Position numbers and translations under genes: made by a program. The notes under the pieces were generated by a model. The model made no database searches, was not told the DNA's origin, and worked only from the letters and a program-made list of their open reading frames with translations. A stretch of 53,598 bases of DNA. Source: Allobosea sp. 12-68-7. GTDB taxonomy: Bacteria > Pseudomonadota > Alphaproteobacteria > Rhizobiales > Beijerinckiaceae. The DNA is taken from the NCBI GenBank assembly GCA_002279705.1, contig NCCO01000002.1:1-53598 (forward strand), written 5' to 3'. Every line of letters begins with the position of its first letter. Within the stretch, counting starts at the first letter, position 1. Shown piece by piece: positions 1 through 53,598 of this stretch.

Positions 1-1685
<1,685 letters not shown>

Positions 1686-1733
1686 GGCGTGCCTCCCTCG
1701 CATCGCGCGGCCGCCGACTTGGGCGGCTTGATT

Positions 1734-1747
1734 GTTTACATATAAAC
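1734..1747 (-). promoter_or_regulatory. Palindromic operator/promoter of the acyl-CoA dehydrogenase
   Basis: An A+T-rich island in very GC-rich DNA holds the interrupted palindrome GTTTA-CATA-TAAAC, 49 bases upstream of the dehydrogenase ATG. Read on the minus strand, the same stretch gives a -10-like TTATAT. A dyad overlapping a promoter, with a MerR-family gene next door, fits control by that regulator. The pairing of protein and site is inference. Confidence 0.45.
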
Positions 1748-1816
1748 TATCTCCTCCTGCTTGGCAACGCGGGCTCGCGTTTTTGTGCGCGGAAGCGTGC
1801 CCGCCGCGTGACGAAA

Positions 1817-1843
1817 AACGCCCCGACCAGAGGTCGGGGCGTT
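1817..1843 (-). terminator. Rho-independent terminator of the MerR gene
   Basis: A perfect 12-bp stem (aacgccccgacc / ggtcggggcgtt) with a 3-nt loop is followed on the minus strand by TTTCGT. It sits 56 bases after the MerR stop and before the dehydrogenase promoter, so the two genes are probably separate transcripts. Confidence 0.8.
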
Positions 1844-1898
1844 CAGACGATCAGGTGCCGAATGGCTTGCCGTCCGGAGCCTCTGTCCGGGTCGCGAT

Positions 1899-2354
1899 TC
1901 AGGCCTTGGCGAAGCGGGCGGCAGAGGCTTCCAGCTCGGCGATGGCGTCGTCGATCTCGGCGCGCTGGGTCCGCAGCAGTTCGAGCTGCTCGAGAACCTG
2001 CTCGCGGCTGAGCTGGAGGCCGCCGACCGAGGCCGCGCCAGGTTCGCCGCCCTTCTTCTCCTCGTTGGCCAGCATGGCCCTGATCTCGACCAGGGTGAAG
2101 CCGAGCTGCTTGCCCTTGAGGATCAGCGCCAACCGGGCACGATCGCGGCTGGAATAGATGCGCGTCATGCCCGAGCGGGCCGGGGCGATCAGGCCGCGCG
2201 ATTCGTAGAAGCGCAGCGTGCGCAGCGTGACGCCGAAGTCGCGGGCGAGATCGCTGATGGTGAAACCACCGGGCTGGTCGGTGTCGATCGCGGTCGGGGC
2301 GGTGCGGCCATCGGCCATGGCGGTAGCAGCCAGAGCTGAGCTGTGGCGAGACAT
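1899..2354 (-). CDS. MerR-family transcriptional regulator
   Basis: Cytoplasmic DNA-binding regulator of 151 residues. The winged-helix MerR signature is clear: FTISDLARDFGVTLRTLRFY followed by ESRGLIAPARSG. A helix rich in charged residues (QLGFTLVEIRAML) and a C-terminal dimerisation coiled coil (SREQVLEQLELLRTQRAEID) follow. No metal-binding cysteines are present, so it is not a metal sensor of the MerR/CueR type. It resembles the MerR proteins that sit beside acyl-CoA dehydrogenase and branched-chain catabolism genes. The ATG at 2354 has AAGGA 9 bases upstream. A GTG at 2432 also has AAGGA 6 bases upstream and would add 26 unconserved-looking residues, so the start is uncertain. Likely target: the neighbouring dehydrogenase promoter. 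Confidence 0.88.
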   Translation of the reverse strand: MSRHSSALAATAMADGRTAPTAIDTDQPGGFTISDLARDFGVTLRTLRFYESRGLIAPARSGMTRIYSSRDRARLALILKGKQLGFTLVEIRAMLANEEKKGGEPGAASVGGLQLSREQVLEQLELLRTQRAEIDDAIAELEASAARFAKA

Positions 2355-2432
2355 CGGGTTCAATCCTTGAATGAAGGGAGCGTCACCGGCCGAGTCGGCG
2401 GCAATCATTGACTGACGCTTGATATAGCCCAC

Positions 2433-2716
2433 GAGCTGTCCTTGCGTCAGGTAATGAGCGGCTTCCCTCGGGTAAGTTACCGTTAGCCGGCCGCAATGGC
2501 GCCCCCCCGACGCTGCGGTGTTCGCGAATAATTAACCGATGGAGCCTGAATCTTAACCCGCTGTTTACCACGCCGGCGAAAAGGTCGGGCTTGTGGATCG
2601 GCGCCCGATTTGCGGCAACGTAATCTTCAGGTGTCGCCGAACCGCAGGAAGCCGTGGCAGTTCAGGGGCCTGCGCCTTCCGATCGAGGACAGAGAGCCCC
2701 TTAGGCGAGCGTCATC
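2433..2716 (+). promoter_or_regulatory. Intergenic region with CtrA-like half sites and a GANTC site upstream of the podJ-like gene
   Basis: This gap holds the promoters of the MerR gene (minus) and the PodJ-like gene (plus). Two TTAACC hexamers at 2532-2537 and 2553-2558 lie 21 bp apart in the same orientation. A CcrM-type methylation site, GAATC, lies between them at 2548-2552. TTAACC is the core of the alphaproteobacterial CtrA half site (TTAACCAT); both copies diverge from the full consensus at the last bases. No small gene or RNA is evident in the rest of the gap. Confidence 0.4.
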
Positions 2717-5700
2717 ATGGCCACTAGCTTGCCCTGGAGCGTGAAGGGCGTCGATCCCCGCACCCGCGACGCCGCGAAGGCAGCGGCCCGGCGCGCCGGC
2801 ATGACGCTGGGCGAGTGGCTGGACCACAAGCTGCGCGAAGAGACCCCCTCGGAGCCGAGCCCGCCGGAGCAGCTCGACATCGCCGCCCTGTCCGAGCGTC
2901 TCGCGCGCCTGTCACAGGGCCAGATGGACACCGCCCCGCAGCAGGCCTCTCACGGCCATCGCGAGGCCGACCAGCCGTCCCGCAGCGAGATCGAGGCGCT
3001 GATCGCCCAGGCGTCGCAGGTCGAGAGGATGACCCGCGAGTCGAGCGCCAAGACGGTCGGCGCGCTGGATTCGATCGCGCGCTGGATCGAGACTGCCGAG
3101 AAGCGCATGAGCTCGGGCGAGCGTGCCGCAGCCGAGCGCCAGGATCGCGCGACCAGCGTCATCGCCGAGGCGATCAAGACGATGAACGACCGCCTGGCCG
3201 AGTTCGAACGGCGAGCCGCCGAGCCGGCGCGCGGTGGCGCCCGTACGGAACCCGCCCCGCGCCTGGCCTTCAGCCGGGAGGGCCTCGCCGCCGCCGTCAC
3301 CGATATCCGCACGCGCCAGCGCATGCTCGATCAAGATGACGCGGCCCCGATCCAGCCGGCCGGCGGCCCCGAAAGCCGGATTTCGGCGCTGCGCAACGAT
3401 CTGCGCGAACTCAGCGCGCGCCTGGCGCCGGTCACCACCCGGACCGAGCGTCCGATGGCCCCGGTGCGGATGCCCGAGCCCGCCCGCGAGGCGCATCTCG
3501 AGCAGATCGAAACGATGATCGCCGCGCTGGGATCTCGCCTCGACCGTCTCGAGCCGCGCGACCGGCTCGAGCCGATCCTGAAGCCACTGGCGCGGATCGA
3601 ATCCGAGGTCCAGCGCCTGGCTCAGGACCGCTCTGGCGAGAGCTTCCAGCGCTTCGAACTGGAGATCGCCCATCTCGCCGCCAAGGTCGATGCGCTGACG
3701 GCCCGTGGCGGAGACCGCACCCTGCTCGTCCCGCTGCAGCGGGACATCGCGGACCTGCGCGACATCCTCGCGACCAGCGGCAACGAGGCCCGGCTCGGGG
3801 AACTGTCGGACCAGGTCTCGGCCCTGTCGCACGAGATCGGCCGGCTGCGCGACAGCCGCTCCGACGGACGCGACCTCCACGGGCTGACGGCGGCGATCGA
3901 CGATATTCGCGACGCGATCCTGAGCGATCGCGGCCAGGCGCGGGCACAGGATCTGGAGCCTCTCTCGGCGCTGTCGCGGCAGATCGACAGCCTCGCGAGC
4001 AAGATCGACGCGCGCTCCCCCGACCCCCGCTCCGATCGCCAGATCGAGGACAGGATCGACGCTCTGCAGGCCCGGATCGAAGCGCTGGCGGAAAAGGGAC
4101 CGACCGCGGTCACCCGCCAGATCGAGGCGCTGGCCGGCCGCATCGAGAACCTCGCCGCCTCGAGCAGCCTCGCCCATCTCGTCGCCGACGGACAGGCGGT
4201 CCAGATCGCGCCGGTCGACCTCAGGCCGGTCGAGGAGATGCTGCGCAACCTCGCCGACAAGATCGACGAAGCGGGGCGCCCCGGCGCCGACAGCGGCTCC
4301 TTCGACGCGCTCGAACAGCAGATTTCCGGCCTGGCCCAGCGGCTCGACGCCGCCGCCGCGACCCGCTCCGCCGAAACCGGCATGGAGCGGACGCTGCAGG
4401 ATCTCGTCACCCATCTGCGCTCCCTGCGCGAGGAGACGACGGAAGCGGCCGAGCGTGCCGCGCGTGCCGCGATGTCCGACCATCTCGGCAAGGCCGCGCC
4501 GGCCCAGAGCGGCATCGCCGAGCTGGGGACGCTCCTCTCGGGTCTGCAGGAGAGCCACGCCTCGACCGGGCGCGAGACGCAGGACGCGATCGGCGCCGTC
4601 CACCAGACCCTGGAGACGATCATCTCCCGTCTCTCCAGCCTGGAGGCCGAGCTGGTCGCCGACCGGCAGGCCGCTGCGTCCCAGCCAGCGCGGACGCCGA
4701 TGCCGCCCCGCATCGCCGCAGCCGAGCGGGCGGCCGGCAAGGCGCCCACGATGCCCCCCGCCGGCATGAGCGTCGCCCTGGAAGACCGGATCGCCGCGCC
4801 CGAGCGCGCGCCCCAGCCGAAAAGCGAAGCGCCCGCCGTGGCGGCTGCGGCCGCTGCCGCGACGAACCCGCTGAGCGCGGCGCTCGACGTGCCGCTCGAG
4901 CCGGGCTCGGGCCGTCCGCGTCCGGATGCTCCGCCCGCCGGCGGTCACGACACGCAGTCGATCCGGCAGAACCTGATCGCGGCGGCGCGCCGCTCGGCCA
5001 AGGCGGCCACCGAAGCCGCCGCGTCCGCTCCTGCCACCGCGCCCGAGACCGCCAAGGGCGGCGGCCGGCTCAAGGAGATCATGGAGAAGCGCAAGCGCCC
5101 GCTCCTGCTCGGCCTGGCTGCGCTCGTTCTGGCCCTCGGCACGGCCCATCTCGTCACCAACGCCCTGAAGGGTCCGCGCACGGCTGCGACGGGCGAAGCC
5201 GTCCAGACCCCGATCACGCCCCGCGAGGAAGCCACGCCTCCGGCCAAGGACCAGTCCTCCGCCCTGCCGCCGGCGTCCACCGCCGCGCAGCCGGCCGCGC
5301 TCGCCGCTGCCACACCGCCGGCCGCCGAGGTGACGGGGTCGACCACCCAGCCCGCAGAGCCCGAAGCCAAGGCCCCGGTTTCGGCAGAGCCCGTGCAGGC
5401 CGCGACCGGTGTGGGCGACCTGCCGCCGACGCTGGGAACCGCCGGCATGCGCAAGGCCGCTCTCGGTGGCGATGCCCGCGCCGTCTACGAGCTCGCCAGC
5501 CGCGCGGCCGATGGCCCCGCCGCATCGCGCGACCCCAAACTGGCGCTGCGCCTGTTCGAGCGGGCAGCCGTCGCCGGCCTCGCCCCGGCGCAGTTCCGCC
5601 TCGGCAACATGTTCGAGAAGGGCATTGGGACGGCCCGGGACCTCTCGCTCGCCCGGGTCTGGTACACGCGCGCCGCCGAACGCGGCAACGCCAAGGCGAT

Positions 5701-6211
5701 GCACAATCTCGCGGTGCTGCATGCCGAGGGCGTCTCGGGCAAGCCGGACTATGCCACGGCGACCGAATGGTTCCGGCGTGCGGCCGAGTTCGGCGTGCGT
5801 GACAGCCAGTACAACCTCGCCGTCTTGCTGGGCCGCGGCCTCGGCGCGCCGACCGACCTCGCCCAATCCTATCTCTGGTTCGCGGTGGCCGCCGGCCAGG
5901 GCGACGAGGACGCCGGCCGCAAACGCGACGAAGTCGGTCAGCGGCTGAGCCCCTCCGATCTCGCCACAGCCAAGGCCGAGGCCGCCGCCTGGCGCCCGCG
6001 GACCGCCGCGAGCGGCGCCAACGACGTGATGCCGCCGGCCAAGGGCTGGGACGGCGACAGCGGAGGCCGTCATGGTTTCGACGCGTTGGCACGGCATCAC
6101 GGCCGGCAACGGGCCGTTCCTTGCCTCTTGCGATTGCCGTCTCGGCTTCTTGTCGGGATCGGTGCATCATCGGCACCGTCGGCTCCGGGTCTTCCGCCGG
6201 CCTGGCGGCGT
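2717..6211 (+). CDS. PodJ-like polar localisation factor: coiled coil, one membrane span, Sel1 repeats (3' end unclear)
   Basis: Large protein related to PodJL localisation factors of Rhizobiales, which organise a cell pole. The N-terminus (residues 1-40) has the conserved DAAKAAARRAG then MTLGEWLDHKLREE. Residues about 90-640 are a long Ala/Arg/Glu-rich coiled coil, followed by a Pro/Ala-rich linker. A single membrane span (PLLLGLAALVLALGTAHLV) lies near residues 795-815, then a Pro/Ala periplasmic linker. At least four Sel1-type repeats occupy about 914-1091 (for example ARVWYTRAAERGNAKAMHNL). Recognisable sequence ends near KGWDGDS (about base 6060). The frame has no stop there: it stays open through the next two genes to 7924. 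The end given is only the point just before the exporter's start. A lost stop or an indel near 6060-6210 is the simplest explanation. Confidence 0.75.
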
Positions 6212-6224
6212 GTGAGGAGTCGAG

Positions 6225-7154
6225 GTGCAGATCTATCTCCCGATCGCCGAGCTGCCGATCAGCGTCCTGATGGTGCTGGGGCTGAGCGGCGCGGTCGGCT
6301 TCGTTTCCGGCCTGTTCGGCGTCGGCGGCGGCTTCCTGCTGACCCCGCTGCTGATCTTCCTCGATATCCCCCCGGCCGTCGCGGTCGCGACCGTGGCCGC
6401 GCAGGTCGCCGGCTCCTCGACCACGGGCGTGCTGACCTATTGGCGCCGGCGCGCACTCGACTTCAAGCTCGGCGGCATCCTGGTGGCGGGCGGCATCGCC
6501 GGCACGCTGCTCGGCGTGCTGTTCTTCAATTCGATGCGGCGCCTCGGCCAGCTCGAGCTCGTCATCACCCTGTCCTATGTCACGCTGTTCACGGTCATCG
6601 GCGGGCTCATGCTGTACGACGCGCTGCGCGCCCTGCTGCGCGTGCGGGCGGGCAAGCCGGCACGGCTGAAGCGGCGGGCGGGCACGCATCCCTGGTGGAT
6701 GGGCCTGCCGCTGCGCATGCGCTTCCCGGATTCGCAGCTCTATTGCAGCGTCATCCCGATCGCCCTGCTCGCCGTCGTGATCGGCTTCATCGGCGCGGTG
6801 CTGGGCGTCGGCGGCGGCTTCATCCTGGTACCGGCGCTGATCTATTTCTTCCGGATTCCGACCGCCGTCGTGGTCGGCACCTCGCTGTTCCAGATCCTGA
6901 TGACGATGACCGGCGCGACGCTGCTGCATGCGCTCACCAACCAGTCGGTCGACATCATCCTGGCCGTCCTGCTGCTGCTCGGCGGCGTGATCGGCGCGCA
7001 GTTCGGGGGACGGGCGGCGCGAAATCTCAACGTCGAATCCTTCCGCCTGCTGCTGGCCTTGCTGATCCTCTCGGTTGGGCTGCGCTTTGCCATCGAGCTG
7101 TTCATCGAGCCGAGCGAACCGTTCTCGGTGATGATCTCGGAGGGCTCGCGATGA
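6225..7154 (+). CDS. TauE/SafE family sulfite/organosulfonate exporter
   Basis: Inner-membrane permease of 309 residues with the duplicated TauE/SafE fold. Each half carries the glycine-rich repeat motif: FGVGGGFLLTPLLIF near residue 35 and LGVGGGFILVPALIYFF near residue 195. Many hydrophobic segments (about 8) are separated by a basic loop (RVRAGKPARLKRRAGT). Members export sulfite, sulfoacetate and related anions; the substrate here is unknown. The GTG start has GAGGAG 6 bases upstream. The stop overlaps the ATG of the next gene by 4 bases (ATGA), so the two are translationally coupled and probably form one unit, a pairing common in alphaproteobacteria. Confidence 0.92.
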   Translation: MQIYLPIAELPISVLMVLGLSGAVGFVSGLFGVGGGFLLTPLLIFLDIPPAVAVATVAAQVAGSSTTGVLTYWRRRALDFKLGGILVAGGIAGTLLGVLFFNSMRRLGQLELVITLSYVTLFTVIGGLMLYDALRALLRVRAGKPARLKRRAGTHPWWMGLPLRMRFPDSQLYCSVIPIALLAVVIGFIGAVLGVGGGFILVPALIYFFRIPTAVVVGTSLFQILMTMTGATLLHALTNQSVDIILAVLLLLGGVIGAQFGGRAARNLNVESFRLLLALLILSVGLRFAIELFIEPSEPFSVMISEGSR

Positions 7155-7924
7155 GCCTGCTCGCGCGCATCGCGGCCGTCCTGGCACTGCTCGCAGGCGG
7201 CATGGGCACGGCGCGCGCGGAGACGCTGATCGCGGCGATGTCGAGCCACCAGATCCTGATCACCTCCAATTACACGGGCAGCCAGCTCACGGTGTTCGGC
7301 GTGGTCGAGCGCGACGGGCGAACGGTGGCGCGTGGCGACCCCTACGACATCGTCGTCACGGCGCGCGGCCCCCAGCGGATGCTGCTGGTGCGCGAGAAGG
7401 AGCGGCTCGGCCCGATCTGGATCAACCGCACGCAGCGGCGCTTCCCCGACAGCTCATTGTTCCTGACGGTGGCGAGCAACCGGCCGCTGAGCGAGATCAT
7501 CAGCCCCGAGACGGCCCGTCGCGATCGGGTCGGGCTCGAAAACGCCCAGCGGTCTCGGGATGCGGCGCTCGACCTCGACGTGACCACGGCCCGTTTCCAG
7601 GAAGGCCTGATCCGGATCCTCGCCGCGAAGGATCTCTACACGGCCAGAGACAGGGGCGTCACCTTCCTCTCCTCGACCGTCTTCAGCGCACCGATCGAGG
7701 TTCCGGCCACTGCCCCGACCGGCTCCTACGAGATCGAGATCGTGCTCTATGCCGGCGGCGTGCCGCTGGCGCGCCAGACGACCAATTTCGAGGTGGTGAA
7801 GAGCGGCATGGAGCAGAACCTCGCCACCGCCGCCCACGATCTGCCGCTGGTCTACGGGCTGGCCACGGTGCTGATGGCGCTGCTGCTCGGCTGGCTCGCG
7901 AGCGTCGTCTTCCGTCGGGACTGA
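7151..7924 (+). CDS. TIGR02186-family membrane-anchored protein paired with TauE
   Basis: Protein of 257 residues with an N-terminal signal peptide (cleavage probably after GTARA), a beta-rich extracytoplasmic domain and a C-terminal membrane span (LVYGLATVLMALLLGWLASVV) ending in RRD. The start of the mature part, ETLIAAMSSHQILITSNYTG, is typical of the TIGR02186 family, found almost only beside TauE/SafE exporters in alphaproteobacteria. Its function is unknown; a periplasmic partner or substrate-handling subunit of the exporter is the natural guess. It shares its reading frame with the PodJ-like gene far upstream, which is why that frame appears to run on to this stop. Confidence 0.9.
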   Translation: MSLLARIAAVLALLAGGMGTARAETLIAAMSSHQILITSNYTGSQLTVFGVVERDGRTVARGDPYDIVVTARGPQRMLLVREKERLGPIWINRTQRRFPDSSLFLTVASNRPLSEIISPETARRDRVGLENAQRSRDAALDLDVTTARFQEGLIRILAAKDLYTARDRGVTFLSSTVFSAPIEVPATAPTGSYEIEIVLYAGGVPLARQTTNFEVVKSGMEQNLATAAHDLPLVYGLATVLMALLLGWLASVVFRRD

Positions 7925-7934
7925 GGCAGGCGTC

Positions 7935-9188
7935 TCAGCCGAAGAGCAGGCCATAGGCCAGGAAGGGCACAACCGTGCCCTCGGCGATCCGGGTCGTGTC
8001 CTCGGCCAGTTCGACCAGCCCGTCGGTGCGCGTCAGCGAGGTCAGAACGCCAGCCCCGTCCTGCGGGTGCTTGCGGGCGGTCATGATCCCGTCCGCACCG
8101 GGTTCGAGCGAGACGCGGACATATTCGCGGCGGCCTTCCTTCTTGCGATAGGGGAAGCCGAGCCGCACCGGCAGGGCGACCGGCCGCACGGGAACCGCGC
8201 CGGCCAGCCGGGCGATGAGGGCGCGCGCCACGAAGGCAAAGGTGACGAAGACGGCGACCGGATTGCCCGGCAAACCGATGAAGGGCACCGCCCCGATGCG
8301 CCCCAGCGCCACCGGCCGGCCCGGCTTGATGCCGATGCGCCAGAAGGCGAGATCACCGACCTGCTCGAGCGCCGCCTTGACGTGGTCTTCCTCGCCGGTG
8401 GAGACGCCGCCCGAGGTCAGCACCAGATCGCAGGAGCCGGCCGCGTCGGCCAGCGAGCGGGCGAGGCCGGCGGCCTCGTCCCTGAGGATGCCGAGATCGA
8501 CCACCTCGGCCCCGGCGCGCGTCACCATCGCCCGCAGCAGGGCGCGGTTGGCGTCGTAGATGGCGGCAGGCCCGAGCGGGTTTCCGGGCTCGGTCAATTC
8601 GTCGCCTGTGGAAAAGATTGCGACCCGCGGGCGGCGGCGCACGGCCACGACGGTCAGGCCCAAGGCCGAGAGCAGCGCGAGATCCTGCGGGCGCAGGCGC
8701 TGGCCGGCCGCAACCGCCGGCTGGCCCCTGGCGATGTCCTCGCCTGCGGGGCGGGCATTGGCGCCCTTGGCCAGACCGGCTGGCAGCACCGCGACGGCGC
8801 CTTCCAGAACGACATCCTCCTGCATGAAGACGGTGTCGGCGCCCTGTGGCATCGGTGCGCCGGTGAAGACGCGCACGGCGATGCCCTGAACCGCCACGCC
8901 CGCCGCATCGGCTCCGGCCGCGACGCGACCGCCCACCGGAAGGCGGCTGGGGCCGGCCCGTGCGAGGTCGCCATGGCGCACGGCATAGCCATCGACCGCG
9001 GAGTTGGCGAAGGGCGGCAGATCGACCGGCGCGGCGATATCCCGCGCGAGCACGCGGCCGTCGGCTTGCGCCAGGGGAACCGTCTCGATCCCGACGACGG
9101 GCGCGGCGAGCGTCGCCACCCGTGCAGCCGCCTCGTCGAGCGTCATCAGGGCGCCGAAGGCTTCGTCGTCGCGGCTCAGCTGTGCCAT
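7935..9188 (-). CDS. moeA: Molybdopterin molybdenumtransferase MoeA
   Basis: Cytoplasmic enzyme of 417 residues, the usual MoeA length, that inserts molybdate into adenylylated molybdopterin. It shows VDGYAVR and ANSAVDGYA in domain I, GANARPAGEDIARG in the middle, and the MPT-binding segment IFSTGDELTEPG followed by YDANRALLRAMV and LTSGGVSTGEEDHVKAAL. The loop FIGLPGNPVAVFVTF is the classic MoeA signature, and domain IV follows. The start lies 7 bases after the mobB stop, so mobB-moeA form an operon at the end of the formate dehydrogenase cluster, supplying its cofactor. It converges with the TIGR02186 gene with only 10 bases between the stops. Confidence 0.96.
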   Translation of the reverse strand: MAQLSRDDEAFGALMTLDEAAARVATLAAPVVGIETVPLAQADGRVLARDIAAPVDLPPFANSAVDGYAVRHGDLARAGPSRLPVGGRVAAGADAAGVAVQGIAVRVFTGAPMPQGADTVFMQEDVVLEGAVAVLPAGLAKGANARPAGEDIARGQPAVAAGQRLRPQDLALLSALGLTVVAVRRRPRVAIFSTGDELTEPGNPLGPAAIYDANRALLRAMVTRAGAEVVDLGILRDEAAGLARSLADAAGSCDLVLTSGGVSTGEEDHVKAALEQVGDLAFWRIGIKPGRPVALGRIGAVPFIGLPGNPVAVFVTFAFVARALIARLAGAVPVRPVALPVRLGFPYRKKEGRREYVRVSLEPGADGIMTARKHPQDGAGVLTSLTRTDGLVELAEDTTRIAEGTVVPFLAYGLLFG

Positions 9189-9195
9189 GGCGCCC

Positions 9196-9726
9196 TCACC
9201 GTCCGGTGCCGCAGCGGGCCAGCACCTCTGCGAGCGGCTGGGCCTGCGCCAGCATCAGCGCGGCGATGCCCTGGATGTCGTCGATGTCGATGACCGGGCG
9301 GCCTGCCTCGGGGAAAGCGGTATCGCTCGCCACCGCGACGATGGTGGGATCGCCGGGATGCAGCGGCGGCTTGCCATTGGCCGCCCGGTGGATCTCGATC
9401 TTGGCGTGAGCCTGGCGCTTGAAGCCCTCGACGATGACGAGATCGACCGGCGAGAGCCTCGCCAGCAGGCCCGGCAGCTCGGCCTCCGGTTCGTCACGCA
9501 GCTCCCGCATCAGGGCCCAGCGCCGCTCCGAGGAGATCAGCACCTCGCGCGCCCCGGCCTCGCGATGGGCATGGGAATCCTTGCCGGGCGTATCGAGATC
9601 GAAGGCGTGGTGGGCGTGCTTGAGCGTCGAGACCGAGACACCACGACGCCCCAGTTCCGGAATCAGACGGGTGACCACAGTGGTCTTGCCTGCTCCGCTC
9701 CACCCTGCCAGGCCGATCACACGCAT
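9196..9726 (-). CDS. mobB: Molybdopterin-guanine dinucleotide biosynthesis protein MobB
   Basis: P-loop GTP-binding protein of 176 residues that assists MobA in making the bis-MGD cofactor. The Walker A motif GWSGAGKT lies at residues 8-15 (MRVIGLAGWSGAGKTTVV). The family segment STLKHAHHAFDLDTPGKDS follows, then HREAGAREVLISSERRWAL and the Walker B-like DLVIVEGFKRQAHAKIEI. It lies between the gamma-subunit gene and moeA on the same strand. A terminator hairpin separates it from the gamma gene, so part of its expression may come from read-through or a promoter in the 80-base gap. Confidence 0.96.
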   Translation of the reverse strand: MRVIGLAGWSGAGKTTVVTRLIPELGRRGVSVSTLKHAHHAFDLDTPGKDSHAHREAGAREVLISSERRWALMRELRDEPEAELPGLLARLSPVDLVIVEGFKRQAHAKIEIHRAANGKPPLHPGDPTIVAVASDTAFPEAGRPVIDIDDIQGIAALMLAQAQPLAEVLARCGTGR

Positions 9727-9750
9727 CGAATGTCTTCACCCCAAACGAAA

Positions 9751-9772
9751 ACCGGGCGCCGAGGCGCCCGGT
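9751..9772 (-). terminator. Terminator after the formate dehydrogenase subunit genes
   Basis: A strong GC-rich hairpin (accgggcgcc / ggcgcccggt, short loop) is followed on the minus strand by TTTTCGTTT. It lies 36 bases after the gamma-subunit stop and 25 bases before the mobB start, so it should end or reduce transcription between the structural genes and mobB-moeA. Confidence 0.75.
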
Positions 9773-9807
9773 CGTCATCCGTCAGGAGCCCCCGACGGTC
9801 AAGCGGA

Positions 9808-10815
9808 TCATTCAGCCGGCTGGAGCCGGTTGTCGGAGCCGGCACGGGCCTTCTGCATCTCTTCCTCGACCCAGAGCGAGTGATGCGCCTTGGCCCAGTT
9901 CAGATCGACCTCGCCGGAGCCCATCGCATCGAAGGCGCCTTCCATGCCGATCGAGCCGATATAGATGTGGCCGAGCATCAGCGCGATCATCAGCACCGAG
10001 ACGATGCCGTGGACGACGTTCCAGAACTGGAGATTGAGCACGCCGCCGGCATAGAACGGGAACAGCAGGTAGAAGCCCGATACCGACAGCGCCGCACCGC
10101 CGAGCACCACGCTCCAGAACACGATCTTCTGGCCGGCGTTGAAGCGGCGCGCCTCCGGATGCCCCTTGCCGATGATGCCGCCGCCGGCTGCGAACCAGCG
10201 CAGGTCCGCCAGCGTCGGGATGTTGTCCTTGATCCAGATGACGAACATCAGCGCCACGCCCAGCATGAAGGGCCAAGCCAGGAAGTTATGGGCCCATTTG
10301 GCGACGATCGAGAGGTTCGTGAAGGCCTGCGGGCCGACCAGCGGCAGCAGGACGAGCTTTCCGAAAGTGACGTTCAGGCCCGACAGCGTCAGGATGATGA
10401 AGCAGCCCGCCGTCAGCCAGTGCACGAAACGCTCGAAGGCGTTGAAGCGTGTGATGGTGGTGCCCGCCGGCCCCGCCTCATTCATGACCCGCCCGCGGAT
10501 CAGGTAGAAAGCCGTCAGCGCCAGCAGGGTGCCCAGCACCGCGATGGCGGCGATGCGCAGCATTGTCCCCTGGTGGAAGGCGCGCCAGTCGCGGCCCGCG
10601 GGACGCTCCAGCGTCGCGGCCTTCTGGTCGGGAATCGAGATGCGGCCCTGCAGTTCCGCCTGGGGATTGCCCTTCAGGGCATCCAGGAACTGCCGCTCGC
10701 GAACGGCATCGGCCGTCGGATTGACCTGCTGGGCACTCACGGGAACGGCGAAGGCGACCGCGAAGGTCAGCAGCAGGCCGGTCACCAGCAGGCGGATATG
10801 GGCGCCAAAACGCAT
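9808..10815 (-). CDS. Formate dehydrogenase gamma subunit (cytochrome b556)
   Basis: Membrane cytochrome b of 335 residues that takes electrons from the beta subunit and reduces quinone. A signal peptide (LLVTGLLLTFAVAFAVPVSA) leads into an extra N-terminal periplasmic stretch of about 90 residues, ahead of the four-helix FdnI-like core. Candidate haem-ligand histidines sit in ERFVHWLTAGCFIILTLSG, AKWAHNFLAWPFMLG and VVHGIVSVLMIALMLGHIYI. The core length agrees with E. coli FdnI; the N-terminal extension is usual in proteobacterial FDH clusters of this type. It follows the beta gene after a 149-base gap that has GC-rich palindromes (for example ctcctcgcgaggag at 10923-10936) but no coding sequence. 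Confidence 0.93.
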   Translation of the reverse strand: MRFGAHIRLLVTGLLLTFAVAFAVPVSAQQVNPTADAVRERQFLDALKGNPQAELQGRISIPDQKAATLERPAGRDWRAFHQGTMLRIAAIAVLGTLLALTAFYLIRGRVMNEAGPAGTTITRFNAFERFVHWLTAGCFIILTLSGLNVTFGKLVLLPLVGPQAFTNLSIVAKWAHNFLAWPFMLGVALMFVIWIKDNIPTLADLRWFAAGGGIIGKGHPEARRFNAGQKIVFWSVVLGGAALSVSGFYLLFPFYAGGVLNLQFWNVVHGIVSVLMIALMLGHIYIGSIGMEGAFDAMGSGEVDLNWAKAHHSLWVEEEMQKARAGSDNRLQPAE

Positions 10816-10964
10816 GGCTGTGTTTCCTTGTTCTCGACTCTCGCGGCGAGCCGCAGACCTGTCCGTAAGCGGTGCTCCGAGGAGCCGGCCGGGCCGGCTT
10901 ACCTTCGGAACACCCTGTCCTGGGCTCCTCGCGAGGAGGGCCCGGTCCGTTGCCGGACAGAAGC

Positions 10965-11561
10965 CTAGATGGCGATGTTGTCCTTGTAGGCCGTCTGCCA
11001 GCCCCAGGCGCCCGAGCCATAGCCGCGCTTCACCACCCGCTCCTTGTAGATCTGGGCGATGATCTCGCCGTCACCGGCCAGCAGCGACTTGGTCGAGCAC
11101 ATCTCGGCGCAAAGCGGCAGCTTGCCTTCGGCGAGACGGTTCGAGCCGTATTTCTGGAACTCGACCGGCGAGAGGTCCGCCTCGGGGCCGCCGGCGCAGA
11201 AGGTGCACTTGTCCATCTTGCCGCGCGAACCGAAGTTGCCGACCTTCGGATACTGCGGCGCGCCGAAGGGGCAGGCGTAGAAGCAGTAGCCGCAGCCGAT
11301 GCAGAGGTCCTTGCTGTGCAGCACCACGGCATCCGCCGTGGTGTAGAAGCAGTCGACCGGGCAGACCGCCGCGCAGGGCGCGTCGGTGCAGTGCATGCAA
11401 GCCATCGAGACCGAGCGCTCGCCGGGCTTGCCGTCATTGATCGTGACGACACGGCGGCGGTTGATGCCCCAGGGCACCTCGTTCTCGTTCTTGCAGGCGG
11501 TGACGCAGGCGTTGCACTCGATGCAGCGATCCGCGTCGCAGAGGAATTTCATCCGGGCCAT
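10965..11561 (-). CDS. fdh3B: Formate dehydrogenase beta subunit, four [4Fe-4S] clusters (FDH3 type)
   Basis: Electron-transfer subunit of 198 residues joining the catalytic subunit to the cytochrome b. Four ferredoxin-type cysteine sets are visible: CIECNACVTACK (residues 13-24), CMHCTDAPCAAVCP, CIGCGYCFYACP, and CTFCAGG with a distal CAEMC. It lacks the C-terminal membrane anchor of E. coli FdnH (about 290 residues), as expected of the shorter FDH3-type beta subunits. With no signal peptide, it must be exported together with the Tat-targeted alpha subunit. The start lies 15 bases after the alpha stop, indicating one operon. Confidence 0.95.
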   Translation of the reverse strand: MARMKFLCDADRCIECNACVTACKNENEVPWGINRRRVVTINDGKPGERSVSMACMHCTDAPCAAVCPVDCFYTTADAVVLHSKDLCIGCGYCFYACPFGAPQYPKVGNFGSRGKMDKCTFCAGGPEADLSPVEFQKYGSNRLAEGKLPLCAEMCSTKSLLAGDGEIIAQIYKERVVKRGYGSGAWGWQTAYKDNIAI

Positions 11562-11576
11562 GGTTCAGTTTCCCCC

Positions 11577-14555
11577 TTACGCCGCTGCGATCTGGCAGAG
11601 CGTGACCTTGCCTTCGTGCATCGCCGTGACCGGGTCGTAACCATAGGTCGTGACGACGTTGACCGACTCGCCGAGCACGATCGGATCCGTGCCCTTCGGG
11701 TAGTTCCCGCGCTGGTCCTGGCCCTGGTAGAAGCCGCCGAAGTGGAACGGCATGAAGGCCACGCCCTTGCCGACACGCTCCGTCACCAGCGCCTTGACGC
11801 GGGCCTTGGAGTTGTTCTCGGGGCCGGACACCCAGACGAAAGCACCGTCCTTGATGCCACGCGCCGCCGCGTCCGCAGGATTGATCTCGACGAACATGTC
11901 CTGCTGCAACTCGGCCAGCCACTTGTTCGAGCGCGTTTCCTCGCCACCGCCCTCGTACTCCACGAGACGACCCGAGGTGAGGACGATCGGGAAGGACTTG
12001 GCGATGCCCTTCTCGACCGCGGCCTTCTGGACCGAGGTATGGAGGTTGGGGATGCGCAGGGTCCGCTCATCGGGACGGGCCGGCCACTTCGCGACCAGAT
12101 CGACACGCGGCGAGTAGATCGGCTCACGATGGGTCGGCACAGGGTCGGGCAGGTTCCAGGCGTTGGCGCGGGCCTTGCCATTGCCGTAGGGCACGCAGCC
12201 ATGCTTGAGCGCGACACGCTGGATGCCGCCGGACAGGTCGTTCGCCCAGTTCACCGCGTCGATGTTGTTGCCACCGATCCAGGTGATGGTCTCGAGTTCC
12301 TTGGGCGTCAGGTCGGCATCCCAGCCGAGCTTCTTCAGCACGCCCATGGTGAACTCGGGATAGCCGTCCTTGATGTCCGAGTTCAGCGAGTAGGAGCCGT
12401 TCTCCGCCAGCAGCGTTTCGCTGACCTTTCTGCCGTCGGCGAGCGTGCGCTCGTAGGTCAGGCCGAAGCGCGGACGGAAGGTGCCGCCGCCATTCTTGGC
12501 CTCAAGAGAGGTGTTGTAGAGAATATGCGTGCCGGGGTGCTTGAGATCCGGCGTGCCCCAGCATGGCCAGGGAAGGCCGTAGAAGTCGTTTTCGACGGGG
12601 GAGCCCTGGGCGCCGCGCAGGGTGACCAGGTCGAACTTGTCCTGATGCTCCATGTGCAGCTTGAGGCGCTCGGGAGACTGGCCGGTGTAGCCCGTCGACC
12701 AGCCGCCGCGGTTGATCTCGCGCAGGATCGACTCCGCCGACGGCTCGGGGCCGAACTTGCCCTGCACCATCTCGAAGTTCTTGTGCATCTGCTCGGCGAA
12801 ACCGAGCTTCTGCGCCAGCTTGTAGATCACGAAGTAGTCGCTGGCGGCCTCGAAGATCGGCTCCACCACCTTCTCGCCCCACTGCACCGAGCGGTTCGAG
12901 CAGGTGCGCGAGCCGGCGCATTCGAACTGCGTCCCGATCGGCAGGATATAGGTGCCGTTCTTGCGCCCGCCGAGCGAGACGAAGTTGGTCGGGTGCGGAT
13001 CGGCGACGACGAGCAGCTCGAGCTTCTCGAGACCCTTCACCGCATCGGGCATGCGGGGAATCGTGTTGCCGCCATGGCCCATCACGAACATGGCCTTGAG
13101 GTTGTCCATCTGGTCGACCTGCTCGGTCGGCAGATTGGCGGCGTCGAACCAGCGGGTCGAGGTGTGGCCCGAGGTCTCCATATTGGCCTTGCGGGTCCGC
13201 GCCGGACGGCCGCCCTTGGCCGGCACTTCGTCGAAGCGGGTGACGAAGTAGTCGTAGGGCACGTCCCAGACGCGGGCCCAGTGGCGCCAGGCGCCCTCGA
13301 CCAAGCCGTAATAGCAAGGCAGATTCGCGATATCGAGGCCGAAATCGGTCGCGCCCTGCACGTTGCAGTGGCCGCGGAAGATGTTGGCGCCATTGCCCAT
13401 GCCGCCGACATTGCCGGTGGCGAGCAGAAGGTTGCAGATGGCGCGGACATTGGCGGTGCCGACCGAGTGCTGGGTCACGCCCATGCACCAGATGAACGTG
13501 GCTGGCTTGACCTTAGCGAAGGTCTCGGCGGCGCGCTTGAGCTGCGCCTCGGGCACGCCGGTGATGTCTTCGACGGTCTTGGGGTCATATTTCTCGACCT
13601 CCTTGCGGACGTCGTCCATCCCGTGCACGCGGGCGGCGAGGAAAGCCTTGTCCTCCCAGCCGTTCTTGAAGATGTGCCACATCATCCCCCAGATCACCGG
13701 AATGTCAGTGCCCGAGCGGATGCGGATGTAGTCCGTCGCATGAGCCGCGGTGCGGGTCAGGCGCGGATCGAAGACGATGACGTTGGCGCGGTTCTGTTCC
13801 TTGCCGACCAGGATGTGCTGCATCGAGACCGGATGGGCCTCGGCCGCGTTCGAGCCCATGAACAGGATCGTCTTGGAATTGCGGATGTCGTTGTAGGAGT
13901 TCGTCATCGCGCCGTAGCCCCAGGTGTTGGCGACACCCGCGACCGTGGTGGAGTGACAGATGCGCGCCTGGTGGTCGACGTTGTTCGTGCCCCAGAAGGC
14001 GGCGAACTTGCGGAACAGATACGCACCCTCGTTCGAGAACTTGGCCGAGCCGAGCATGTAGACGGAGTCAGCGCCGGACTTCGCCCGGATCTGCATCATC
14101 TTGTCGCCGATCTCGTTGATCGCGACATCCCAGGAGATGCGCTGCCACTGGCCGTCGACCAGCTTCATCGGATACTTGATGCGGCGATCACCATGAACCA
14201 GCTCGCGCACCGCCGCGCCCTTGGCGCAATGCGAGCCGCGATTGATCGGGCTCTCCCAGGCCGGCTCCTGGCCGACCCAGACGCCATTGACCACCTCGGC
14301 CTTGACGGTGCAGCCCACCGAACAGTGAGTGCAGATGTTCTTGACGACCTTCGTGCCCGTCGCCGGACCGAGGCCGGCGGCCTCCGCCTTGCGGACCGAC
14401 CCGATCTGGAGGGCGCCGACAGCGGCGACGCCGCCAGCGACCAGACCGGAACGGCGGAGGAAGGCACGGCGGTCCATGACGCCGGAGGACAGGCCGGCGA
14501 TCGCCGCCTGAAGCCGGCCGCGCTGGACGTCGGCGGTTTTGCGCTTGATCAGCAT
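11577..14555 (-). CDS. Formate dehydrogenase alpha subunit (Mo/W-bisMGD, cysteine type, Tat-exported)
   Basis: Catalytic subunit of 992 residues oxidising formate to CO2 on the periplasmic side. A twin-arginine signal, DRRAFLRRSG (R29, R30), precedes a hydrophobic stretch ending near KAEA. The N-terminal cluster ligands are C75, C78, C82 and C110. The metal ligand is C200 followed by H201 (QARICHSTTV). Its codon is TGT, so this is a cysteine rather than selenocysteine enzyme, though other regions resemble FdnG. The bis-MGD domains are clear (TRTAAHATDYIRIRSGTDIP; CMGVTQHSVGTANVRAICNL; MGHGGNTIPRMPDAVKG). The C-terminal cap domain contains LTSGRLVEYEGGGEETRSN. It lies between the small Tat-signal gene and the beta gene in one transcript. 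Confidence 0.97.
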   Translation of the reverse strand: MLIKRKTADVQRGRLQAAIAGLSSGVMDRRAFLRRSGLVAGGVAAVGALQIGSVRKAEAAGLGPATGTKVVKNICTHCSVGCTVKAEVVNGVWVGQEPAWESPINRGSHCAKGAAVRELVHGDRRIKYPMKLVDGQWQRISWDVAINEIGDKMMQIRAKSGADSVYMLGSAKFSNEGAYLFRKFAAFWGTNNVDHQARICHSTTVAGVANTWGYGAMTNSYNDIRNSKTILFMGSNAAEAHPVSMQHILVGKEQNRANVIVFDPRLTRTAAHATDYIRIRSGTDIPVIWGMMWHIFKNGWEDKAFLAARVHGMDDVRKEVEKYDPKTVEDITGVPEAQLKRAAETFAKVKPATFIWCMGVTQHSVGTANVRAICNLLLATGNVGGMGNGANIFRGHCNVQGATDFGLDIANLPCYYGLVEGAWRHWARVWDVPYDYFVTRFDEVPAKGGRPARTRKANMETSGHTSTRWFDAANLPTEQVDQMDNLKAMFVMGHGGNTIPRMPDAVKGLEKLELLVVADPHPTNFVSLGGRKNGTYILPIGTQFECAGSRTCSNRSVQWGEKVVEPIFEAASDYFVIYKLAQKLGFAEQMHKNFEMVQGKFGPEPSAESILREINRGGWSTGYTGQSPERLKLHMEHQDKFDLVTLRGAQGSPVENDFYGLPWPCWGTPDLKHPGTHILYNTSLEAKNGGGTFRPRFGLTYERTLADGRKVSETLLAENGSYSLNSDIKDGYPEFTMGVLKKLGWDADLTPKELETITWIGGNNIDAVNWANDLSGGIQRVALKHGCVPYGNGKARANAWNLPDPVPTHREPIYSPRVDLVAKWPARPDERTLRIPNLHTSVQKAAVEKGIAKSFPIVLTSGRLVEYEGGGEETRSNKWLAELQQDMFVEINPADAAARGIKDGAFVWVSGPENNSKARVKALVTERVGKGVAFMPFHFGGFYQGQDQRGNYPKGTDPIVLGESVNVVTTYGYDPVTAMHEGKVTLCQIAAA

Positions 14556-14568
14556 GGTTTGGCGCCTC

Positions 14569-14769
14569 TCAGAAACGGTTGACGCGGTAGAAGGCCTTGA
14601 CGTGCTCCGACTCGCGGTAGCGCGCCTTGGTCTCTTCCTTGCCGGGATCGACGGCCGCGGCGGGTGTCACGATCGCCGGCGTCGCCGCCAGCGTGGCGCC
14701 CGCGCCCAGTGCCTTGAAGAAGCTGCGGCGATCGACGGCCGGTTCGCCGGTTTCTTTGGTTTTCGACAT
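14569..14769 (-). CDS. Small formate dehydrogenase-region Tat-target protein (FdhX type)
   Basis: A 66-residue protein with a twin-arginine signal (VDRRSFFKALGAGATLAATP) and a short conserved tail (ETKARYRESEHVKAFYRVNRF, split here as ETKARYRES and EHVKAFYRVNRF). Small proteins of this kind are recognised as 'formate dehydrogenase region TAT target' and occur just upstream of FDH alpha genes, as in Shewanella FdhX. The stop is 14 bases before the alpha-subunit start, implying co-expression. The role is unknown; it may escort the alpha/beta complex or remain bound to it. It is too short to be found by length-filtered gene callers. Confidence 0.85.
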   Translation of the reverse strand: MSKTKETGEPAVDRRSFFKALGAGATLAATPAIVTPAAAVDPGKEETKARYRESEHVKAFYRVNRF

Positions 14770-14813
14770 CGTCGTCTCCCACGCGTCGGGTTGTGCGGTG
14801 TGTCTGGACTGGA

Positions 14814-15620
14814 TCATGCGGGCAGCCTCGCGGCCTGTGTCTCGATCGAGAGGAACAGGCTGCCGAGCCGGCCCACGGCCTTGTAGAATTTCGCCGCCTT
14901 CGCGACCTCGAGGTCGGCGAAGAAGCGCTCGCCCCAGGGCTCGATGTGGCGGGCGTAGAAGCGGTCGGCGTCGACGCCCTCGGCCGCGACCTCGCCACGA
15001 AGCAGCTTCGCCATGATGTCGAGCAGCACGGCGATGTGGTCCTCGGGCTCGCCGGCCCGGGCGTCCCGCGCCAGGCCGAGCGCGCCCATGTCCTCCCGTA
15101 CCAGGGCCAGCGGCCGCTCGTGCAGGAAACCGGTCAGGTAATAGGAGGCGTAAGGCAGGAGTTCGCCGCGGCCGACGCCGATGAAGAGCTCGAAGAACTC
15201 GTCGCGCAGGCTTTCCGGCGTCGCCGCATCGGCGGCCTCGGCCAGAGCGAGATGGGCCATGCCCAGTGGCGAGGCGTCGCCCTGCAGGTCGCGCAGCGCC
15301 GCCAGGGTCTCGGCCGTCGGCGCCCGCCAGAGCAGCGCGCCGACCAGCTCGCATTCATGGGCGCGGGCAGCATCGATCTCGTCGATCGGCTGCGAGATCA
15401 GGATCTGCGACTGCATCGCCGCGGCGGGATCGGGGCGAGGGTAGAGGTCGGGCCGCAGCTCGGAGCGCGGAATACCCGTCGTCGCCTCGACCGAGAGGAC
15501 GCGGTCGGCAGGGACGCGCTTCCAGCTCGAGATGGCGGGCTGAGAAATGCCGAGGCTGCGCGCCAGAGCCCTGACGCCACCAACGCTACCGATCGCTTTT
15601 TCGAGTGCCGGATCGCGCAT
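14814..15620 (-). CDS. HTH-TorD fusion: Cro/YdaS-like DNA-binding domain joined to a TorD-family chaperone
   Basis: A 268-residue two-domain protein. Residues 1-60 form a YdaS/Cro-like helix-turn-helix (IGSVGGVRALARSLGISQPA then ISSWKRVPADRVLSVEATTG). Residues about 75-265 are an all-helical TorD/DmsD-type chaperone (FELFIGVGRGELLPYASYYL; then GFLHERPLAL, EPEDHIAVLLDIMAKLL and HIEPWGERFFADLE). TorD chaperones bind the Tat signal of molybdoenzymes, here presumably the alpha subunit encoded 259 bases downstream. The HTH suggests the same protein also binds DNA and could link enzyme maturation to transcription. It has no strong ribosome site: GAGG is 16 bases from the ATG. An FNR-like box abuts the start codon. 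Confidence 0.9.
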   Translation of the reverse strand: MRDPALEKAIGSVGGVRALARSLGISQPAISSWKRVPADRVLSVEATTGIPRSELRPDLYPRPDPAAAMQSQILISQPIDEIDAARAHECELVGALLWRAPTAETLAALRDLQGDASPLGMAHLALAEAADAATPESLRDEFFELFIGVGRGELLPYASYYLTGFLHERPLALVREDMGALGLARDARAGEPEDHIAVLLDIMAKLLRGEVAAEGVDADRFYARHIEPWGERFFADLEVAKAAKFYKAVGRLGSLFLSIETQAARLPA

Positions 15621-15634
15621 TTGATTCAGGTCAA
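15621..15634 (-). promoter_or_regulatory. FNR/FixK-type box abutting the HTH-TorD start codon
   Basis: TTGAT-TCAG-GTCAA on the plus strand matches the FNR/FixK consensus TTGAT-N4-ATCAA at 9 of 10 positions. It ends directly against the ATG of the HTH-TorD gene. That position suits a repressor better than an activator. The match may be chance. Confidence 0.35.
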
Positions 15635-15681
15635 GGTCCTCGAGGCGCAGGGCATTCAGACTGCAGCGCCAACTGCGGGTG

Positions 15682-15696
15682 ATAACGACTGGTTAT
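15682..15696 (-). promoter_or_regulatory. ATAAC-N5-GTTAT dyad upstream of the HTH-TorD gene
   Basis: A perfect 5+5 bp dyad, ATAAC-GACTG-GTTAT, lies 62 bases upstream of the start in an A+T-richer stretch. It fits the T-N11-A pattern of LysR-type sites and could equally be the operator of the HTH-TorD protein itself. No LysR gene lies in the window. Confidence 0.35.
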
Positions 15697-15713
15697 TGCT
15701 CAAACATAAAACG

Positions 15714-15739
15714 ATTCCAATCTCCTTTCAGATTGGAAT
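15714..15739 (-). terminator. Hairpin at the DUF3306 stop, likely terminator
   Basis: A perfect 10-bp stem (attccaatct / agattggaat) with a 6-nt loop includes the end of the DUF3306 gene. It is followed on the minus strand by CGTTTTATG. It probably separates the accessory-gene transcript from the FDH structural operon. Confidence 0.55.
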
Positions 15740-16444
15740 TGCGCCACCTCCACGCTTGCGAAGGCGCGGAGCGGTTGCCTCCTGAGGCGCCTCCTGTTGC
15801 GCCGCAGCATAGACGGAGAGAGGCGGCATCTCCGGCCCAATCTCGTTCATGGGGGTATTTTCGCCCGCGTCGGACAAACGCAGCGCCACCGGCTCGGGCT
15901 CGCCGCGCGTATCTTCTTGCACTGCACCATGAGCCGCATCACTTTCGTCATTAGACGAAAGTGGGTGCGGCAAGCCGTCGCTACCCGCCTCCTGATTGAC
16001 CAGCGCGGCCTCCGCGATGGCCGGCGGCTCCCCGAAGATGCCGCGGACCAGCTCGGCGACGTCGTCCGATTCCGTCAGCGGCCCATAGCCGGGCGCGCCG
16101 CCGGGCGTGTTCCAGTCGAGCGCATAATCGCGCGCCGGGTTCTCGAAATTCGCGATGGCCGGGTCGTTCTCCCAGGCGCGTCGCATCGCCGCCAGCTTCC
16201 AGGCTTCCGGCACATTCTGCTTCAGCCAGGAGGCGAGATCGAAATCCTTGTCGATCAGGTCGAGAGACGGCGGCTCGACCAGCTCGGGCTCGGGTTCCGC
16301 CGCCGCAGCCTCGGCCGACACCTCGCTCGCCGGCTGCTCGGCCGGTAGCGTCTCGACGCCCTTGTCCTCATCCGGCTCCGCCCCGCGCTTGCGGCGCGAC
16401 CAGCGGCTGAGGAAACCCTCGTCCTGCGGGGTGCGCGCGCTCAC
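15728..16444 (-). CDS. DUF3306 domain protein of the formate dehydrogenase cluster
   Basis: A 238-residue acidic cytoplasmic protein with no membrane span. The N-terminal FLSRWSRRKRGAEPDED leads into an Ala/Glu-rich low-complexity stretch. The conserved core is SLDLIDKDFDLASWLKQNVP, then EAWKLAAMRRAWENDPAI and RDYALDWNTPGGAPGYGPL. The C-terminal tail is Pro/Gln-rich and ends with RLRKRGGGAIPI. DUF3306 is found beside FDH genes in many proteobacteria (Shewanella, Rhizobiales), next to DUF3305 as here. Its start overlaps the DUF3305 stop by 4 bases. The function is unknown; a role in assembly or activity of the dehydrogenase is inferred from context. Confidence 0.9.
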   Translation of the reverse strand: MSARTPQDEGFLSRWSRRKRGAEPDEDKGVETLPAEQPASEVSAEAAAAEPEPELVEPPSLDLIDKDFDLASWLKQNVPEAWKLAAMRRAWENDPAIANFENPARDYALDWNTPGGAPGYGPLTESDDVAELVRGIFGEPPAIAEAALVNQEAGSDGLPHPLSSNDESDAAHGAVQEDTRGEPEPVALRLSDAGENTPMNEIGPEMPPLSVYAAAQQEAPQEATAPRLRKRGGGAIPI

Positions 16445-16971
16445 CGCCGCTCCCCCGGTCCGGCTTCGTCCCGATGCAGGCCCGGCCCGGGCCGCGGCGC
16501 GCCGCCCTTGCGCGGGTCGTGCTCGCTACGCTTGCGCTTGATGAACTCGCGCTCGACATGATGCGCCTCGAAGAAGGCCAGCACCGCCTCGGCCACCGCG
16601 AGCGGCATCGGCAGCGCCTCGACGACGTCGCCGACATTCTCGCAATAGACCTCGCCCTCGAAGGGATCGGCGGTCACGCCGACGAACTCGATCTCGGGCT
16701 CGATCCCGGTCGGGCGGATCGCGACCCAGAGCTTGGCGCGGCCGGCCTGGAAGTTCTCGCGAAAATGGGCTGTGTCGACCGAATGCAACGTCAGCGTCGC
16801 GGGGCCGAGATAGAACTGGCGCCGGCCCGGCTCGCCCGGCAGCTCGGTCCAGGGCGCGAGCGGCGGCGACTCCGGCAGCACGGCGAGCGGCGCCCAGGCG
16901 TGGTCGGCCCAGGGCGAATCGATCGCGCGCCGCTCGATAACGATTCCGACCTCGATGTGCTGCTGCGTCAT
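16441..16971 (-). CDS. DUF3305 domain protein of the formate dehydrogenase cluster
   Basis: A 176-residue cytoplasmic protein. Conserved features are the opening IEVGIVIERRAIDSPWADHA, WAPLAVLPESPPLAPWTEL, and ATLTLHSVDTAHFRENF then KLWVAIRP. A following segment is VTADPFEGEVYCENVGDVVE. The short C-terminal tail (KRKRSEHDPRKGG) is basic. DUF3305 and DUF3306 almost always occur together in FDH loci; the 4-base overlap indicates translational coupling and equal amounts, consistent with a complex. The start is 10 bases after the DUF6352 stop. No catalytic motif is recognised. Confidence 0.9.
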   Translation of the reverse strand: MTQQHIEVGIVIERRAIDSPWADHAWAPLAVLPESPPLAPWTELPGEPGRRQFYLGPATLTLHSVDTAHFRENFQAGRAKLWVAIRPTGIEPEIEFVGVTADPFEGEVYCENVGDVVEALPMPLAVAEAVLAFFEAHHVEREFIKRKRSEHDPRKGGAPRPGPGLHRDEAGPGERR

Positions 16972-16981
16972 CGCCGTCTCC

Positions 16982-17992
16982 TCAGTTCGCCATTTCGCGC
17001 TGGGCGAGCGGCAGGCCGGCGACGAGGTTCTGCGGCTTCAGCCGCAGCACCCGGTCGGCCGACATCGCCATGATCAGATAGATCGGTTTGCCCTTGGCCG
17101 CGGACAAGACCGGAACCTCGGCGGGCAGGCTCAATGTGAAGAGGGCAAGCACGCGCGCCATGTCGTCGGCGGCGACCGTCTTGCCCTGCCAGAGCGCATT
17201 GCCGATCGCCGTCGCCTCCGCGTCGAGCCCGACGAACCAGCGCCAGTCCGCGTCCGTCACCGTCTCCAACGGCTCGACGACGACGTCGAAACCATGGATC
17301 TGGCGGATCCAGTGGCGCAGCGCCTGGCCGAGCGCCGCCCGTCCGGAGGGCGCGCTGCCGAGGTCGAGCACCATGTCGAACCCGTCGGAGCGCTGCCAGT
17401 AGTGGTCGGCATTGGCGGGCTTCAGAATGTCGAGCGCGGTCGCCGCCGGCCCGCCGAGCATGGCGAGCAACGGCGAGGCGTGCCGGTCGGCCTCGTGCCC
17501 CTCGATCATCTCGGCATCGGCGAGCAGGATCGTGTTCTCGTGATGGGTGACGCGCTGCGGGCGGAACAGGCATTCGGCAGCGCGGGCGACGAAGGGATCG
17601 TCCGCCTCGTCGAGCGCGGCGCGCATGATCACATGGACCAGCTGATCGAGGAAGAGCGGCGGGATGCTGCCGGTGCCGTTGCGGACGATCCCGGCATAGG
17701 CCGCCTCCAGCGTCGGCGCGGCCAGCAGGCGGTCGCGCCAGCCGAGCATGAAGCGCCAGTTCTCGCGGGCGTCCTCGTCGATGATCGCCTCGATCGCGGC
17801 GGCCGGAATCTCCGCCTGAGGCGTCTCCATCAGCCTGGCGTGAAGCGCGCGCTCGGCCTCGCAGGCCTCGTCCGGCGGCAGCAGTTCCGGCCGGGCGAGA
17901 TAGGCCTTGAGGAAATCGTCGGTCACGCGCAGCCCGCCACCGGGCTCGCGGTCGAGCAGGAGATGGCCGGAACTGGCCCAGAAATGCGTCAT
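16982..17992 (-). CDS. DUF6352 family protein
   Basis: A 336-residue protein of unknown function, starting MTHFWASSGHLLLDREPGG. It is mostly helical and soluble, with no signal peptide. Conserved-looking blocks are VTDDFLKAYLARPELLPP, CEAERALHARLM, LFRPQRVTHHENTILLADAE, HYWQRSDGFDMVLDLG and LRHWIRQIHGFDVVVEPL. The HHEN and HYWQRSD motifs, with several acidic residues, could bind metal or cofactor; this is a guess. The family occurs in FDH loci of Rhizobiales. The start overlaps the DUF6505 stop by 4 bases (ATGA). It belongs to the minus-strand accessory operon 19283-15728. Confidence 0.85.
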   Translation of the reverse strand: MTHFWASSGHLLLDREPGGGLRVTDDFLKAYLARPELLPPDEACEAERALHARLMETPQAEIPAAAIEAIIDEDARENWRFMLGWRDRLLAAPTLEAAYAGIVRNGTGSIPPLFLDQLVHVIMRAALDEADDPFVARAAECLFRPQRVTHHENTILLADAEMIEGHEADRHASPLLAMLGGPAATALDILKPANADHYWQRSDGFDMVLDLGSAPSGRAALGQALRHWIRQIHGFDVVVEPLETVTDADWRWFVGLDAEATAIGNALWQGKTVAADDMARVLALFTLSLPAEVPVLSAAKGKPIYLIMAMSADRVLRLKPQNLVAGLPLAQREMAN

Positions 17993-18543
17993 GTCAGCCT
18001 GGTCTTTTCGAGATTGAGAAGATCGACATGCTCGACCGGCCCGTCCTCCTCGCCCGCCACCTCGAGGAACTCGAAGGCGCGGAAGCCTTCGCTCTGGCTG
18101 GCGTGGCGCGGGGTCAGGGTGCGGAAGCGCTCGCGGATCTCGCCGTCCTCCAGCGTCCGGTGCAGGGCGAGCAGGGTCTGCGGAGGATGATCGCAGAGGG
18201 CGGCAGCGAAGGCGATCTCCTCGGATGCGGCGGCGCGCGCGGTCGCGAGATCGGGCGCGCCGAGCTTGTCGACGAGATGGCCGGCGAGGCTTTCGACCGC
18301 CGCCTCGCGCTCGGCCGCCGTCGCCTCCGTCACCACGGCGAGCGTGCTCCAGCCGAAGCTCGCCACGCCCAGGAAGCCGGAACGGAAGGCGGCCTTGCCC
18401 TTCGAATCGAGGGCCGAGGGATCGGACTGGCCGAACAGGAAGGAGCCAGTCACCAGCCATTCCCCCGATTCGGCCGCCTTGCGGAAGACGAAGCTGTCGG
18501 ATGGGTCGAGCCGGATGGCGCGGGGCAGTTTCAGACCGATCAC
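17989..18543 (-). CDS. DUF6505 family protein
   Basis: A 184-residue cytoplasmic protein of unknown function. It begins at a GTG that overlaps the upstream stop (GTGA) and ends overlapping the next start, so all five genes of this operon are tightly coupled. Recognisable segments are KLPRAIRLDPSDSFVFRKAA, EWLVTGSFLFGQSDP, RSGFLGVASFGWSTLAVVTE and a helical C-terminal half. The tail is FLEVAGEEDGPVEHVDLLNL. The family is known mainly from the neighbourhood of the lipoate-ligase-like and DUF6352 genes. No motif assigns an activity. Confidence 0.82.
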   Translation of the reverse strand: MIGLKLPRAIRLDPSDSFVFRKAAESGEWLVTGSFLFGQSDPSALDSKGKAAFRSGFLGVASFGWSTLAVVTEATAAEREAAVESLAGHLVDKLGAPDLATARAAASEEIAFAAALCDHPPQTLLALHRTLEDGEIRERFRTLTPRHASQSEGFRAFEFLEVAGEEDGPVEHVDLLNLEKTRLT

Positions 18544-19283
18544 AGCTTCGGCCCGCCGCTGTCCCGATCGAGCCAGTCGACCCGCGCCAGCGCCTCGACG
18601 AGGCTGCGGCGCTGCGTTCCCGCCTGGGTGGTCGCGACGAGATCGCCATTCGGCTCGATGCCGTGACGGGTGCCCACGACCTTGTCGAGCCGGTCGAGCC
18701 AACGCAGCGCGGCCGCTTTCGGCCCGGCGCTCTGCCAGCGGGTGACGGCGAGCATGAGGTGGCGGGCAAAGGCCTCGATCAGGTCGACCGCATCGATCTC
18801 CTCGAACCCCTCCTCGGCCATGCCGACGCCGATCTGGCCGAAGGCAAAGGGCGCCATCGTGGTGGCACGCAGCATGCCACCGAAGACGACCCATTCGGGC
18901 ACCTCGTCCTCGCCGCAGCCCTCGGGCCAGGCCAGCCGGCCGCCCCCGATCAGCCCGAGATCGTAGATCAGCGCATCGGGCCAGCGGAACAGGATCGGCC
19001 GCTCGGGCGGGCTGTAGACCGCGAGCGCATCCGCCAGCGCCGTCATCGCGAGATAATGCGCCAGCCGCGCCTCGCGCAGCGGGTTGTCGGGCTCCAGCAC
19101 CACGGCGAATTCGATCACGTCGAAGCGACGGGTCCAGACCAGCGTCGCAGCCCCCGCCTCGGCGGCGATCGTGCAGGCATGGGCGAAGGCGTCGCCCGAT
19201 TCCCGCAGCGTGACGAGCGAGAATCCCGGCGGCAGCACCGGCTCGCGACGCAGATCGTCCGGGCGCAGAGCACTGGCTGCCAT
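18540..19283 (-). CDS. Biotin/lipoate protein ligase-like protein (DUF4444 type), catalytic lysine motifs not seen
   Basis: A 247-residue protein with the BirA/LplA-like fold signature. The segment RWPDALIYDLGLIGGGRL corresponds to the KWPNDL...KLAGI strand pair of biotin ligases, and VLPPGFSLVTLRESGDAF to the N-terminal part. The GRGRRGR-type loop is not visible, and the lysine expected in the K-L-A-G-I element is replaced (G-G-G-R-L). The C-terminal 60 residues resemble the DUF4444 extension. A true ligase is therefore doubtful; it may bind a lipoyl, biotinyl or other acyl ligand, or act as a scaffold. It is first in the accessory operon; the ATG at 19281-19283 has GGAGGA 8 bases upstream. 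Confidence 0.82.
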   Translation of the reverse strand: MAASALRPDDLRREPVLPPGFSLVTLRESGDAFAHACTIAAEAGAATLVWTRRFDVIEFAVVLEPDNPLREARLAHYLAMTALADALAVYSPPERPILFRWPDALIYDLGLIGGGRLAWPEGCGEDEVPEWVVFGGMLRATTMAPFAFGQIGVGMAEEGFEEIDAVDLIEAFARHLMLAVTRWQSAGPKAAALRWLDRLDKVVGTRHGIEPNGDLVATTQAGTQRRSLVEALARVDWLDRDSGGPKL

Positions 19284-19405
19284 ATCCGACCATCCTCCTT
19301 GGCGACTGCGACGAAACACGCAGGCTTCGTTTCTTTTGAACCGCTCCAATTCCATATAAGCATGGACGATCGCAAGAGAGGCGACAGAACGCCGCCGGCC
19401 CGAGG
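19284..19405. promoter_or_regulatory. Divergent promoter region between the two accessory operons
   Basis: A 122-base gap between divergently transcribed genes, with a clearly A+T-richer stretch (ttcgtttcttttgaaccgct, and ccaattccatataagcatgg). TATAAG at 19354-19359 could serve as a plus-strand -10 and TTATAT as a minus-strand one. No convincing -35 or operator was identified. Confidence 0.4.
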
Positions 19406-21457
19406 ATGAAGCCCGCCATGCCTGACACCACCCGCACGCTGATGGTGTGCTCGTGCGAGGACACGATGCCGCTCGATGCGGCAGCGCTCGCCCGCGGCTG
19501 CAAGGGCGCCGATATCCGGACCGCACGCCATCTCTGCCGGACCCAGACCGAGCTGTTCACACGCGCGCTCGGCGAGAGCGCCGCCGTCACCGTCGCCTGC
19601 ACGCAGGAGGCACCGCTGTTCGAGGAGATCGCGGCCGATCTCGACTATGCCGGGGAGCTGGTCTTCGCCAACATCCGCGAGACGGGCGGCTGGTCGCGCG
19701 AGGCCAAGGCGGCGGGCCCGAAGATGGCGGCGCTGCTGGCCGCCGCCGCCGAGCCGATGCCGCCGATCTCGTTCACGACGCTGACCAGCAAGGGCGTCGC
19801 CCTGATCTATGGCCGCGACGAGACGGCGCTCGCGGTCGGGCAGCGGCTGGCGGAGCATCTCGACGTCACCATCCTGATCAGCCGGCCGGGCGAGATCACG
19901 CCGCCGCGCGTGGTCGAGACGCCGGTGCTGAAGGGGACCATCGTGTCGGCGACCGGCTGGCTTGGCGCCTTCGAGCTGCGCATCGACGACTATGCCGCGC
20001 CGGCCCCCTCCTCCCGGGCAAAGCTCGTCTTCGGCGAGCCGCGCAACGGCGCGACCTCGCAATGCGACCTCGTCATCGACGTCTCCGGCGGCACGCCTTT
20101 GTTTCCCGCCGGCGAGTTGCGCGCGGGCTATCTGCGGGCGGACCCGGCGAGCCCTGCCGCCATCGAAAAGCTGATCGCGGAAGCCGGCCATCTCGTCGGC
20201 GAGTTCGACAAGCCGACCTATGTCCGGCTGAACGAGGATCTCTGCGCCCATTCGCGCTCGAAGAAGACCGGCTGCACGCGCTGCCTCGAGCTCTGCCCGA
20301 CCGGGGCCATCACGCCCAATGGCGACCATGTCGCGATCTCGGCCGAGATCTGCGCCGGCTGCGGCGCCTGTGCCGCGGTCTGCCCGACCGGGGCGGTGAC
20401 CTATGCGCTGCCGCCGGCCGACGCGCTGCTGCGCCGGCTGCGCACGCTGCTCGCGACCTATGCCGAGGCCGGCGGGCGCGAGCCGGTCGTGCTGCTGCAT
20501 GACGAGGCGCATGGCGAGCCGCTGATCGATGCGCTCGCGCGCTTCGGCGAGGGGCTGCCGGCCCGCGTGCTGCCGCTGCGCGTCAACGAGATCACCCAGA
20601 TCGGGCTCGATGCCTTCGCGGCGGCGCTCGCCTTTGGCGCGGCCTCCGTGCAGGTGCTCGGCCGCGCCCGCCCGAAGCACGATCTCTCCGGGCTGCAGCG
20701 CAACCTCGCCTATGCCGAGACGCTCGCCGCCGCGCTCGGCTATGGAGCCGGCAGCGCCGGGCTGATCGAGACCGACGACCCTGAGCAGCTGGCGGTGGCA
20801 CTGGCGCGGCTCGTGCCGGGCACGGTCTCGCCGAAGCCGGCGCGCTTCCGCCCGATGGGCGAAGGCCGGCCGCTGCTGCGCCAGACGATCGGCGAGCTGC
20901 ACGCTGCGGCGCCGATGCCCGTGGCCACGGTGGCGCTGCCGCCGCGCGCGCCCTTCGGCACCGTGCATGTCGACACCGATGGCTGTACGCTCTGCCTGGC
21001 CTGCGTCTCGGCCTGCCCGGTGCAGGCGCTGTCTGATGATCCCGAGCGGCCGACGCTCGCCTTCCAGGAGGACCTCTGCGTGCAGTGCGGGCTGTGTGCC
21101 GCGACCTGTCCGGAGAAGGTCATCACGCTGGAGCCGCGCATCGATTTCGAGGCCTGGAAGGGCGGCAAGCGCGTGCTGAAGCAGGAGGAGCCGTTCCACT
21201 GCATCAGCTGCGCCAAGCCTTTCGGCGTGCGCAGCACGATCGAGAAGATCACCGCCAGGCTCGAGAACAAGCACTGGATGTTCTCGGGCGACGCGGCCAA
21301 GCGCATCTCGGTCCTGAAGATGTGCGAGGATTGCCGCGTCGAGGTCGTCGTCAACGAGAGCTTCGACCCGCATCTCTCGCCGCAGCGCCCGCCGGTGCGC
21401 ACGACGGAGGATTATCTGCGCGAGCGTGCCGAGCGCGGGGAAGACCCGCTGCAGTAG
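19406..21457 (+). CDS. Large 4Fe-4S protein of the formate dehydrogenase cluster
   Basis: A 683-residue soluble iron-sulfur protein with four ferredoxin-type cysteine sets in two pairs. The first pair, near residues 285-330, is CTRCLELCPTGAI and CAGCGACAAVCPTGAV. The second pair, near residues 525-575, is CTLCLACVSACPVQAL and CVQCGLCAATCPEKVI. An N-terminal MVCSCEDTMPLD and a C-terminal CxxC pair (FHCISCAKPFG and KMCEDCRVEV) could bind zinc or another cluster. The middle (residues 340-500) resembles HdrA/MvhD-like electron-transfer folds only weakly. The family accompanies DUF3305/DUF3306 in FDH loci. A likely role is supplying electrons or clusters during maturation. An alternative ATG at 19418 is better spaced from GAGG and may be the real start. 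Confidence 0.88.
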   Translation: MKPAMPDTTRTLMVCSCEDTMPLDAAALARGCKGADIRTARHLCRTQTELFTRALGESAAVTVACTQEAPLFEEIAADLDYAGELVFANIRETGGWSREAKAAGPKMAALLAAAAEPMPPISFTTLTSKGVALIYGRDETALAVGQRLAEHLDVTILISRPGEITPPRVVETPVLKGTIVSATGWLGAFELRIDDYAAPAPSSRAKLVFGEPRNGATSQCDLVIDVSGGTPLFPAGELRAGYLRADPASPAAIEKLIAEAGHLVGEFDKPTYVRLNEDLCAHSRSKKTGCTRCLELCPTGAITPNGDHVAISAEICAGCGACAAVCPTGAVTYALPPADALLRRLRTLLATYAEAGGREPVVLLHDEAHGEPLIDALARFGEGLPARVLPLRVNEITQIGLDAFAAALAFGAASVQVLGRARPKHDLSGLQRNLAYAETLAAALGYGAGSAGLIETDDPEQLAVALARLVPGTVSPKPARFRPMGEGRPLLRQTIGELHAAAPMPVATVALPPRAPFGTVHVDTDGCTLCLACVSACPVQALSDDPERPTLAFQEDLCVQCGLCAATCPEKVITLEPRIDFEAWKGGKRVLKQEEPFHCISCAKPFGVRSTIEKITARLENKHWMFSGDAAKRISVLKMCEDCRVEVVVNESFDPHLSPQRPPVRTTEDYLRERAERGEDPLQ

Positions 21458-21465
21458 GGCCAGCC

Positions 21466-21597
21466 TGTCATTCCGGGGCGCGGCAAAGCCGCGAACCCGG
21501 AACCCACGACCGGGCGAGCGGCTGCTGACCTGTGTCGATGACCGCTCACCCGGTCGTGGGTTCCGGGTTCATCGCTGCGCGATGCCCCGGAATGACA
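21466..21597. repeat. Intergenic palindromic repeat, family A, copy 1
   Basis: A long imperfect inverted repeat opening tgtcattccggggcgcggc and closing gatgccccggaatgaca. Inside are nested arms cccggaacccacgaccgggc and cccggtcgtgggttccggg. Two more copies lie at 25396-25525 and 31383-31533. It sits between convergent genes, where it may also stop transcription from both sides. Confidence 0.85.
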
Positions 21598-21603
21598 AAT
21601 GAA

Positions 21604-22878
21604 TCAGCGCGTCACCTTCTCCAGCCAGTCGACCAGCGCCTGCCGGTCTTCCGCCGAACCGATCGTCTGCTCGGGCATCTTGGTGCCGGGCGTGTAGGCG
21701 TTGGGGCCGATCTCGAAGAGCTTCGCCACCGTCTCCTTGGTCCAGACGATGTCCATCGTCCTGAAGGCCTCGGAATAGGCGTAGCCCGGCGCGCTGGCGA
21801 TGCGGCGGCCGAAGATGCCGTGCAGTGTCGGCCCGGCGCGGTTGCCATCCGACGGGGTCAGGGTGTGGCAGGCGGCGCAGGCGCGGAAGACCTGCGCGCC
21901 GCGCTCGCCGTTGAAGGCCGCCAGCACATCCGCCCCGGCGCGCGGCACCACCGTGCCGATATGCTCGCCCGTGACGGCGTTCCAGCGCCGCACGAGACGG
22001 TCGGCGCCGCCGGAGAGGATCTGGCGGCCATCCGGCAGGAAGGCCAGCGACCAGACCGGCAGGCCCGGCCCGACCAGCGTCGCGCGGATGCGGCGTGCGG
22101 CCCGGTCGACCAGCGCCACCTGGCCGCGCAGGCCCCCGGCGGCCAGCGTCGTGCCGTCGGCCGAGAGCGCCAGCGCGATCAGCGGCGTCTCGCCCACGGC
22201 CACCTCCCCGTGCGCCTGCCCATCCGGGCCGAAGAGCCGCAGCCGCCCATCAGCCGCGGCGACGGCGATCTCGCCATCGGCGGCCACGACGACCCCGTTG
22301 AGCGGGGCCGGCAGCGTGACGATCCGGGGGGCGCTGGCGTCCGTCGGCCAGATCCGCAGCGTCGCGTCGTAGCCGGCGGTGACGAGGCCGCCGCCGGGCA
22401 GGAAGGCGACGCCGTTGACCGGCCCCTGATGCCCCTCGAAGGCAACCGCAGCGCCGCCCTCGCGCGGCGTGACGCGCGCCGTCCCGTCCCAGGAGGCGGA
22501 GGCGATGCGGCGCCCATCGGCCGAGACCGCCAGCGCGGCCACGGGCCCCTTGTGGCCCTCGATGACCTCGGCCGGCGCCGCCGCCGCGCCGCGCCAGAGC
22601 GCGATGCGCCCGTCCTCGGCACCGGTGGCGAAGCCGAGGCCCGGCACGGCCGCGACCGCGTTGACCGCGCCCTCATGGAAGCGCAGCACGGCCTCCGCCG
22701 TGCCGCCCGACAGGCTCCAGAGGATGGCCGACTGGTCGAAGGAGCCGGTCATGGCACTCGCACCGTCGGGCGCGACCGCAATGGCGCGCACCGGCCCGCC
22801 ATGGCCACGCAGCTCCTGGCCGGAGGCGGGGTGGGCGAGGCAGAGAAGAAGGACGAGAGGCTTCAGGACAGATCGCAT
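21604..22878 (-). CDS. WD40-repeat protein fused to a class I cytochrome c
   Basis: A 424-residue exported protein. The signal peptide (SVLKPLVLLLCLAHPASGQE) is followed by about six to seven WD40-type repeats (for example GHGGPVRAIAVAPDG; EGHKGPVAALAVSADGRRIA; EGHQGPVNGVAFLPGGGLVT). The C-terminal 100 residues are a c-type cytochrome with CAACH haem attachment and axial methionine probably in GTKMPEQTIG, plus LHGIFGRRIAS as in cytochrome c2. It should lie in the periplasm, its propeller offering a docking surface and its haem accepting electrons. The start at 22878 has only a distant GGAGG. It converges with the 4Fe-4S gene and diverges from tusA. A role with the dehydrogenase is inferred from location. 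Confidence 0.9.
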   Translation of the reverse strand: MRSVLKPLVLLLCLAHPASGQELRGHGGPVRAIAVAPDGASAMTGSFDQSAILWSLSGGTAEAVLRFHEGAVNAVAAVPGLGFATGAEDGRIALWRGAAAAPAEVIEGHKGPVAALAVSADGRRIASASWDGTARVTPREGGAAVAFEGHQGPVNGVAFLPGGGLVTAGYDATLRIWPTDASAPRIVTLPAPLNGVVVAADGEIAVAAADGRLRLFGPDGQAHGEVAVGETPLIALALSADGTTLAAGGLRGQVALVDRAARRIRATLVGPGLPVWSLAFLPDGRQILSGGADRLVRRWNAVTGEHIGTVVPRAGADVLAAFNGERGAQVFRACAACHTLTPSDGNRAGPTLHGIFGRRIASAPGYAYSEAFRTMDIVWTKETVAKLFEIGPNAYTPGTKMPEQTIGSAEDRQALVDWLEKVTR

Positions 22879-22996
22879 CGTTCCATCATGCCGCCTCCCC
22901 GGCGCCGTGACAAAGCGGCCAGTTGCCCCGGTGCGACCGAGCATCCTATGAAGCCCGCGCGACTTCGAAGCCAACGCCCTGCAGCTGGTTCCCGCC

Positions 22997-23227
22997 ATGA
23001 CCGCCACGCCCCTCAATCTCCGCGGCCTGAAATGCCCCCTGCCGGCGCTGCGGGTCCGCAAGGCGCTGAAGGGGGCTGCACCCGGCACGCTGTTCCTGGT
23101 CGAATGCACCGATCCGATGGCGGCCATCGACATTCCCAACCTGATGCGCGAAACCGGGGATGCGATCGAGGAGAGCCGCAGCGACGGCGATCTGCTCGTC
23201 TTCCACATCCGCAAGGCGTCGGCCTGA
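22997..23227 (+). CDS. TusA-family sulfur carrier protein
   Basis: A 76-residue sulfurtransferase of the TusA/SirA/YeeD fold. The CPxP motif with the active cysteine C13 is in LRGLKCPLPALRVRKALKG, and the family's second half appears as VECTDPMAAIDIPNLMRETG. TusA-type proteins pass persulfide sulfur to partners. In an FDH cluster with FdhD the obvious acceptor is the molybdenum cofactor of the alpha subunit; this link is inference, though TusA is known to influence molybdoenzyme maturation in E. coli. It is followed after 24 bases by the Mrp gene and probably co-transcribed. Confidence 0.92.
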   Translation: MTATPLNLRGLKCPLPALRVRKALKGAAPGTLFLVECTDPMAAIDIPNLMRETGDAIEESRSDGDLLVFHIRKASA

Positions 23228-23251
23228 ACCGCGCCGATAGGAGTTCAGCCC

Positions 23252-24385
23252 TTGGCCCTCACCCAAGCCGACATCCTGCGCGCGCTCGAACTGGTGAAGC
23301 TGCCGGCCAGTGGCCAGTCGCTCTCCGCCTCGGGCCGCGTCGCCGACATCCTGATCGACGGCGGCAAGGTGATCTTCGCCATCGGCATCGACCCGACCGA
23401 AGCCGCGGCCATGGAGCCGGTGCGCAAGGCGGCCGAAAGCGCGGTGTCGGGCCTGCCCGGTGTGAGCCAGGTCCTCGTCGGGCTGACCGCCGACAAGGCA
23501 CCCTCGTCAGCCGCCGCCCAGGCACGCCAGCAGGCGCAGCGGCCCGCTCCCGGAGCGGGTCCTGGCGGCCCGACGCCGAAGGCGGCCGGGGTGCCCGGCG
23601 TCAAGCAGATCATCGCGGTCGCCTCGGGCAAGGGCGGCGTCGGCAAGTCGACCACCACCGCCAATCTCGCGGTGGCGCTCAGCGTTCTCGGCCTGAAGGT
23701 CGGCGTGCTCGACGCCGACATCTACGGCCCGTCCGTGCCCAAGATCTTCGGCATCACCGGCAAGCCGCGGCTGGTGTCCGGACGGACGCTGGCGCCGATG
23801 GAGGCCTATGGGCTGAAGATCATGTCGATCGGCTTCCTGATCGACGAGGAAACGCCGATGATCTGGCGCGGGCCGATGGTGATCTCGGCGATCACCCAGA
23901 TGCTGCGCGAGGTCGCCTGGGGCGAGCTCGACGTGCTCGTCGTCGACATGCCGCCCGGCACCGGCGACGCGCAGCTGACCATGGCGCAGCAGACGCCGCT
24001 GGCCGGCGCCGTCATCGTCTCGACGCCGCAGGATCTGGCGCTGCTCGATGCGCGCCGCGGCGTCGCGATGTTCAAGAAGGTCGAGGTGCCGATCCTCGGC
24101 ATCGTCGAGAATATGAGCTATTTCATCTGCCCGGAATGCGGCACGCGCTCGGACATCTTCGCCCATGGCGGGGCGCGGCACGAGGCGGAACGCCTCGGCG
24201 TGCCCTTCCTCGGCGAGGTGCCGCTGGCCATGCCGATCCGCGAGACATCCGATTCGGGCCGGCCGATCGTGGCGAGCGACCCGGACTCGGCCCATGCGAA
24301 GGCCTATCTCGGCATCGCAAGGCAGGTGATGGCGTCGATGGCCGGAGGGGCGGCCCGGGCCGCGCCGCGTATCGTCATCGAGTGA
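23252..24385 (+). CDS. apbC: Mrp/ApbC (NBP35-type) iron-sulfur cluster carrier ATPase
   Basis: A 377-residue P-loop ATPase that carries or inserts Fe-S clusters in the cytoplasm. The N-terminal MIP18/DUF59-like domain occupies about residues 1-85 (ILRALELVKLPASGQSLSAS). The deviant Walker A GKGGVGKST is near residue 126, Switch segments are DADIYGPSVPKIFG and VVDMPPGTGDAQLTM, and the conserved cluster-binding pair is CPEC in MSYFICPECGTRSDIF (about residues 293-296). Translation probably begins at TTG, with TAGGAG 9 bases upstream. It could supply clusters to the beta subunit or the large Fe-S protein; many genomes carry only one mrp, so a housekeeping role is equally possible. Confidence 0.94.
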   Translation: MALTQADILRALELVKLPASGQSLSASGRVADILIDGGKVIFAIGIDPTEAAAMEPVRKAAESAVSGLPGVSQVLVGLTADKAPSSAAAQARQQAQRPAPGAGPGGPTPKAAGVPGVKQIIAVASGKGGVGKSTTTANLAVALSVLGLKVGVLDADIYGPSVPKIFGITGKPRLVSGRTLAPMEAYGLKIMSIGFLIDEETPMIWRGPMVISAITQMLREVAWGELDVLVVDMPPGTGDAQLTMAQQTPLAGAVIVSTPQDLALLDARRGVAMFKKVEVPILGIVENMSYFICPECGTRSDIFAHGGARHEAERLGVPFLGEVPLAMPIRETSDSGRPIVASDPDSAHAKAYLGIARQVMASMAGGAARAAPRIVIE

Positions 24386-24423
24386 GGCGCCCCCTACTCG
24401 AACTGGCGAGTATCAATCCGCGC

Positions 24424-24530
24424 CGTCATTCCGGACGGAGCGAAGCGGAGATCCGGAATCCATCGTAGGGCTCCGGAACTCTTCGATGGATTCCGGAGCG
24501 GCGCCGCTACGCGGCTTGTCCGGAATGACG
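24424..24530. repeat. Intergenic palindromic repeat, family C
   Basis: An imperfect inverted repeat opening cgtcattccggacggagcga and closing gcttgtccggaatgacg, with inner arms gatccggaatccatcg and cgatggattccgga. The element GGAGCGAAGC is shared with the family D repeat at 39819. It lies between convergent apbC and the 41-residue gene. Confidence 0.8.
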
Positions 24531-24559
24531 CCCTCTTTTGCCGAAAGCTCTCAGAAGTC

Positions 24560-24685
24560 TCAGAGCCTGACGCCGCCCGTCGAGAAAGCGACGTCGACCG
24601 GCTTCTGGAAATGGTCGTTCAGCACGAGGCTGGCGCCGAAGGCGAGGATGGCGGAGACGGCGATGGCGGCGACGAACGACTTCAT
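24560..24685 (-). CDS. 41-residue membrane-anchored or exported small protein
   Basis: A short gene with a good ribosome site (GGGGGA, 5-6 bases before ATG). The product has one hydrophobic segment (FVAAIAVSAILAFGASLVL, residues 4-22) and a short tail (NDHFQKPVDVAFSTGGVRL) that would face the periplasm. Small proteins of this layout ending in a V-A-F-S-T-x-G-V-R-L-like motif are, to my recollection, common in Rhizobiales genomes; function unknown. It precedes mobA on the opposite side (mobA is upstream on the same strand, 70 bases away). Whether it belongs to the FDH system or is a bystander is not known. Confidence 0.65.
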   Translation of the reverse strand: MKSFVAAIAVSAILAFGASLVLNDHFQKPVDVAFSTGGVRL

Positions 24686-24755
24686 GATCTTCCCCCGGAG
24701 CTCGGCAGCGATAAGCGGCTCTTATCAGGACAGATAGCGAAGGACGGCGGGGGGT

Positions 24756-25382
24756 TCAAGCCGGCGGCAAAGTGGCGAACAGGCGCTCGGCCTCGTCCAG
24801 GTCCTCGGGCTTGTTGGCGTTGAAGAAGGGATCGACTGGATCGACTGGCCACTGCGCGCTGGCGCAGCCATGGCGGGCGGTCCAGCGGTCGATCTTGCGC
24901 TCGTCCTCGACCGTCAGGGCGTGGCGCAGATCATCCCGCAGCGACACCGGCCAGAGCCCGATGACAGGGTGCGTCCAGCCGCCCGAGGCCGCACAGGCGA
25001 GCGGGACGTTCTGCGCCTCGCGCGCCTCATGCAGGCGGGCGACGAGATCGCTGGGTATGAAGGGCGTGTCGGCGGCGACACTGACGAGCCATTGCAGCTC
25101 GGGGCGGTTCTCCGCCATCCAGTCGAGCCCCGCCAGGATGCCGGCGAGCGGGCCGGCAAAATCAGGCACGCTGTCGGCGATGACCGGCAGGCCGTAAGCA
25201 GCGAAGCGGGCGGGGTCCCCATTGGCGTTGACCAGCAGGCGATCGCATTGGGGCGCCAGGCGCTCGATGACATGGGCGAGGATGCTGCGGCCTCCGATGG
25301 TCCGCAGCGGCTTGTCGCCGCCGCCCATGCGGCGCGCGAGACCGCCGGCGAGGAGCAGGCCGAGGGTGGGCGGGGTGCTCAC
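24756..25382 (-). CDS. mobA: Molybdenum cofactor guanylyltransferase MobA
   Basis: A 208-residue nucleotidyltransferase that adds GMP from GTP to molybdopterin to form MGD. The GTP-binding signature [20 protein letters not shown] is at residues 9-28. The catalytic-site segments [14 protein letters not shown] and [13 protein letters not shown] are present near the middle and end. It starts at GTG. Upstream is a family A repeat and then fdhD, all on the minus strand. Together with mobB and moeA at 7.9-9.7 kb, it makes this island self-sufficient for the last steps of bis-MGD synthesis. Confidence 0.95.
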
Positions 25383-25395
25383 GTTGATCCCACCT

Positions 25396-25525
25396 TGTCA
25401 TTCCGGGGCTTCGCGCAGCGAAGAACCCGGAACCCACGACCGGGTGAGCGCTTTACAACGCCGTCAGATCGTCGAGCCCCGTCGCGGGTTCCGGGTTCGA
25501 TCCTGCGGATCGCCCCGGAATGACA
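25396..25525. repeat. Intergenic palindromic repeat, family A, copy 2
   Basis: A second copy of the element at 21466: opening tgtcattccggggcttcgc, arms cccggaacccacgaccgggt and cgcgggttccgggttcg, closing cgccccggaatgaca. It fills the gap between fdhD and mobA on the minus strand, inside what may be a single transcript. Confidence 0.85.
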
Positions 25526-25532
25526 ACGCACC

Positions 25533-26426
25533 TCAATCATCACGATCGGCCCCCTTGCGCCGGCTCCGGCCGCCCTCCTCCTCGACCGTGTCGGGGTCCT
25601 GGTCGAAGACGATGTTCTGCTCGCCGGCGAGCGCGACGAAGCGCTTGCCGCGGGCCCGGCCGATCAGGGTGAGGCCTGCCTTGCGGGCCAGTTCGACGCC
25701 CCATTCGGTGAAGCCGGAGCGGGAGACCAGCACGGGGATGCCCATGCGCACGGTCTTGATCACCATTTCCGAGGTCAGGCGGCCGGTGGTGTAGAAGATC
25801 ATCCGGGCGGGGTCGACATCGTGCCGGAACATCCAGCCGGCGACCTTGTCGACGGCGTTGTGGCGTCCGACATCCTCCATGTAGACCAGCGGCCTGTCGC
25901 CTTCGCAGAGCACGCAGCCATGGATGGCGCCAGCCTCAAGGTAGAGCGAGGGCGTGGTGTTGATCTTCTTCGTCAGCGCATAGAGCCAGCTCGTGCGGAG
26001 TTCCGCCTTGGGCAATTCGATCTCGTCGATCGCCTCCATCAGGTCCCCGAAAGCGGTACCTTGCGCGCAGCCCGAGGTCAGCGTCTTCTTCTTCAGCTTC
26101 TCCTCGAAATTGGTGCGCTCCGGCGTGCGGACGACGACGACCTCGAGTTCCTCGTCATAATCAACGGCATCGACGACATCGCCGCGCTTGAGCATGTTCT
26201 GGTTCAGGAGATAACCCAGCGCCAAAGCGTCGGGGTGGTCCCCGATCGTCATCATGGTGACGATCTCCTGGGCATTGAGATAGAGCGTCAGCGCGCGCTC
26301 GGTGACGACGCGGGTCTCGACGGTCGCGCCGGTCTGGTCGATGCCCGAGACGGTCGCGCCCAGTCGGGCCGCCTGCGGATCGGGCCGGACGAGGTAGTCG
26401 TCGAGGAAGCTCATATCCTGCGCCAT
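25533..26426 (-). CDS. fdhD: Formate dehydrogenase accessory sulfurtransferase FdhD (second CxxC cysteine absent)
   Basis: A 297-residue FdhD that sulfurates the bis-MGD cofactor before its insertion into formate dehydrogenase. The persulfide loop reads TSGCAQGTAFG: C120 matches the first essential cysteine of the E. coli CxxC loop (C121), but the second position is G123. A second CxxC, HGCVLCEGD, lies in the segment where FdhD proteins have the HAAAL-type helix. The nucleotide/cofactor-binding stretch YMEDVGRHNAVDKVAGWMF and the C-terminal FYTTGRLTSEMVIKTVRMG then GIPVLVSRSGFTEWGVELA are well conserved. The next gene, DUF2478, lies 13 bases upstream in the same operon. Confidence 0.93.
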   Translation of the reverse strand: MAQDMSFLDDYLVRPDPQAARLGATVSGIDQTGATVETRVVTERALTLYLNAQEIVTMMTIGDHPDALALGYLLNQNMLKRGDVVDAVDYDEELEVVVVRTPERTNFEEKLKKKTLTSGCAQGTAFGDLMEAIDEIELPKAELRTSWLYALTKKINTTPSLYLEAGAIHGCVLCEGDRPLVYMEDVGRHNAVDKVAGWMFRHDVDPARMIFYTTGRLTSEMVIKTVRMGIPVLVSRSGFTEWGVELARKAGLTLIGRARGKRFVALAGEQNIVFDQDPDTVEEEGGRSRRKGADRDD

Positions 26427-26439
26427 GGCGGTCTCCCGG

Positions 26440-26952
26440 TCAGGCGACCAGCCGCGCGAGATGCAGCGCCCAGGTCTCGATGGCCTCGGCCTGCGCCGGC
26501 AGCTCGGTCCAGTCCTCCCCCGCGAAGTCGCGGAAGGCGGGCAGCACGTCCTGCCGGACGGCGATCAGCACGGGCACGCCGGCCAGCAGGGCTGCGGCGA
26601 TCTCCTGCCGAAGCCCCTGGCCCAGCACCTCTTGCCGGCCGAACTTGTTGACGATGACGAGATCGGTCTCGCCAGCCAGCGCCGCGCCGAGCGCGCCACC
26701 GGCGGCCGCGAGGCCGCCTGCGTCGAGACGGCAGCCGGTGGCGCCGGCGCCGCGGTTCTCGCTGATCGGGAAGCGCACGCCGCTGGCGAGGTCCTCCAGC
26801 GCCATCGAGAAACAGCCGCTCTCGCAGGCGCCGTCATTGTGCTGGACGACGCCACCGAGCCGGAGCCCCTGCGCCTTCAGCCGCGACGCTGTATCGGCCA
26901 TGAACCGGTCGATATGGAAGCCCGACGAATAGGGAATGACGGCCATGAGCAT
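26440..26952 (-). CDS. DUF2478 family protein (NTPase-like, degenerate P-loop)
   Basis: A 170-residue cytoplasmic protein. The start MLMAVIPYSSGFHIDRFMAD takes the place of a P-loop but lacks the GxxxxGK[ST] pattern. Later segments are GLRLGGVVQHNDG, CESGCFSMALEDLASG, ETDLVIVNKFGRQEVLGQG (Walker B-like) and VLIAVRQDVLPAFRDFAGE. DUF2478 proteins occur beside molybdenum or FDH genes and are sometimes noted as Mo-related NTPase-like. The ATG at 26950-26952 has GAGG 5 bases upstream; a longer reading to 27021 has no ribosome site. It is first gene of the DUF2478-fdhD-mobA minus-strand group. Confidence 0.86.
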   Translation of the reverse strand: MLMAVIPYSSGFHIDRFMADTASRLKAQGLRLGGVVQHNDGACESGCFSMALEDLASGVRFPISENRGAGATGCRLDAGGLAAAGGALGAALAGETDLVIVNKFGRQEVLGQGLRQEIAAALLAGVPVLIAVRQDVLPAFRDFAGEDWTELPAQAEAIETWALHLARLVA

Positions 26953-27143
26953 CGGGACCTCATCCCATGAAAAGCGACAGGCGACCAGAGGGCTTTCGTC
27001 GCAGCGGGGCGCGCGCTGCAACCGCGAAATGCGACAGAGGTGTTGCGCTGGCCCTATAGTCGCGCTTCGCGGGGCCAGCTACGGTTGAACCCAGCATCCT
27101 CCGGCGCGTTTTCCGGCGGAGGCCAGACCCCGGTTCGCGATCC

Positions 27144-28385
27144 ATGCCCCGTCATCACGCCCAGCACCCGCTCGATCCCGCCGCCGATGCCGCGCTGCTG
27201 CTGCGCCGCATCGCGTTCGGCACGCTGGCGCTGCTGCTGCCGATCGCGTCGCTCGTCTCGCGCCGCGCCGCGGTGGTGCTGGCGCCGATCGGCGTCGTGC
27301 TGCTGGTCATCGCCATGCTGATCGAGGACCCGCGCGACTTCGTCTCGCGCCTCAAGCGCAGCGTGTTCAGCCTGCCCGGGCTGATCCTGATCGGCCTCGT
27401 CGCCTGGGCGCTGCTCTCGCTGGTCTGGAGCCCCTACACGCTGTCGGCGACGGAGAAGGCCAGCAACATCGTTCTCGCCGTCGCGCTCGGATTCCTGGGC
27501 CACGCAGCGCTGCCGGAGCGCATGAGGGCCTCGAACCTCAACCTCGCACCGCTGGGAGCCGGCACCGCCGCGGCCTTCGCGCTGGCGCTGATCGTGACGA
27601 CGGCCCTGCGCCATCAGGACACCGATGCCGGCGTCGAGCGCGGGATCAGCGTCATCCTGATCATGGCCTGGCCGGCGCTCGCCTGGCTGCTCTCACGCGA
27701 GCGGGGGCTGAGCGCGCTCGGGCTCGCGTTGATCGTCGGCCTGCTGTCGCTGACGCGGTTCGAGGATGGCGAGGCGGTTGCGATGATCTGCGGCGCGGTC
27801 GCCTTCGGCGCCGTCAGCGCCAGCCGCGAGAGAGCAGCGGCCATGGTCGCCGCGGTGCTGGCCGGCCTGATCCTGCTGGCGCCGATCCTGCCCTTCCTGA
27901 TGATCCCGATCGTCTCGCGGCTGCCCGAGAGCACGCTCGCCCCGGCGCTGGCGGTCTGGGCCGATGTGATCAGCAGCGCGCCGATCCAGCTCGTGACCGG
28001 TCATGGCCTCGACACCGTGTTGCGCGGCCGGCTGATCGGCGCCCTGCCGCCCTCGACCCCGACGACACTCTTGTTCGAAACCTGGTACGAGCTCGGCCTC
28101 GTCGGGGCGGCCGCGGCCGCCTTCTGCCTCTTTGTCGCCGTGCGGGCGGCCGGGCGCATGCCGGGCGCGCTCGCGGCCGGTGGCGTCGCGGCCTTCACCA
28201 CCGCCTTCGCGCTCGCCGCGCTCGGCTTCGCGACCCTGCAGCCCTGGTGGCTGATGACGCTGACGTCGGTCGTGCTGATGTTCGGCGCGATCGCGCGCGG
28301 CCAGTACCGCACCGACCGGCCCGTCGCGCCGTTGCTGAACTCCCCGAGCACGACGCGCCCCAAGGCCGGCGGCACCACTCCCTGA
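27144..28385 (+). CDS. O-antigen ligase/polymerase-like integral membrane protein
   Basis: A 413-residue polytopic membrane protein with about 10-11 hydrophobic helices (for example IAFGTLALLLPIASLVS; LPGLILIGLVAWALLSLVW; AMVAAVLAGLILLAPILPFL). The large extracytoplasmic loop between the later helices contains LVTGHGLDTVLRGRLIGALP and TTLLFETWYELGLVGAAAAA, which matches the GxG...H...E..G pattern of the O-antigen ligase (WaaL/Wzy) family. Such proteins join polysaccharide to lipid A core or polymerise repeat units. No glycosyltransferases lie nearby, so the substrate cannot be guessed. It is monocistronic, divergent from DUF2478 across 191 bases, and its ribosome site is weak. Confidence 0.82.
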   Translation: MPRHHAQHPLDPAADAALLLRRIAFGTLALLLPIASLVSRRAAVVLAPIGVVLLVIAMLIEDPRDFVSRLKRSVFSLPGLILIGLVAWALLSLVWSPYTLSATEKASNIVLAVALGFLGHAALPERMRASNLNLAPLGAGTAAAFALALIVTTALRHQDTDAGVERGISVILIMAWPALAWLLSRERGLSALGLALIVGLLSLTRFEDGEAVAMICGAVAFGAVSASRERAAAMVAAVLAGLILLAPILPFLMIPIVSRLPESTLAPALAVWADVISSAPIQLVTGHGLDTVLRGRLIGALPPSTPTTLLFETWYELGLVGAAAAAFCLFVAVRAAGRMPGALAAGGVAAFTTAFALAALGFATLQPWWLMTLTSVVLMFGAIARGQYRTDRPVAPLLNSPSTTRPKAGGTTP

Positions 28386-28397
28386 AGCCCGGGACGA

Positions 28398-29408
28398 TCA
28401 GGCCGCGGCCACGCGCCCGGCCTGGACCGCATGGCAGGCGACGCCGTCGATCACCGGCGGGCTCTCAAGCCGGCAGCGGTCGAACACCAGCGGGCAGCGG
28501 GGATGGAAGGTGCAGCCCGAGGGCGGCGCGATCGGGTTCGGGATCTCGCCCTTCACCGCCTCGCGCGCCTTGCCGACCATCGCGACGTCGGGCACCGCAT
28601 CGAGCAGCATCCGCGTATAGGGGTGCCGTGGCGCCGAGAACAGGCTCTTGCCCTCGGAAACCTCGACGAGGCGGCCGAGATACATCACGCCGATGCGGCT
28701 CGCCATGTGCCGGACGACTGCGAGGTTGTGCGAGATGAAGAGGTAGGTCAGCCCCAGCCGCTCCTGCAGGTCGCGCATCAGGTTGAGGATCTGGGCCTGG
28801 ACCGAGACGTCGAGCGCCGAGGTCGGCTCGTCGCAGACGATGAACTCGGCATCGGAGGCGAGCGCGCGGGCAATCGCGATGCGCTGGCGCTGGCCACCCG
28901 AGAATTCGTGGGGAAACTTCACGCGGTCGGCCGGATGCAGGCCGACCAGCGTCAGGAGATCGCCGACGCGCGCCTCGATCGCGGCCTCGCCATCGACCAG
29001 CCGGAAGGCCCGGATCGGCTCCGCGATGATGCGCCCGACACGCCAGCGCGGATTGAGCGAGGCGTAGGGGTCCTGGAAGATCATCTGGATGCGCCGGCGC
29101 AGGCGCTGGCGCTCCTCGGCCGCCGCCGCGTCGTTCATCGAGACGCCGTCGATCGTCACGGTGCCGGCCGTTGGCGGCAGCAGGCCGACCACCATGCGCG
29201 CCACGGTCGACTTGCCGGAGCCGGATTCGCCGACCAGCGCGAAGGTCTCGCCCTTGCGGATCTCGAAGGAAACCCCGTCGACCGCCTTCAGGAACTGGCG
29301 CGGCGCGCGCTCGATGACGCGGTTGAGCCAGGGCTTGGAGACATCGAAGACGCGCTTGAGATCGCGGACCTCGACCAAAGCGGGCTCATCGGCCGTAGTA
29401 CGGCTCAT
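28398..29408 (-). CDS. Dipeptide/oligopeptide ABC importer, ATP-binding protein (DppF type), system 1
   Basis: Cytoplasmic ATPase of 336 residues. Walker [12 protein letters not shown], signature FSGGQRQRIAIARAL and Walker B FIVCDEPTSAL are all intact. The C-terminal oligopeptide-specific extension ends with CTFHPRCPLVFDRCRLESPP, whose cysteines bind a [4Fe-4S] cluster in DppD/DppF proteins. It overlaps the DppD stop by 4 bases and is the last gene of the operon (binding protein - B - C - D - F). It converges with the O-antigen ligase-like gene with 12 bases between. Confidence 0.95.
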   Translation of the reverse strand: MSRTTADEPALVEVRDLKRVFDVSKPWLNRVIERAPRQFLKAVDGVSFEIRKGETFALVGESGSGKSTVARMVVGLLPPTAGTVTIDGVSMNDAAAAEERQRLRRRIQMIFQDPYASLNPRWRVGRIIAEPIRAFRLVDGEAAIEARVGDLLTLVGLHPADRVKFPHEFSGGQRQRIAIARALASDAEFIVCDEPTSALDVSVQAQILNLMRDLQERLGLTYLFISHNLAVVRHMASRIGVMYLGRLVEVSEGKSLFSAPRHPYTRMLLDAVPDVAMVGKAREAVKGEIPNPIAPPSGCTFHPRCPLVFDRCRLESPPVIDGVACHAVQAGRVAAA

Positions 29409-30427
29409 GCGGCGATCTCCGCCCCGGCGCCACTGCGGCGCGGTTCGTCATAGAGGTGGCAGGCGACCTTGCGGTCCCCCACCGCGACCAACTCCGGGCG
29501 CTCGACATGGCAGCGGGCGAAGGCCTGCCCGCAGCGCGGATTGAAGGCGCAGCCCGATGGGATGGCGGAGAGCCGCGGCATCGAGCCCGGAATCTGGACG
29601 AGGCGGGTGGTCTCGCCCTCGAGCGAGGGAATCGCACCCATCAGGCCCTGGGCATAGGGGTGGAGCGGCTCCTTCACGACGTCGCGGACCGGGCCGATCT
29701 CGGCGATCCGGCCGGCATACATCACCGCGACCCGGTCGGCCGTCTCGGCGATCACGCCCATGTCGTGGGTGACGAGCATGACCGAGGTGCCGCGCTCCCG
29801 GCAGAGCGTCTTGATCAGCGCGATGATCTGCGCCTGGACGGAGACGTCGAGCGCGGTGGTCGGCTCGTCGGCGATGATGAACTCCGGCTCGGCGCAGAGC
29901 GCCAGCGCAATCACGACGCGCTGGCGCATGCCGCCGGAGAATTGGTGCGGATAGCTGTCGATCCGCTTCTCGGGGGCGGGAATGCCGACCTCGTCGAGCA
30001 GGGCGATGGCGCGGGCACGGGCCTGGGTGGCATCGAGATCGGTGTGGACTTGGATTGTTTCGATCAGCTGCTCGCTGATCCGGTAGAGCGGGTTCAGGCT
30101 GGTCAGCGGATCCTGGAAGATCATGCCGATGCGCTTGCCGCGGACCTTGCGCATCGCCTCGTCCGGCAGATCGTCGATGCGCTCGCCCGCCAGCCGGACC
30201 TCGCCGCCGGCGATCCGGCCGGGCGGGTCGATCAGGCCGATGATGGCCGAGCCGGTGACGGATTTGCCGGCCCCGGATTCGCCGACGACGCCGAGCACCT
30301 CGCCGCGCGCGACGTCGAAGGAGATGCGGTCCAGCGCGCGCAGCGTGCCGCGACGGGTGACGAACTCGACCGTCAGGTCGCGGACGGAGAGGACGGGGGC
30401 GGCGTCTTCAGGCGGCATCGCGCTCAT
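29405..30427 (-). CDS. Dipeptide/oligopeptide ABC importer, ATP-binding protein (DppD type), system 1
   Basis: ATPase of 340 residues with Walker [12 protein letters not shown], signature [15 protein letters not shown], Walker [12 protein letters not shown] and the C-terminal [14 protein letters not shown] cysteine motif. It partners with the DppF-type protein to drive the two permeases. The ATG at 30425-30427 overlaps the DppC stop (ATGA); a second in-frame ATG three codons later is possible. Longer upstream readings would overlap the permease gene and are not credible. Confidence 0.95.
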
Positions 30428-31371
30428 CTCAGCTTCGGGTTGAGCGCGTCGCGCAGCCAGTCGCCGAACAGGTTGATCGACAGGGCGAGCAGGACCAGCA
30501 CGAGCGAGGGAAACAGCAGGATCCACCACTCGCCCGAGAACAGATATTGCTGGCCGAAGCGGATCAGCGTGCCGAGCGAGGGCTGGGTCGGCGGCATGCC
30601 GACGCCGAGGAAGGAGAGCGTCGCCTCCTCGATGACGGCCAGCGCCAGGTTGATCGTCGCGATCACGAGCACGGGCCCGGCGACATTGGGCAGGACGTGC
30701 TTGAGCATCACTGGCCAGGCCTTCAGCCCGATCAGCCGGGCGGCGTCGACATAGACTTTGTTCTTCTCGACGAGCGTCGAGCCGCGCACGGTGCGGGCAT
30801 ATTGCGCCCAGTTCGACAGGCCGATGGCGACGACGAGGACGAGCAGAGTCATCTGTTCCTGCAGCGCCGGCGGGATCAGCCCGCGGGCGACGCCGAAGAC
30901 CAGAAGCGCGACGAGGATCGCCGGGAAGGAGAGCTGGACGTCGGCGACCCGCATGATCAGCGCCTCGGTGCGCCCGCCGACATAGCCGGCGACCAGGCCC
31001 AAGCCCACGCCGATGACGAGCGAAAACAGCACGGAGGCCGCACCGACCAGCAGCGAGACGCGCGAGCCGTAGAGGATGGCCGAGAAGATGTCGCGCCCCT
31101 GCGCGTCGGACCCCAACCAGAAGACCTTGCCGGTGATCTCGTTGGGCACCATCGGCCGCGAGAAACCGTCGGAGAGATCGAGCGAAGCGGGGTCGAAGGG
31201 ATCATAGGGCGCGATCAGTGGCGCCGCGACGGCCGCCAGCACGAGCAGCAGCGCCAACAGCGTCGCCACCACCGTCACCGGCGAGGAGCGGAAGGAGTAG
31301 GCGATGTCGGAATCCCAGATCCGGGCGAGGCGGCCGGGCGGGTTGGAGGTTTGGGGATGAAGCGTCGTCAA
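30424..31371 (-). CDS. Dipeptide/oligopeptide ABC importer permease (DppC type), system 1
   Basis: Integral membrane protein of 315 residues. A cytoplasmic N-terminus precedes a first helix (VTVVATLLALLLVLAAVAAP), the family motif WLGSDAQGRDIFSAILYGSR, then the five-helix transport core. The EAA loop that contacts the ATPases is DAARLIGLKAWPVMLKHVLP, and LSFLGVGMPPTQPSLGTLI is the usual DppC signature. It is separated from the DppB-type gene by 187 bases filled mostly by a palindromic repeat. Confidence 0.95.
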   Translation of the reverse strand: MTTLHPQTSNPPGRLARIWDSDIAYSFRSSPVTVVATLLALLLVLAAVAAPLIAPYDPFDPASLDLSDGFSRPMVPNEITGKVFWLGSDAQGRDIFSAILYGSRVSLLVGAASVLFSLVIGVGLGLVAGYVGGRTEALIMRVADVQLSFPAILVALLVFGVARGLIPPALQEQMTLLVLVVAIGLSNWAQYARTVRGSTLVEKNKVYVDAARLIGLKAWPVMLKHVLPNVAGPVLVIATINLALAVIEEATLSFLGVGMPPTQPSLGTLIRFGQQYLFSGEWWILLFPSLVLVLLALSINLFGDWLRDALNPKLR

Positions 31372-31382
31372 GGCGCACCCTC

Positions 31383-31533
31383 TGTCTTTCCGGGGCTTCG
31401 CGCAGCGAAGAACCCGGAACCCACGACCGGGTAAGCCGCCTCGACGCGAATCGTGATCAGGGAAGGCTCATCAGACAGGGCTCGCCCGGTCGTGGGTTCC
31501 GGGTTCGGCCCTGCGGGCCGCCCCGGAATGACA
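31383..31533. repeat. Intergenic palindromic repeat, family A, copy 3
   Basis: Third family A copy, opening tgtctttccggggcttcgcg, with arms cccggaacccacgaccgggt and cccggtcgtgggttccgggt, closing ccgccccggaatgaca. It lies within the importer operon between the two permease genes and could form a large hairpin in the mRNA. Confidence 0.85.
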
Positions 31534-31558
31534 GGGTTGAGTACGTTCATCGCCGCCC

Positions 31559-32542
31559 TCACTTCGCCATGGCCGGGTTGCCGCTGCGCAGGCGCGGATC
31601 GAGCGCGACATAGACGAGATCGACCAGGAGCGAGGTCAGCACGAAGACGAAGGCCACGAACAGGAGATAGGCCGACATCACCGGCACATCGACGAACTGC
31701 ACGGCGTTGACGAAGAGCGCGCCCAGCCCCGGCCACTGGAACACGGTCTCGGTGACGATGGCGAAGGCGATGACGCCGCCGAGCTGGACGCCCGCGATGG
31801 TGACAACCGGGATCAGCGTGTTGCGCAGCGCGTGGCGGAACTCGATGCGGCGCTCGGGAATGCCCCGCGCCCGGGCGAAGCGGATGAAATCGGCCCGCAT
31901 CACCTCCAGCATCTCGGAGCGGACCAGGCGCATGATCAGCGTCAGCTGCAGGAAGCCGAGCGTCAGCACCGGCATGACCAGCGATTTGAGCCCGCTCGTG
32001 GTGAGCAGCCCGGTCGTCCACCAGCCGATCGCGACCGTGTCTCCGCGGCCGAAGGATGGCAGCCAGCGCAGCTCGACGGCGAAAATGTAGATCAGCCCGA
32101 TGCCGATCAGGAAGGTCGGCAGGCTGACACCGATCAGGGAGAGAGCCATCACCAGATTGGCGATCCAGCCATCGCGCCGGATCGCGGCATAGACGCCGAG
32201 GCCGATGCCCGTGACGAAGGCGAAGATCGCCGAGAGCACGGCGAGTTCCACCGTCGCGGGCAGCCGCTCGAGGATCAGCGAGGAGACCTTGCGACCCTGG
32301 CGGTAGGAGATGCCGAAATCGCCCTGCGCCGCATCCGCGACGAAGCGGACGAACTGCAGCGGCACGGGGTCGTTGAGGCCGAGCCGCTCGGTCAGCTCGG
32401 CGCGGTCCTGCAGCGTCGCCTCCTGGCCGAGCATGTTGACCACGGGATCGCCGACGAAACGGAACATCGAGAAGGCGATGAAGGCGACCGCCAGCATCAC
32501 GACGATGCCCTGCATCAGCGAGCGCAGGATGTAGGCGAGCAT
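31559..32542 (-). CDS. Dipeptide/oligopeptide ABC importer permease (DppB type), system 1
   Basis: Integral membrane protein of 327 residues beginning MLAYILRSLMQGIVVMLAVA. It has the DppB layout: first helix, a periplasmic loop with RLGLNDPVPLQFVRFVADAA, and five further helices. The EAA loop is FIRFARARGIPERRIEFRHA, followed by LRNTLIPVVTIAGVQLGGVI, and the FQWPGLGALFVNAVQFVDVP signature comes near the end. The ATG at 32540-32542 is chosen because longer forms read into a palindromic repeat. Confidence 0.94.
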   Translation of the reverse strand: MLAYILRSLMQGIVVMLAVAFIAFSMFRFVGDPVVNMLGQEATLQDRAELTERLGLNDPVPLQFVRFVADAAQGDFGISYRQGRKVSSLILERLPATVELAVLSAIFAFVTGIGLGVYAAIRRDGWIANLVMALSLIGVSLPTFLIGIGLIYIFAVELRWLPSFGRGDTVAIGWWTTGLLTTSGLKSLVMPVLTLGFLQLTLIMRLVRSEMLEVMRADFIRFARARGIPERRIEFRHALRNTLIPVVTIAGVQLGGVIAFAIVTETVFQWPGLGALFVNAVQFVDVPVMSAYLLFVAFVFVLTSLLVDLVYVALDPRLRSGNPAMAK

Positions 32543-32574
32543 TACGTTACCCTGCTCCGCTCGGCGGCTTGGCA

Positions 32575-32708
32575 CTCCCTCCGCCCGCTTGCGGTGGGGA
32601 GGGCTGGGGTGGGGGGCAGTGCCGCTGGGCGAGACGATAAAGGATGGAGCTCGGGCTTTGCGGCCCCCCATCCCTAACCCTTCCCCACCGCAAGCGGGGG
32701 GAAGGGGA
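32575..32708. repeat. Intergenic palindromic repeat, family B, copy 1
   Basis: An inverted repeat whose arms are cgcttgcggtggggagggct and ttccccaccgcaagcggggg, with a strongly G-tracted core (gggctggggtggggggcag). A near-identical copy in opposite orientation lies at 36771-36890. It separates the binding-protein gene from the DppB-type permease. Confidence 0.8.
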
Positions 32709-32733
32709 CCAGTCGCGGCTTGGCGTCAATGGA

Positions 32734-34335
32734 CTAAGAGCCCTTGAAGGTCACCATCTTCAGCTTCGGCGAGTTCGACACGTCGACGGGAATGTCGAGA
32801 TTGGTCTTCATCGCGTAGCTGAGCGACTGATGGTGGATCGGCAGATAGATCGTCTCGTCCTTCAGCTGCGTCCAGAGCTTGGAGATGGTGGCGTCGCGCT
32901 TGGGCAGGTCGACCTGCTGCGAGAGCGACTGAATCATGGCGTCGACCTCGGCATTCTTGAAGCCGGTGGCGTTCCAGGAACCCTGCGAACCGGTGCGCGA
33001 GTGGTACATGAAGGAGAAGATGTAGTCGCTGTCGAAGGTCGGGACGCCCCAGCCGAGGAGGTAGAACTCCGTCTCCGGCGGGTTCTTCTGGATCAGGGTG
33101 AAGTGGATCGACTTCGACTGCGAGACCAGGTTCACCTTGACGCCGATCTGCGCGAACATGCCCACGGCCGCCTGGCAGATGCCCTCGTCATTGACGTAGC
33201 GGTCATTGGGGCAGTGCAGCGTAACCGAGAAGCCGTTGGGATAGCCCGCCTCCGCCAGCAGCGCCTTGGCCTTGGCGTTGTCGACCGCCGGGAACGAGTC
33301 CAGCTCCTTGGTCCAGCCATTGACGAAGGGCGGCATGATGACGCCGGTCGGCACCGACTCGCCGCGCATCACGACGCGCTGGATCGCCGGCCGGTTGATC
33401 GCCATGTTGAGGGCCTGGCGAACGCGCTTGTCGGCGAAGGGGTTCTTGCCCTGCACGTCGTCGCCCTTGAGATCGGCCGAGGCGACGTCCATGCCGAAGA
33501 AGATGGTGCGGTTCTCGGCACCCGAATTGACGCGCAACGTGGGCTGGCTCTTGAGGCGGACGATGTCCTGCACCGGCACGTCCTGGACGAAGTCGACCTC
33601 GCCCGAGAGCAGCGCCGCGACGCGGGTGGCATCCTGCTTGATCGGCACGTAGGTCAGCTCGGTGATCTCGAGCGGCACCTTGGCCTTGTTCCAGTAGGCC
33701 TCGTTGCGCTTCATCACCGTCTTCACATCCGCCTCGCGGGTGACCAGCGTGAAGGGCCCGGTGCCGTTGGCGTTGCGGACGGCGAAGTTCTCCTCCTTGT
33801 TCTTGAAGTCCTGCGCCTTGGTGGCGTTGTTCTTCTCGGACCAGGCCTTGCTCATGATGCGGATCGAGACGGTGTTGTTGACGAGGAGCGGGTTGGGCCC
33901 CTTGGTCTTGATGCGCACCGTCAGGTCGTCGACCTTGCTGACCTTCTCGACGGAGGTCAGCAGACCCTTGAAGTCCGAGGTCGGCTGCATGGCGCGCTCA
34001 TAGGAGAACACCACGTCATCGGCGCTGAAGGCGCTGCCGTCATGGAACTTGACGTTCGGCTGGAGCTTGAACTCCCAGGTGGTCGGATCCTCCGGCAGGA
34101 CCCGCCAGGAAGAGGCCAGCAGCGGCAACAGCTTGCCGGCATGGTCGCGCTCGGTCAGGGCTTCATAGATGTGTTGGGTGAGCGCCGTCGTCGGCCCTTC
34201 GTTCTGACCGTGGGGATCGATCGTCAGGGCGTCGCCCGCGGCGGCCCATTTCAGCGGTCGGGCCTCGGCGGCGCCCAGCGCCAGCAGCGAAACCCCGAGC
34301 AAAGCGGCCGCAAGGCCGAACACACGCGCTTTCAT
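32734..34335 (-). CDS. Periplasmic peptide-binding protein (SBP family 5), system 1
   Basis: Exported solute-binding protein of 533 residues. The signal peptide is MKARVFGLAAALLGVSLLAL with cleavage near EARP. The mature protein starts with LKWAAAGDALTIDPHGQNEG and has the family signature KFHDGSAFSADDVVFSYERA. No lipobox cysteine is present, so it is a free periplasmic protein. It is the first gene of the importer operon; the repeat downstream probably stabilises its mRNA and lets it be made in excess over the permeases. Ligand class (di-/oligopeptide, or glutathione-like) cannot be read from sequence. Confidence 0.94.
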   Translation of the reverse strand: MKARVFGLAAALLGVSLLALGAAEARPLKWAAAGDALTIDPHGQNEGPTTALTQHIYEALTERDHAGKLLPLLASSWRVLPEDPTTWEFKLQPNVKFHDGSAFSADDVVFSYERAMQPTSDFKGLLTSVEKVSKVDDLTVRIKTKGPNPLLVNNTVSIRIMSKAWSEKNNATKAQDFKNKEENFAVRNANGTGPFTLVTREADVKTVMKRNEAYWNKAKVPLEITELTYVPIKQDATRVAALLSGEVDFVQDVPVQDIVRLKSQPTLRVNSGAENRTIFFGMDVASADLKGDDVQGKNPFADKRVRQALNMAINRPAIQRVVMRGESVPTGVIMPPFVNGWTKELDSFPAVDNAKAKALLAEAGYPNGFSVTLHCPNDRYVNDEGICQAAVGMFAQIGVKVNLVSQSKSIHFTLIQKNPPETEFYLLGWGVPTFDSDYIFSFMYHSRTGSQGSWNATGFKNAEVDAMIQSLSQQVDLPKRDATISKLWTQLKDETIYLPIHHQSLSYAMKTNLDIPVDVSNSPKLKMVTFKGS

Positions 34336-34449
34336 CGAAAAACACCTCCCCTCGCAGGCACCGTCGGCGCCCGAAAGAAGCGATGTTAGGGGCAGCTTGT
34401 GCGCGAGTCACGGGGGTGACGCACCTCAGGCGCATGGCGCAGGGCAGGT

Positions 34450-34470
34450 GCTGCACAAGTTTTCGTCATC
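34450..34470 (-). promoter_or_regulatory. TGCACA-type site upstream of peptide importer 1
   Basis: The segment GCTGCACAAGTTTTCGTCATC lies about 115 bases upstream of the binding-protein ATG. It resembles, at 15 of 21 positions, the dyad at 48469-48489 that lies 108 bases upstream of the second importer's binding-protein gene. A shared regulator site is possible; see the finding. Confidence 0.35.
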
Positions 34471-34486
34471 TGCCGCGCCGGGACCG

Positions 34487-35632
34487 CTAGCGCGAAAGCT
34501 CAGCGATCAGTTTGCGCACGAACTGCGTGCCGGCATCGAGTTGCGCCACCGTGATGAACTCGTCGGGCTGATGGGCCTGAGCGATGTCGCCGGGGCCGCA
34601 GACCACCGTCGACCAGCCGGCGCGCTGGAACAGCCCGCCTTCCGTGCCATAGGCGACGACATGGCGGCCATTGTCGCCGGTCAGCCGGCGGCAGAGTTCC
34701 TCGGCCGCGCCGTTCTCCTCCGGGCCCATCGCCGGAGTGTCGGAGGTGACGACGAAGTCGATGCCGGTTTCGGGCGCGATCGCCTGCATCTGCGCCTCCA
34801 GCGCGGCAACCTCGGTGCGGTAGCGCTGCTCGTAGGTCTCGAAGCTCTCGCCGGGGATGCAGCGGACCTCGTGGGTGAACATGCAGTGCTCGGCGGTGAT
34901 GTTGACCGCCGTCCCCCCATTCACCACACCGACATGAAGCGTCGTGTAGGGCGGCTCGAAACCGTTGCCCGGCGCGGTGTGGGCCTTGTTCTCGGCCATC
35001 ACCTGGTTGTGCCAGTCGATCAGGCGCCCGGCGATCATCACGGCGGGAACACCGACATCGACGCGGCTGGAATGGACGGCATGGCCGCGCACCGTCGTCT
35101 TCATCCGCAGGCCACCCTTGTGGCCGGTGACGACCTGCATCATCGAGGGCTCGCCGACGACGACGGCCGATGGCTTCAGACCGTCCTTGGCCATGGCGGC
35201 GATCATGACGCGTGCGCCCTGGCAGCCGACCTCCTCATCGTAGGAGAGTGCGATGTGGATCGGCCGCTTCAGCGGTGCCGCCAGCATCTCCGGCACCAGC
35301 GCCAGCGCGATGGCGTCGAAGCCCTTCATGTCGCAGGTTCCGCGGCCGAAGAGCTTGCCGTCACGCTCGGTCAGCGTCCAGGGATCGGAACTCCAGGCCT
35401 GCCCAGCGACGGGCACGACGTCGGTGTGACCGGAGAGGACGACGCCGCCCTCCAGCTTCGGGCCGATCGTGGCGTAGAGATTGGCCTTGTCGCCCTCGGC
35501 ATTGAACGCCAGCGTGCTCTCGACGCCGAGGCTCGTCAGATAGTCGCGGCAGAAGTGGATCAGCTCGAGATTGCTGCGCTGGGATTCGGTGTTGAACGAA
35601 ACCAGCCGGGCCAGCATCTCCTTCGGGGTCAT
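34487..35632 (-). CDS. argE: M20-family deacylase, acetylornithine deacetylase (ArgE) type
   Basis: Cytoplasmic zinc aminoacylase of 381 residues. Metal-binding motifs are VVLSGHTDVVPVAG, LFGRGTCDMKGFDAIALAL and LSYDEEVGCQGARVMIAAM. The dimerisation domain contains KGGLRMKTTVRGHAVHSSRV and the C-terminal catalytic histidine region follows. The product removes the acetyl group from N-acetylornithine or a related N-acyl amino acid. Being upstream of a peptide importer on the same strand, a catabolic N-acyl amino acid substrate is as likely as arginine synthesis. The start is uncertain: ATG at 35632 has GGAGAG 14-15 bases upstream; GTG at 35638 and TTG at 35653 are alternatives. Confidence 0.88.
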   Translation of the reverse strand: MTPKEMLARLVSFNTESQRSNLELIHFCRDYLTSLGVESTLAFNAEGDKANLYATIGPKLEGGVVLSGHTDVVPVAGQAWSSDPWTLTERDGKLFGRGTCDMKGFDAIALALVPEMLAAPLKRPIHIALSYDEEVGCQGARVMIAAMAKDGLKPSAVVVGEPSMMQVVTGHKGGLRMKTTVRGHAVHSSRVDVGVPAVMIAGRLIDWHNQVMAENKAHTAPGNGFEPPYTTLHVGVVNGGTAVNITAEHCMFTHEVRCIPGESFETYEQRYRTEVAALEAQMQAIAPETGIDFVVTSDTPAMGPEENGAAEELCRRLTGDNGRHVVAYGTEGGLFQRAGWSTVVCGPGDIAQAHQPDEFITVAQLDAGTQFVRKLIAELSR

Positions 35633-35801
35633 CGTCACGCGGCGTCTCTCCAAAATGCGGCGCGAGGCAGGTTTCGTGCCGAGCCCGCCGGTGGGCCGAG
35701 CCTGATATATGTCCTAAGCCTCCAGCGGGCCGCTGCCAACGATCCGTTTCCGTCCATCGCCGCGCGCCCCTATAACGGCGGCGGGACATGAGAGGCTCCG
35801 C

Positions 35802-36770
35802 ATGCATTTCGACGTCACTCTGGCAGACATCCAGGCCGCCGCCGCGCGCATCGCCGGCAAGATCCGGCGCACGCCGACCTTCTACAGCGCCGGGCTTTCG
35901 GCGCGGCTGGGCGTCGAGACCGTGGTCAAGGTCGAGAGCCTGCAGCTCGGCGGCTCCTTCAAGGTGCGCGGCTGCTTCAACAAGCTGATGGGGCTGAGCG
36001 AGGCCGAGCGCGCGCGCGGCGTCGTCACCGTCTCGGGTGGCAATCACGCCATCGCGGTGGCGCTGGTCGCCAAGACGATGGGCTGCCGCGCGCTGGCGCT
36101 GATGCCGCAGAACGCGGCCGCCTTCAATGTCGAGATGGCGCGCGGGCTCGGGGCCGAGATCGAGCTCTGCGCGGATTCGATCGAAGCCTTCGCGAAGGCC
36201 GAGGACTACGCGGCCCAGGGCATGACCAACGTCCATGCCTATGACGACCCGGCGATCATCGCCGGCCATGGCTCGCTCGGGCTGGAGATGAACAACGATG
36301 CCGGCGGCCGGCTCGACCACGTCTTCATCTCGATCGGCGGCGGCGGCTTCGCGGCCGGCGTCGGCGCGGCGATGAAGGGGCTCGACCCGGCCCTGCGCAT
36401 CCATGGCGTCGAAACCGAGGGCGCGACCGCGATGACGCAGGCGCTCGCGGCCGGCCAGCCGGTGCCGATCCGCCCGACCTCGATCGCGCGCACGCTGGGC
36501 GCCCCCTTCGCCACCGAGCGCACCATGGCCGCCGCGCGCCAGTTCCTGGAGGACATCGTGATCGTGCCCGACGCCGAGGCGGTGCGCGAGATCACCTGGG
36601 TGCTGCAGAACGGGCGCGTGCTGCTGGAGCCGGCGGCCTCCTGCGTCGTCGCCGCCGCGCTGACGCGCAAGGCGCTGTTCCAGCCGGGCGAGCGCGTCGG
36701 CCTCGTGCTCTGCGGCTCGAATGTCGCGCTCGACGACATCGCAGCCTGGCGGACGCAGTTCGGGGTTTGA
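35802..36770 (+). CDS. Threonine/serine dehydratase-like PLP enzyme
   Basis: Fold-type II PLP enzyme of 322 residues. The Schiff-base lysine lies in QLGGSFKVRGCFNKLMGL, the substrate loop is VTVSGGNHAIAVALVAK, and the phosphate-binding glycine loop is ISIGGGGFAAGVGAAMKG. It lacks the C-terminal ACT-like regulatory domain of biosynthetic IlvA, so it is a catabolic dehydratase or a serine racemase-like enzyme producing a 2-oxo acid and ammonia. The ATG follows GAGAGGC at 35789-35795. A -10-like TATAAC at 35771 with TTTCCG 18 bases before it could be its promoter. Confidence 0.9.
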   Translation: MHFDVTLADIQAAAARIAGKIRRTPTFYSAGLSARLGVETVVKVESLQLGGSFKVRGCFNKLMGLSEAERARGVVTVSGGNHAIAVALVAKTMGCRALALMPQNAAAFNVEMARGLGAEIELCADSIEAFAKAEDYAAQGMTNVHAYDDPAIIAGHGSLGLEMNNDAGGRLDHVFISIGGGGFAAGVGAAMKGLDPALRIHGVETEGATAMTQALAAGQPVPIRPTSIARTLGAPFATERTMAAARQFLEDIVIVPDAEAVREITWVLQNGRVLLEPAASCVVAAALTRKALFQPGERVGLVLCGSNVALDDIAAWRTQFGV

Positions 36771-36890
36771 CCCCCCGCTTGAGGTGGGGGTTAGGGTGGA
36801 GGGCCGCAAAGCCGGGCCCCTCCTTCACCGGTTGAGCCGAGCGGCGCTGCCCCCCACCCCAGCCCTCCCCACCGCAAGCGGGGGAGGGAG
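36771..36890. repeat. Intergenic palindromic repeat, family B, copy 2
   Basis: Second family B copy, inverted relative to 32575: its right part, ccccccaccccagccctccc then caccgcaagcgggggaggg, is the reverse complement of the left arm of copy 1, differing at few bases. The rest of the 288-base gap to the cupin gene shows no further gene; a longer upstream reading of the cupin frame has no ribosome site. Confidence 0.8.
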
Positions 36891-37058
36891 AAAGTAGCGG
36901 CGGCGGCATGACTGGATGTGCCGCGGGCGCGCGGCAGGGTCGCAGCGCCCGCGCTTGACGCTGCCCCGCGTTCGGGCTTGTGGAAAGAGGTGTCGCGCCC
37001 GACCGATGAGGCGGGGGGGCCGCAGCGGCGGGCGCGGACGGAAGCGGAGGCACGACTC

Positions 37059-37448
37059 ATGACGATTCTCGACCACAAGACGCAGCCGCAGGACAAATGG
37101 CGCGACGGCGTGATGACGGAGATGCGGGTCTCGGCCCTGGTCCAGAGCAAGCAACTCTGCATCTTCGAGCAGTTCTGCGAGCCGGGCCTGGGCGCGCCGA
37201 TGCACCTGCACGCGGTCGAGGAGGTGCTCGAGGTGATGGGCGGCACGGCCGAGATCTATCTGCGCGACCAGACGATGGTCGTCACCGCCAACCAGTCTGT
37301 CCTCGTTCCCGCGGGCGCCCGCCACGGCTTCAAGAACATCGGCACCGACACGCTGCATGTGCGCGCGACGCTGGCGGCGGCGATCTTCGAGGCGTCCTAT
37401 GACGACCGCAACGAATTGTCGCGCCGCTACGTTCCCGCCGACGCCTGA
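37059..37448 (+). CDS. Small single-domain cupin protein
   Basis: A 129-residue cupin. Metal-binding motif 1 is GLGAPMHLHAVEEVLEVMGG and motif 2 is VLVPAGARHGFKNIGTDTLH, giving the usual two-histidine/glutamate/histidine set. The ATG at 37059 has GGAGG 8 bases upstream and is clearly preferred over in-frame upstream codons. Function could be enzymatic or ligand binding; the family is too broad to say. It lies 72 bases before an M20 amidohydrolase on the same strand. Confidence 0.88.
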   Translation: MTILDHKTQPQDKWRDGVMTEMRVSALVQSKQLCIFEQFCEPGLGAPMHLHAVEEVLEVMGGTAEIYLRDQTMVVTANQSVLVPAGARHGFKNIGTDTLHVRATLAAAIFEASYDDRNELSRRYVPADA

Positions 37449-37520
37449 TCAGCGCCGCAGAACCCCGCCGATCCCGCGATCCGCCGCCGGCGGATCGGTT
37501 TCGCCCTTGTCGAGGTCACG

Positions 37521-38693
37521 ATGCCCAAAGCCGAACTCATTGCCGCCCTTCATCCCGAGCTCACCGCGATCCGCCGCGACCTGCACCGCCACCCCGAGCT
37601 GATGTACGACGTGCACCGCACGGCCGGCGTCGTCGCGCAGAAGCTGAAGGCGTGGGGCGTGGACGAGGTCGTAACCGGTATCGGCCAGACCGGCGTCGTC
37701 GGCGTGATCAAGGGCCGCAACCAGGGCTCGGGCAAGGTCGTCGCGATGCGCGCCGACATGGACGCGCTGCCGATCCACGAGGAAACCAATCTCGAGCACC
37801 GCTCGACCGTGCCGGGCAAGATGCACGCCTGCGGCCATGACGGCCACACCGCCATGCTGCTGGGCGCCGCCAAATACCTCGCCGAGACGCGCGATTTCGA
37901 CGGGACCGCGGTGGTGATCTTCCAGCCTGCGGAGGAAGGCGGCGCCGGCGCCAAGGCGATGATCGACGACGGGCTGATGACCCGCTTCGGCATCCAGGAA
38001 GTCTATGGCATGCACAACAAGCCGGGGTTAGCCGTCGGCCAGTTCGACGTGCGCAAGGGCCCGACCATGGCCGCCGCCGACCGCATCCACATCAAGATCG
38101 AGGGCAAGGGCGGGCATGCGGCGGCTCCCCACCGGGTCAACGACCCGATCGTCGCCGCCTGCCAGCTGGTGACGGCGCTGCAGACGATCTCCTCGCGCAA
38201 TGCCGACCCGCTCGATTCGATCGTCGTGTCGGTGACCGCGATCAATGCCGGCGAGGCCTTCAACGTCATCCCGCAGACCGTCGAGCTCAAGGGCTCGGTG
38301 CGGACGCTGACGCCGCAGATGCGCGAACTCGCCGAGAAGCGCATCCAGGAGGTGACCGCCGGTATCATGGGTGCCTTCGGCATGAGCTTCGTTTGCGACT
38401 ATCGCCACGGCTATCCGGTGACCTTCAACCATGCGGAGCAGGCCGAGTTCGTGGTCGGCACGATCGAGGCCGCCTTCGGCGAGGGCAAGGTCGACACGAC
38501 CGTGCCGCCGACGATGGGCTCGGAGGATTTCTCCTACATGCTCGAGGAGCGCCCCGGCGCCTTCATCAACATCGGCAATGGCGACTCGGCCGGCCTGCAT
38601 CACCCGGCCTATGAGTTCAACGACGCGGTCATCCCGGTCGGCGTGACCTATTGGGCGAGCCTCATCGAAACCGCGATGCCGAACCGGGCCTGA
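37521..38693 (+). CDS. M20-family amidohydrolase (hippurate/N-acyl-amino-acid hydrolase type)
   Basis: Cytoplasmic metal-dependent amidohydrolase of 390 residues. Key motifs are IRRDLHRHPELMYDVHRTAG, MRADMDALPIHEETN, MHACGHDGHTAMLLGAAKYL and FQPAEEGGAGAKAMIDDGLM, the last holding the catalytic glutamate pair. IEGKGGHAAAPHRVNDPIVA marks the lid domain, and GSEDFSYMLEERPGAFINIG the C-terminal metal ligand. Substrates in the family are N-acyl amino acids such as hippurate. The ATG has GAGG 5 bases upstream. Together with the importer it could free amino acids from imported conjugates. Confidence 0.93.
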   Translation: MPKAELIAALHPELTAIRRDLHRHPELMYDVHRTAGVVAQKLKAWGVDEVVTGIGQTGVVGVIKGRNQGSGKVVAMRADMDALPIHEETNLEHRSTVPGKMHACGHDGHTAMLLGAAKYLAETRDFDGTAVVIFQPAEEGGAGAKAMIDDGLMTRFGIQEVYGMHNKPGLAVGQFDVRKGPTMAAADRIHIKIEGKGGHAAAPHRVNDPIVAACQLVTALQTISSRNADPLDSIVVSVTAINAGEAFNVIPQTVELKGSVRTLTPQMRELAEKRIQEVTAGIMGAFGMSFVCDYRHGYPVTFNHAEQAEFVVGTIEAAFGEGKVDTTVPPTMGSEDFSYMLEERPGAFINIGNGDSAGLHHPAYEFNDAVIPVGVTYWASLIETAMPNRA

Positions 38694-38707
38694 GGGACGG
38701 GTCTCCC

Positions 38708-39817
38708 ATGCATGACATCGATTGCCTGGTGATCGGGGCCGGCGTCGTCGGCCTCGCGACGGCACGGGCGCTGGCGCTCGCCGGGCGCGAGGTCGTCATC
38801 GCGGAAGCCGCCGAGGGCATCGGCACGCAGACCTCGGCGCGCAACAGCGAGGTCATCCATGCGGGAATCTATTATCCGCCGGGCTCCCTGAAGGCGAAGG
38901 TCTGCGTCGAGGGCCGCAAGCGGCTCTATGCCTATCTCCGCGAGCGCGGATTGCCGCATAAGGCCTGCGGCAAGCTCATCGTCGCGACCAGCGCCGCGCA
39001 GAAGCCGGCGCTGGAGACGATCATGGCCCGCGCCCAGGCCTCCGGCGTCGACAGCCTGCGCTGGCTCGACGCCGCGGAGGCCAAGGCGAGGGAACCGGAG
39101 GTGCGCTGCGAGATCGCGCTGCTCTCGCCGGAGACCGGCGTCGTCGACAGCCATGCCTTCATGCTGTCGCTGCTCGGCGAATGCGAGGCGACGGGTGGCT
39201 CGCTGGCGCTCAACACGCCGATCGCCGGATGGCGTCGCGAGGCCGAGGGCTTCAGCGTCGATTTCGGCGGCGAGGAGCCCGCGACCTATACCGTCAGGAC
39301 GGTCGTCAATTCGGCCGGCCATGGCGCGCCGAAACTGCTCGGCGCGCTGGAGGGTTTCCCGCCCGAACATGTGCCGGTGCAGCACTACGCCAAGGGCAAT
39401 TATTTCGCGCTGCTCGGCAAGCAGCCCTTCTCGCATCTGGTCTACCCGGTGCCCGAGGCGGCGGGCCTGGGCATCCATGCCACGATTGACATGGGCGGGC
39501 GGGTCAAGTTCGGCCCCGATGTCGAATGGGTCCAGCACGATCAGGACCTCGTCGTCGATCCGCAACGGGCAGAGAAATTCTACGCCGCGATCCGGACCTA
39601 TTGGCCGGCGCTGCCCGACGGCGCGCTGGTCGCCGACTATGCCGGCATCCGCCCGAAGCTGCATGATTCGACGCAGCCGATGCCCGACTTCCGCATCGAT
39701 GGACCGGCCGTCCATGGTGTGGATGGGCTGGTCAACCTGCTAGGCATCGAGAGCCCCGGGCTGACGAGTTCGCTGGCGATCGCGGAGATGGTGGTGGAGC
39801 GGCTGGCGGCCGGCTGA
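38708..39817 (+). CDS. FAD-dependent oxidoreductase, L-2-hydroxyglutarate oxidase (LhgO)-like
   Basis: A 369-residue DAO-family flavoprotein. The Rossmann FAD motif is at the N-terminus (DCLVIGAGVVGLATARALAL), followed by QTSARNSEVIHAGIYYPPGS, the LhgO/YgaF-type flavin loop. Others are TGVVDSHAFMLSLLGECEA and the C-terminal GLVNLLGIESPGLTSSLAIA. Relatives oxidise L-2-hydroxyglutarate to 2-oxoglutarate, passing electrons to the quinone pool. The ATG lies 15 bases after the amidohydrolase stop with GAGGGA ahead of it, so the two form an operon. An intergenic hairpin follows the stop directly. Confidence 0.9.
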   Translation: MHDIDCLVIGAGVVGLATARALALAGREVVIAEAAEGIGTQTSARNSEVIHAGIYYPPGSLKAKVCVEGRKRLYAYLRERGLPHKACGKLIVATSAAQKPALETIMARAQASGVDSLRWLDAAEAKAREPEVRCEIALLSPETGVVDSHAFMLSLLGECEATGGSLALNTPIAGWRREAEGFSVDFGGEEPATYTVRTVVNSAGHGAPKLLGALEGFPPEHVPVQHYAKGNYFALLGKQPFSHLVYPVPEAAGLGIHATIDMGGRVKFGPDVEWVQHDQDLVVDPQRAEKFYAAIRTYWPALPDGALVADYAGIRPKLHDSTQPMPDFRIDGPAVHGVDGLVNLLGIESPGLTSSLAIAEMVVERLAAG

Positions 39818-39818
39818 A

Positions 39819-39898
39819 CGTCATTGCGAGCGGAGCGAAGCAATCCAGGGGACGTCGAGCGAGCCATTCTGGATTGCTTCGCTCCGCTCGCAATGACG
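39819..39898. repeat. Perfect 30-bp inverted repeat, family D (gcgagcggagcgaagcaatcc type)
   Basis: Arms of exactly 30 bases (39819-39848 and 39869-39898) are perfect reverse complements around a 20-base loop. Arms read cgtcattgcgagcggagcga then agcaatccag. It lies between convergent LhgO-like and eda genes, starting 2 bases after one stop and ending 7 bases before the other, so it may act as a two-way terminator. Confidence 0.92.
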
Positions 39899-39905
39899 GG
39901 AAGGC

Positions 39906-40550
39906 TCAGCCCCGCAACGCCCTGAACGCCTCGCTCGCCTCTTTCGCGAGCTGCGTCACGCGCGCCCAGTCGCCCGACGCGATGGCGTCCGCCGGCACCA
40001 GCCAGGAGCCGCCGACGCAGATGACCTGCGGCAAGGCGAGATAGCTGGCGAGGTTGGCAAGGCCGACACCGCCGGTCGGGCAGAAGCGCATCTGCGGAAA
40101 CGGCCCCGACAGCGCCTTGAGTGCGGGCGGCCCGCCCGCCGTCTCGGCGGGGAAGAACTTCGCAACGGTACGGCCGGCGGCGACCGCGCGCATGCAGTCC
40201 GACGCGGTGGCGACGCCCGGCAGCCAGGGCAGCCCCGCCGCCTTCAGCGCCTCGTCGACGGCTTCAGAAAAGCCGGGGCTGACGACGGCTTTCGCGCCGG
40301 CATCCTTGACCTGCCGGACCTGCGCGGGCGTGACGACGGTGCCGGCGACCGGCAGCGCGTCCGGCACCGATCGGGCGATGGCCTCCAGCGCGGCCAGCCC
40401 GGCCGGGCGGCGCAGCGTGACCTCGACGACGTCGATGCCGCCGGCGACGAGGGCGTGCGCCAGGTCGATGGCGCGCGAGGCGTCCTCGATCACCACGACC
40501 GGAATCACGCCACAGGCTTCGAGGCGGGCAATCGCGGCGGTCTCGTCCAT
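39906..40550 (-). CDS. eda: KDPG aldolase (2-dehydro-3-deoxyphosphogluconate aldolase)
   Basis: A 214-residue class I aldolase that splits KDPG into pyruvate and glyceraldehyde 3-phosphate, the last step of the Entner-Doudoroff pathway. The Schiff-base lysine is in TVAKFFPAETAGG; the phosphate-binding loop is FCPTGGVGLANLASYLALP. Early segments IPVVVIEDASRAIDLAHALV and GGIDVVEVTLRRPAGL hold the catalytic glutamate. It lies 39 bases after pgl on the same strand, forming zwf-pgl-eda. The dehydratase gene edd is absent here. Ribosome site is weak. Confidence 0.95.
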   Translation of the reverse strand: MDETAAIARLEACGVIPVVVIEDASRAIDLAHALVAGGIDVVEVTLRRPAGLAALEAIARSVPDALPVAGTVVTPAQVRQVKDAGAKAVVSPGFSEAVDEALKAAGLPWLPGVATASDCMRAVAAGRTVAKFFPAETAGGPPALKALSGPFPQMRFCPTGGVGLANLASYLALPQVICVGGSWLVPADAIASGDWARVTQLAKEASEAFRALRG

Positions 40551-40589
40551 GGTCGGCGTCTTTCAATCGTTTGAACGGCTGCGGGCGGT

Positions 40590-41279
40590 CTAGCCTTTCG
40601 CCCAGTAGACGTCGAGGCCCTGTGAGCGGGCGAGGAGGATGTCGACGGGCAACGGAACGGGGCGGTCCAGGGCGGCCTTCAGCACGGCCTCCTTCTCGCG
40701 GCCCGAGACGAGCAGGCTCGCCCAGCCCGCGCCTGCGAGACGCGCGGGCGACAGGGAGAGACGCGGCGGCAGGCCGGGCGGTGTGGCGATGCAGATGCCG
40801 CTGTCGGGCCGCGCGCCAAAGCGCGCCTCCTCGCCGGGAAACAGCGAGGCGATGTGGCCGTCGGTGCCCATGCCGCTGACGACGAGATCCAGCGGCGGCT
40901 GGCTCGCGAGTTCGGAGGAGAGCGCGGTCGCCGCCGCCTCGATATCGCTTTCATGCCCATGGAAGGACAGGAAGCGCACCCGCCCCTCGCGCAGCGGCGC
41001 GAATTGCGCGCGGATCATGCGCTCGTTCGAGGCCGGGTCTTCGGCTGCAACGAAACGCTCGTCGGTCGGCAGCAGCGTGACCTTCTCCCAGGCCAGCTCG
41101 CGGGTGCCGAGCGCCGCCAGGAAGCGGGCCGGCGTCGTGCCGCCGGGCACGGCGAGCGAGGCCCGGCCCTGCTCCGCCAGCAGGGTCTGCAGGCGGATGG
41201 CGACGGCCTCCGCCAGCGCTTCGGAGGCGTCGGCCAAGGTCGCGAAGCGATGCCAGGCGACGGGACCTTGCGGCTGCAT
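40590..41279 (-). CDS. pgl: 6-phosphogluconolactonase
   Basis: A 229-residue DevB/Pgl-type lactonase that hydrolyses 6-phosphogluconolactone in the cytoplasm. The signature motifs are LAVPGGTTPARFLAALG, VTLLPTDERFVAAEDPASN and LDLVVSGMGTDGHIASLFPG, with a C-terminal ILLARSQGLDVYWAKG. The ATG at 41279 overlaps the zwf stop (TGATG), indicating translational coupling. A GTG directly before it is the only other sensible start. Confidence 0.95.
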   Translation of the reverse strand: MQPQGPVAWHRFATLADASEALAEAVAIRLQTLLAEQGRASLAVPGGTTPARFLAALGTRELAWEKVTLLPTDERFVAAEDPASNERMIRAQFAPLREGRVRFLSFHGHESDIEAAATALSSELASQPPLDLVVSGMGTDGHIASLFPGEEARFGARPDSGICIATPPGLPPRLSLSPARLAGAGWASLLVSGREKEAVLKAALDRPVPLPVDILLARSQGLDVYWAKG

Positions 41280-42781
41280 CACTCGAAGTCCGGATCGGCC
41301 CAGGAGCGGCCCTCGCGCTCGATCAGGCCGATCGCCTGGGAGGGACCCCAGGAGCCGGCGGCGTAGCGATGGGGATGGGGGGCGTATTCCTGCCAGCCGG
41401 CGATGATCGGATCGACCCAGCGCCAGGCCTGCTCGACCTCGTCGCGATGCATGAACAGCGTCTGGTCGCCGCGGATGACGTCCGTCAGCAGGCGCTCATA
41501 GGCGTCGGGCGTGCGCTCGTCGAAGGCCGTGGAATAGCGCAGGTCGAGCTGGCGCGGCACGATCTTGAGCCGGCCGGAGCCCGGCACCTTCATCATCAGC
41601 TGGAGCTGGACGCCGTCATTGGGCTGCAGGCGGATCAGCAGCCGGTTGGCGTAGAGCTTGTCGCAGGAGCCGCCGCCGAAGATCGAATGCGGCACCGGCT
41701 TGAAGGTGACGACGATCTCCGAATAGCGCTGCGCCATGCGCTTGCCAGTGCGCAGATAGATCGGCACGCCGGCCCAGCGCCAGTTGTCGAGTTCGCAGCG
41801 GATGGCGACGAAGGTCTCGGTGTTGCTGAGATGGCCGAGTTCGTCGGCATAGGCGCGCACGCGCTGGCCATCGATCTGGCCGGTGCCGTACTGGCCACGC
41901 ACCGTGTAGCGCTCGACATCGGGCCCGACGATGGGCCGCAGCGCCTTGAGCACCTTAATCTTCTCATCGCGCACGGCGCCGGCCTCGAGCAGGTTGGGCG
42001 GCTCGATGGCGAAGAGGGTCAGCAGCTGCATGAGATGGTTCTGAACCATGTCGCGCATCTGCCCGGCCTTGTCGTAATAGCCGGCGCGGGCTTCCAGGCC
42101 GACCGTCTCGGCGACGGTGATCTGGACGTGGTCGATGTCGCGGCCGGTCCATGAGCGCTCGAACAGCGTGTTGGCGAAGCGAAGCACCAAGAGGTTCTGG
42201 ACGGTTTCCTTGCCGAGGTAATGGTCGATCCGGTAGGTGCGGTCCTCCGGCAGGATGCGCGCGACGGCGTCGTTGATCTCGCGCGCCGAGGCGAGATCGC
42301 GGCCCAGCGGCTTCTCGAGGATGACGCGCGAGGTCGAGGTCAGGATGTCGGCGGCGGCGAGATTCTCGCAGATCGGGATGAAGAGGTCCGGCGGCGTCGA
42401 GAGGTAGAACGAGCGCACGCGACCATCGTCACCGAGCGCCGTCTTCAGCGCCTTGTAGGTCTCCGGCTTCACCGCATCGAGCAGCACGATGGTCAGGCGT
42501 TGCTGGAAGTCATGGATATGATCCGGGGTGAGCCCCTCCTCCTTCAGCCGCCTGGCGATCTGCTTGGGCAGCCCATCGACATCCTCCTGCTTTCGGACGA
42601 TGCAGAGGATGCGGCTCTCACCCGGCAGGACACCTTCGCGGCTGCGCTGGGCCAGGGCCGGAAACAGCTTGCGCAGGGCGAGATCGCCGCCAGCTCCGAA
42701 GATCACCAGGTCGAAAGCCGGAACCGGCGTGCGCTCGGGAATGGTTTCGGGCCGCAGGATGCGGCCGGCATTATCGTCCAT
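41279..42781 (-). CDS. zwf: Glucose-6-phosphate 1-dehydrogenase
   Basis: A 500-residue enzyme oxidising glucose 6-phosphate to the lactone with NAD(P)+. The dinucleotide-binding motif is VIFGAGGDLALRKLFPALAQ; the substrate/catalytic motif is RIDHYLGKETVQNLLVLRFA; VPIYLRTGKRM is the conserved C-terminal domain signature. Length matches the family. The ATG at 42779-42781 follows an 81-base stretch that a longer reading would include without conserved sequence. First gene of zwf-pgl-eda; the promoter should lie in 42782-42905, where no clear elements were seen. Confidence 0.96.
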   Translation of the reverse strand: MDDNAGRILRPETIPERTPVPAFDLVIFGAGGDLALRKLFPALAQRSREGVLPGESRILCIVRKQEDVDGLPKQIARRLKEEGLTPDHIHDFQQRLTIVLLDAVKPETYKALKTALGDDGRVRSFYLSTPPDLFIPICENLAAADILTSTSRVILEKPLGRDLASAREINDAVARILPEDRTYRIDHYLGKETVQNLLVLRFANTLFERSWTGRDIDHVQITVAETVGLEARAGYYDKAGQMRDMVQNHLMQLLTLFAIEPPNLLEAGAVRDEKIKVLKALRPIVGPDVERYTVRGQYGTGQIDGQRVRAYADELGHLSNTETFVAIRCELDNWRWAGVPIYLRTGKRMAQRYSEIVVTFKPVPHSIFGGGSCDKLYANRLLIRLQPNDGVQLQLMMKVPGSGRLKIVPRQLDLRYSTAFDERTPDAYERLLTDVIRGDQTLFMHRDEVEQAWRWVDPIIAGWQEYAPHPHRYAAGSWGPSQAIGLIEREGRSWADPDFE

Positions 42782-42905
42782 CGTTCCGTCATCTCCGTGC
42801 CCGTCCGCGAATCCGGCGCAGCGTCCATCTGGACGGAGGGCTTGCGACGAGAATGCGACCAAGCGCGGCGATTGCCAAACGCTCAGATCGCAATGCGGCC
42901 GGCCG

Positions 42906-43658
42906 TCAATCGCGCCGGAAGCCCTCGCTGGCGGTCAGCAATTGCCGGGCATAGTCCGTCTGCGGGCTACGGGCGGCGAGCATCTGCGCCGTCATCTCCT
43001 CGACGCCGCGGCCGAACTGCATGACGAGCAGCCGCTGGCACATATGCGCGACGACCGCGAGGTCGTGGCTGACGAGAACATAGGTCAGCTTCCGCTCTCG
43101 GCGCAGCGCCTGCAGCAGGTTCAGCACCTCGGCCTGGATTGAGACGTCGAGTGCCGAGGTCGGCTCGTCGAGCAGCAGAATCGAGGGTTCGAGCACCAGC
43201 GCGCGCGCGATGGCGACGCGCTGGCGCTGGCCGCCGGAGAGCTGGTGCGGATAGCGAAAACGGAAGGAGGCGGGCAGGCCAACCTCCGACATCGCCCGGC
43301 CAATCCGCCTTTCGGCATCGCCGATCCCGTGGATGGCGAGCGGCTCGGCCAACGTGTCGTCGACCGTCTTCTTGGGGTGGAGCGAGCCGTAGGGGTCCTG
43401 AAAGACCATCTGGACGGCGCGGTAGAAGGCCTTGTCGCGGATCTTCGGCTGGGTTTGCCCGGCGATCTCGACGGTGCCGCCCCAATCGCGGTTCAGCCCC
43501 GAGAGCACGCGCAGCACGGTCGACTTGCCGGAGCCGGACTCGCCGACGATGCCGTAGCTCTCGCCGGAGCCGACCGAAAAGGAAAGATCCTTCACGACAT
43601 GGGAATCGCCGAAGGAAACGTTGAGATTTTCGACGCGGATGGCGGGTTCAGTGGTCAT
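42906..43658 (-). CDS. Peptide ABC importer, ATP-binding protein (DppF/OppF type), system 2
   Basis: A 250-residue ATPase with Walker [13 protein letters not shown], signature LSGGQRQRVAIARALV and Walker [21 protein letters not shown]. It is shorter than the usual 320-330 residues: the C-terminal oligopeptide extension with its cysteine motif is missing, and the protein ends in TASEGFRRD soon after the D-loop/H-loop region. This shortening is shared by some nickel- and glutathione-type systems. Last gene of the second importer operon. Confidence 0.93.
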   Translation of the reverse strand: MTTEPAIRVENLNVSFGDSHVVKDLSFSVGSGESYGIVGESGSGKSTVLRVLSGLNRDWGGTVEIAGQTQPKIRDKAFYRAVQMVFQDPYGSLHPKKTVDDTLAEPLAIHGIGDAERRIGRAMSEVGLPASFRFRYPHQLSGGQRQRVAIARALVLEPSILLLDEPTSALDVSIQAEVLNLLQALRRERKLTYVLVSHDLAVVAHMCQRLLVMQFGRGVEEMTAQMLAARSPQTDYARQLLTASEGFRRD

Positions 43659-43690
43659 GCGGATGTTCCGGACTCGGCAGACGCACCGCC

Positions 43691-43782
43691 GTCATGCTCG
43701 CCCTTGTGGCGAGCATCCACGTCTTGGCGATAGCGCTCGACGCCAGGAGACGTGGATGGTCGGGACAAGCCCGACCATGACG
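43691..43782. repeat. Intergenic palindromic repeat, family E
   Basis: A branched palindrome: outer hairpins gctcgcccttgtggcgagc and ggtcgggacaagcccgacc, joined by the inner arms atccacgtct (43715-43724) and agacgtggat (43748-43757), all within gtcat...atgac. It lies between the two ATPase genes of importer 2. The motif gggacaagcccgaccatgac is a widespread type in related genomes by recollection. Confidence 0.7.
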
Positions 43783-43812
43783 GGAGCGGCGGGACGCTGA
43801 AAGCGAAGACCC

Positions 43813-44679
43813 TCATGCCAGCCATGCCGGGTCGCGGGTGAGCGTGGCGAGTTCGGCCTTGGGATGGTCGAGATCGGGCAGGCAGCCGAGCAGGCCGAGC
43901 GTGTAGGGGTGGCGCCGGGCGCGGGCGGATTCGTCGGCGAGTTCGGCGGCCGGCAGCGTCTCCATCGCCTTGCCGCCATACATGACGATGACGCGGTCGC
44001 AGAAGGACTGCACCAGATGCAGGTCGTGGCTGATGAAGATCAGCCCCATGCCACGCTGGGTGACGAGATCGTCGAGGATCTTGAGGATCTGCAGCTGAAC
44101 GGTGACGTCGAGCGCCGAGGTCGGCTCGTCGGCGATCAGGATGTCGGGCTCGGCGATCAGCATCATCGCGATCATGACGCGCTGGCCCATGCCGCCCGAG
44201 ACCTCGTGCGGATAGAGTTCGTAGACGCGCGCCGGCTCGCGGATCTGCACCTGCTCCAGCATGGACAGCGAGCGTTCCCTGGCCTCGCGGGCGCTGGCCC
44301 TGTGGTGGACGCGATAGGCTTCCGCGATCTGGTCGCCGACGGTGCGGACCGGGTTGAGCGAGAATTTCGGATCCTGCATCACCATCGAGATGCGGCGGCC
44401 GCGCAGCTTGCGGCGCTCGCGCCTGTCCATGGTCAGGAGATCCTGCCCGCGGAAGACCATGCGGTCGGCCGTGACGAGGCCGGGCGGCGGGATCAGGTCG
44501 AGGATGGCGCGGCCGGTCATCGACTTGCCGGAGCCGGATTCGCCGACGATTCCGAGCCGCTCGCGGCCGAGCGTGAAGGACAGGCCGCGCACGGCATGGA
44601 CGATGCCGGTCGGGGTGTGGAAATCGACGCGCAGATTGTCGAGTTCGAGGAGGGGTTGTTCCTTGATGCTCTCGTTCAT
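43813..44679 (-). CDS. Peptide ABC importer, ATP-binding protein (DppD type), system 2
   Basis: A 288-residue ATPase with Walker [19 protein letters not shown], signature [16 protein letters not shown] and Walker [21 protein letters not shown]. The glycine after SGGM (MGQR rather than MRQR) is unusual for this family. The tail lacks the cysteine motif of longer DppD proteins. ATG at 44677-44679 follows the DppC stop by 5 bases; longer readings in the same frame would overlap that permease and are not credible. Confidence 0.93.
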
Positions 44680-44684
44680 GGCGC

Positions 44685-45575
44685 TCACCTCGCATCCATG
44701 ACGTCGCGCAGGCCGTCGCCGAGCAGGTTGAAGCCGAGCGCGACGATGCAGATGGCGATGCCGGGGAAGGTCGCGACCCACCACTGGTCGAAGATCTGCT
44801 CGCGGCCGGCGGAGATCATCGCGCCCCATTCGGGGATCGGCGGCTGGGCACCCAGCCCCAGGAAGCCGAGGCCGGCGGCGATGAGGATGACGCCCGCCAT
44901 GTCGAGCGTGGTGCGTACGATCAGCGAGGGCAGGCAGAGCGGCACCACATGCTTCCAGACGATGCGCCATTGCGAGGCGCCCTGCAGGCGGATCGCGGCG
45001 ATGTAGTCCTGCTGGCGGATGATCAGCGTCTCGGCGCGGGCGACGCGGGCATAAGGCGGCCAGGCGGTGATGGCGATGGCGATGACGGCGTTCTCCAGGC
45101 CGGGGCCGAGCGCCGCGACGAAGGCCAGCGCCAGCACCAGCCGGGGAAAGGCCAGGAAGACGTCGGTCATGCGCATCAGCGCCCGGTCGACCCAGCCGCC
45201 GAGATAGCCCGATGTCGCGCCGATCAGCAGGCCGATCGGCCCCACCGACACCACGACGAGCAGCACGATCACCAGCGTGACGCGGGTGCCGTAGACGATG
45301 CGGCTGAAGATGTCGCGGCCGAGCGAATCCGTGCCGAAGATATTGGTGGCCGAGGGTGGCAGCAGCCGGCGGTCGAGATTCTGCGCCAGCGGGTCGGCGG
45401 TGGCGATCAGCGGCGCGAAGGCCGCGACCAGGAGCAGCGCGACGATGATGCACAGCCCGACCATGGCGAGCGGGTTGCGCCGGAAGGCGAGCCATTTCCG
45501 GTACATCTGCCCGAGCCGCGCCTGGCGGCGGGAGGATGGGGAATCGGTGAGGAGATAGTCGGTCCAGGTGGTCAT
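44685..45575 (-). CDS. Peptide ABC importer permease (DppC type), system 2
   Basis: A 296-residue integral membrane protein: first helix LAMVGLCIIVALLLVAAFAP, motif FGTDSLGRDIFSRIVYGTR, core helices, and EAA loop IAAIRLQGASQWRIVWKHVV. The signature GLGFLGLGAQPPIPEWGAMI is the DppC-type end motif. The start lies 7 bases after the DppB stop and the stop lies 5 bases before the ATPase start, so all are in one transcript. Confidence 0.95.
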   Translation of the reverse strand: MTTWTDYLLTDSPSSRRQARLGQMYRKWLAFRRNPLAMVGLCIIVALLLVAAFAPLIATADPLAQNLDRRLLPPSATNIFGTDSLGRDIFSRIVYGTRVTLVIVLLVVVSVGPIGLLIGATSGYLGGWVDRALMRMTDVFLAFPRLVLALAFVAALGPGLENAVIAIAITAWPPYARVARAETLIIRQQDYIAAIRLQGASQWRIVWKHVVPLCLPSLIVRTTLDMAGVILIAAGLGFLGLGAQPPIPEWGAMISAGREQIFDQWWVATFPGIAICIVALGFNLLGDGLRDVMDAR

Positions 45576-45582
45576 GGCGGCC

Positions 45583-46647
<1,065 letters not shown>

Positions 46648-46706
46648 GCCAGCTTCATTCCATGTCTGGGACCGGGACCGGCCCTGCCGGGCCATCCGGA
46701 AGCAAA

Positions 46707-46742
46707 AGCCCCGCCGCGGCCGGGATCGGCCGGGGCGGGGCT
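46707..46742 (-). terminator. Terminator-like hairpin between binding-protein and permease genes of importer 2
   Basis: A GC-rich stem (agccccgcc / ggcggggct, with further pairing inside) is followed on the minus strand by TTTTGC. It lies 15 bases after the binding-protein stop. Partial termination here would give more binding protein than permease, a common arrangement in ABC importers. Confidence 0.7.
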
Positions 46743-46756
46743 CGTTGGCGCGAAAC

Positions 46757-48361
46757 TCAGTTCTTCGAGATCGGCGCGTAGAAGTTGGTGTCCGAGCTCG
46801 GGCCGATGACCCAGCCCTTGACACCCTTGCGTTCGGCCGAGACCTCGACCTGCTGGAACATGATGACGAAGGGCGAGACCTTCTGGTGCTCGCGCTGCAG
46901 GGTGCCATAGACGGCCGCGCGCTTGGCGGCGTCCGTCTCCAGCACGTTGGCCTGCGTGGTCTTGGTCATCTCGGGGATGTCCCAGGCGTTGCGCCAGGCC
47001 AGCGTCTTCGACTTCGCGTCCTCACCATTGTTCTCGTTGATGGCGAAGGTCTCGGCATTGGTGTGCGGGTCGAGATAGTCCGGGCCCCACTGGCCGATAT
47101 AGATGTCATGGGTGCGGGCGCGATACTTCGTCAGGGTCTGCTTGCCGTCGCCGGGGAGCAGTTCGAGCTTGATGCCGGCCTGGGCCCAGTTCGCCTGGAT
47201 CGCCTGGGCGATGTCCGTGATCGGGCTGACCGAGCGGACGTCCATCGTGACCGTGAAGCCGTTGGGCAGGCCGGCCTTGGCGAGCAGTTCCTTGGCCTTG
47301 GCGGGATTGTAGCTGTAGGGCCTGTCGTCGATCGCGCCGAGGAAGCCCTTGGGCAGGAAGGACTGGTGCGCCTTGTAGGTGCCCTCGACGATGTTGCGCT
47401 CGATCGCGGCGTAGTCGACCAGATACTTCAGCGCCTCGCGAACCTCCGGCTTGGCGAAGTTCGGGTTCTTCGTGTTGAGGCCGAGATAGAGGATATAGCC
47501 CTTGTCGCCCTGGACGAGTTCGACGTCCTTGTTGGCCTTGACCGCCGTGAGCTGGTCCTTCGAGAGGTTGCGGGCGATGTCGATGTCGCCCTTCTCGAGC
47601 AGCAGGCGCTGCGAGGCCGGCTCGGCGACATGGCGCACGACGATGCGCTTGTTCTTCGGCGCGCCCTTGTACCAGGCCTCGTTGGCGTCGAGCGCGTACT
47701 GCTCGTTGGGACGGTAGGCGCGGACCTTGTAGGCGCCGGAGCCGGCCGAGTTCTGCTTCAGCCAGCCATTGCCCCAGTCGCCGTCCTTCTCATTCGCCTT
47801 GACCAGCTTGCTGTCGACGATCGAGGCGACGCCCGAGGTCAGGCAGTTGAGGAAGAAGGTCGGCGCGAAGGGCTTGGAGACGGTGATGACGATGGTGGAG
47901 TCGTCGGTCGCCTTCACCTTCTCGGTGACGTTGTCCTTGGTGAAGCCGAACTGGGCCAGGATGAAGCCGGGCGACTTGTTCAGCGTCACGGCGCGCTGGA
48001 AGGAATAGACCACGTCGGCCGCCGTGAGCGCATTGCCAGAATGGAACTTCACGCCCGGGCGCAGCTTGAAGGTGTAGGTCAGGTTGTCGGGCGTGACACT
48101 CCAGCTCTGGGCGAGTTCAGGAACGAGCTCGTTGTTCTTGGCGAGATCGACGCCCATCAGCTTGTCGTAGAGGTTGGTGACGACCTCGACGCCGGAGAAT
48201 TCGAAGGCCTCGGCCGGATCGAGCGAGATGATGTCGTCGATCTGCTTGGCCATGACCACCGTGTCCTTCGGGGTCTGGGCCAGGGCCACGGTGGTTTGGG
48301 CGGTCGTCGCCAGCAAGGCTGTGAAGGCCGACGCCATCATCAATTTCGCAACATGACGCAT
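46757..48361 (-). CDS. Periplasmic peptide-binding protein (SBP family 5), system 2
   Basis: A 534-residue exported solute-binding protein. The signal peptide (KLMMASAFTALLATTAQTTV) is cleaved near ALAQ. The mature chain has IDDIISLDPAEAFEFSGVEV, the family signature KFHSGNALTAADVVYSFQRA and YILYLGLNTKNPNFAKPEVR. It is similar in size and layout to the system 1 protein but clearly different in sequence. ATG at 48361 has GGGGA 5 bases upstream; another ATG four codons earlier lacks a ribosome site. Ligand unknown. Confidence 0.94.
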   Translation of the reverse strand: MRHVAKLMMASAFTALLATTAQTTVALAQTPKDTVVMAKQIDDIISLDPAEAFEFSGVEVVTNLYDKLMGVDLAKNNELVPELAQSWSVTPDNLTYTFKLRPGVKFHSGNALTAADVVYSFQRAVTLNKSPGFILAQFGFTKDNVTEKVKATDDSTIVITVSKPFAPTFFLNCLTSGVASIVDSKLVKANEKDGDWGNGWLKQNSAGSGAYKVRAYRPNEQYALDANEAWYKGAPKNKRIVVRHVAEPASQRLLLEKGDIDIARNLSKDQLTAVKANKDVELVQGDKGYILYLGLNTKNPNFAKPEVREALKYLVDYAAIERNIVEGTYKAHQSFLPKGFLGAIDDRPYSYNPAKAKELLAKAGLPNGFTVTMDVRSVSPITDIAQAIQANWAQAGIKLELLPGDGKQTLTKYRARTHDIYIGQWGPDYLDPHTNAETFAINENNGEDAKSKTLAWRNAWDIPEMTKTTQANVLETDAAKRAAVYGTLQREHQKVSPFVIMFQQVEVSAERKGVKGWVIGPSSDTNFYAPISKN

Positions 48362-48468
48362 CGCATTCCCCATCGGTTCGGATTGGCGGCCGCTCTGCGG
48401 CCATTGGTGTGAATGTGGAACCAGATGGCGGCTTATGTCCAGCAGGACGAGGCGCATGTCCAGATGCG

Positions 48469-48489
48469 GCTGCACAGTTCTTGTGCATC
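48469..48489 (-). promoter_or_regulatory. TGCACA-N5-TGTGCA dyad upstream of peptide importer 2
   Basis: A perfect dyad, TGCACA (48471-48476), gttct, TGTGCA (48482-48487), lies 108 bases upstream of the binding-protein ATG. It is likely the operator of a dimeric regulator. A related but less symmetrical site lies at the same distance from the first importer operon. The rest of the 230-base gap to the transglutaminase gene shows no gene. Confidence 0.5.
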
Positions 48490-48604
48490 GATCTGACCAG
48501 GATCGGGCAATGCGTCGCGAGTTGCGGCTTTGCGCGCCTTCCCCGCCTCGCTAACGTGAGGCGTTCCGGCGCCAGCCGGCCCATGACAAGCAGGTGCCCA
48601 GCCC

Positions 48605-51600
48605 TTGGCCATCATCGCCGCGCTCCACCACGTCACGCATTACCGCTATGATCGGCCGGTCACGCTCGGGCCCCAGATCATCCGCCTGCGCCCCGCGCCG
48701 CATTGCCGGGCGGCGATCAACAGCTACTCGCTGAAGGTATCGCCAGCCGAGCATTTCGTGAACTGGCAGCAGGACCCCAGCGGCAACTGGCTGGCGCGCT
48801 TTGTCTTCCCGGAGCCGGTGCGGGAGTTCCGCATCGAGGTCGATCTCGTCACCGAGCTCTCGATCATCAACCCCTTCGACTTCTTCGTCGAGAGCGATGC
48901 CGAGACCTTCCCCTTCGCCTATCCGGAAGAGCTGCGGGCGGAGCTCGCGCCTTATCTGGTGACGGAGCCGGCCGGGCCGTTGCTGACGGAGTACCTCGCC
49001 ACGGTGGCGCGCGAGCCTACCAATACCGTCAATTTCGTCGTCGACCTGAACGCACGCCTCGCCGGCGCCATCGCCTATGGCATCCGCATGGAGCCCGGCG
49101 TGCAGGAGCCGGAGCACACGCTCGGCATCAAGTCCGGCTCCTGCCGCGACACAAGCTGGCTGCTGGTACAGATCCTGCGGCATCTCGGGCTCGCGGCCCG
49201 GTTCGTCTCCGGCTACCTGATCCAGATGAAGGCCGATATCGACCCACTCGAGGGTCCGCGCGGCACGGACAAGGACTTCACCGACCTGCACGCCTGGGCC
49301 GAGGTCTACATCCCCGGCGCCGGCTGGATCGGGCTCGACCCGACCTCGGGCCTGCTGACCGGTGAGGGCCATCTGCCGCTGGCGGCGACGCCGCATTACC
49401 GCTCGGCGGCACCGGTCTCGGGCCTGGCGAGCTATGCCGAGACGCATTTCGACTTCGAGATGAGCGTGGCGCGCGTGCACGAGGTGCCGCGCATCACCCT
49501 GCCCTTCTCGGATGAATCCTGGCAGCGGCTCGATGCGTTGGGCGAGCGGGTCGAGGCCGATCTCCAGGCCGGCGATGTGCGGCTCACCATGGGCGGCGAG
49601 CCGACCTTCGTCTCAATCGACGACCAGACCGGCGAGGAGTGGAACATCGCCGCCGTTGGGCCGACCAAGCGTCAGCGGGCCGACGTGCTGATCCGGCGCC
49701 TGCGCGAGCGCTTCGCGCCGGGCGGGATGCTGCATTACGGCCAGGGCAAATGGTATCCGGGCGAGAGCCTGCCGCGCTGGGCCTTCGCGCTCTACTGGCG
49801 TGCCGATGGCGAGCCGATCTGGCGGGATGCATCGCTGATCGCCCGCGAGCCGGGCGCGCCGACGGGGCAGGACCGCGAGCTGGAAGCCGGCGCCACGATG
49901 GCCGAGGCGGAGGCGCTGGCGGAGGGACTGTCGGACAAGCTCGGGCTGGGCGCCGACTATGTCGTGCCGGCCTATGAGGACACCGGGTACTGGCTTCTGA
50001 AGGAGGCGCAGCTTCCCGACAATGTCGATCCGCTCGACCCGCGCCTCGCCGATCCGGAGGAGCGGGCGCGGATGCAGCAGGTCTTCCAGCTGGGCCTGGG
50101 CAAGCCGCGCGGCTATGTCATTCCCGTGCAGCGCTGGCAGAGTCAGGCGGGCGACAAGCGCTGGCGCTCGGAGAAATGGAAGCTGCGCCGGGGCAGGCTC
50201 TTCCTGGTCCCGGGCGATTCGCCGGTGGGCTATCGCCTGCCGCTCGGCTCCCTGCCCGTGCTGCCGAAGGCCGCGTATCCGCATATCCATCCGCAGGACC
50301 CGATGGAGGCGCGCCCGCCGCTGCCGCGCACGGCCGGCGGCTTCGGGCCGGCCGCGGACCCGCCGGCTCCCGAGGCGCCGATCCAGGTGGAGGCGCCTTT
50401 CCCTCACCAGATGTCTCGCTCGGTCGAGGCCAGCGGCGCCAGCGCCCAGGACCGCACCGAGCAGGAGATCGGCGGCGAGCATGTGCGCACCGCCATCAGC
50501 CTGGAAATCCGCGACAATGTGCTGTGCGTCTTCCTGCCGCCGGTGGAGCGGCTGGAGGACTATCTCGACCTCGTCGCCAGCGTCGAGGCGGTGGCGCGCG
50601 AGCGCAACCAGCCTGTCCATATCGAGGGTTACGCGCCGCCGCATGATCCGCGGCTGAACGTCGTCAAGGTCACGCCCGACCCGGGCGTCATCGAGGTCAA
50701 CATCCACCCCGCCCGCAACTGGCGCGAGGCGGTCGAGATCACGCGCGGGGTCTATGAGGAGGCGCGACAGTCGCGGCTCTGCGCCGAGAAGTTCATGGTC
50801 GACGGGCGCCATACCGGGACCGGCGGCGGCAACCATGTCGTGCTCGGTGGCGTCACGCCGCCGGATTCACCCTTCCTGCGCCGGCCGGACCTGCTCAAGA
50901 GCCTGGTGCTCTACTGGAACCGCCACCCGTCCCTGTCCTACCTGTTCTCGGGCCTGTTCATCGGCCCGACCAGCCAGGCGCCGCGCATCGACGAGGCGCG
51001 GCACGACGCGCTCTACGAGCTCGAGATCGCATTGGCGAACATCCCCGGCCCCGGCGCGCCCGCGATCCCGCTCTGGCTGGTCGACCGGCTGCTGCGCAAC
51101 CTGCTGGTCGACGTCTCCGGCAACACCCATCGCAGCGAGATCTGCATCGACAAGCTCTATTCGCCGGACGGGCCGACGGGGCGGCTCGGGCTGATCGAGT
51201 TCCGCGGCTTCGAGATGCCGCCGGATGCGCGGATGAGCCTGGCGCAGCAGCTCCTGGTGCGGGCGCTGATCGCCTGGTTCTGGCGCGAGCCGCAGACCGG
51301 TCCGCTGGTGCGCTGGGGCACGGCGCTGCACGACCGCTTCATGCTGCCCGAGATGGTCTGGCAGGATTTTCGCGAGGTGCTCGCCGATCTCGGTCGCGCC
51401 GGCTATGCCTTCGACCCGGTCTGGTTCGAGGCACAGGCCGAGTTCCGCTTTCCCTTCTTCGGCAAGGTCGAGCATGGCGGCGTCGAGATCGAGATCCGCC
51501 AGGCGCTCGAACCCTGGCACGTGATGGGCGAGGAGGGCGCGATCGGCGGCACCGTGCGCTATGTCGATTCCTCGATCGAGCGGCTTCAGGTCAAGGCGAA

Positions 51601-51997
51601 GGGGCTGGTGCCCGGGCGGCACCTCGTCACCTGCAATGGCCGCCGCCTGCCGATGACGCCCGCCGGCATGGCTGGCGAAAGTGTCGCGGCCGTGCGCTTC
51701 AAGGCCTGGCAGCCGGCGTCCGGCCTGCACCCGACGATTCCCGTCCACGCGCCGCTGACCTTCGACATCGTCGACACCTGGGTCGGGCGCTCGCTCGGTG
51801 GCTGCGTCTATCACGTCGCTCATCCCGGCGGTCGCAATTATGAGACTCCGCCGGTAAATTCCTACGAGGCGGAAGCGCGGCGGCTCGCACGTTTCGAAGC
51901 GATCGGCCATACTCCCGGCGCGCTGGCAATTCAGCCAGAAGAGCGCAACGCCGAATTCCCGCTGACCCTGGATTTGCGGCGCCCGGCCGGAGTGTAG
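48605..51997 (+). CDS. Large transglutaminase-family protein with DUF2126
   Basis: A 1130-residue cytoplasmic protein. Residues 1-85 are the bacterial transglutaminase N-terminal beta domain ([20 protein letters not shown]). The papain-like core follows with an intact triad: C180 in [10 protein letters not shown]229 in [10 protein letters not shown] and D245 in GLDPTSG. Residues about 300-1110 are DUF2126, with [53 protein letters not shown], and [20 protein letters not shown]. It begins at TTG (MAIIAALHH). It is encoded with a circularly permuted ATP-grasp protein 9 bases downstream; such pairs are predicted to make or cleave amide bonds in peptides or proteins, product unknown. Confidence 0.93.
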
Positions 51998-52006
51998 ACC
52001 CAAGCG

Positions 52007-53598
52007 ATGGCATTGCAGCGCCGATCCCCCTCCGCGCGCGTGAGGACAGAGCGGCGCAACGCTCTGCTGGCGGATTATCGCCCTCTGCCTGGCGTCTATG
52101 ACGAGATCGTCCGTGCCGACGGGCAGGTACGCCCACAATGGGAGCCCTTCCTCGGCGAGTGGTGCGCCCTGTCGCCGGACGAGCTGAACCAGCGCTTCGG
52201 CCTGGCCGACCGGCATGTCCACGACACCGGCGTGTCCTACCGGGTGCATGGCGACATCGACCCGCGCGACCCGACCGCGGGCGAACGGGCCTGGCCGCTC
52301 AGCCATGTGCCGCTGGTGATCACCGGGGCGGAGTGGCAGACGATCGCGGCCGGCGTGGCACAGCGGGCGCAGCTCCTCAGCACGCTGCTCGACGACATCT
52401 ACGGCCCGGGCGGCATGATCGCCAACGGCCTGCTGCCGGCCTCCGTCGTCACCGGCAGCCCGGACTATCTGCGGCCGCTGCAGGGCGCGCCCGGCGGCGG
52501 CATGCTGCAACTCTACGCCGCCGATCTCGGGCGTGGACCGGACGGACGCTGGTGGGTCCTGCAGGACCGCACCCAGGCGCCTTCGGGAACCGGCTATGCG
52601 CTGGAAAACCGGCTCGCCCTCTCGCGCGCCTTCCCCGACATGTTCCGAACCATGAACATCGAGCGGCTCGCCGCCTTCTTCCAGGGCTTCCGCGCCGGAC
52701 TCGTCGCCCGCTCCAAGCGCGTCGAGCCACGCATCTGCCTGCTGACGCCGGGGCCGCTGAACGAGAGCTATTTCGAGCAGACCTATCTGGCGCGCTATCT
52801 CGGCTTCCTGCTGGTCGAGGGCGGCGACCTCGTCATGCGCGAGGGGCGCGTGCATGTGCGCACGATCGCCGGGCTGAAGCGGGCCGACGTCGTCTGGCGG
52901 CGAATCGACGGGGATTTCGCCGACCCGCTCGAGCTCAACGCCTCCTCAGCGCTCGGCGTCGCCGGGCTGGTCCAGGCGGTGCGCAAGGGTTCCGTGCATG
53001 TCGCCAACGGGCTGGGCTCGGGCGTCGTCGAGGCCCGCGCGCTGATGGGCTTCCTGCCGGCGCTGGGCGAGCGGCTTCTCGGCGAGGCCATGATCCTGCC
53101 CAATGTCGCGACCTGGTGGTGCGGCCAGCCGCGCGAACGGGCGGTGGTGCTCGAGCGCTTCGACGAGATGAGCATCGCGCCGGCCTTCCGCAGCGCCGGC
53201 GGCGGGCTCGATGCCGGCCCCGTCGTCGTGGCCGATCTGCCGGCCGCCGAGAAAGCGGCGCTGCGCCGCCGGATCGAGGCGCGCGGCATGGATTATGTCG
53301 GTCAGGAGGTGGTGCGGCTCTCGACCACCCCGGTCTTCCAGACCGGCCGGCTGCAGCCGCGGCCGATGACGCTGCGTGTCTTCGCCGCCGCCACCCCCGA
53401 TGGCTGGAAGGTGATGCCCGGTGGCTTCTGCCGCATCTCCGACGAGCGTGACGCGCGAGCGGTGAGCATGCGCAGCGGCGTGCGCTCCAGCGACGTCTGG
53501 GTGACGTCCGACGCGCCGGTCGACCAGGTCTCGCTGCTGCCGGCGCCGGACCGCATCAGCATCCGCCGTGTCACGGGAACGCTGCCGAGCCGCGCGGC
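52007..53598 (+). CDS. Circularly permuted type 2 ATP-grasp protein (cut by window edge)
   Basis: 530 residues are visible; the gene continues past the right edge. Recognisable segments are DYRPLPGVYDEIVRADGQVR, RAQLLSTLLDDIYGP, GPLNESYFEQTYLARYLGFL, LVEGGDLVMREGRVHVRTIA, VVWRRIDGDFADPLELN and NGLGSGVVEARALMGFLPAL, with TLRVFAAATPDGWKVMPGGF near the end. These match the DUF404/DUF407 circularly permuted ATP-grasp family, and an alpha-E (DUF403) domain may follow outside the window. ATP-grasp enzymes join a carboxylate to an amine through an acyl phosphate. It is probably co-transcribed with the transglutaminase gene. Iyer and colleagues proposed such pairs form amide-ligation systems; no substrate is established. 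Confidence 0.92.
   Translation, partial: MALQRRSPSARVRTERRNALLADYRPLPGVYDEIVRADGQVRPQWEPFLGEWCALSPDELNQRFGLADRHVHDTGVSYRVHGDIDPRDPTAGERAWPLSHVPLVITGAEWQTIAAGVAQRAQLLSTLLDDIYGPGGMIANGLLPASVVTGSPDYLRPLQGAPGGGMLQLYAADLGRGPDGRWWVLQDRTQAPSGTGYALENRLALSRAFPDMFRTMNIERLAAFFQGFRAGLVARSKRVEPRICLLTPGPLNESYFEQTYLARYLGFLLVEGGDLVMREGRVHVRTIAGLKRADVVWRRIDGDFADPLELNASSALGVAGLVQAVRKGSVHVANGLGSGVVEARALMGFLPALGERLLGEAMILPNVATWWCGQPRERAVVLERFDEMSIAPAFRSAGGGLDAGPVVVADLPAAEKAALRRRIEARGMDYVGQEVVRLSTTPVFQTGRLQPRPMTLRVFAAATPDGWKVMPGGFCRISDERDARAVSMRSGVRSSDVWVTSDAPVDQVSLLPAPDRISIRRVTGTLPSRA

Follow-up and report, generated by a model that had tools for sequence, protein, structure and literature searches.

Does a compact block of five genes beside the formate dehydrogenase (FDH) operon of Allobosea sp. 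12-68-7 encode factors that mature this enzyme, or components through which electrons reach or leave it? CO2-reducing FDHs are sought as catalysts, and their production in foreign hosts is limited by maturation of the alpha subunit, a step named in 2026 as the major bottleneck for soluble FDH1 (excerpt of PMC13396061). The locus was analysed within the whole 53,598-nt stretch of DNA that contains it (the window). We assign a probability of about 0.68 to the reading that the five proteins are cytoplasmic maturation factors for the adjacent Tat-exported FDH3, not subunits of the finished enzyme, that they form two modules, and that their client is probably tungsten-dependent. If this is true, co-expression of the five proteins could open a route to FDHs that are exported and possibly contain tungsten, and the system would reveal how, without FdhE, the cofactor is loaded ahead of Tat export. 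Each family is small, closely tied to a single enzyme and can be deleted individually, which makes the question directly testable.

Organization of the locus

The five-gene block is real, with gene order and minus-strand orientation as first described:

18540..19283, minus strand, ligase-like protein (BPL_LplA_LipB_2, 247 aa; PF16917, 171 bits; PDB 3bfm, E 7e-66)
17989..18543, minus strand, DUF6505 protein (184 aa, GTG start; PF20115, 197 bits; 4-nt overlap on both sides)
16982..17992, minus strand, DUF6352 protein (336 aa; PF19879, 209 bits)
16441..16971, minus strand, DUF3305 protein (176 aa; PF11749, 111 bits)
15728..16444, minus strand, DUF3306 protein (238 aa; PF11748, 51 bits)

The genes had been described as joined mostly by 4-base overlaps, which is correct for three of the four junctions (18543-18540, 17992-17989 and 16444-16441); DUF6352 and DUF3305, the remaining pair, are separated by 10 nt. 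The block does lead, in the order proposed, into an HTH-TorD gene, a small Tat protein and three FDH subunits, with a 107-nt spacer intervening between DUF3306 and HTH-TorD; this spacer carries a hairpin that spans the DUF3306 stop codon (z -2.9; equal folding in 2 of 200 shuffles). The coupling is not due to chance and recurs across other genomes: ligase-like and DUF6505 genes are adjacent in 48 of the 50 loci with both co-oriented, DUF6505 and DUF6352 in 44/44, DUF3305 and DUF3306 in 70/71, and DUF6352 and DUF3305 in 36/46 (overlapping in none), counts that are not independent because many loci come from close relatives (Bosea and kin), and in which spacer lengths are approximate because start sites were estimated from alignments. 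The surrounding genes are:

7935..9188, minus strand, MoeA of the MoeA1 type (Arg291, Ala312, residues named in an excerpt of PMC13197769), adjoining MobB
9196..9726, minus strand, MobB (PF03205, 167 bits)
9808..10815, minus strand, FdhC, cytochrome b subunit (335 aa; PF01292; PDB 1kqf_C, E 9e-21)
10965..11561, minus strand, FdhB, FDH3 beta subunit (198 aa; NF038355, 338 bits, cut-off 240; PDB 9vap_B, E 3e-97)
11577..14555, minus strand, FdhA, catalytic subunit (992 aa; Pfam molybdopterin domains; PDB 9vap_A, 1200 bits)
14569..14769, minus strand, small Tat-signal protein of formate dehydrogenase regions (66 aa; TIGR02811; RRSFF motif)
14814..15620, minus strand, TorD-type chaperone with N-terminal helix-turn-helix (268 aa; PF02613, 97 bits)
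19406..21457, plus strand, divergent polyferredoxin (683 aa; Fer4 matches) with HdrA-related N-terminal domain (HdrA, E 4e-5)
21604..22890, minus strand, WD40-cytochrome c protein (428 aa from the chosen start codon; PF00400, PF00034)
22997..23227, plus strand, TusA-family sulfurtransferase (PF01206)
23252..24385, plus strand, Mrp/ApbC iron-sulfur carrier ATPase (PF10609, PF01883)
24756..25382, minus strand, MobA (PF12804)
25533..26426, minus strand, FdhD sulfurtransferase (PF02634, 247 bits)

The enzyme encoded beside the block is predicted to be an exported formate dehydrogenase of the FDH3 type from the beta-subunit cut-off, the Tat motif of FdhA (RRAFL at residue 29) and its Cys201, which lies within ARICHS at the position of the Cys/Sec metal ligand of FDH families. 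In the HTH-TorD protein, PF02613 covers residues 115-234 and a YdaS/Cro-like HTH residues 6-61; the small Tat protein scores 45 bits against TIGR02811, slightly below the cut-off of 48. The WD40-cytochrome c gene is a recurrent neighbour.

Co-occurrence with FDH3 and division into two modules

Co-occurrence was assessed across 190 genomes from the class to which the window belongs, 29 with FDH3 and 161 without; the genome-wide searches covered DUF3305, DUF6352, DUF6505 and the ligase-like protein, and DUF3306 was counted at loci. DUF3305 is present in 29/29 FDH3 genomes versus 1/161 others (Fisher p 2e-33), DUF6352 in 25/29 versus 1/161, DUF6505 in 18/29 versus 1/161, and the FDH-linked ligase-like protein, with copies counted at 125 bits or above, in 21/29 versus 0/161. 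These four families are nearly restricted to FDH3 genomes. Frequent occurrence without FDH, sought as evidence against the original prediction, was not found: FDH3 is missing from 1 of 30 genomes with DUF3305 (G313), 1 of 26 with DUF6352 (G206), 1 of 19 with DUF6505 (G307) and 0 of 21 with the FDH-linked ligase-like protein. The first of these exceptions, a genome that is 98% complete, has no detectable FdhA but retains the polyferredoxin as well as FdhD-MobA-DUF3305-DUF3306; in the second, TupA adjoins DUF6352. Genes that are unlinked still co-occur, as in G016, where DUF6352 and DUF6505 lie approximately 0.3-0.4 Mb away from FDH3. This near-restriction supports the dedicated FDH maturation system that had been proposed, and on genomic grounds a maturation role of the five proteins appears well supported.

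The idea that the five genes encode one coupled stoichiometric complex is not supported by the comparison. The block consists of two modules, DUF3305-DUF3306 and ligase-like-DUF6505-DUF6352 (the triad), which are separate in many genomes. The former belongs to the FDH3 core, outside Alphaproteobacteria too, and the latter is a movable add-on, mainly alphaproteobacterial, that is absent at the FDH3 loci of other lineages. Indeed, the triad is dispensable for FDH3 possession: one FDH3 genome (G264) lacks every triad member in whole-genome searches; in another (G111), whose FdhA nests among relatives bearing the triad, the genome search gave no DUF6352 and the 20 kb examined contained neither of the other two genes; and the f14, f38 and f142 lineages are without DUF6352. 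Tight co-translation suggests that the triad forms a heteromeric complex. Within FDH3 genomes, the ligase-like protein is associated with DUF6505 (p 0.03) and DUF6352 is unassociated with the other two members (p = 1); therefore, support for a strict complex of all three proteins does not extend to every genome.

A possible place in FDH maturation

The proposed system would resemble FdhD/FdhE of E. coli as an FDH-dedicated cytoplasmic route to cofactor sulfuration or insertion and export competence, and FdhD is encoded in the window. On the other hand, none of 49 genomes, in 46 of which an FDH3 locus was observed, gave a match to FdhE (PF04216, N-terminal domain), with E. coli as the positive control. 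The gene group shares a TorD-type chaperone with the systems of NarJ/TorD/DmsD proteins, including FdhM of C. jejuni, whereas the five proteins are of separate families and matched no FdhE or TorD model. They had been called undescribed, which holds only in part because DUF3305 and DUF3306 were reported in 2015 beside FDH operons of this kind (excerpt of PMC4464133) and the ligase-like family already has a solved structure (3BFM), its function being unassigned; for the triad module, our literature search found no publication.

Against NCBIfam NF011058, a model of MobA fused to a DUF3305 domain, DUF3305 scores 60 bits over the model's C-terminal stretch (positions 221-369 of 382). This score is far below the model's cut-off, as expected for a single domain. 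In three genomes (G243, G316 and G345) the order FdhD-MobA-DUF3305-DUF3306-TorD places the pair between MobA/FdhD and the chaperone. DUF3305-DUF3306 most likely acts between the cofactor-synthesis proteins MobA and FdhD on one side and the TorD chaperone, which would hold unfolded FdhA, on the other; the pair may assist the transfer of completed bis-MGD to FdhA and may check loading before export in genomes without FdhE. The 2015 excerpt (PMC4464133) termed both putative membrane proteins, a label that seems to fit DUF3306 badly and may apply to DUF3305. DUF3306 contains 45 D/E versus 20 K/R. Hydropathy maxima over 19 residues are 1.8 for DUF3305 and 1.7 for DUF6352 (one stretch each), 0.8 for DUF3306 and 2.4 for FdhC; DUF3305 and DUF6352 thus exceed the customary line of 1.6 for such a stretch, so that membrane contact is possible.

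As for the triad, it probably assists metal-cofactor or Fe-S loading, a role hinted at by the Mrp/ApbC genes linked to it in several genomes. Gene order, co-occurrence, modularity, the loss of the motif lysines, the lack of an FdhE match and the MoeA residues are observed directly, whereas we infer the hand-off step, complex formation, the cytoplasmic role and the use of tungsten. A fuller scheme, which we regard as tentative, would be an aerobic alphaproteobacterial assembly line for an exported tungsten FDH that replaces FdhE: a MoeA1-MobB-MobA-FdhD relay would give W-bis-MGD, Mrp would give Fe-S, and both would be loaded via the triad and the MobA-linked DUF3305-DUF3306 into TorD-bound FdhA before Tat export.

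Tungsten

FDH3 is probably tungsten-dependent because a TupA-like tungstate-binding protein is encoded in almost every FDH3 genome (27/29 versus 35/161 others, p 2e-13) and the MobB-associated MoeA has tungsten-type residues; the 35 TupA-bearing genomes without FDH3 count against this reading. A MoeA1-MobB tungsten module would be expected to carry tupBCA in its cluster; TupA and TupB have no match within the window, a TupA-like gene lies elsewhere in its genome (G000:C109, 71% identity), and TupA or TupB genes stand next to FDH or triad genes in 21 of the 89 loci examined. The Arg291/Ala312 combination of the window's MoeA, reported to bias Methylorubrum MoeA1 toward tungsten (excerpt of PMC13197769), is a new marker that has been tested in a single species. 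It is found in 28/28 best-scoring-type MoeA genes at most 600 nt from MobB at FDH loci, 17 of these belonging to the window or its Bosea-like kin; the canonical Lys/Ser occurs in two MoeA genes that stand without MobB at FDH loci (L093, L138). Ala312 by itself is not discriminating, being present in 5 of 7 control MoeA genes. With the MoeA1-MobB-FdhD tungsten maturation pathway of Methylorubrum extorquens FDH1, as excerpted from PMC13197769, the locus shares this MobB-MoeA pair, MobA and FdhD, as well as the TupA-like protein encoded elsewhere in the genome; the client is different, soluble FDH1 there and Tat-exported FDH3 here, and a search of that article for the terms 'DUF' and 'FDH3' returned neither.

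It is conceivable, if doubtful, that the triad and/or DUF3305-DUF3306 are tungsten-specific factors that segregate W-bis-MGD from Mo-bis-MGD and pass it solely to FDH3. Such sorting would suit the distribution and neighbourhood of the Tup genes, the MoeA1-type residues, and the Sinorhizobium and Methylorubrum loci, where several MoeA genes are found. However, the presence of TupA is no guide to whether an FDH3 genome bears the triad (triad-less G264 has TupA); moreover, the PMC13197769 excerpt explains tungsten incorporation into FDH1 by MoeA1, MobB and FdhD alone, and the literature examined does not state the metal of FDH3.

Electron transfer

An extended FDH complex, in which the five proteins would be structural or electron-input subunits and, with the divergent Fe-S protein, would carry electrons into or out of FDH at its cytoplasmic face, seems unlikely to us. 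The tight gene coupling could be read in this way, as could the adjacent polyferredoxin, a protein with 26 cysteines whose N-terminal region, the part covered by the comparison, shows a weak but significant relation to HdrA of heterodisulfide reductase (E 4e-5, profile A5); this protein could itself carry electrons. However, a Tat, haem or CxxC motif is present in none of the five proteins, which speaks against the electron input originally suggested for them. In addition, FdhA has a Tat motif and its catalytic head is therefore expected in the periplasm, away from five proteins without an export motif, and FDH3 loci of other lineages do without the triad. PDB entry 9vap contains relatives of FdhA and FdhB; no 9vap chain was among the PDB matches to FdhC.

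The ligase-like protein, DUF6505 and DUF6352

Under the preferred reading of the five proteins as maturation factors, the ligase-like protein would not act as a ligase. It has, by sequence (PF16917, PDB 3bfm), the biotin/lipoate ligase fold and shares with BirA and LplA this fold and the WP of the motif, but it differs from them in having lost the motif lysines (KWPND and the following GK), which are required for biotin or lipoate ligase activity. Neither column holds a lysine in any of the 42 aligned sequences (0/42), the window's included, and lysine exceeds 12/42 sequences in no column of the alignment. Since the fold is kept and the lysines are lost, the probable role of this pseudo-ligase is binding, whether of a partner or of a nucleotide-like cofactor moiety, and not attachment of biotin or lipoate. 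Attachment of a cofactor to DUF6505 (at its nearly invariant Lys47) or to another partner, as the ligase fold and the position of DUF6505 as the most constant neighbour might evoke, is very improbable in view of these missing lysines and of the DUF6505 AF2 model (pLDDT 84.5), which has no significant PDB fold match, lipoyl domains included. The AF2 model of DUF6352 (pLDDT 90.6, pTM 0.89) likewise gave no PDB fold match; 24 columns of this protein are invariant among 45 sequences.

A two-module gene block beside FDH3

The window corresponds to contig C271 in a draft genome. The DUF6352 protein encoded here shares 93% identity with a DUF6352 protein of a Bosea metagenome-assembled genome; the host is a Bosea-like alphaproteobacterium. 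The minus-strand genes are transcribed in the order ligase-like (BPL_LplA_LipB_2, PF16917), DUF6505, DUF6352, DUF3305, DUF3306, a TorD-type chaperone, small Tat protein, FdhA, FdhB, FdhC (the Tat-exported formate dehydrogenase FDH3), MobB and MoeA. A polyferredoxin lies divergent from the block and, farther out, a WD40-cytochrome c protein, TusA, the iron-sulfur carrier ATPase Mrp/ApbC, MobA and FdhD. The features concerned are:

14814-19283, minus strand: the block under study
15620-14814, minus strand: TorD with a fused N-terminal YdaS/Cro-like helix-turn-helix domain
15690-15760: hairpin at the DUF3306 stop codon, then a T-rich stretch
15941-15962: perfect palindrome within the DUF3306 coding region
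19406-21457: polyferredoxin with an HdrA-related N-terminal domain
21604-22890: fusion of a WD40 beta-propeller and a cytochrome c domain
26440-27021: DUF2478 protein adjoining FdhD

The five genes from ligase-like to DUF3306 had been described as joined mostly by 4-base overlaps; three of the four junctions are indeed 4-nt overlaps, but DUF6352 and DUF3305 are separated by a 10-nt spacer. Likewise, the block leads into HTH-TorD, the small Tat protein and the three FDH subunits in the order proposed, but only after a 107-nt gap behind DUF3306. The hairpin that spans the stop codon of DUF3306 may act as a transcriptional attenuator between the DUF block and the FDH genes. The palindrome folds far better than its shuffles (hairpin z -4.7) and occurs once in the window; among the loci compared, beyond those derived from the window, a matching pattern was present only in L142, L154 and L156.

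Gene typing in 60 genome neighbourhoods, 26 named loci and the window shows that the block consists of two modules, DUF3305-DUF3306 (core) and ligase-like-DUF6505-DUF6352 (add-on triad). Tight pairs are formed by ligase-like and DUF6505 in 48/50 loci, by DUF6505 and DUF6352 in 44/44 and by DUF3305 and DUF3306 in 70/71, whereas DUF6352 and DUF3305 are paired in only 36/46 loci and overlap in none. As a rule, the DUF3305-DUF3306 pair is found with TorD-Tat-FdhABC or with MobA-FdhD. Among the exceptions are L105, L127 and L130, in which the pair is on the far side of neighbouring genes, and the genome G264, in which about 40 kb separate it from FdhABC. The triad is mobile: in L081 it follows the cytochrome, in L103 it shares a separate contig with Mrp, and in G016 and G345 it is partly scattered. 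The tight coupling had been taken to suggest one stoichiometric complex; we reject a single five-gene complex because the modules are apart in many genomes and their junction showed no overlap in any locus measured.

Co-occurrence of the accessory families with FDH3

The same 190 alphaproteobacterial genomes were surveyed for DUF3305, DUF6352, DUF6505 and the ligase-like family, and FDH3 was called in 29 of them from the beta subunit over cut-off, or from FdhA for the incomplete genomes G260 and G315. In agreement with the original prediction, these families are rarely found without FDH3, the ligase-like family at its higher scores. DUF3305 is present in 29/29 FDH3 genomes vs 1/161 others (27/27 vs 3/163 when FDH3 is called by the beta subunit alone), DUF6352 in 25/29 vs 1/161, and DUF6505 in 18/29 vs 1/161, a below-cut-off match in G280 being left out of the count. 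PF16917 matches over the Pfam cut-off occur in 108/190 genomes; copies of at least 125 bits are found in 21/29 FDH3 genomes vs 0/161 others, this line having been set after the scores were seen, with the next score at 114.7 (G276, an FDH3 genome). The DUF6505 match of G307 has an internal stop. In a phylum sample of 200 genomes, DUF3305 was detected in 22 and DUF6352 in 9; ligase-like and DUF6505 were scored outside the class within 20-kb neighbourhoods.

Some genomes depart from this pattern. In G313, which is 98% complete, FdhD-MobA-DUF3305-DUF3306 is retained together with the polyferredoxin (L099), and FdhA was not found there at E 1e-60; these orphan genes are either a relic or serve a second client enzyme. 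No FDH3 was found in the G206 assembly (93% complete, 7% contaminated, 810 contigs), in which the tungstate-binding protein gene TupA directly adjoins DUF6352 and a WD40-cytochrome (L122, G206:C247). G264 has FDH3 and DUF3305, and all three add-on families are absent.

Within the FDH3 genomes, ligase-like and DUF6505 are weakly associated (p 0.03), and DUF6352 is associated with neither (p 1). An FdhA tree (FastTree, 51 rows) was rooted by choice on G050, G066, G086 and G098, which are from outside the class and have loci without add-on genes. Next after the root come G019, with DUF6352 and a long branch, and G264. One clade, of genomes from lineages f14, f142 and f38, has ligase-like and DUF6505 without DUF6352. 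The FdhA of G111, a genome with no DUF6352 genome-wide and no other add-on gene within 20 kb, is nested among triad-bearing relatives.

The FDH3 enzyme and its neighbours

FdhB, the FDH3 beta subunit, scores well over its curated cut-off, FdhA has a cysteine in the metal-ligand position as well as a Tat motif, and the two subunits have a solved relative, 9VAP. Because a helix-turn-helix domain is fused to the chaperone, HTH-TorD might additionally regulate transcription; a Pfam search of the Sinorhizobium and Alloyangia TorD proteins did not find this domain. The FdhE N-terminal domain was detected in 0/49 genomes, 46 of which carry an FDH3 locus; E. coli served as the positive control.

The WD40-cytochrome fusion is recurrent beside FDH3, with a match at E 1e-30 or better in 28/49 examined genomes, and is a candidate periplasmic electron acceptor for FDH3. 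It does not explain the presence of the triad, since some DUF6352 genomes lack a match at E 1e-30 and a match is present in four genomes that have no DUF6352. The polyferredoxin is beside DUF3305 in most loci, also outside the class. DUF2478 is also annotated beside MoeA on a Leisingera plasmid, with an adjoining molybdopterin oxidoreductase. A small DUF6494 protein recurs in FDH3 clusters of other genomes (L167:5947-6153, L168:9477-9668, L180:6393-6587), with 18 hits among 89 loci and 0 in the window.

The five proteins

The ligase-like family takes in PDB 3BFM, a structure deposited without an assigned function. At both ligase-motif lysine columns, lysine is found in 0/42 aligned sequences, while the motif W is kept in 40/42 and P in 37/42; an active lipoate or biotin ligase is rejected on account of this loss of the motif lysines. 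The structure predicted for DUF6352 is of high confidence (pLDDT 90.6), and that for DUF6505 of fairly high confidence (84.5 overall), apart from a tail, residues 149-176, that is poorly predicted. Foldseek against the PDB returned no significant match for either (best E 0.69 and 0.77, respectively), nor did profile searches against PDB sequences for DUF6352, DUF6505 or DUF3305 (best E 0.14, 0.21 and 0.58). DUF3305 matches the C-terminal part of an NCBIfam MobA-DUF3305 fusion, known here from the model and not from a fused gene.

No Tat, CxxC or haem motif was found in any of the five proteins. DUF3305 and DUF3306 are described as putative membrane proteins in PMC4464133. With the customary hydropathy line of 1.6 and FdhC (2.4) as reference, DUF3305 has one hydrophobic stretch, residues 116-134, that reaches 1.8, and DUF6352 has one of 1.7, where its predicted model puts a strand, both over the line and under FdhC; DUF3306 has none (0.8).

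Relation to known maturation factors and proposed mechanism

The system had been called undescribed. This may hold for the triad, for which no relevant paper was found in the open-licence literature, but not for DUF3305/DUF3306, already reported upstream of dmsD-fdhGHI operons (Bay et al. 2015, PMC4464133). This was the only relevant open-licence full text for DUF3305, DUF3306, DUF6352 and DUF6505, the one other hit being a paper on aquaporin antibodies that appears unrelated; DUF4444, BPL_LplA_LipB_2 and DUF6494 returned only one Wolbachia genome paper, apparently unrelated too, and the passages of PMC12628762 consulted hold nothing on the five genes. The review PMC10609526 covers FdhD, FdhE and FdhM, and a term search gave no DUF family and no lipoate. 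Thus, the system is a further set of predicted dedicated maturation factors for a molybdenum/tungsten enzyme, a kind already known.

In the mechanism that we propose, TorD would hold FdhA and its Tat signal, and the cofactor would be made and sulfurated by MoeA1-MobB, MobA and FdhD. DUF3305-DUF3306 would link MobA/FdhD to TorD-bound FdhA, by hand-off or proofreading; this step is supported by the gene order FdhD-MobA-DUF3305-DUF3306-TorD in G243, G316 and G345 and by the MobA-DUF3305 fusion model. Beyond the hand-off, we infer that the pseudo-ligase/DUF6505/DUF6352 group may assist loading, perhaps of Fe-S clusters, together with Mrp, whose gene adjoins the ligase-like gene in 9/11 loci where both are co-oriented.

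Tungsten

A TupA-like tungstate-binding protein (239 bits to NF041772, under the equivalog cut-off of 400) is present in 27/29 FDH3 genomes vs 35/161 others. TupA or TupB genes occur in 21/89 loci examined, and a TupA-like gene (71% identity) lies on a separate contig of the genome from which the window comes. According to PMC13197769, MoeA1, MobB and FdhD of Methylorubrum extorquens are essential for W incorporation into the soluble FDH1, and Arg291 and Ala312 bias this MoeA1 toward tungsten. The window's MoeA has Arg/Ala at its own positions 291/312 and adjoins MobB.

In the fetched loci, the best-scoring MoeA type within 600 nt of MobB has Arg/Ala in 28/28 genes, 17 of which are from the window and its Bosea-like kin. 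Seven other MoeA genes are Lys/Ser, including those of L093 and L138 (FDH loci without MobB), and six are Glu/Ala; Arg/Ala also occurs apart from MobB, in L139 and L166, and in L158 a MoeA fragment near MobB has Arg and a gap. Seven MoeA genes with no FDH in their annotated flanks of 0.5-1 kb served as controls (L177, L178, L181-L185); no neighbour is seen in L177, and in L182 the neighbour is a molybdopterin oxidoreductase of unspecified type. Judging from these sequences, the discriminating residue is Arg291 and not Ala312, since the controls have Lys at 291 in 7/7 and Ala at 312 in 5/7, the MoeA of Methylobacterium oryzae that adjoins MobB and the NAD-linked FDH (L179) has Arg/Ala, and two unannotated records have Arg/Ala (L186) and Lys/Ser (L187). 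The TupA-like co-occurrence and the MoeA residues together make tungsten in FDH3 itself likely.

Extra MoeA paralogs of the Lys/Ser and Glu/Ala types are found beside FDH3 clusters in L161, L158, L159, L160, L164 and L131. Next to the FDH3-triad cluster of M. rhodinum (L161) is a MoeA-MobB-MoeA-MoeA group resembling the one listed for AM1. The similar moeA3/moeA5 of M. extorquens are described in PMC13197769 as dispensable for FDH1, and paralogs of this kind might serve FDH3.
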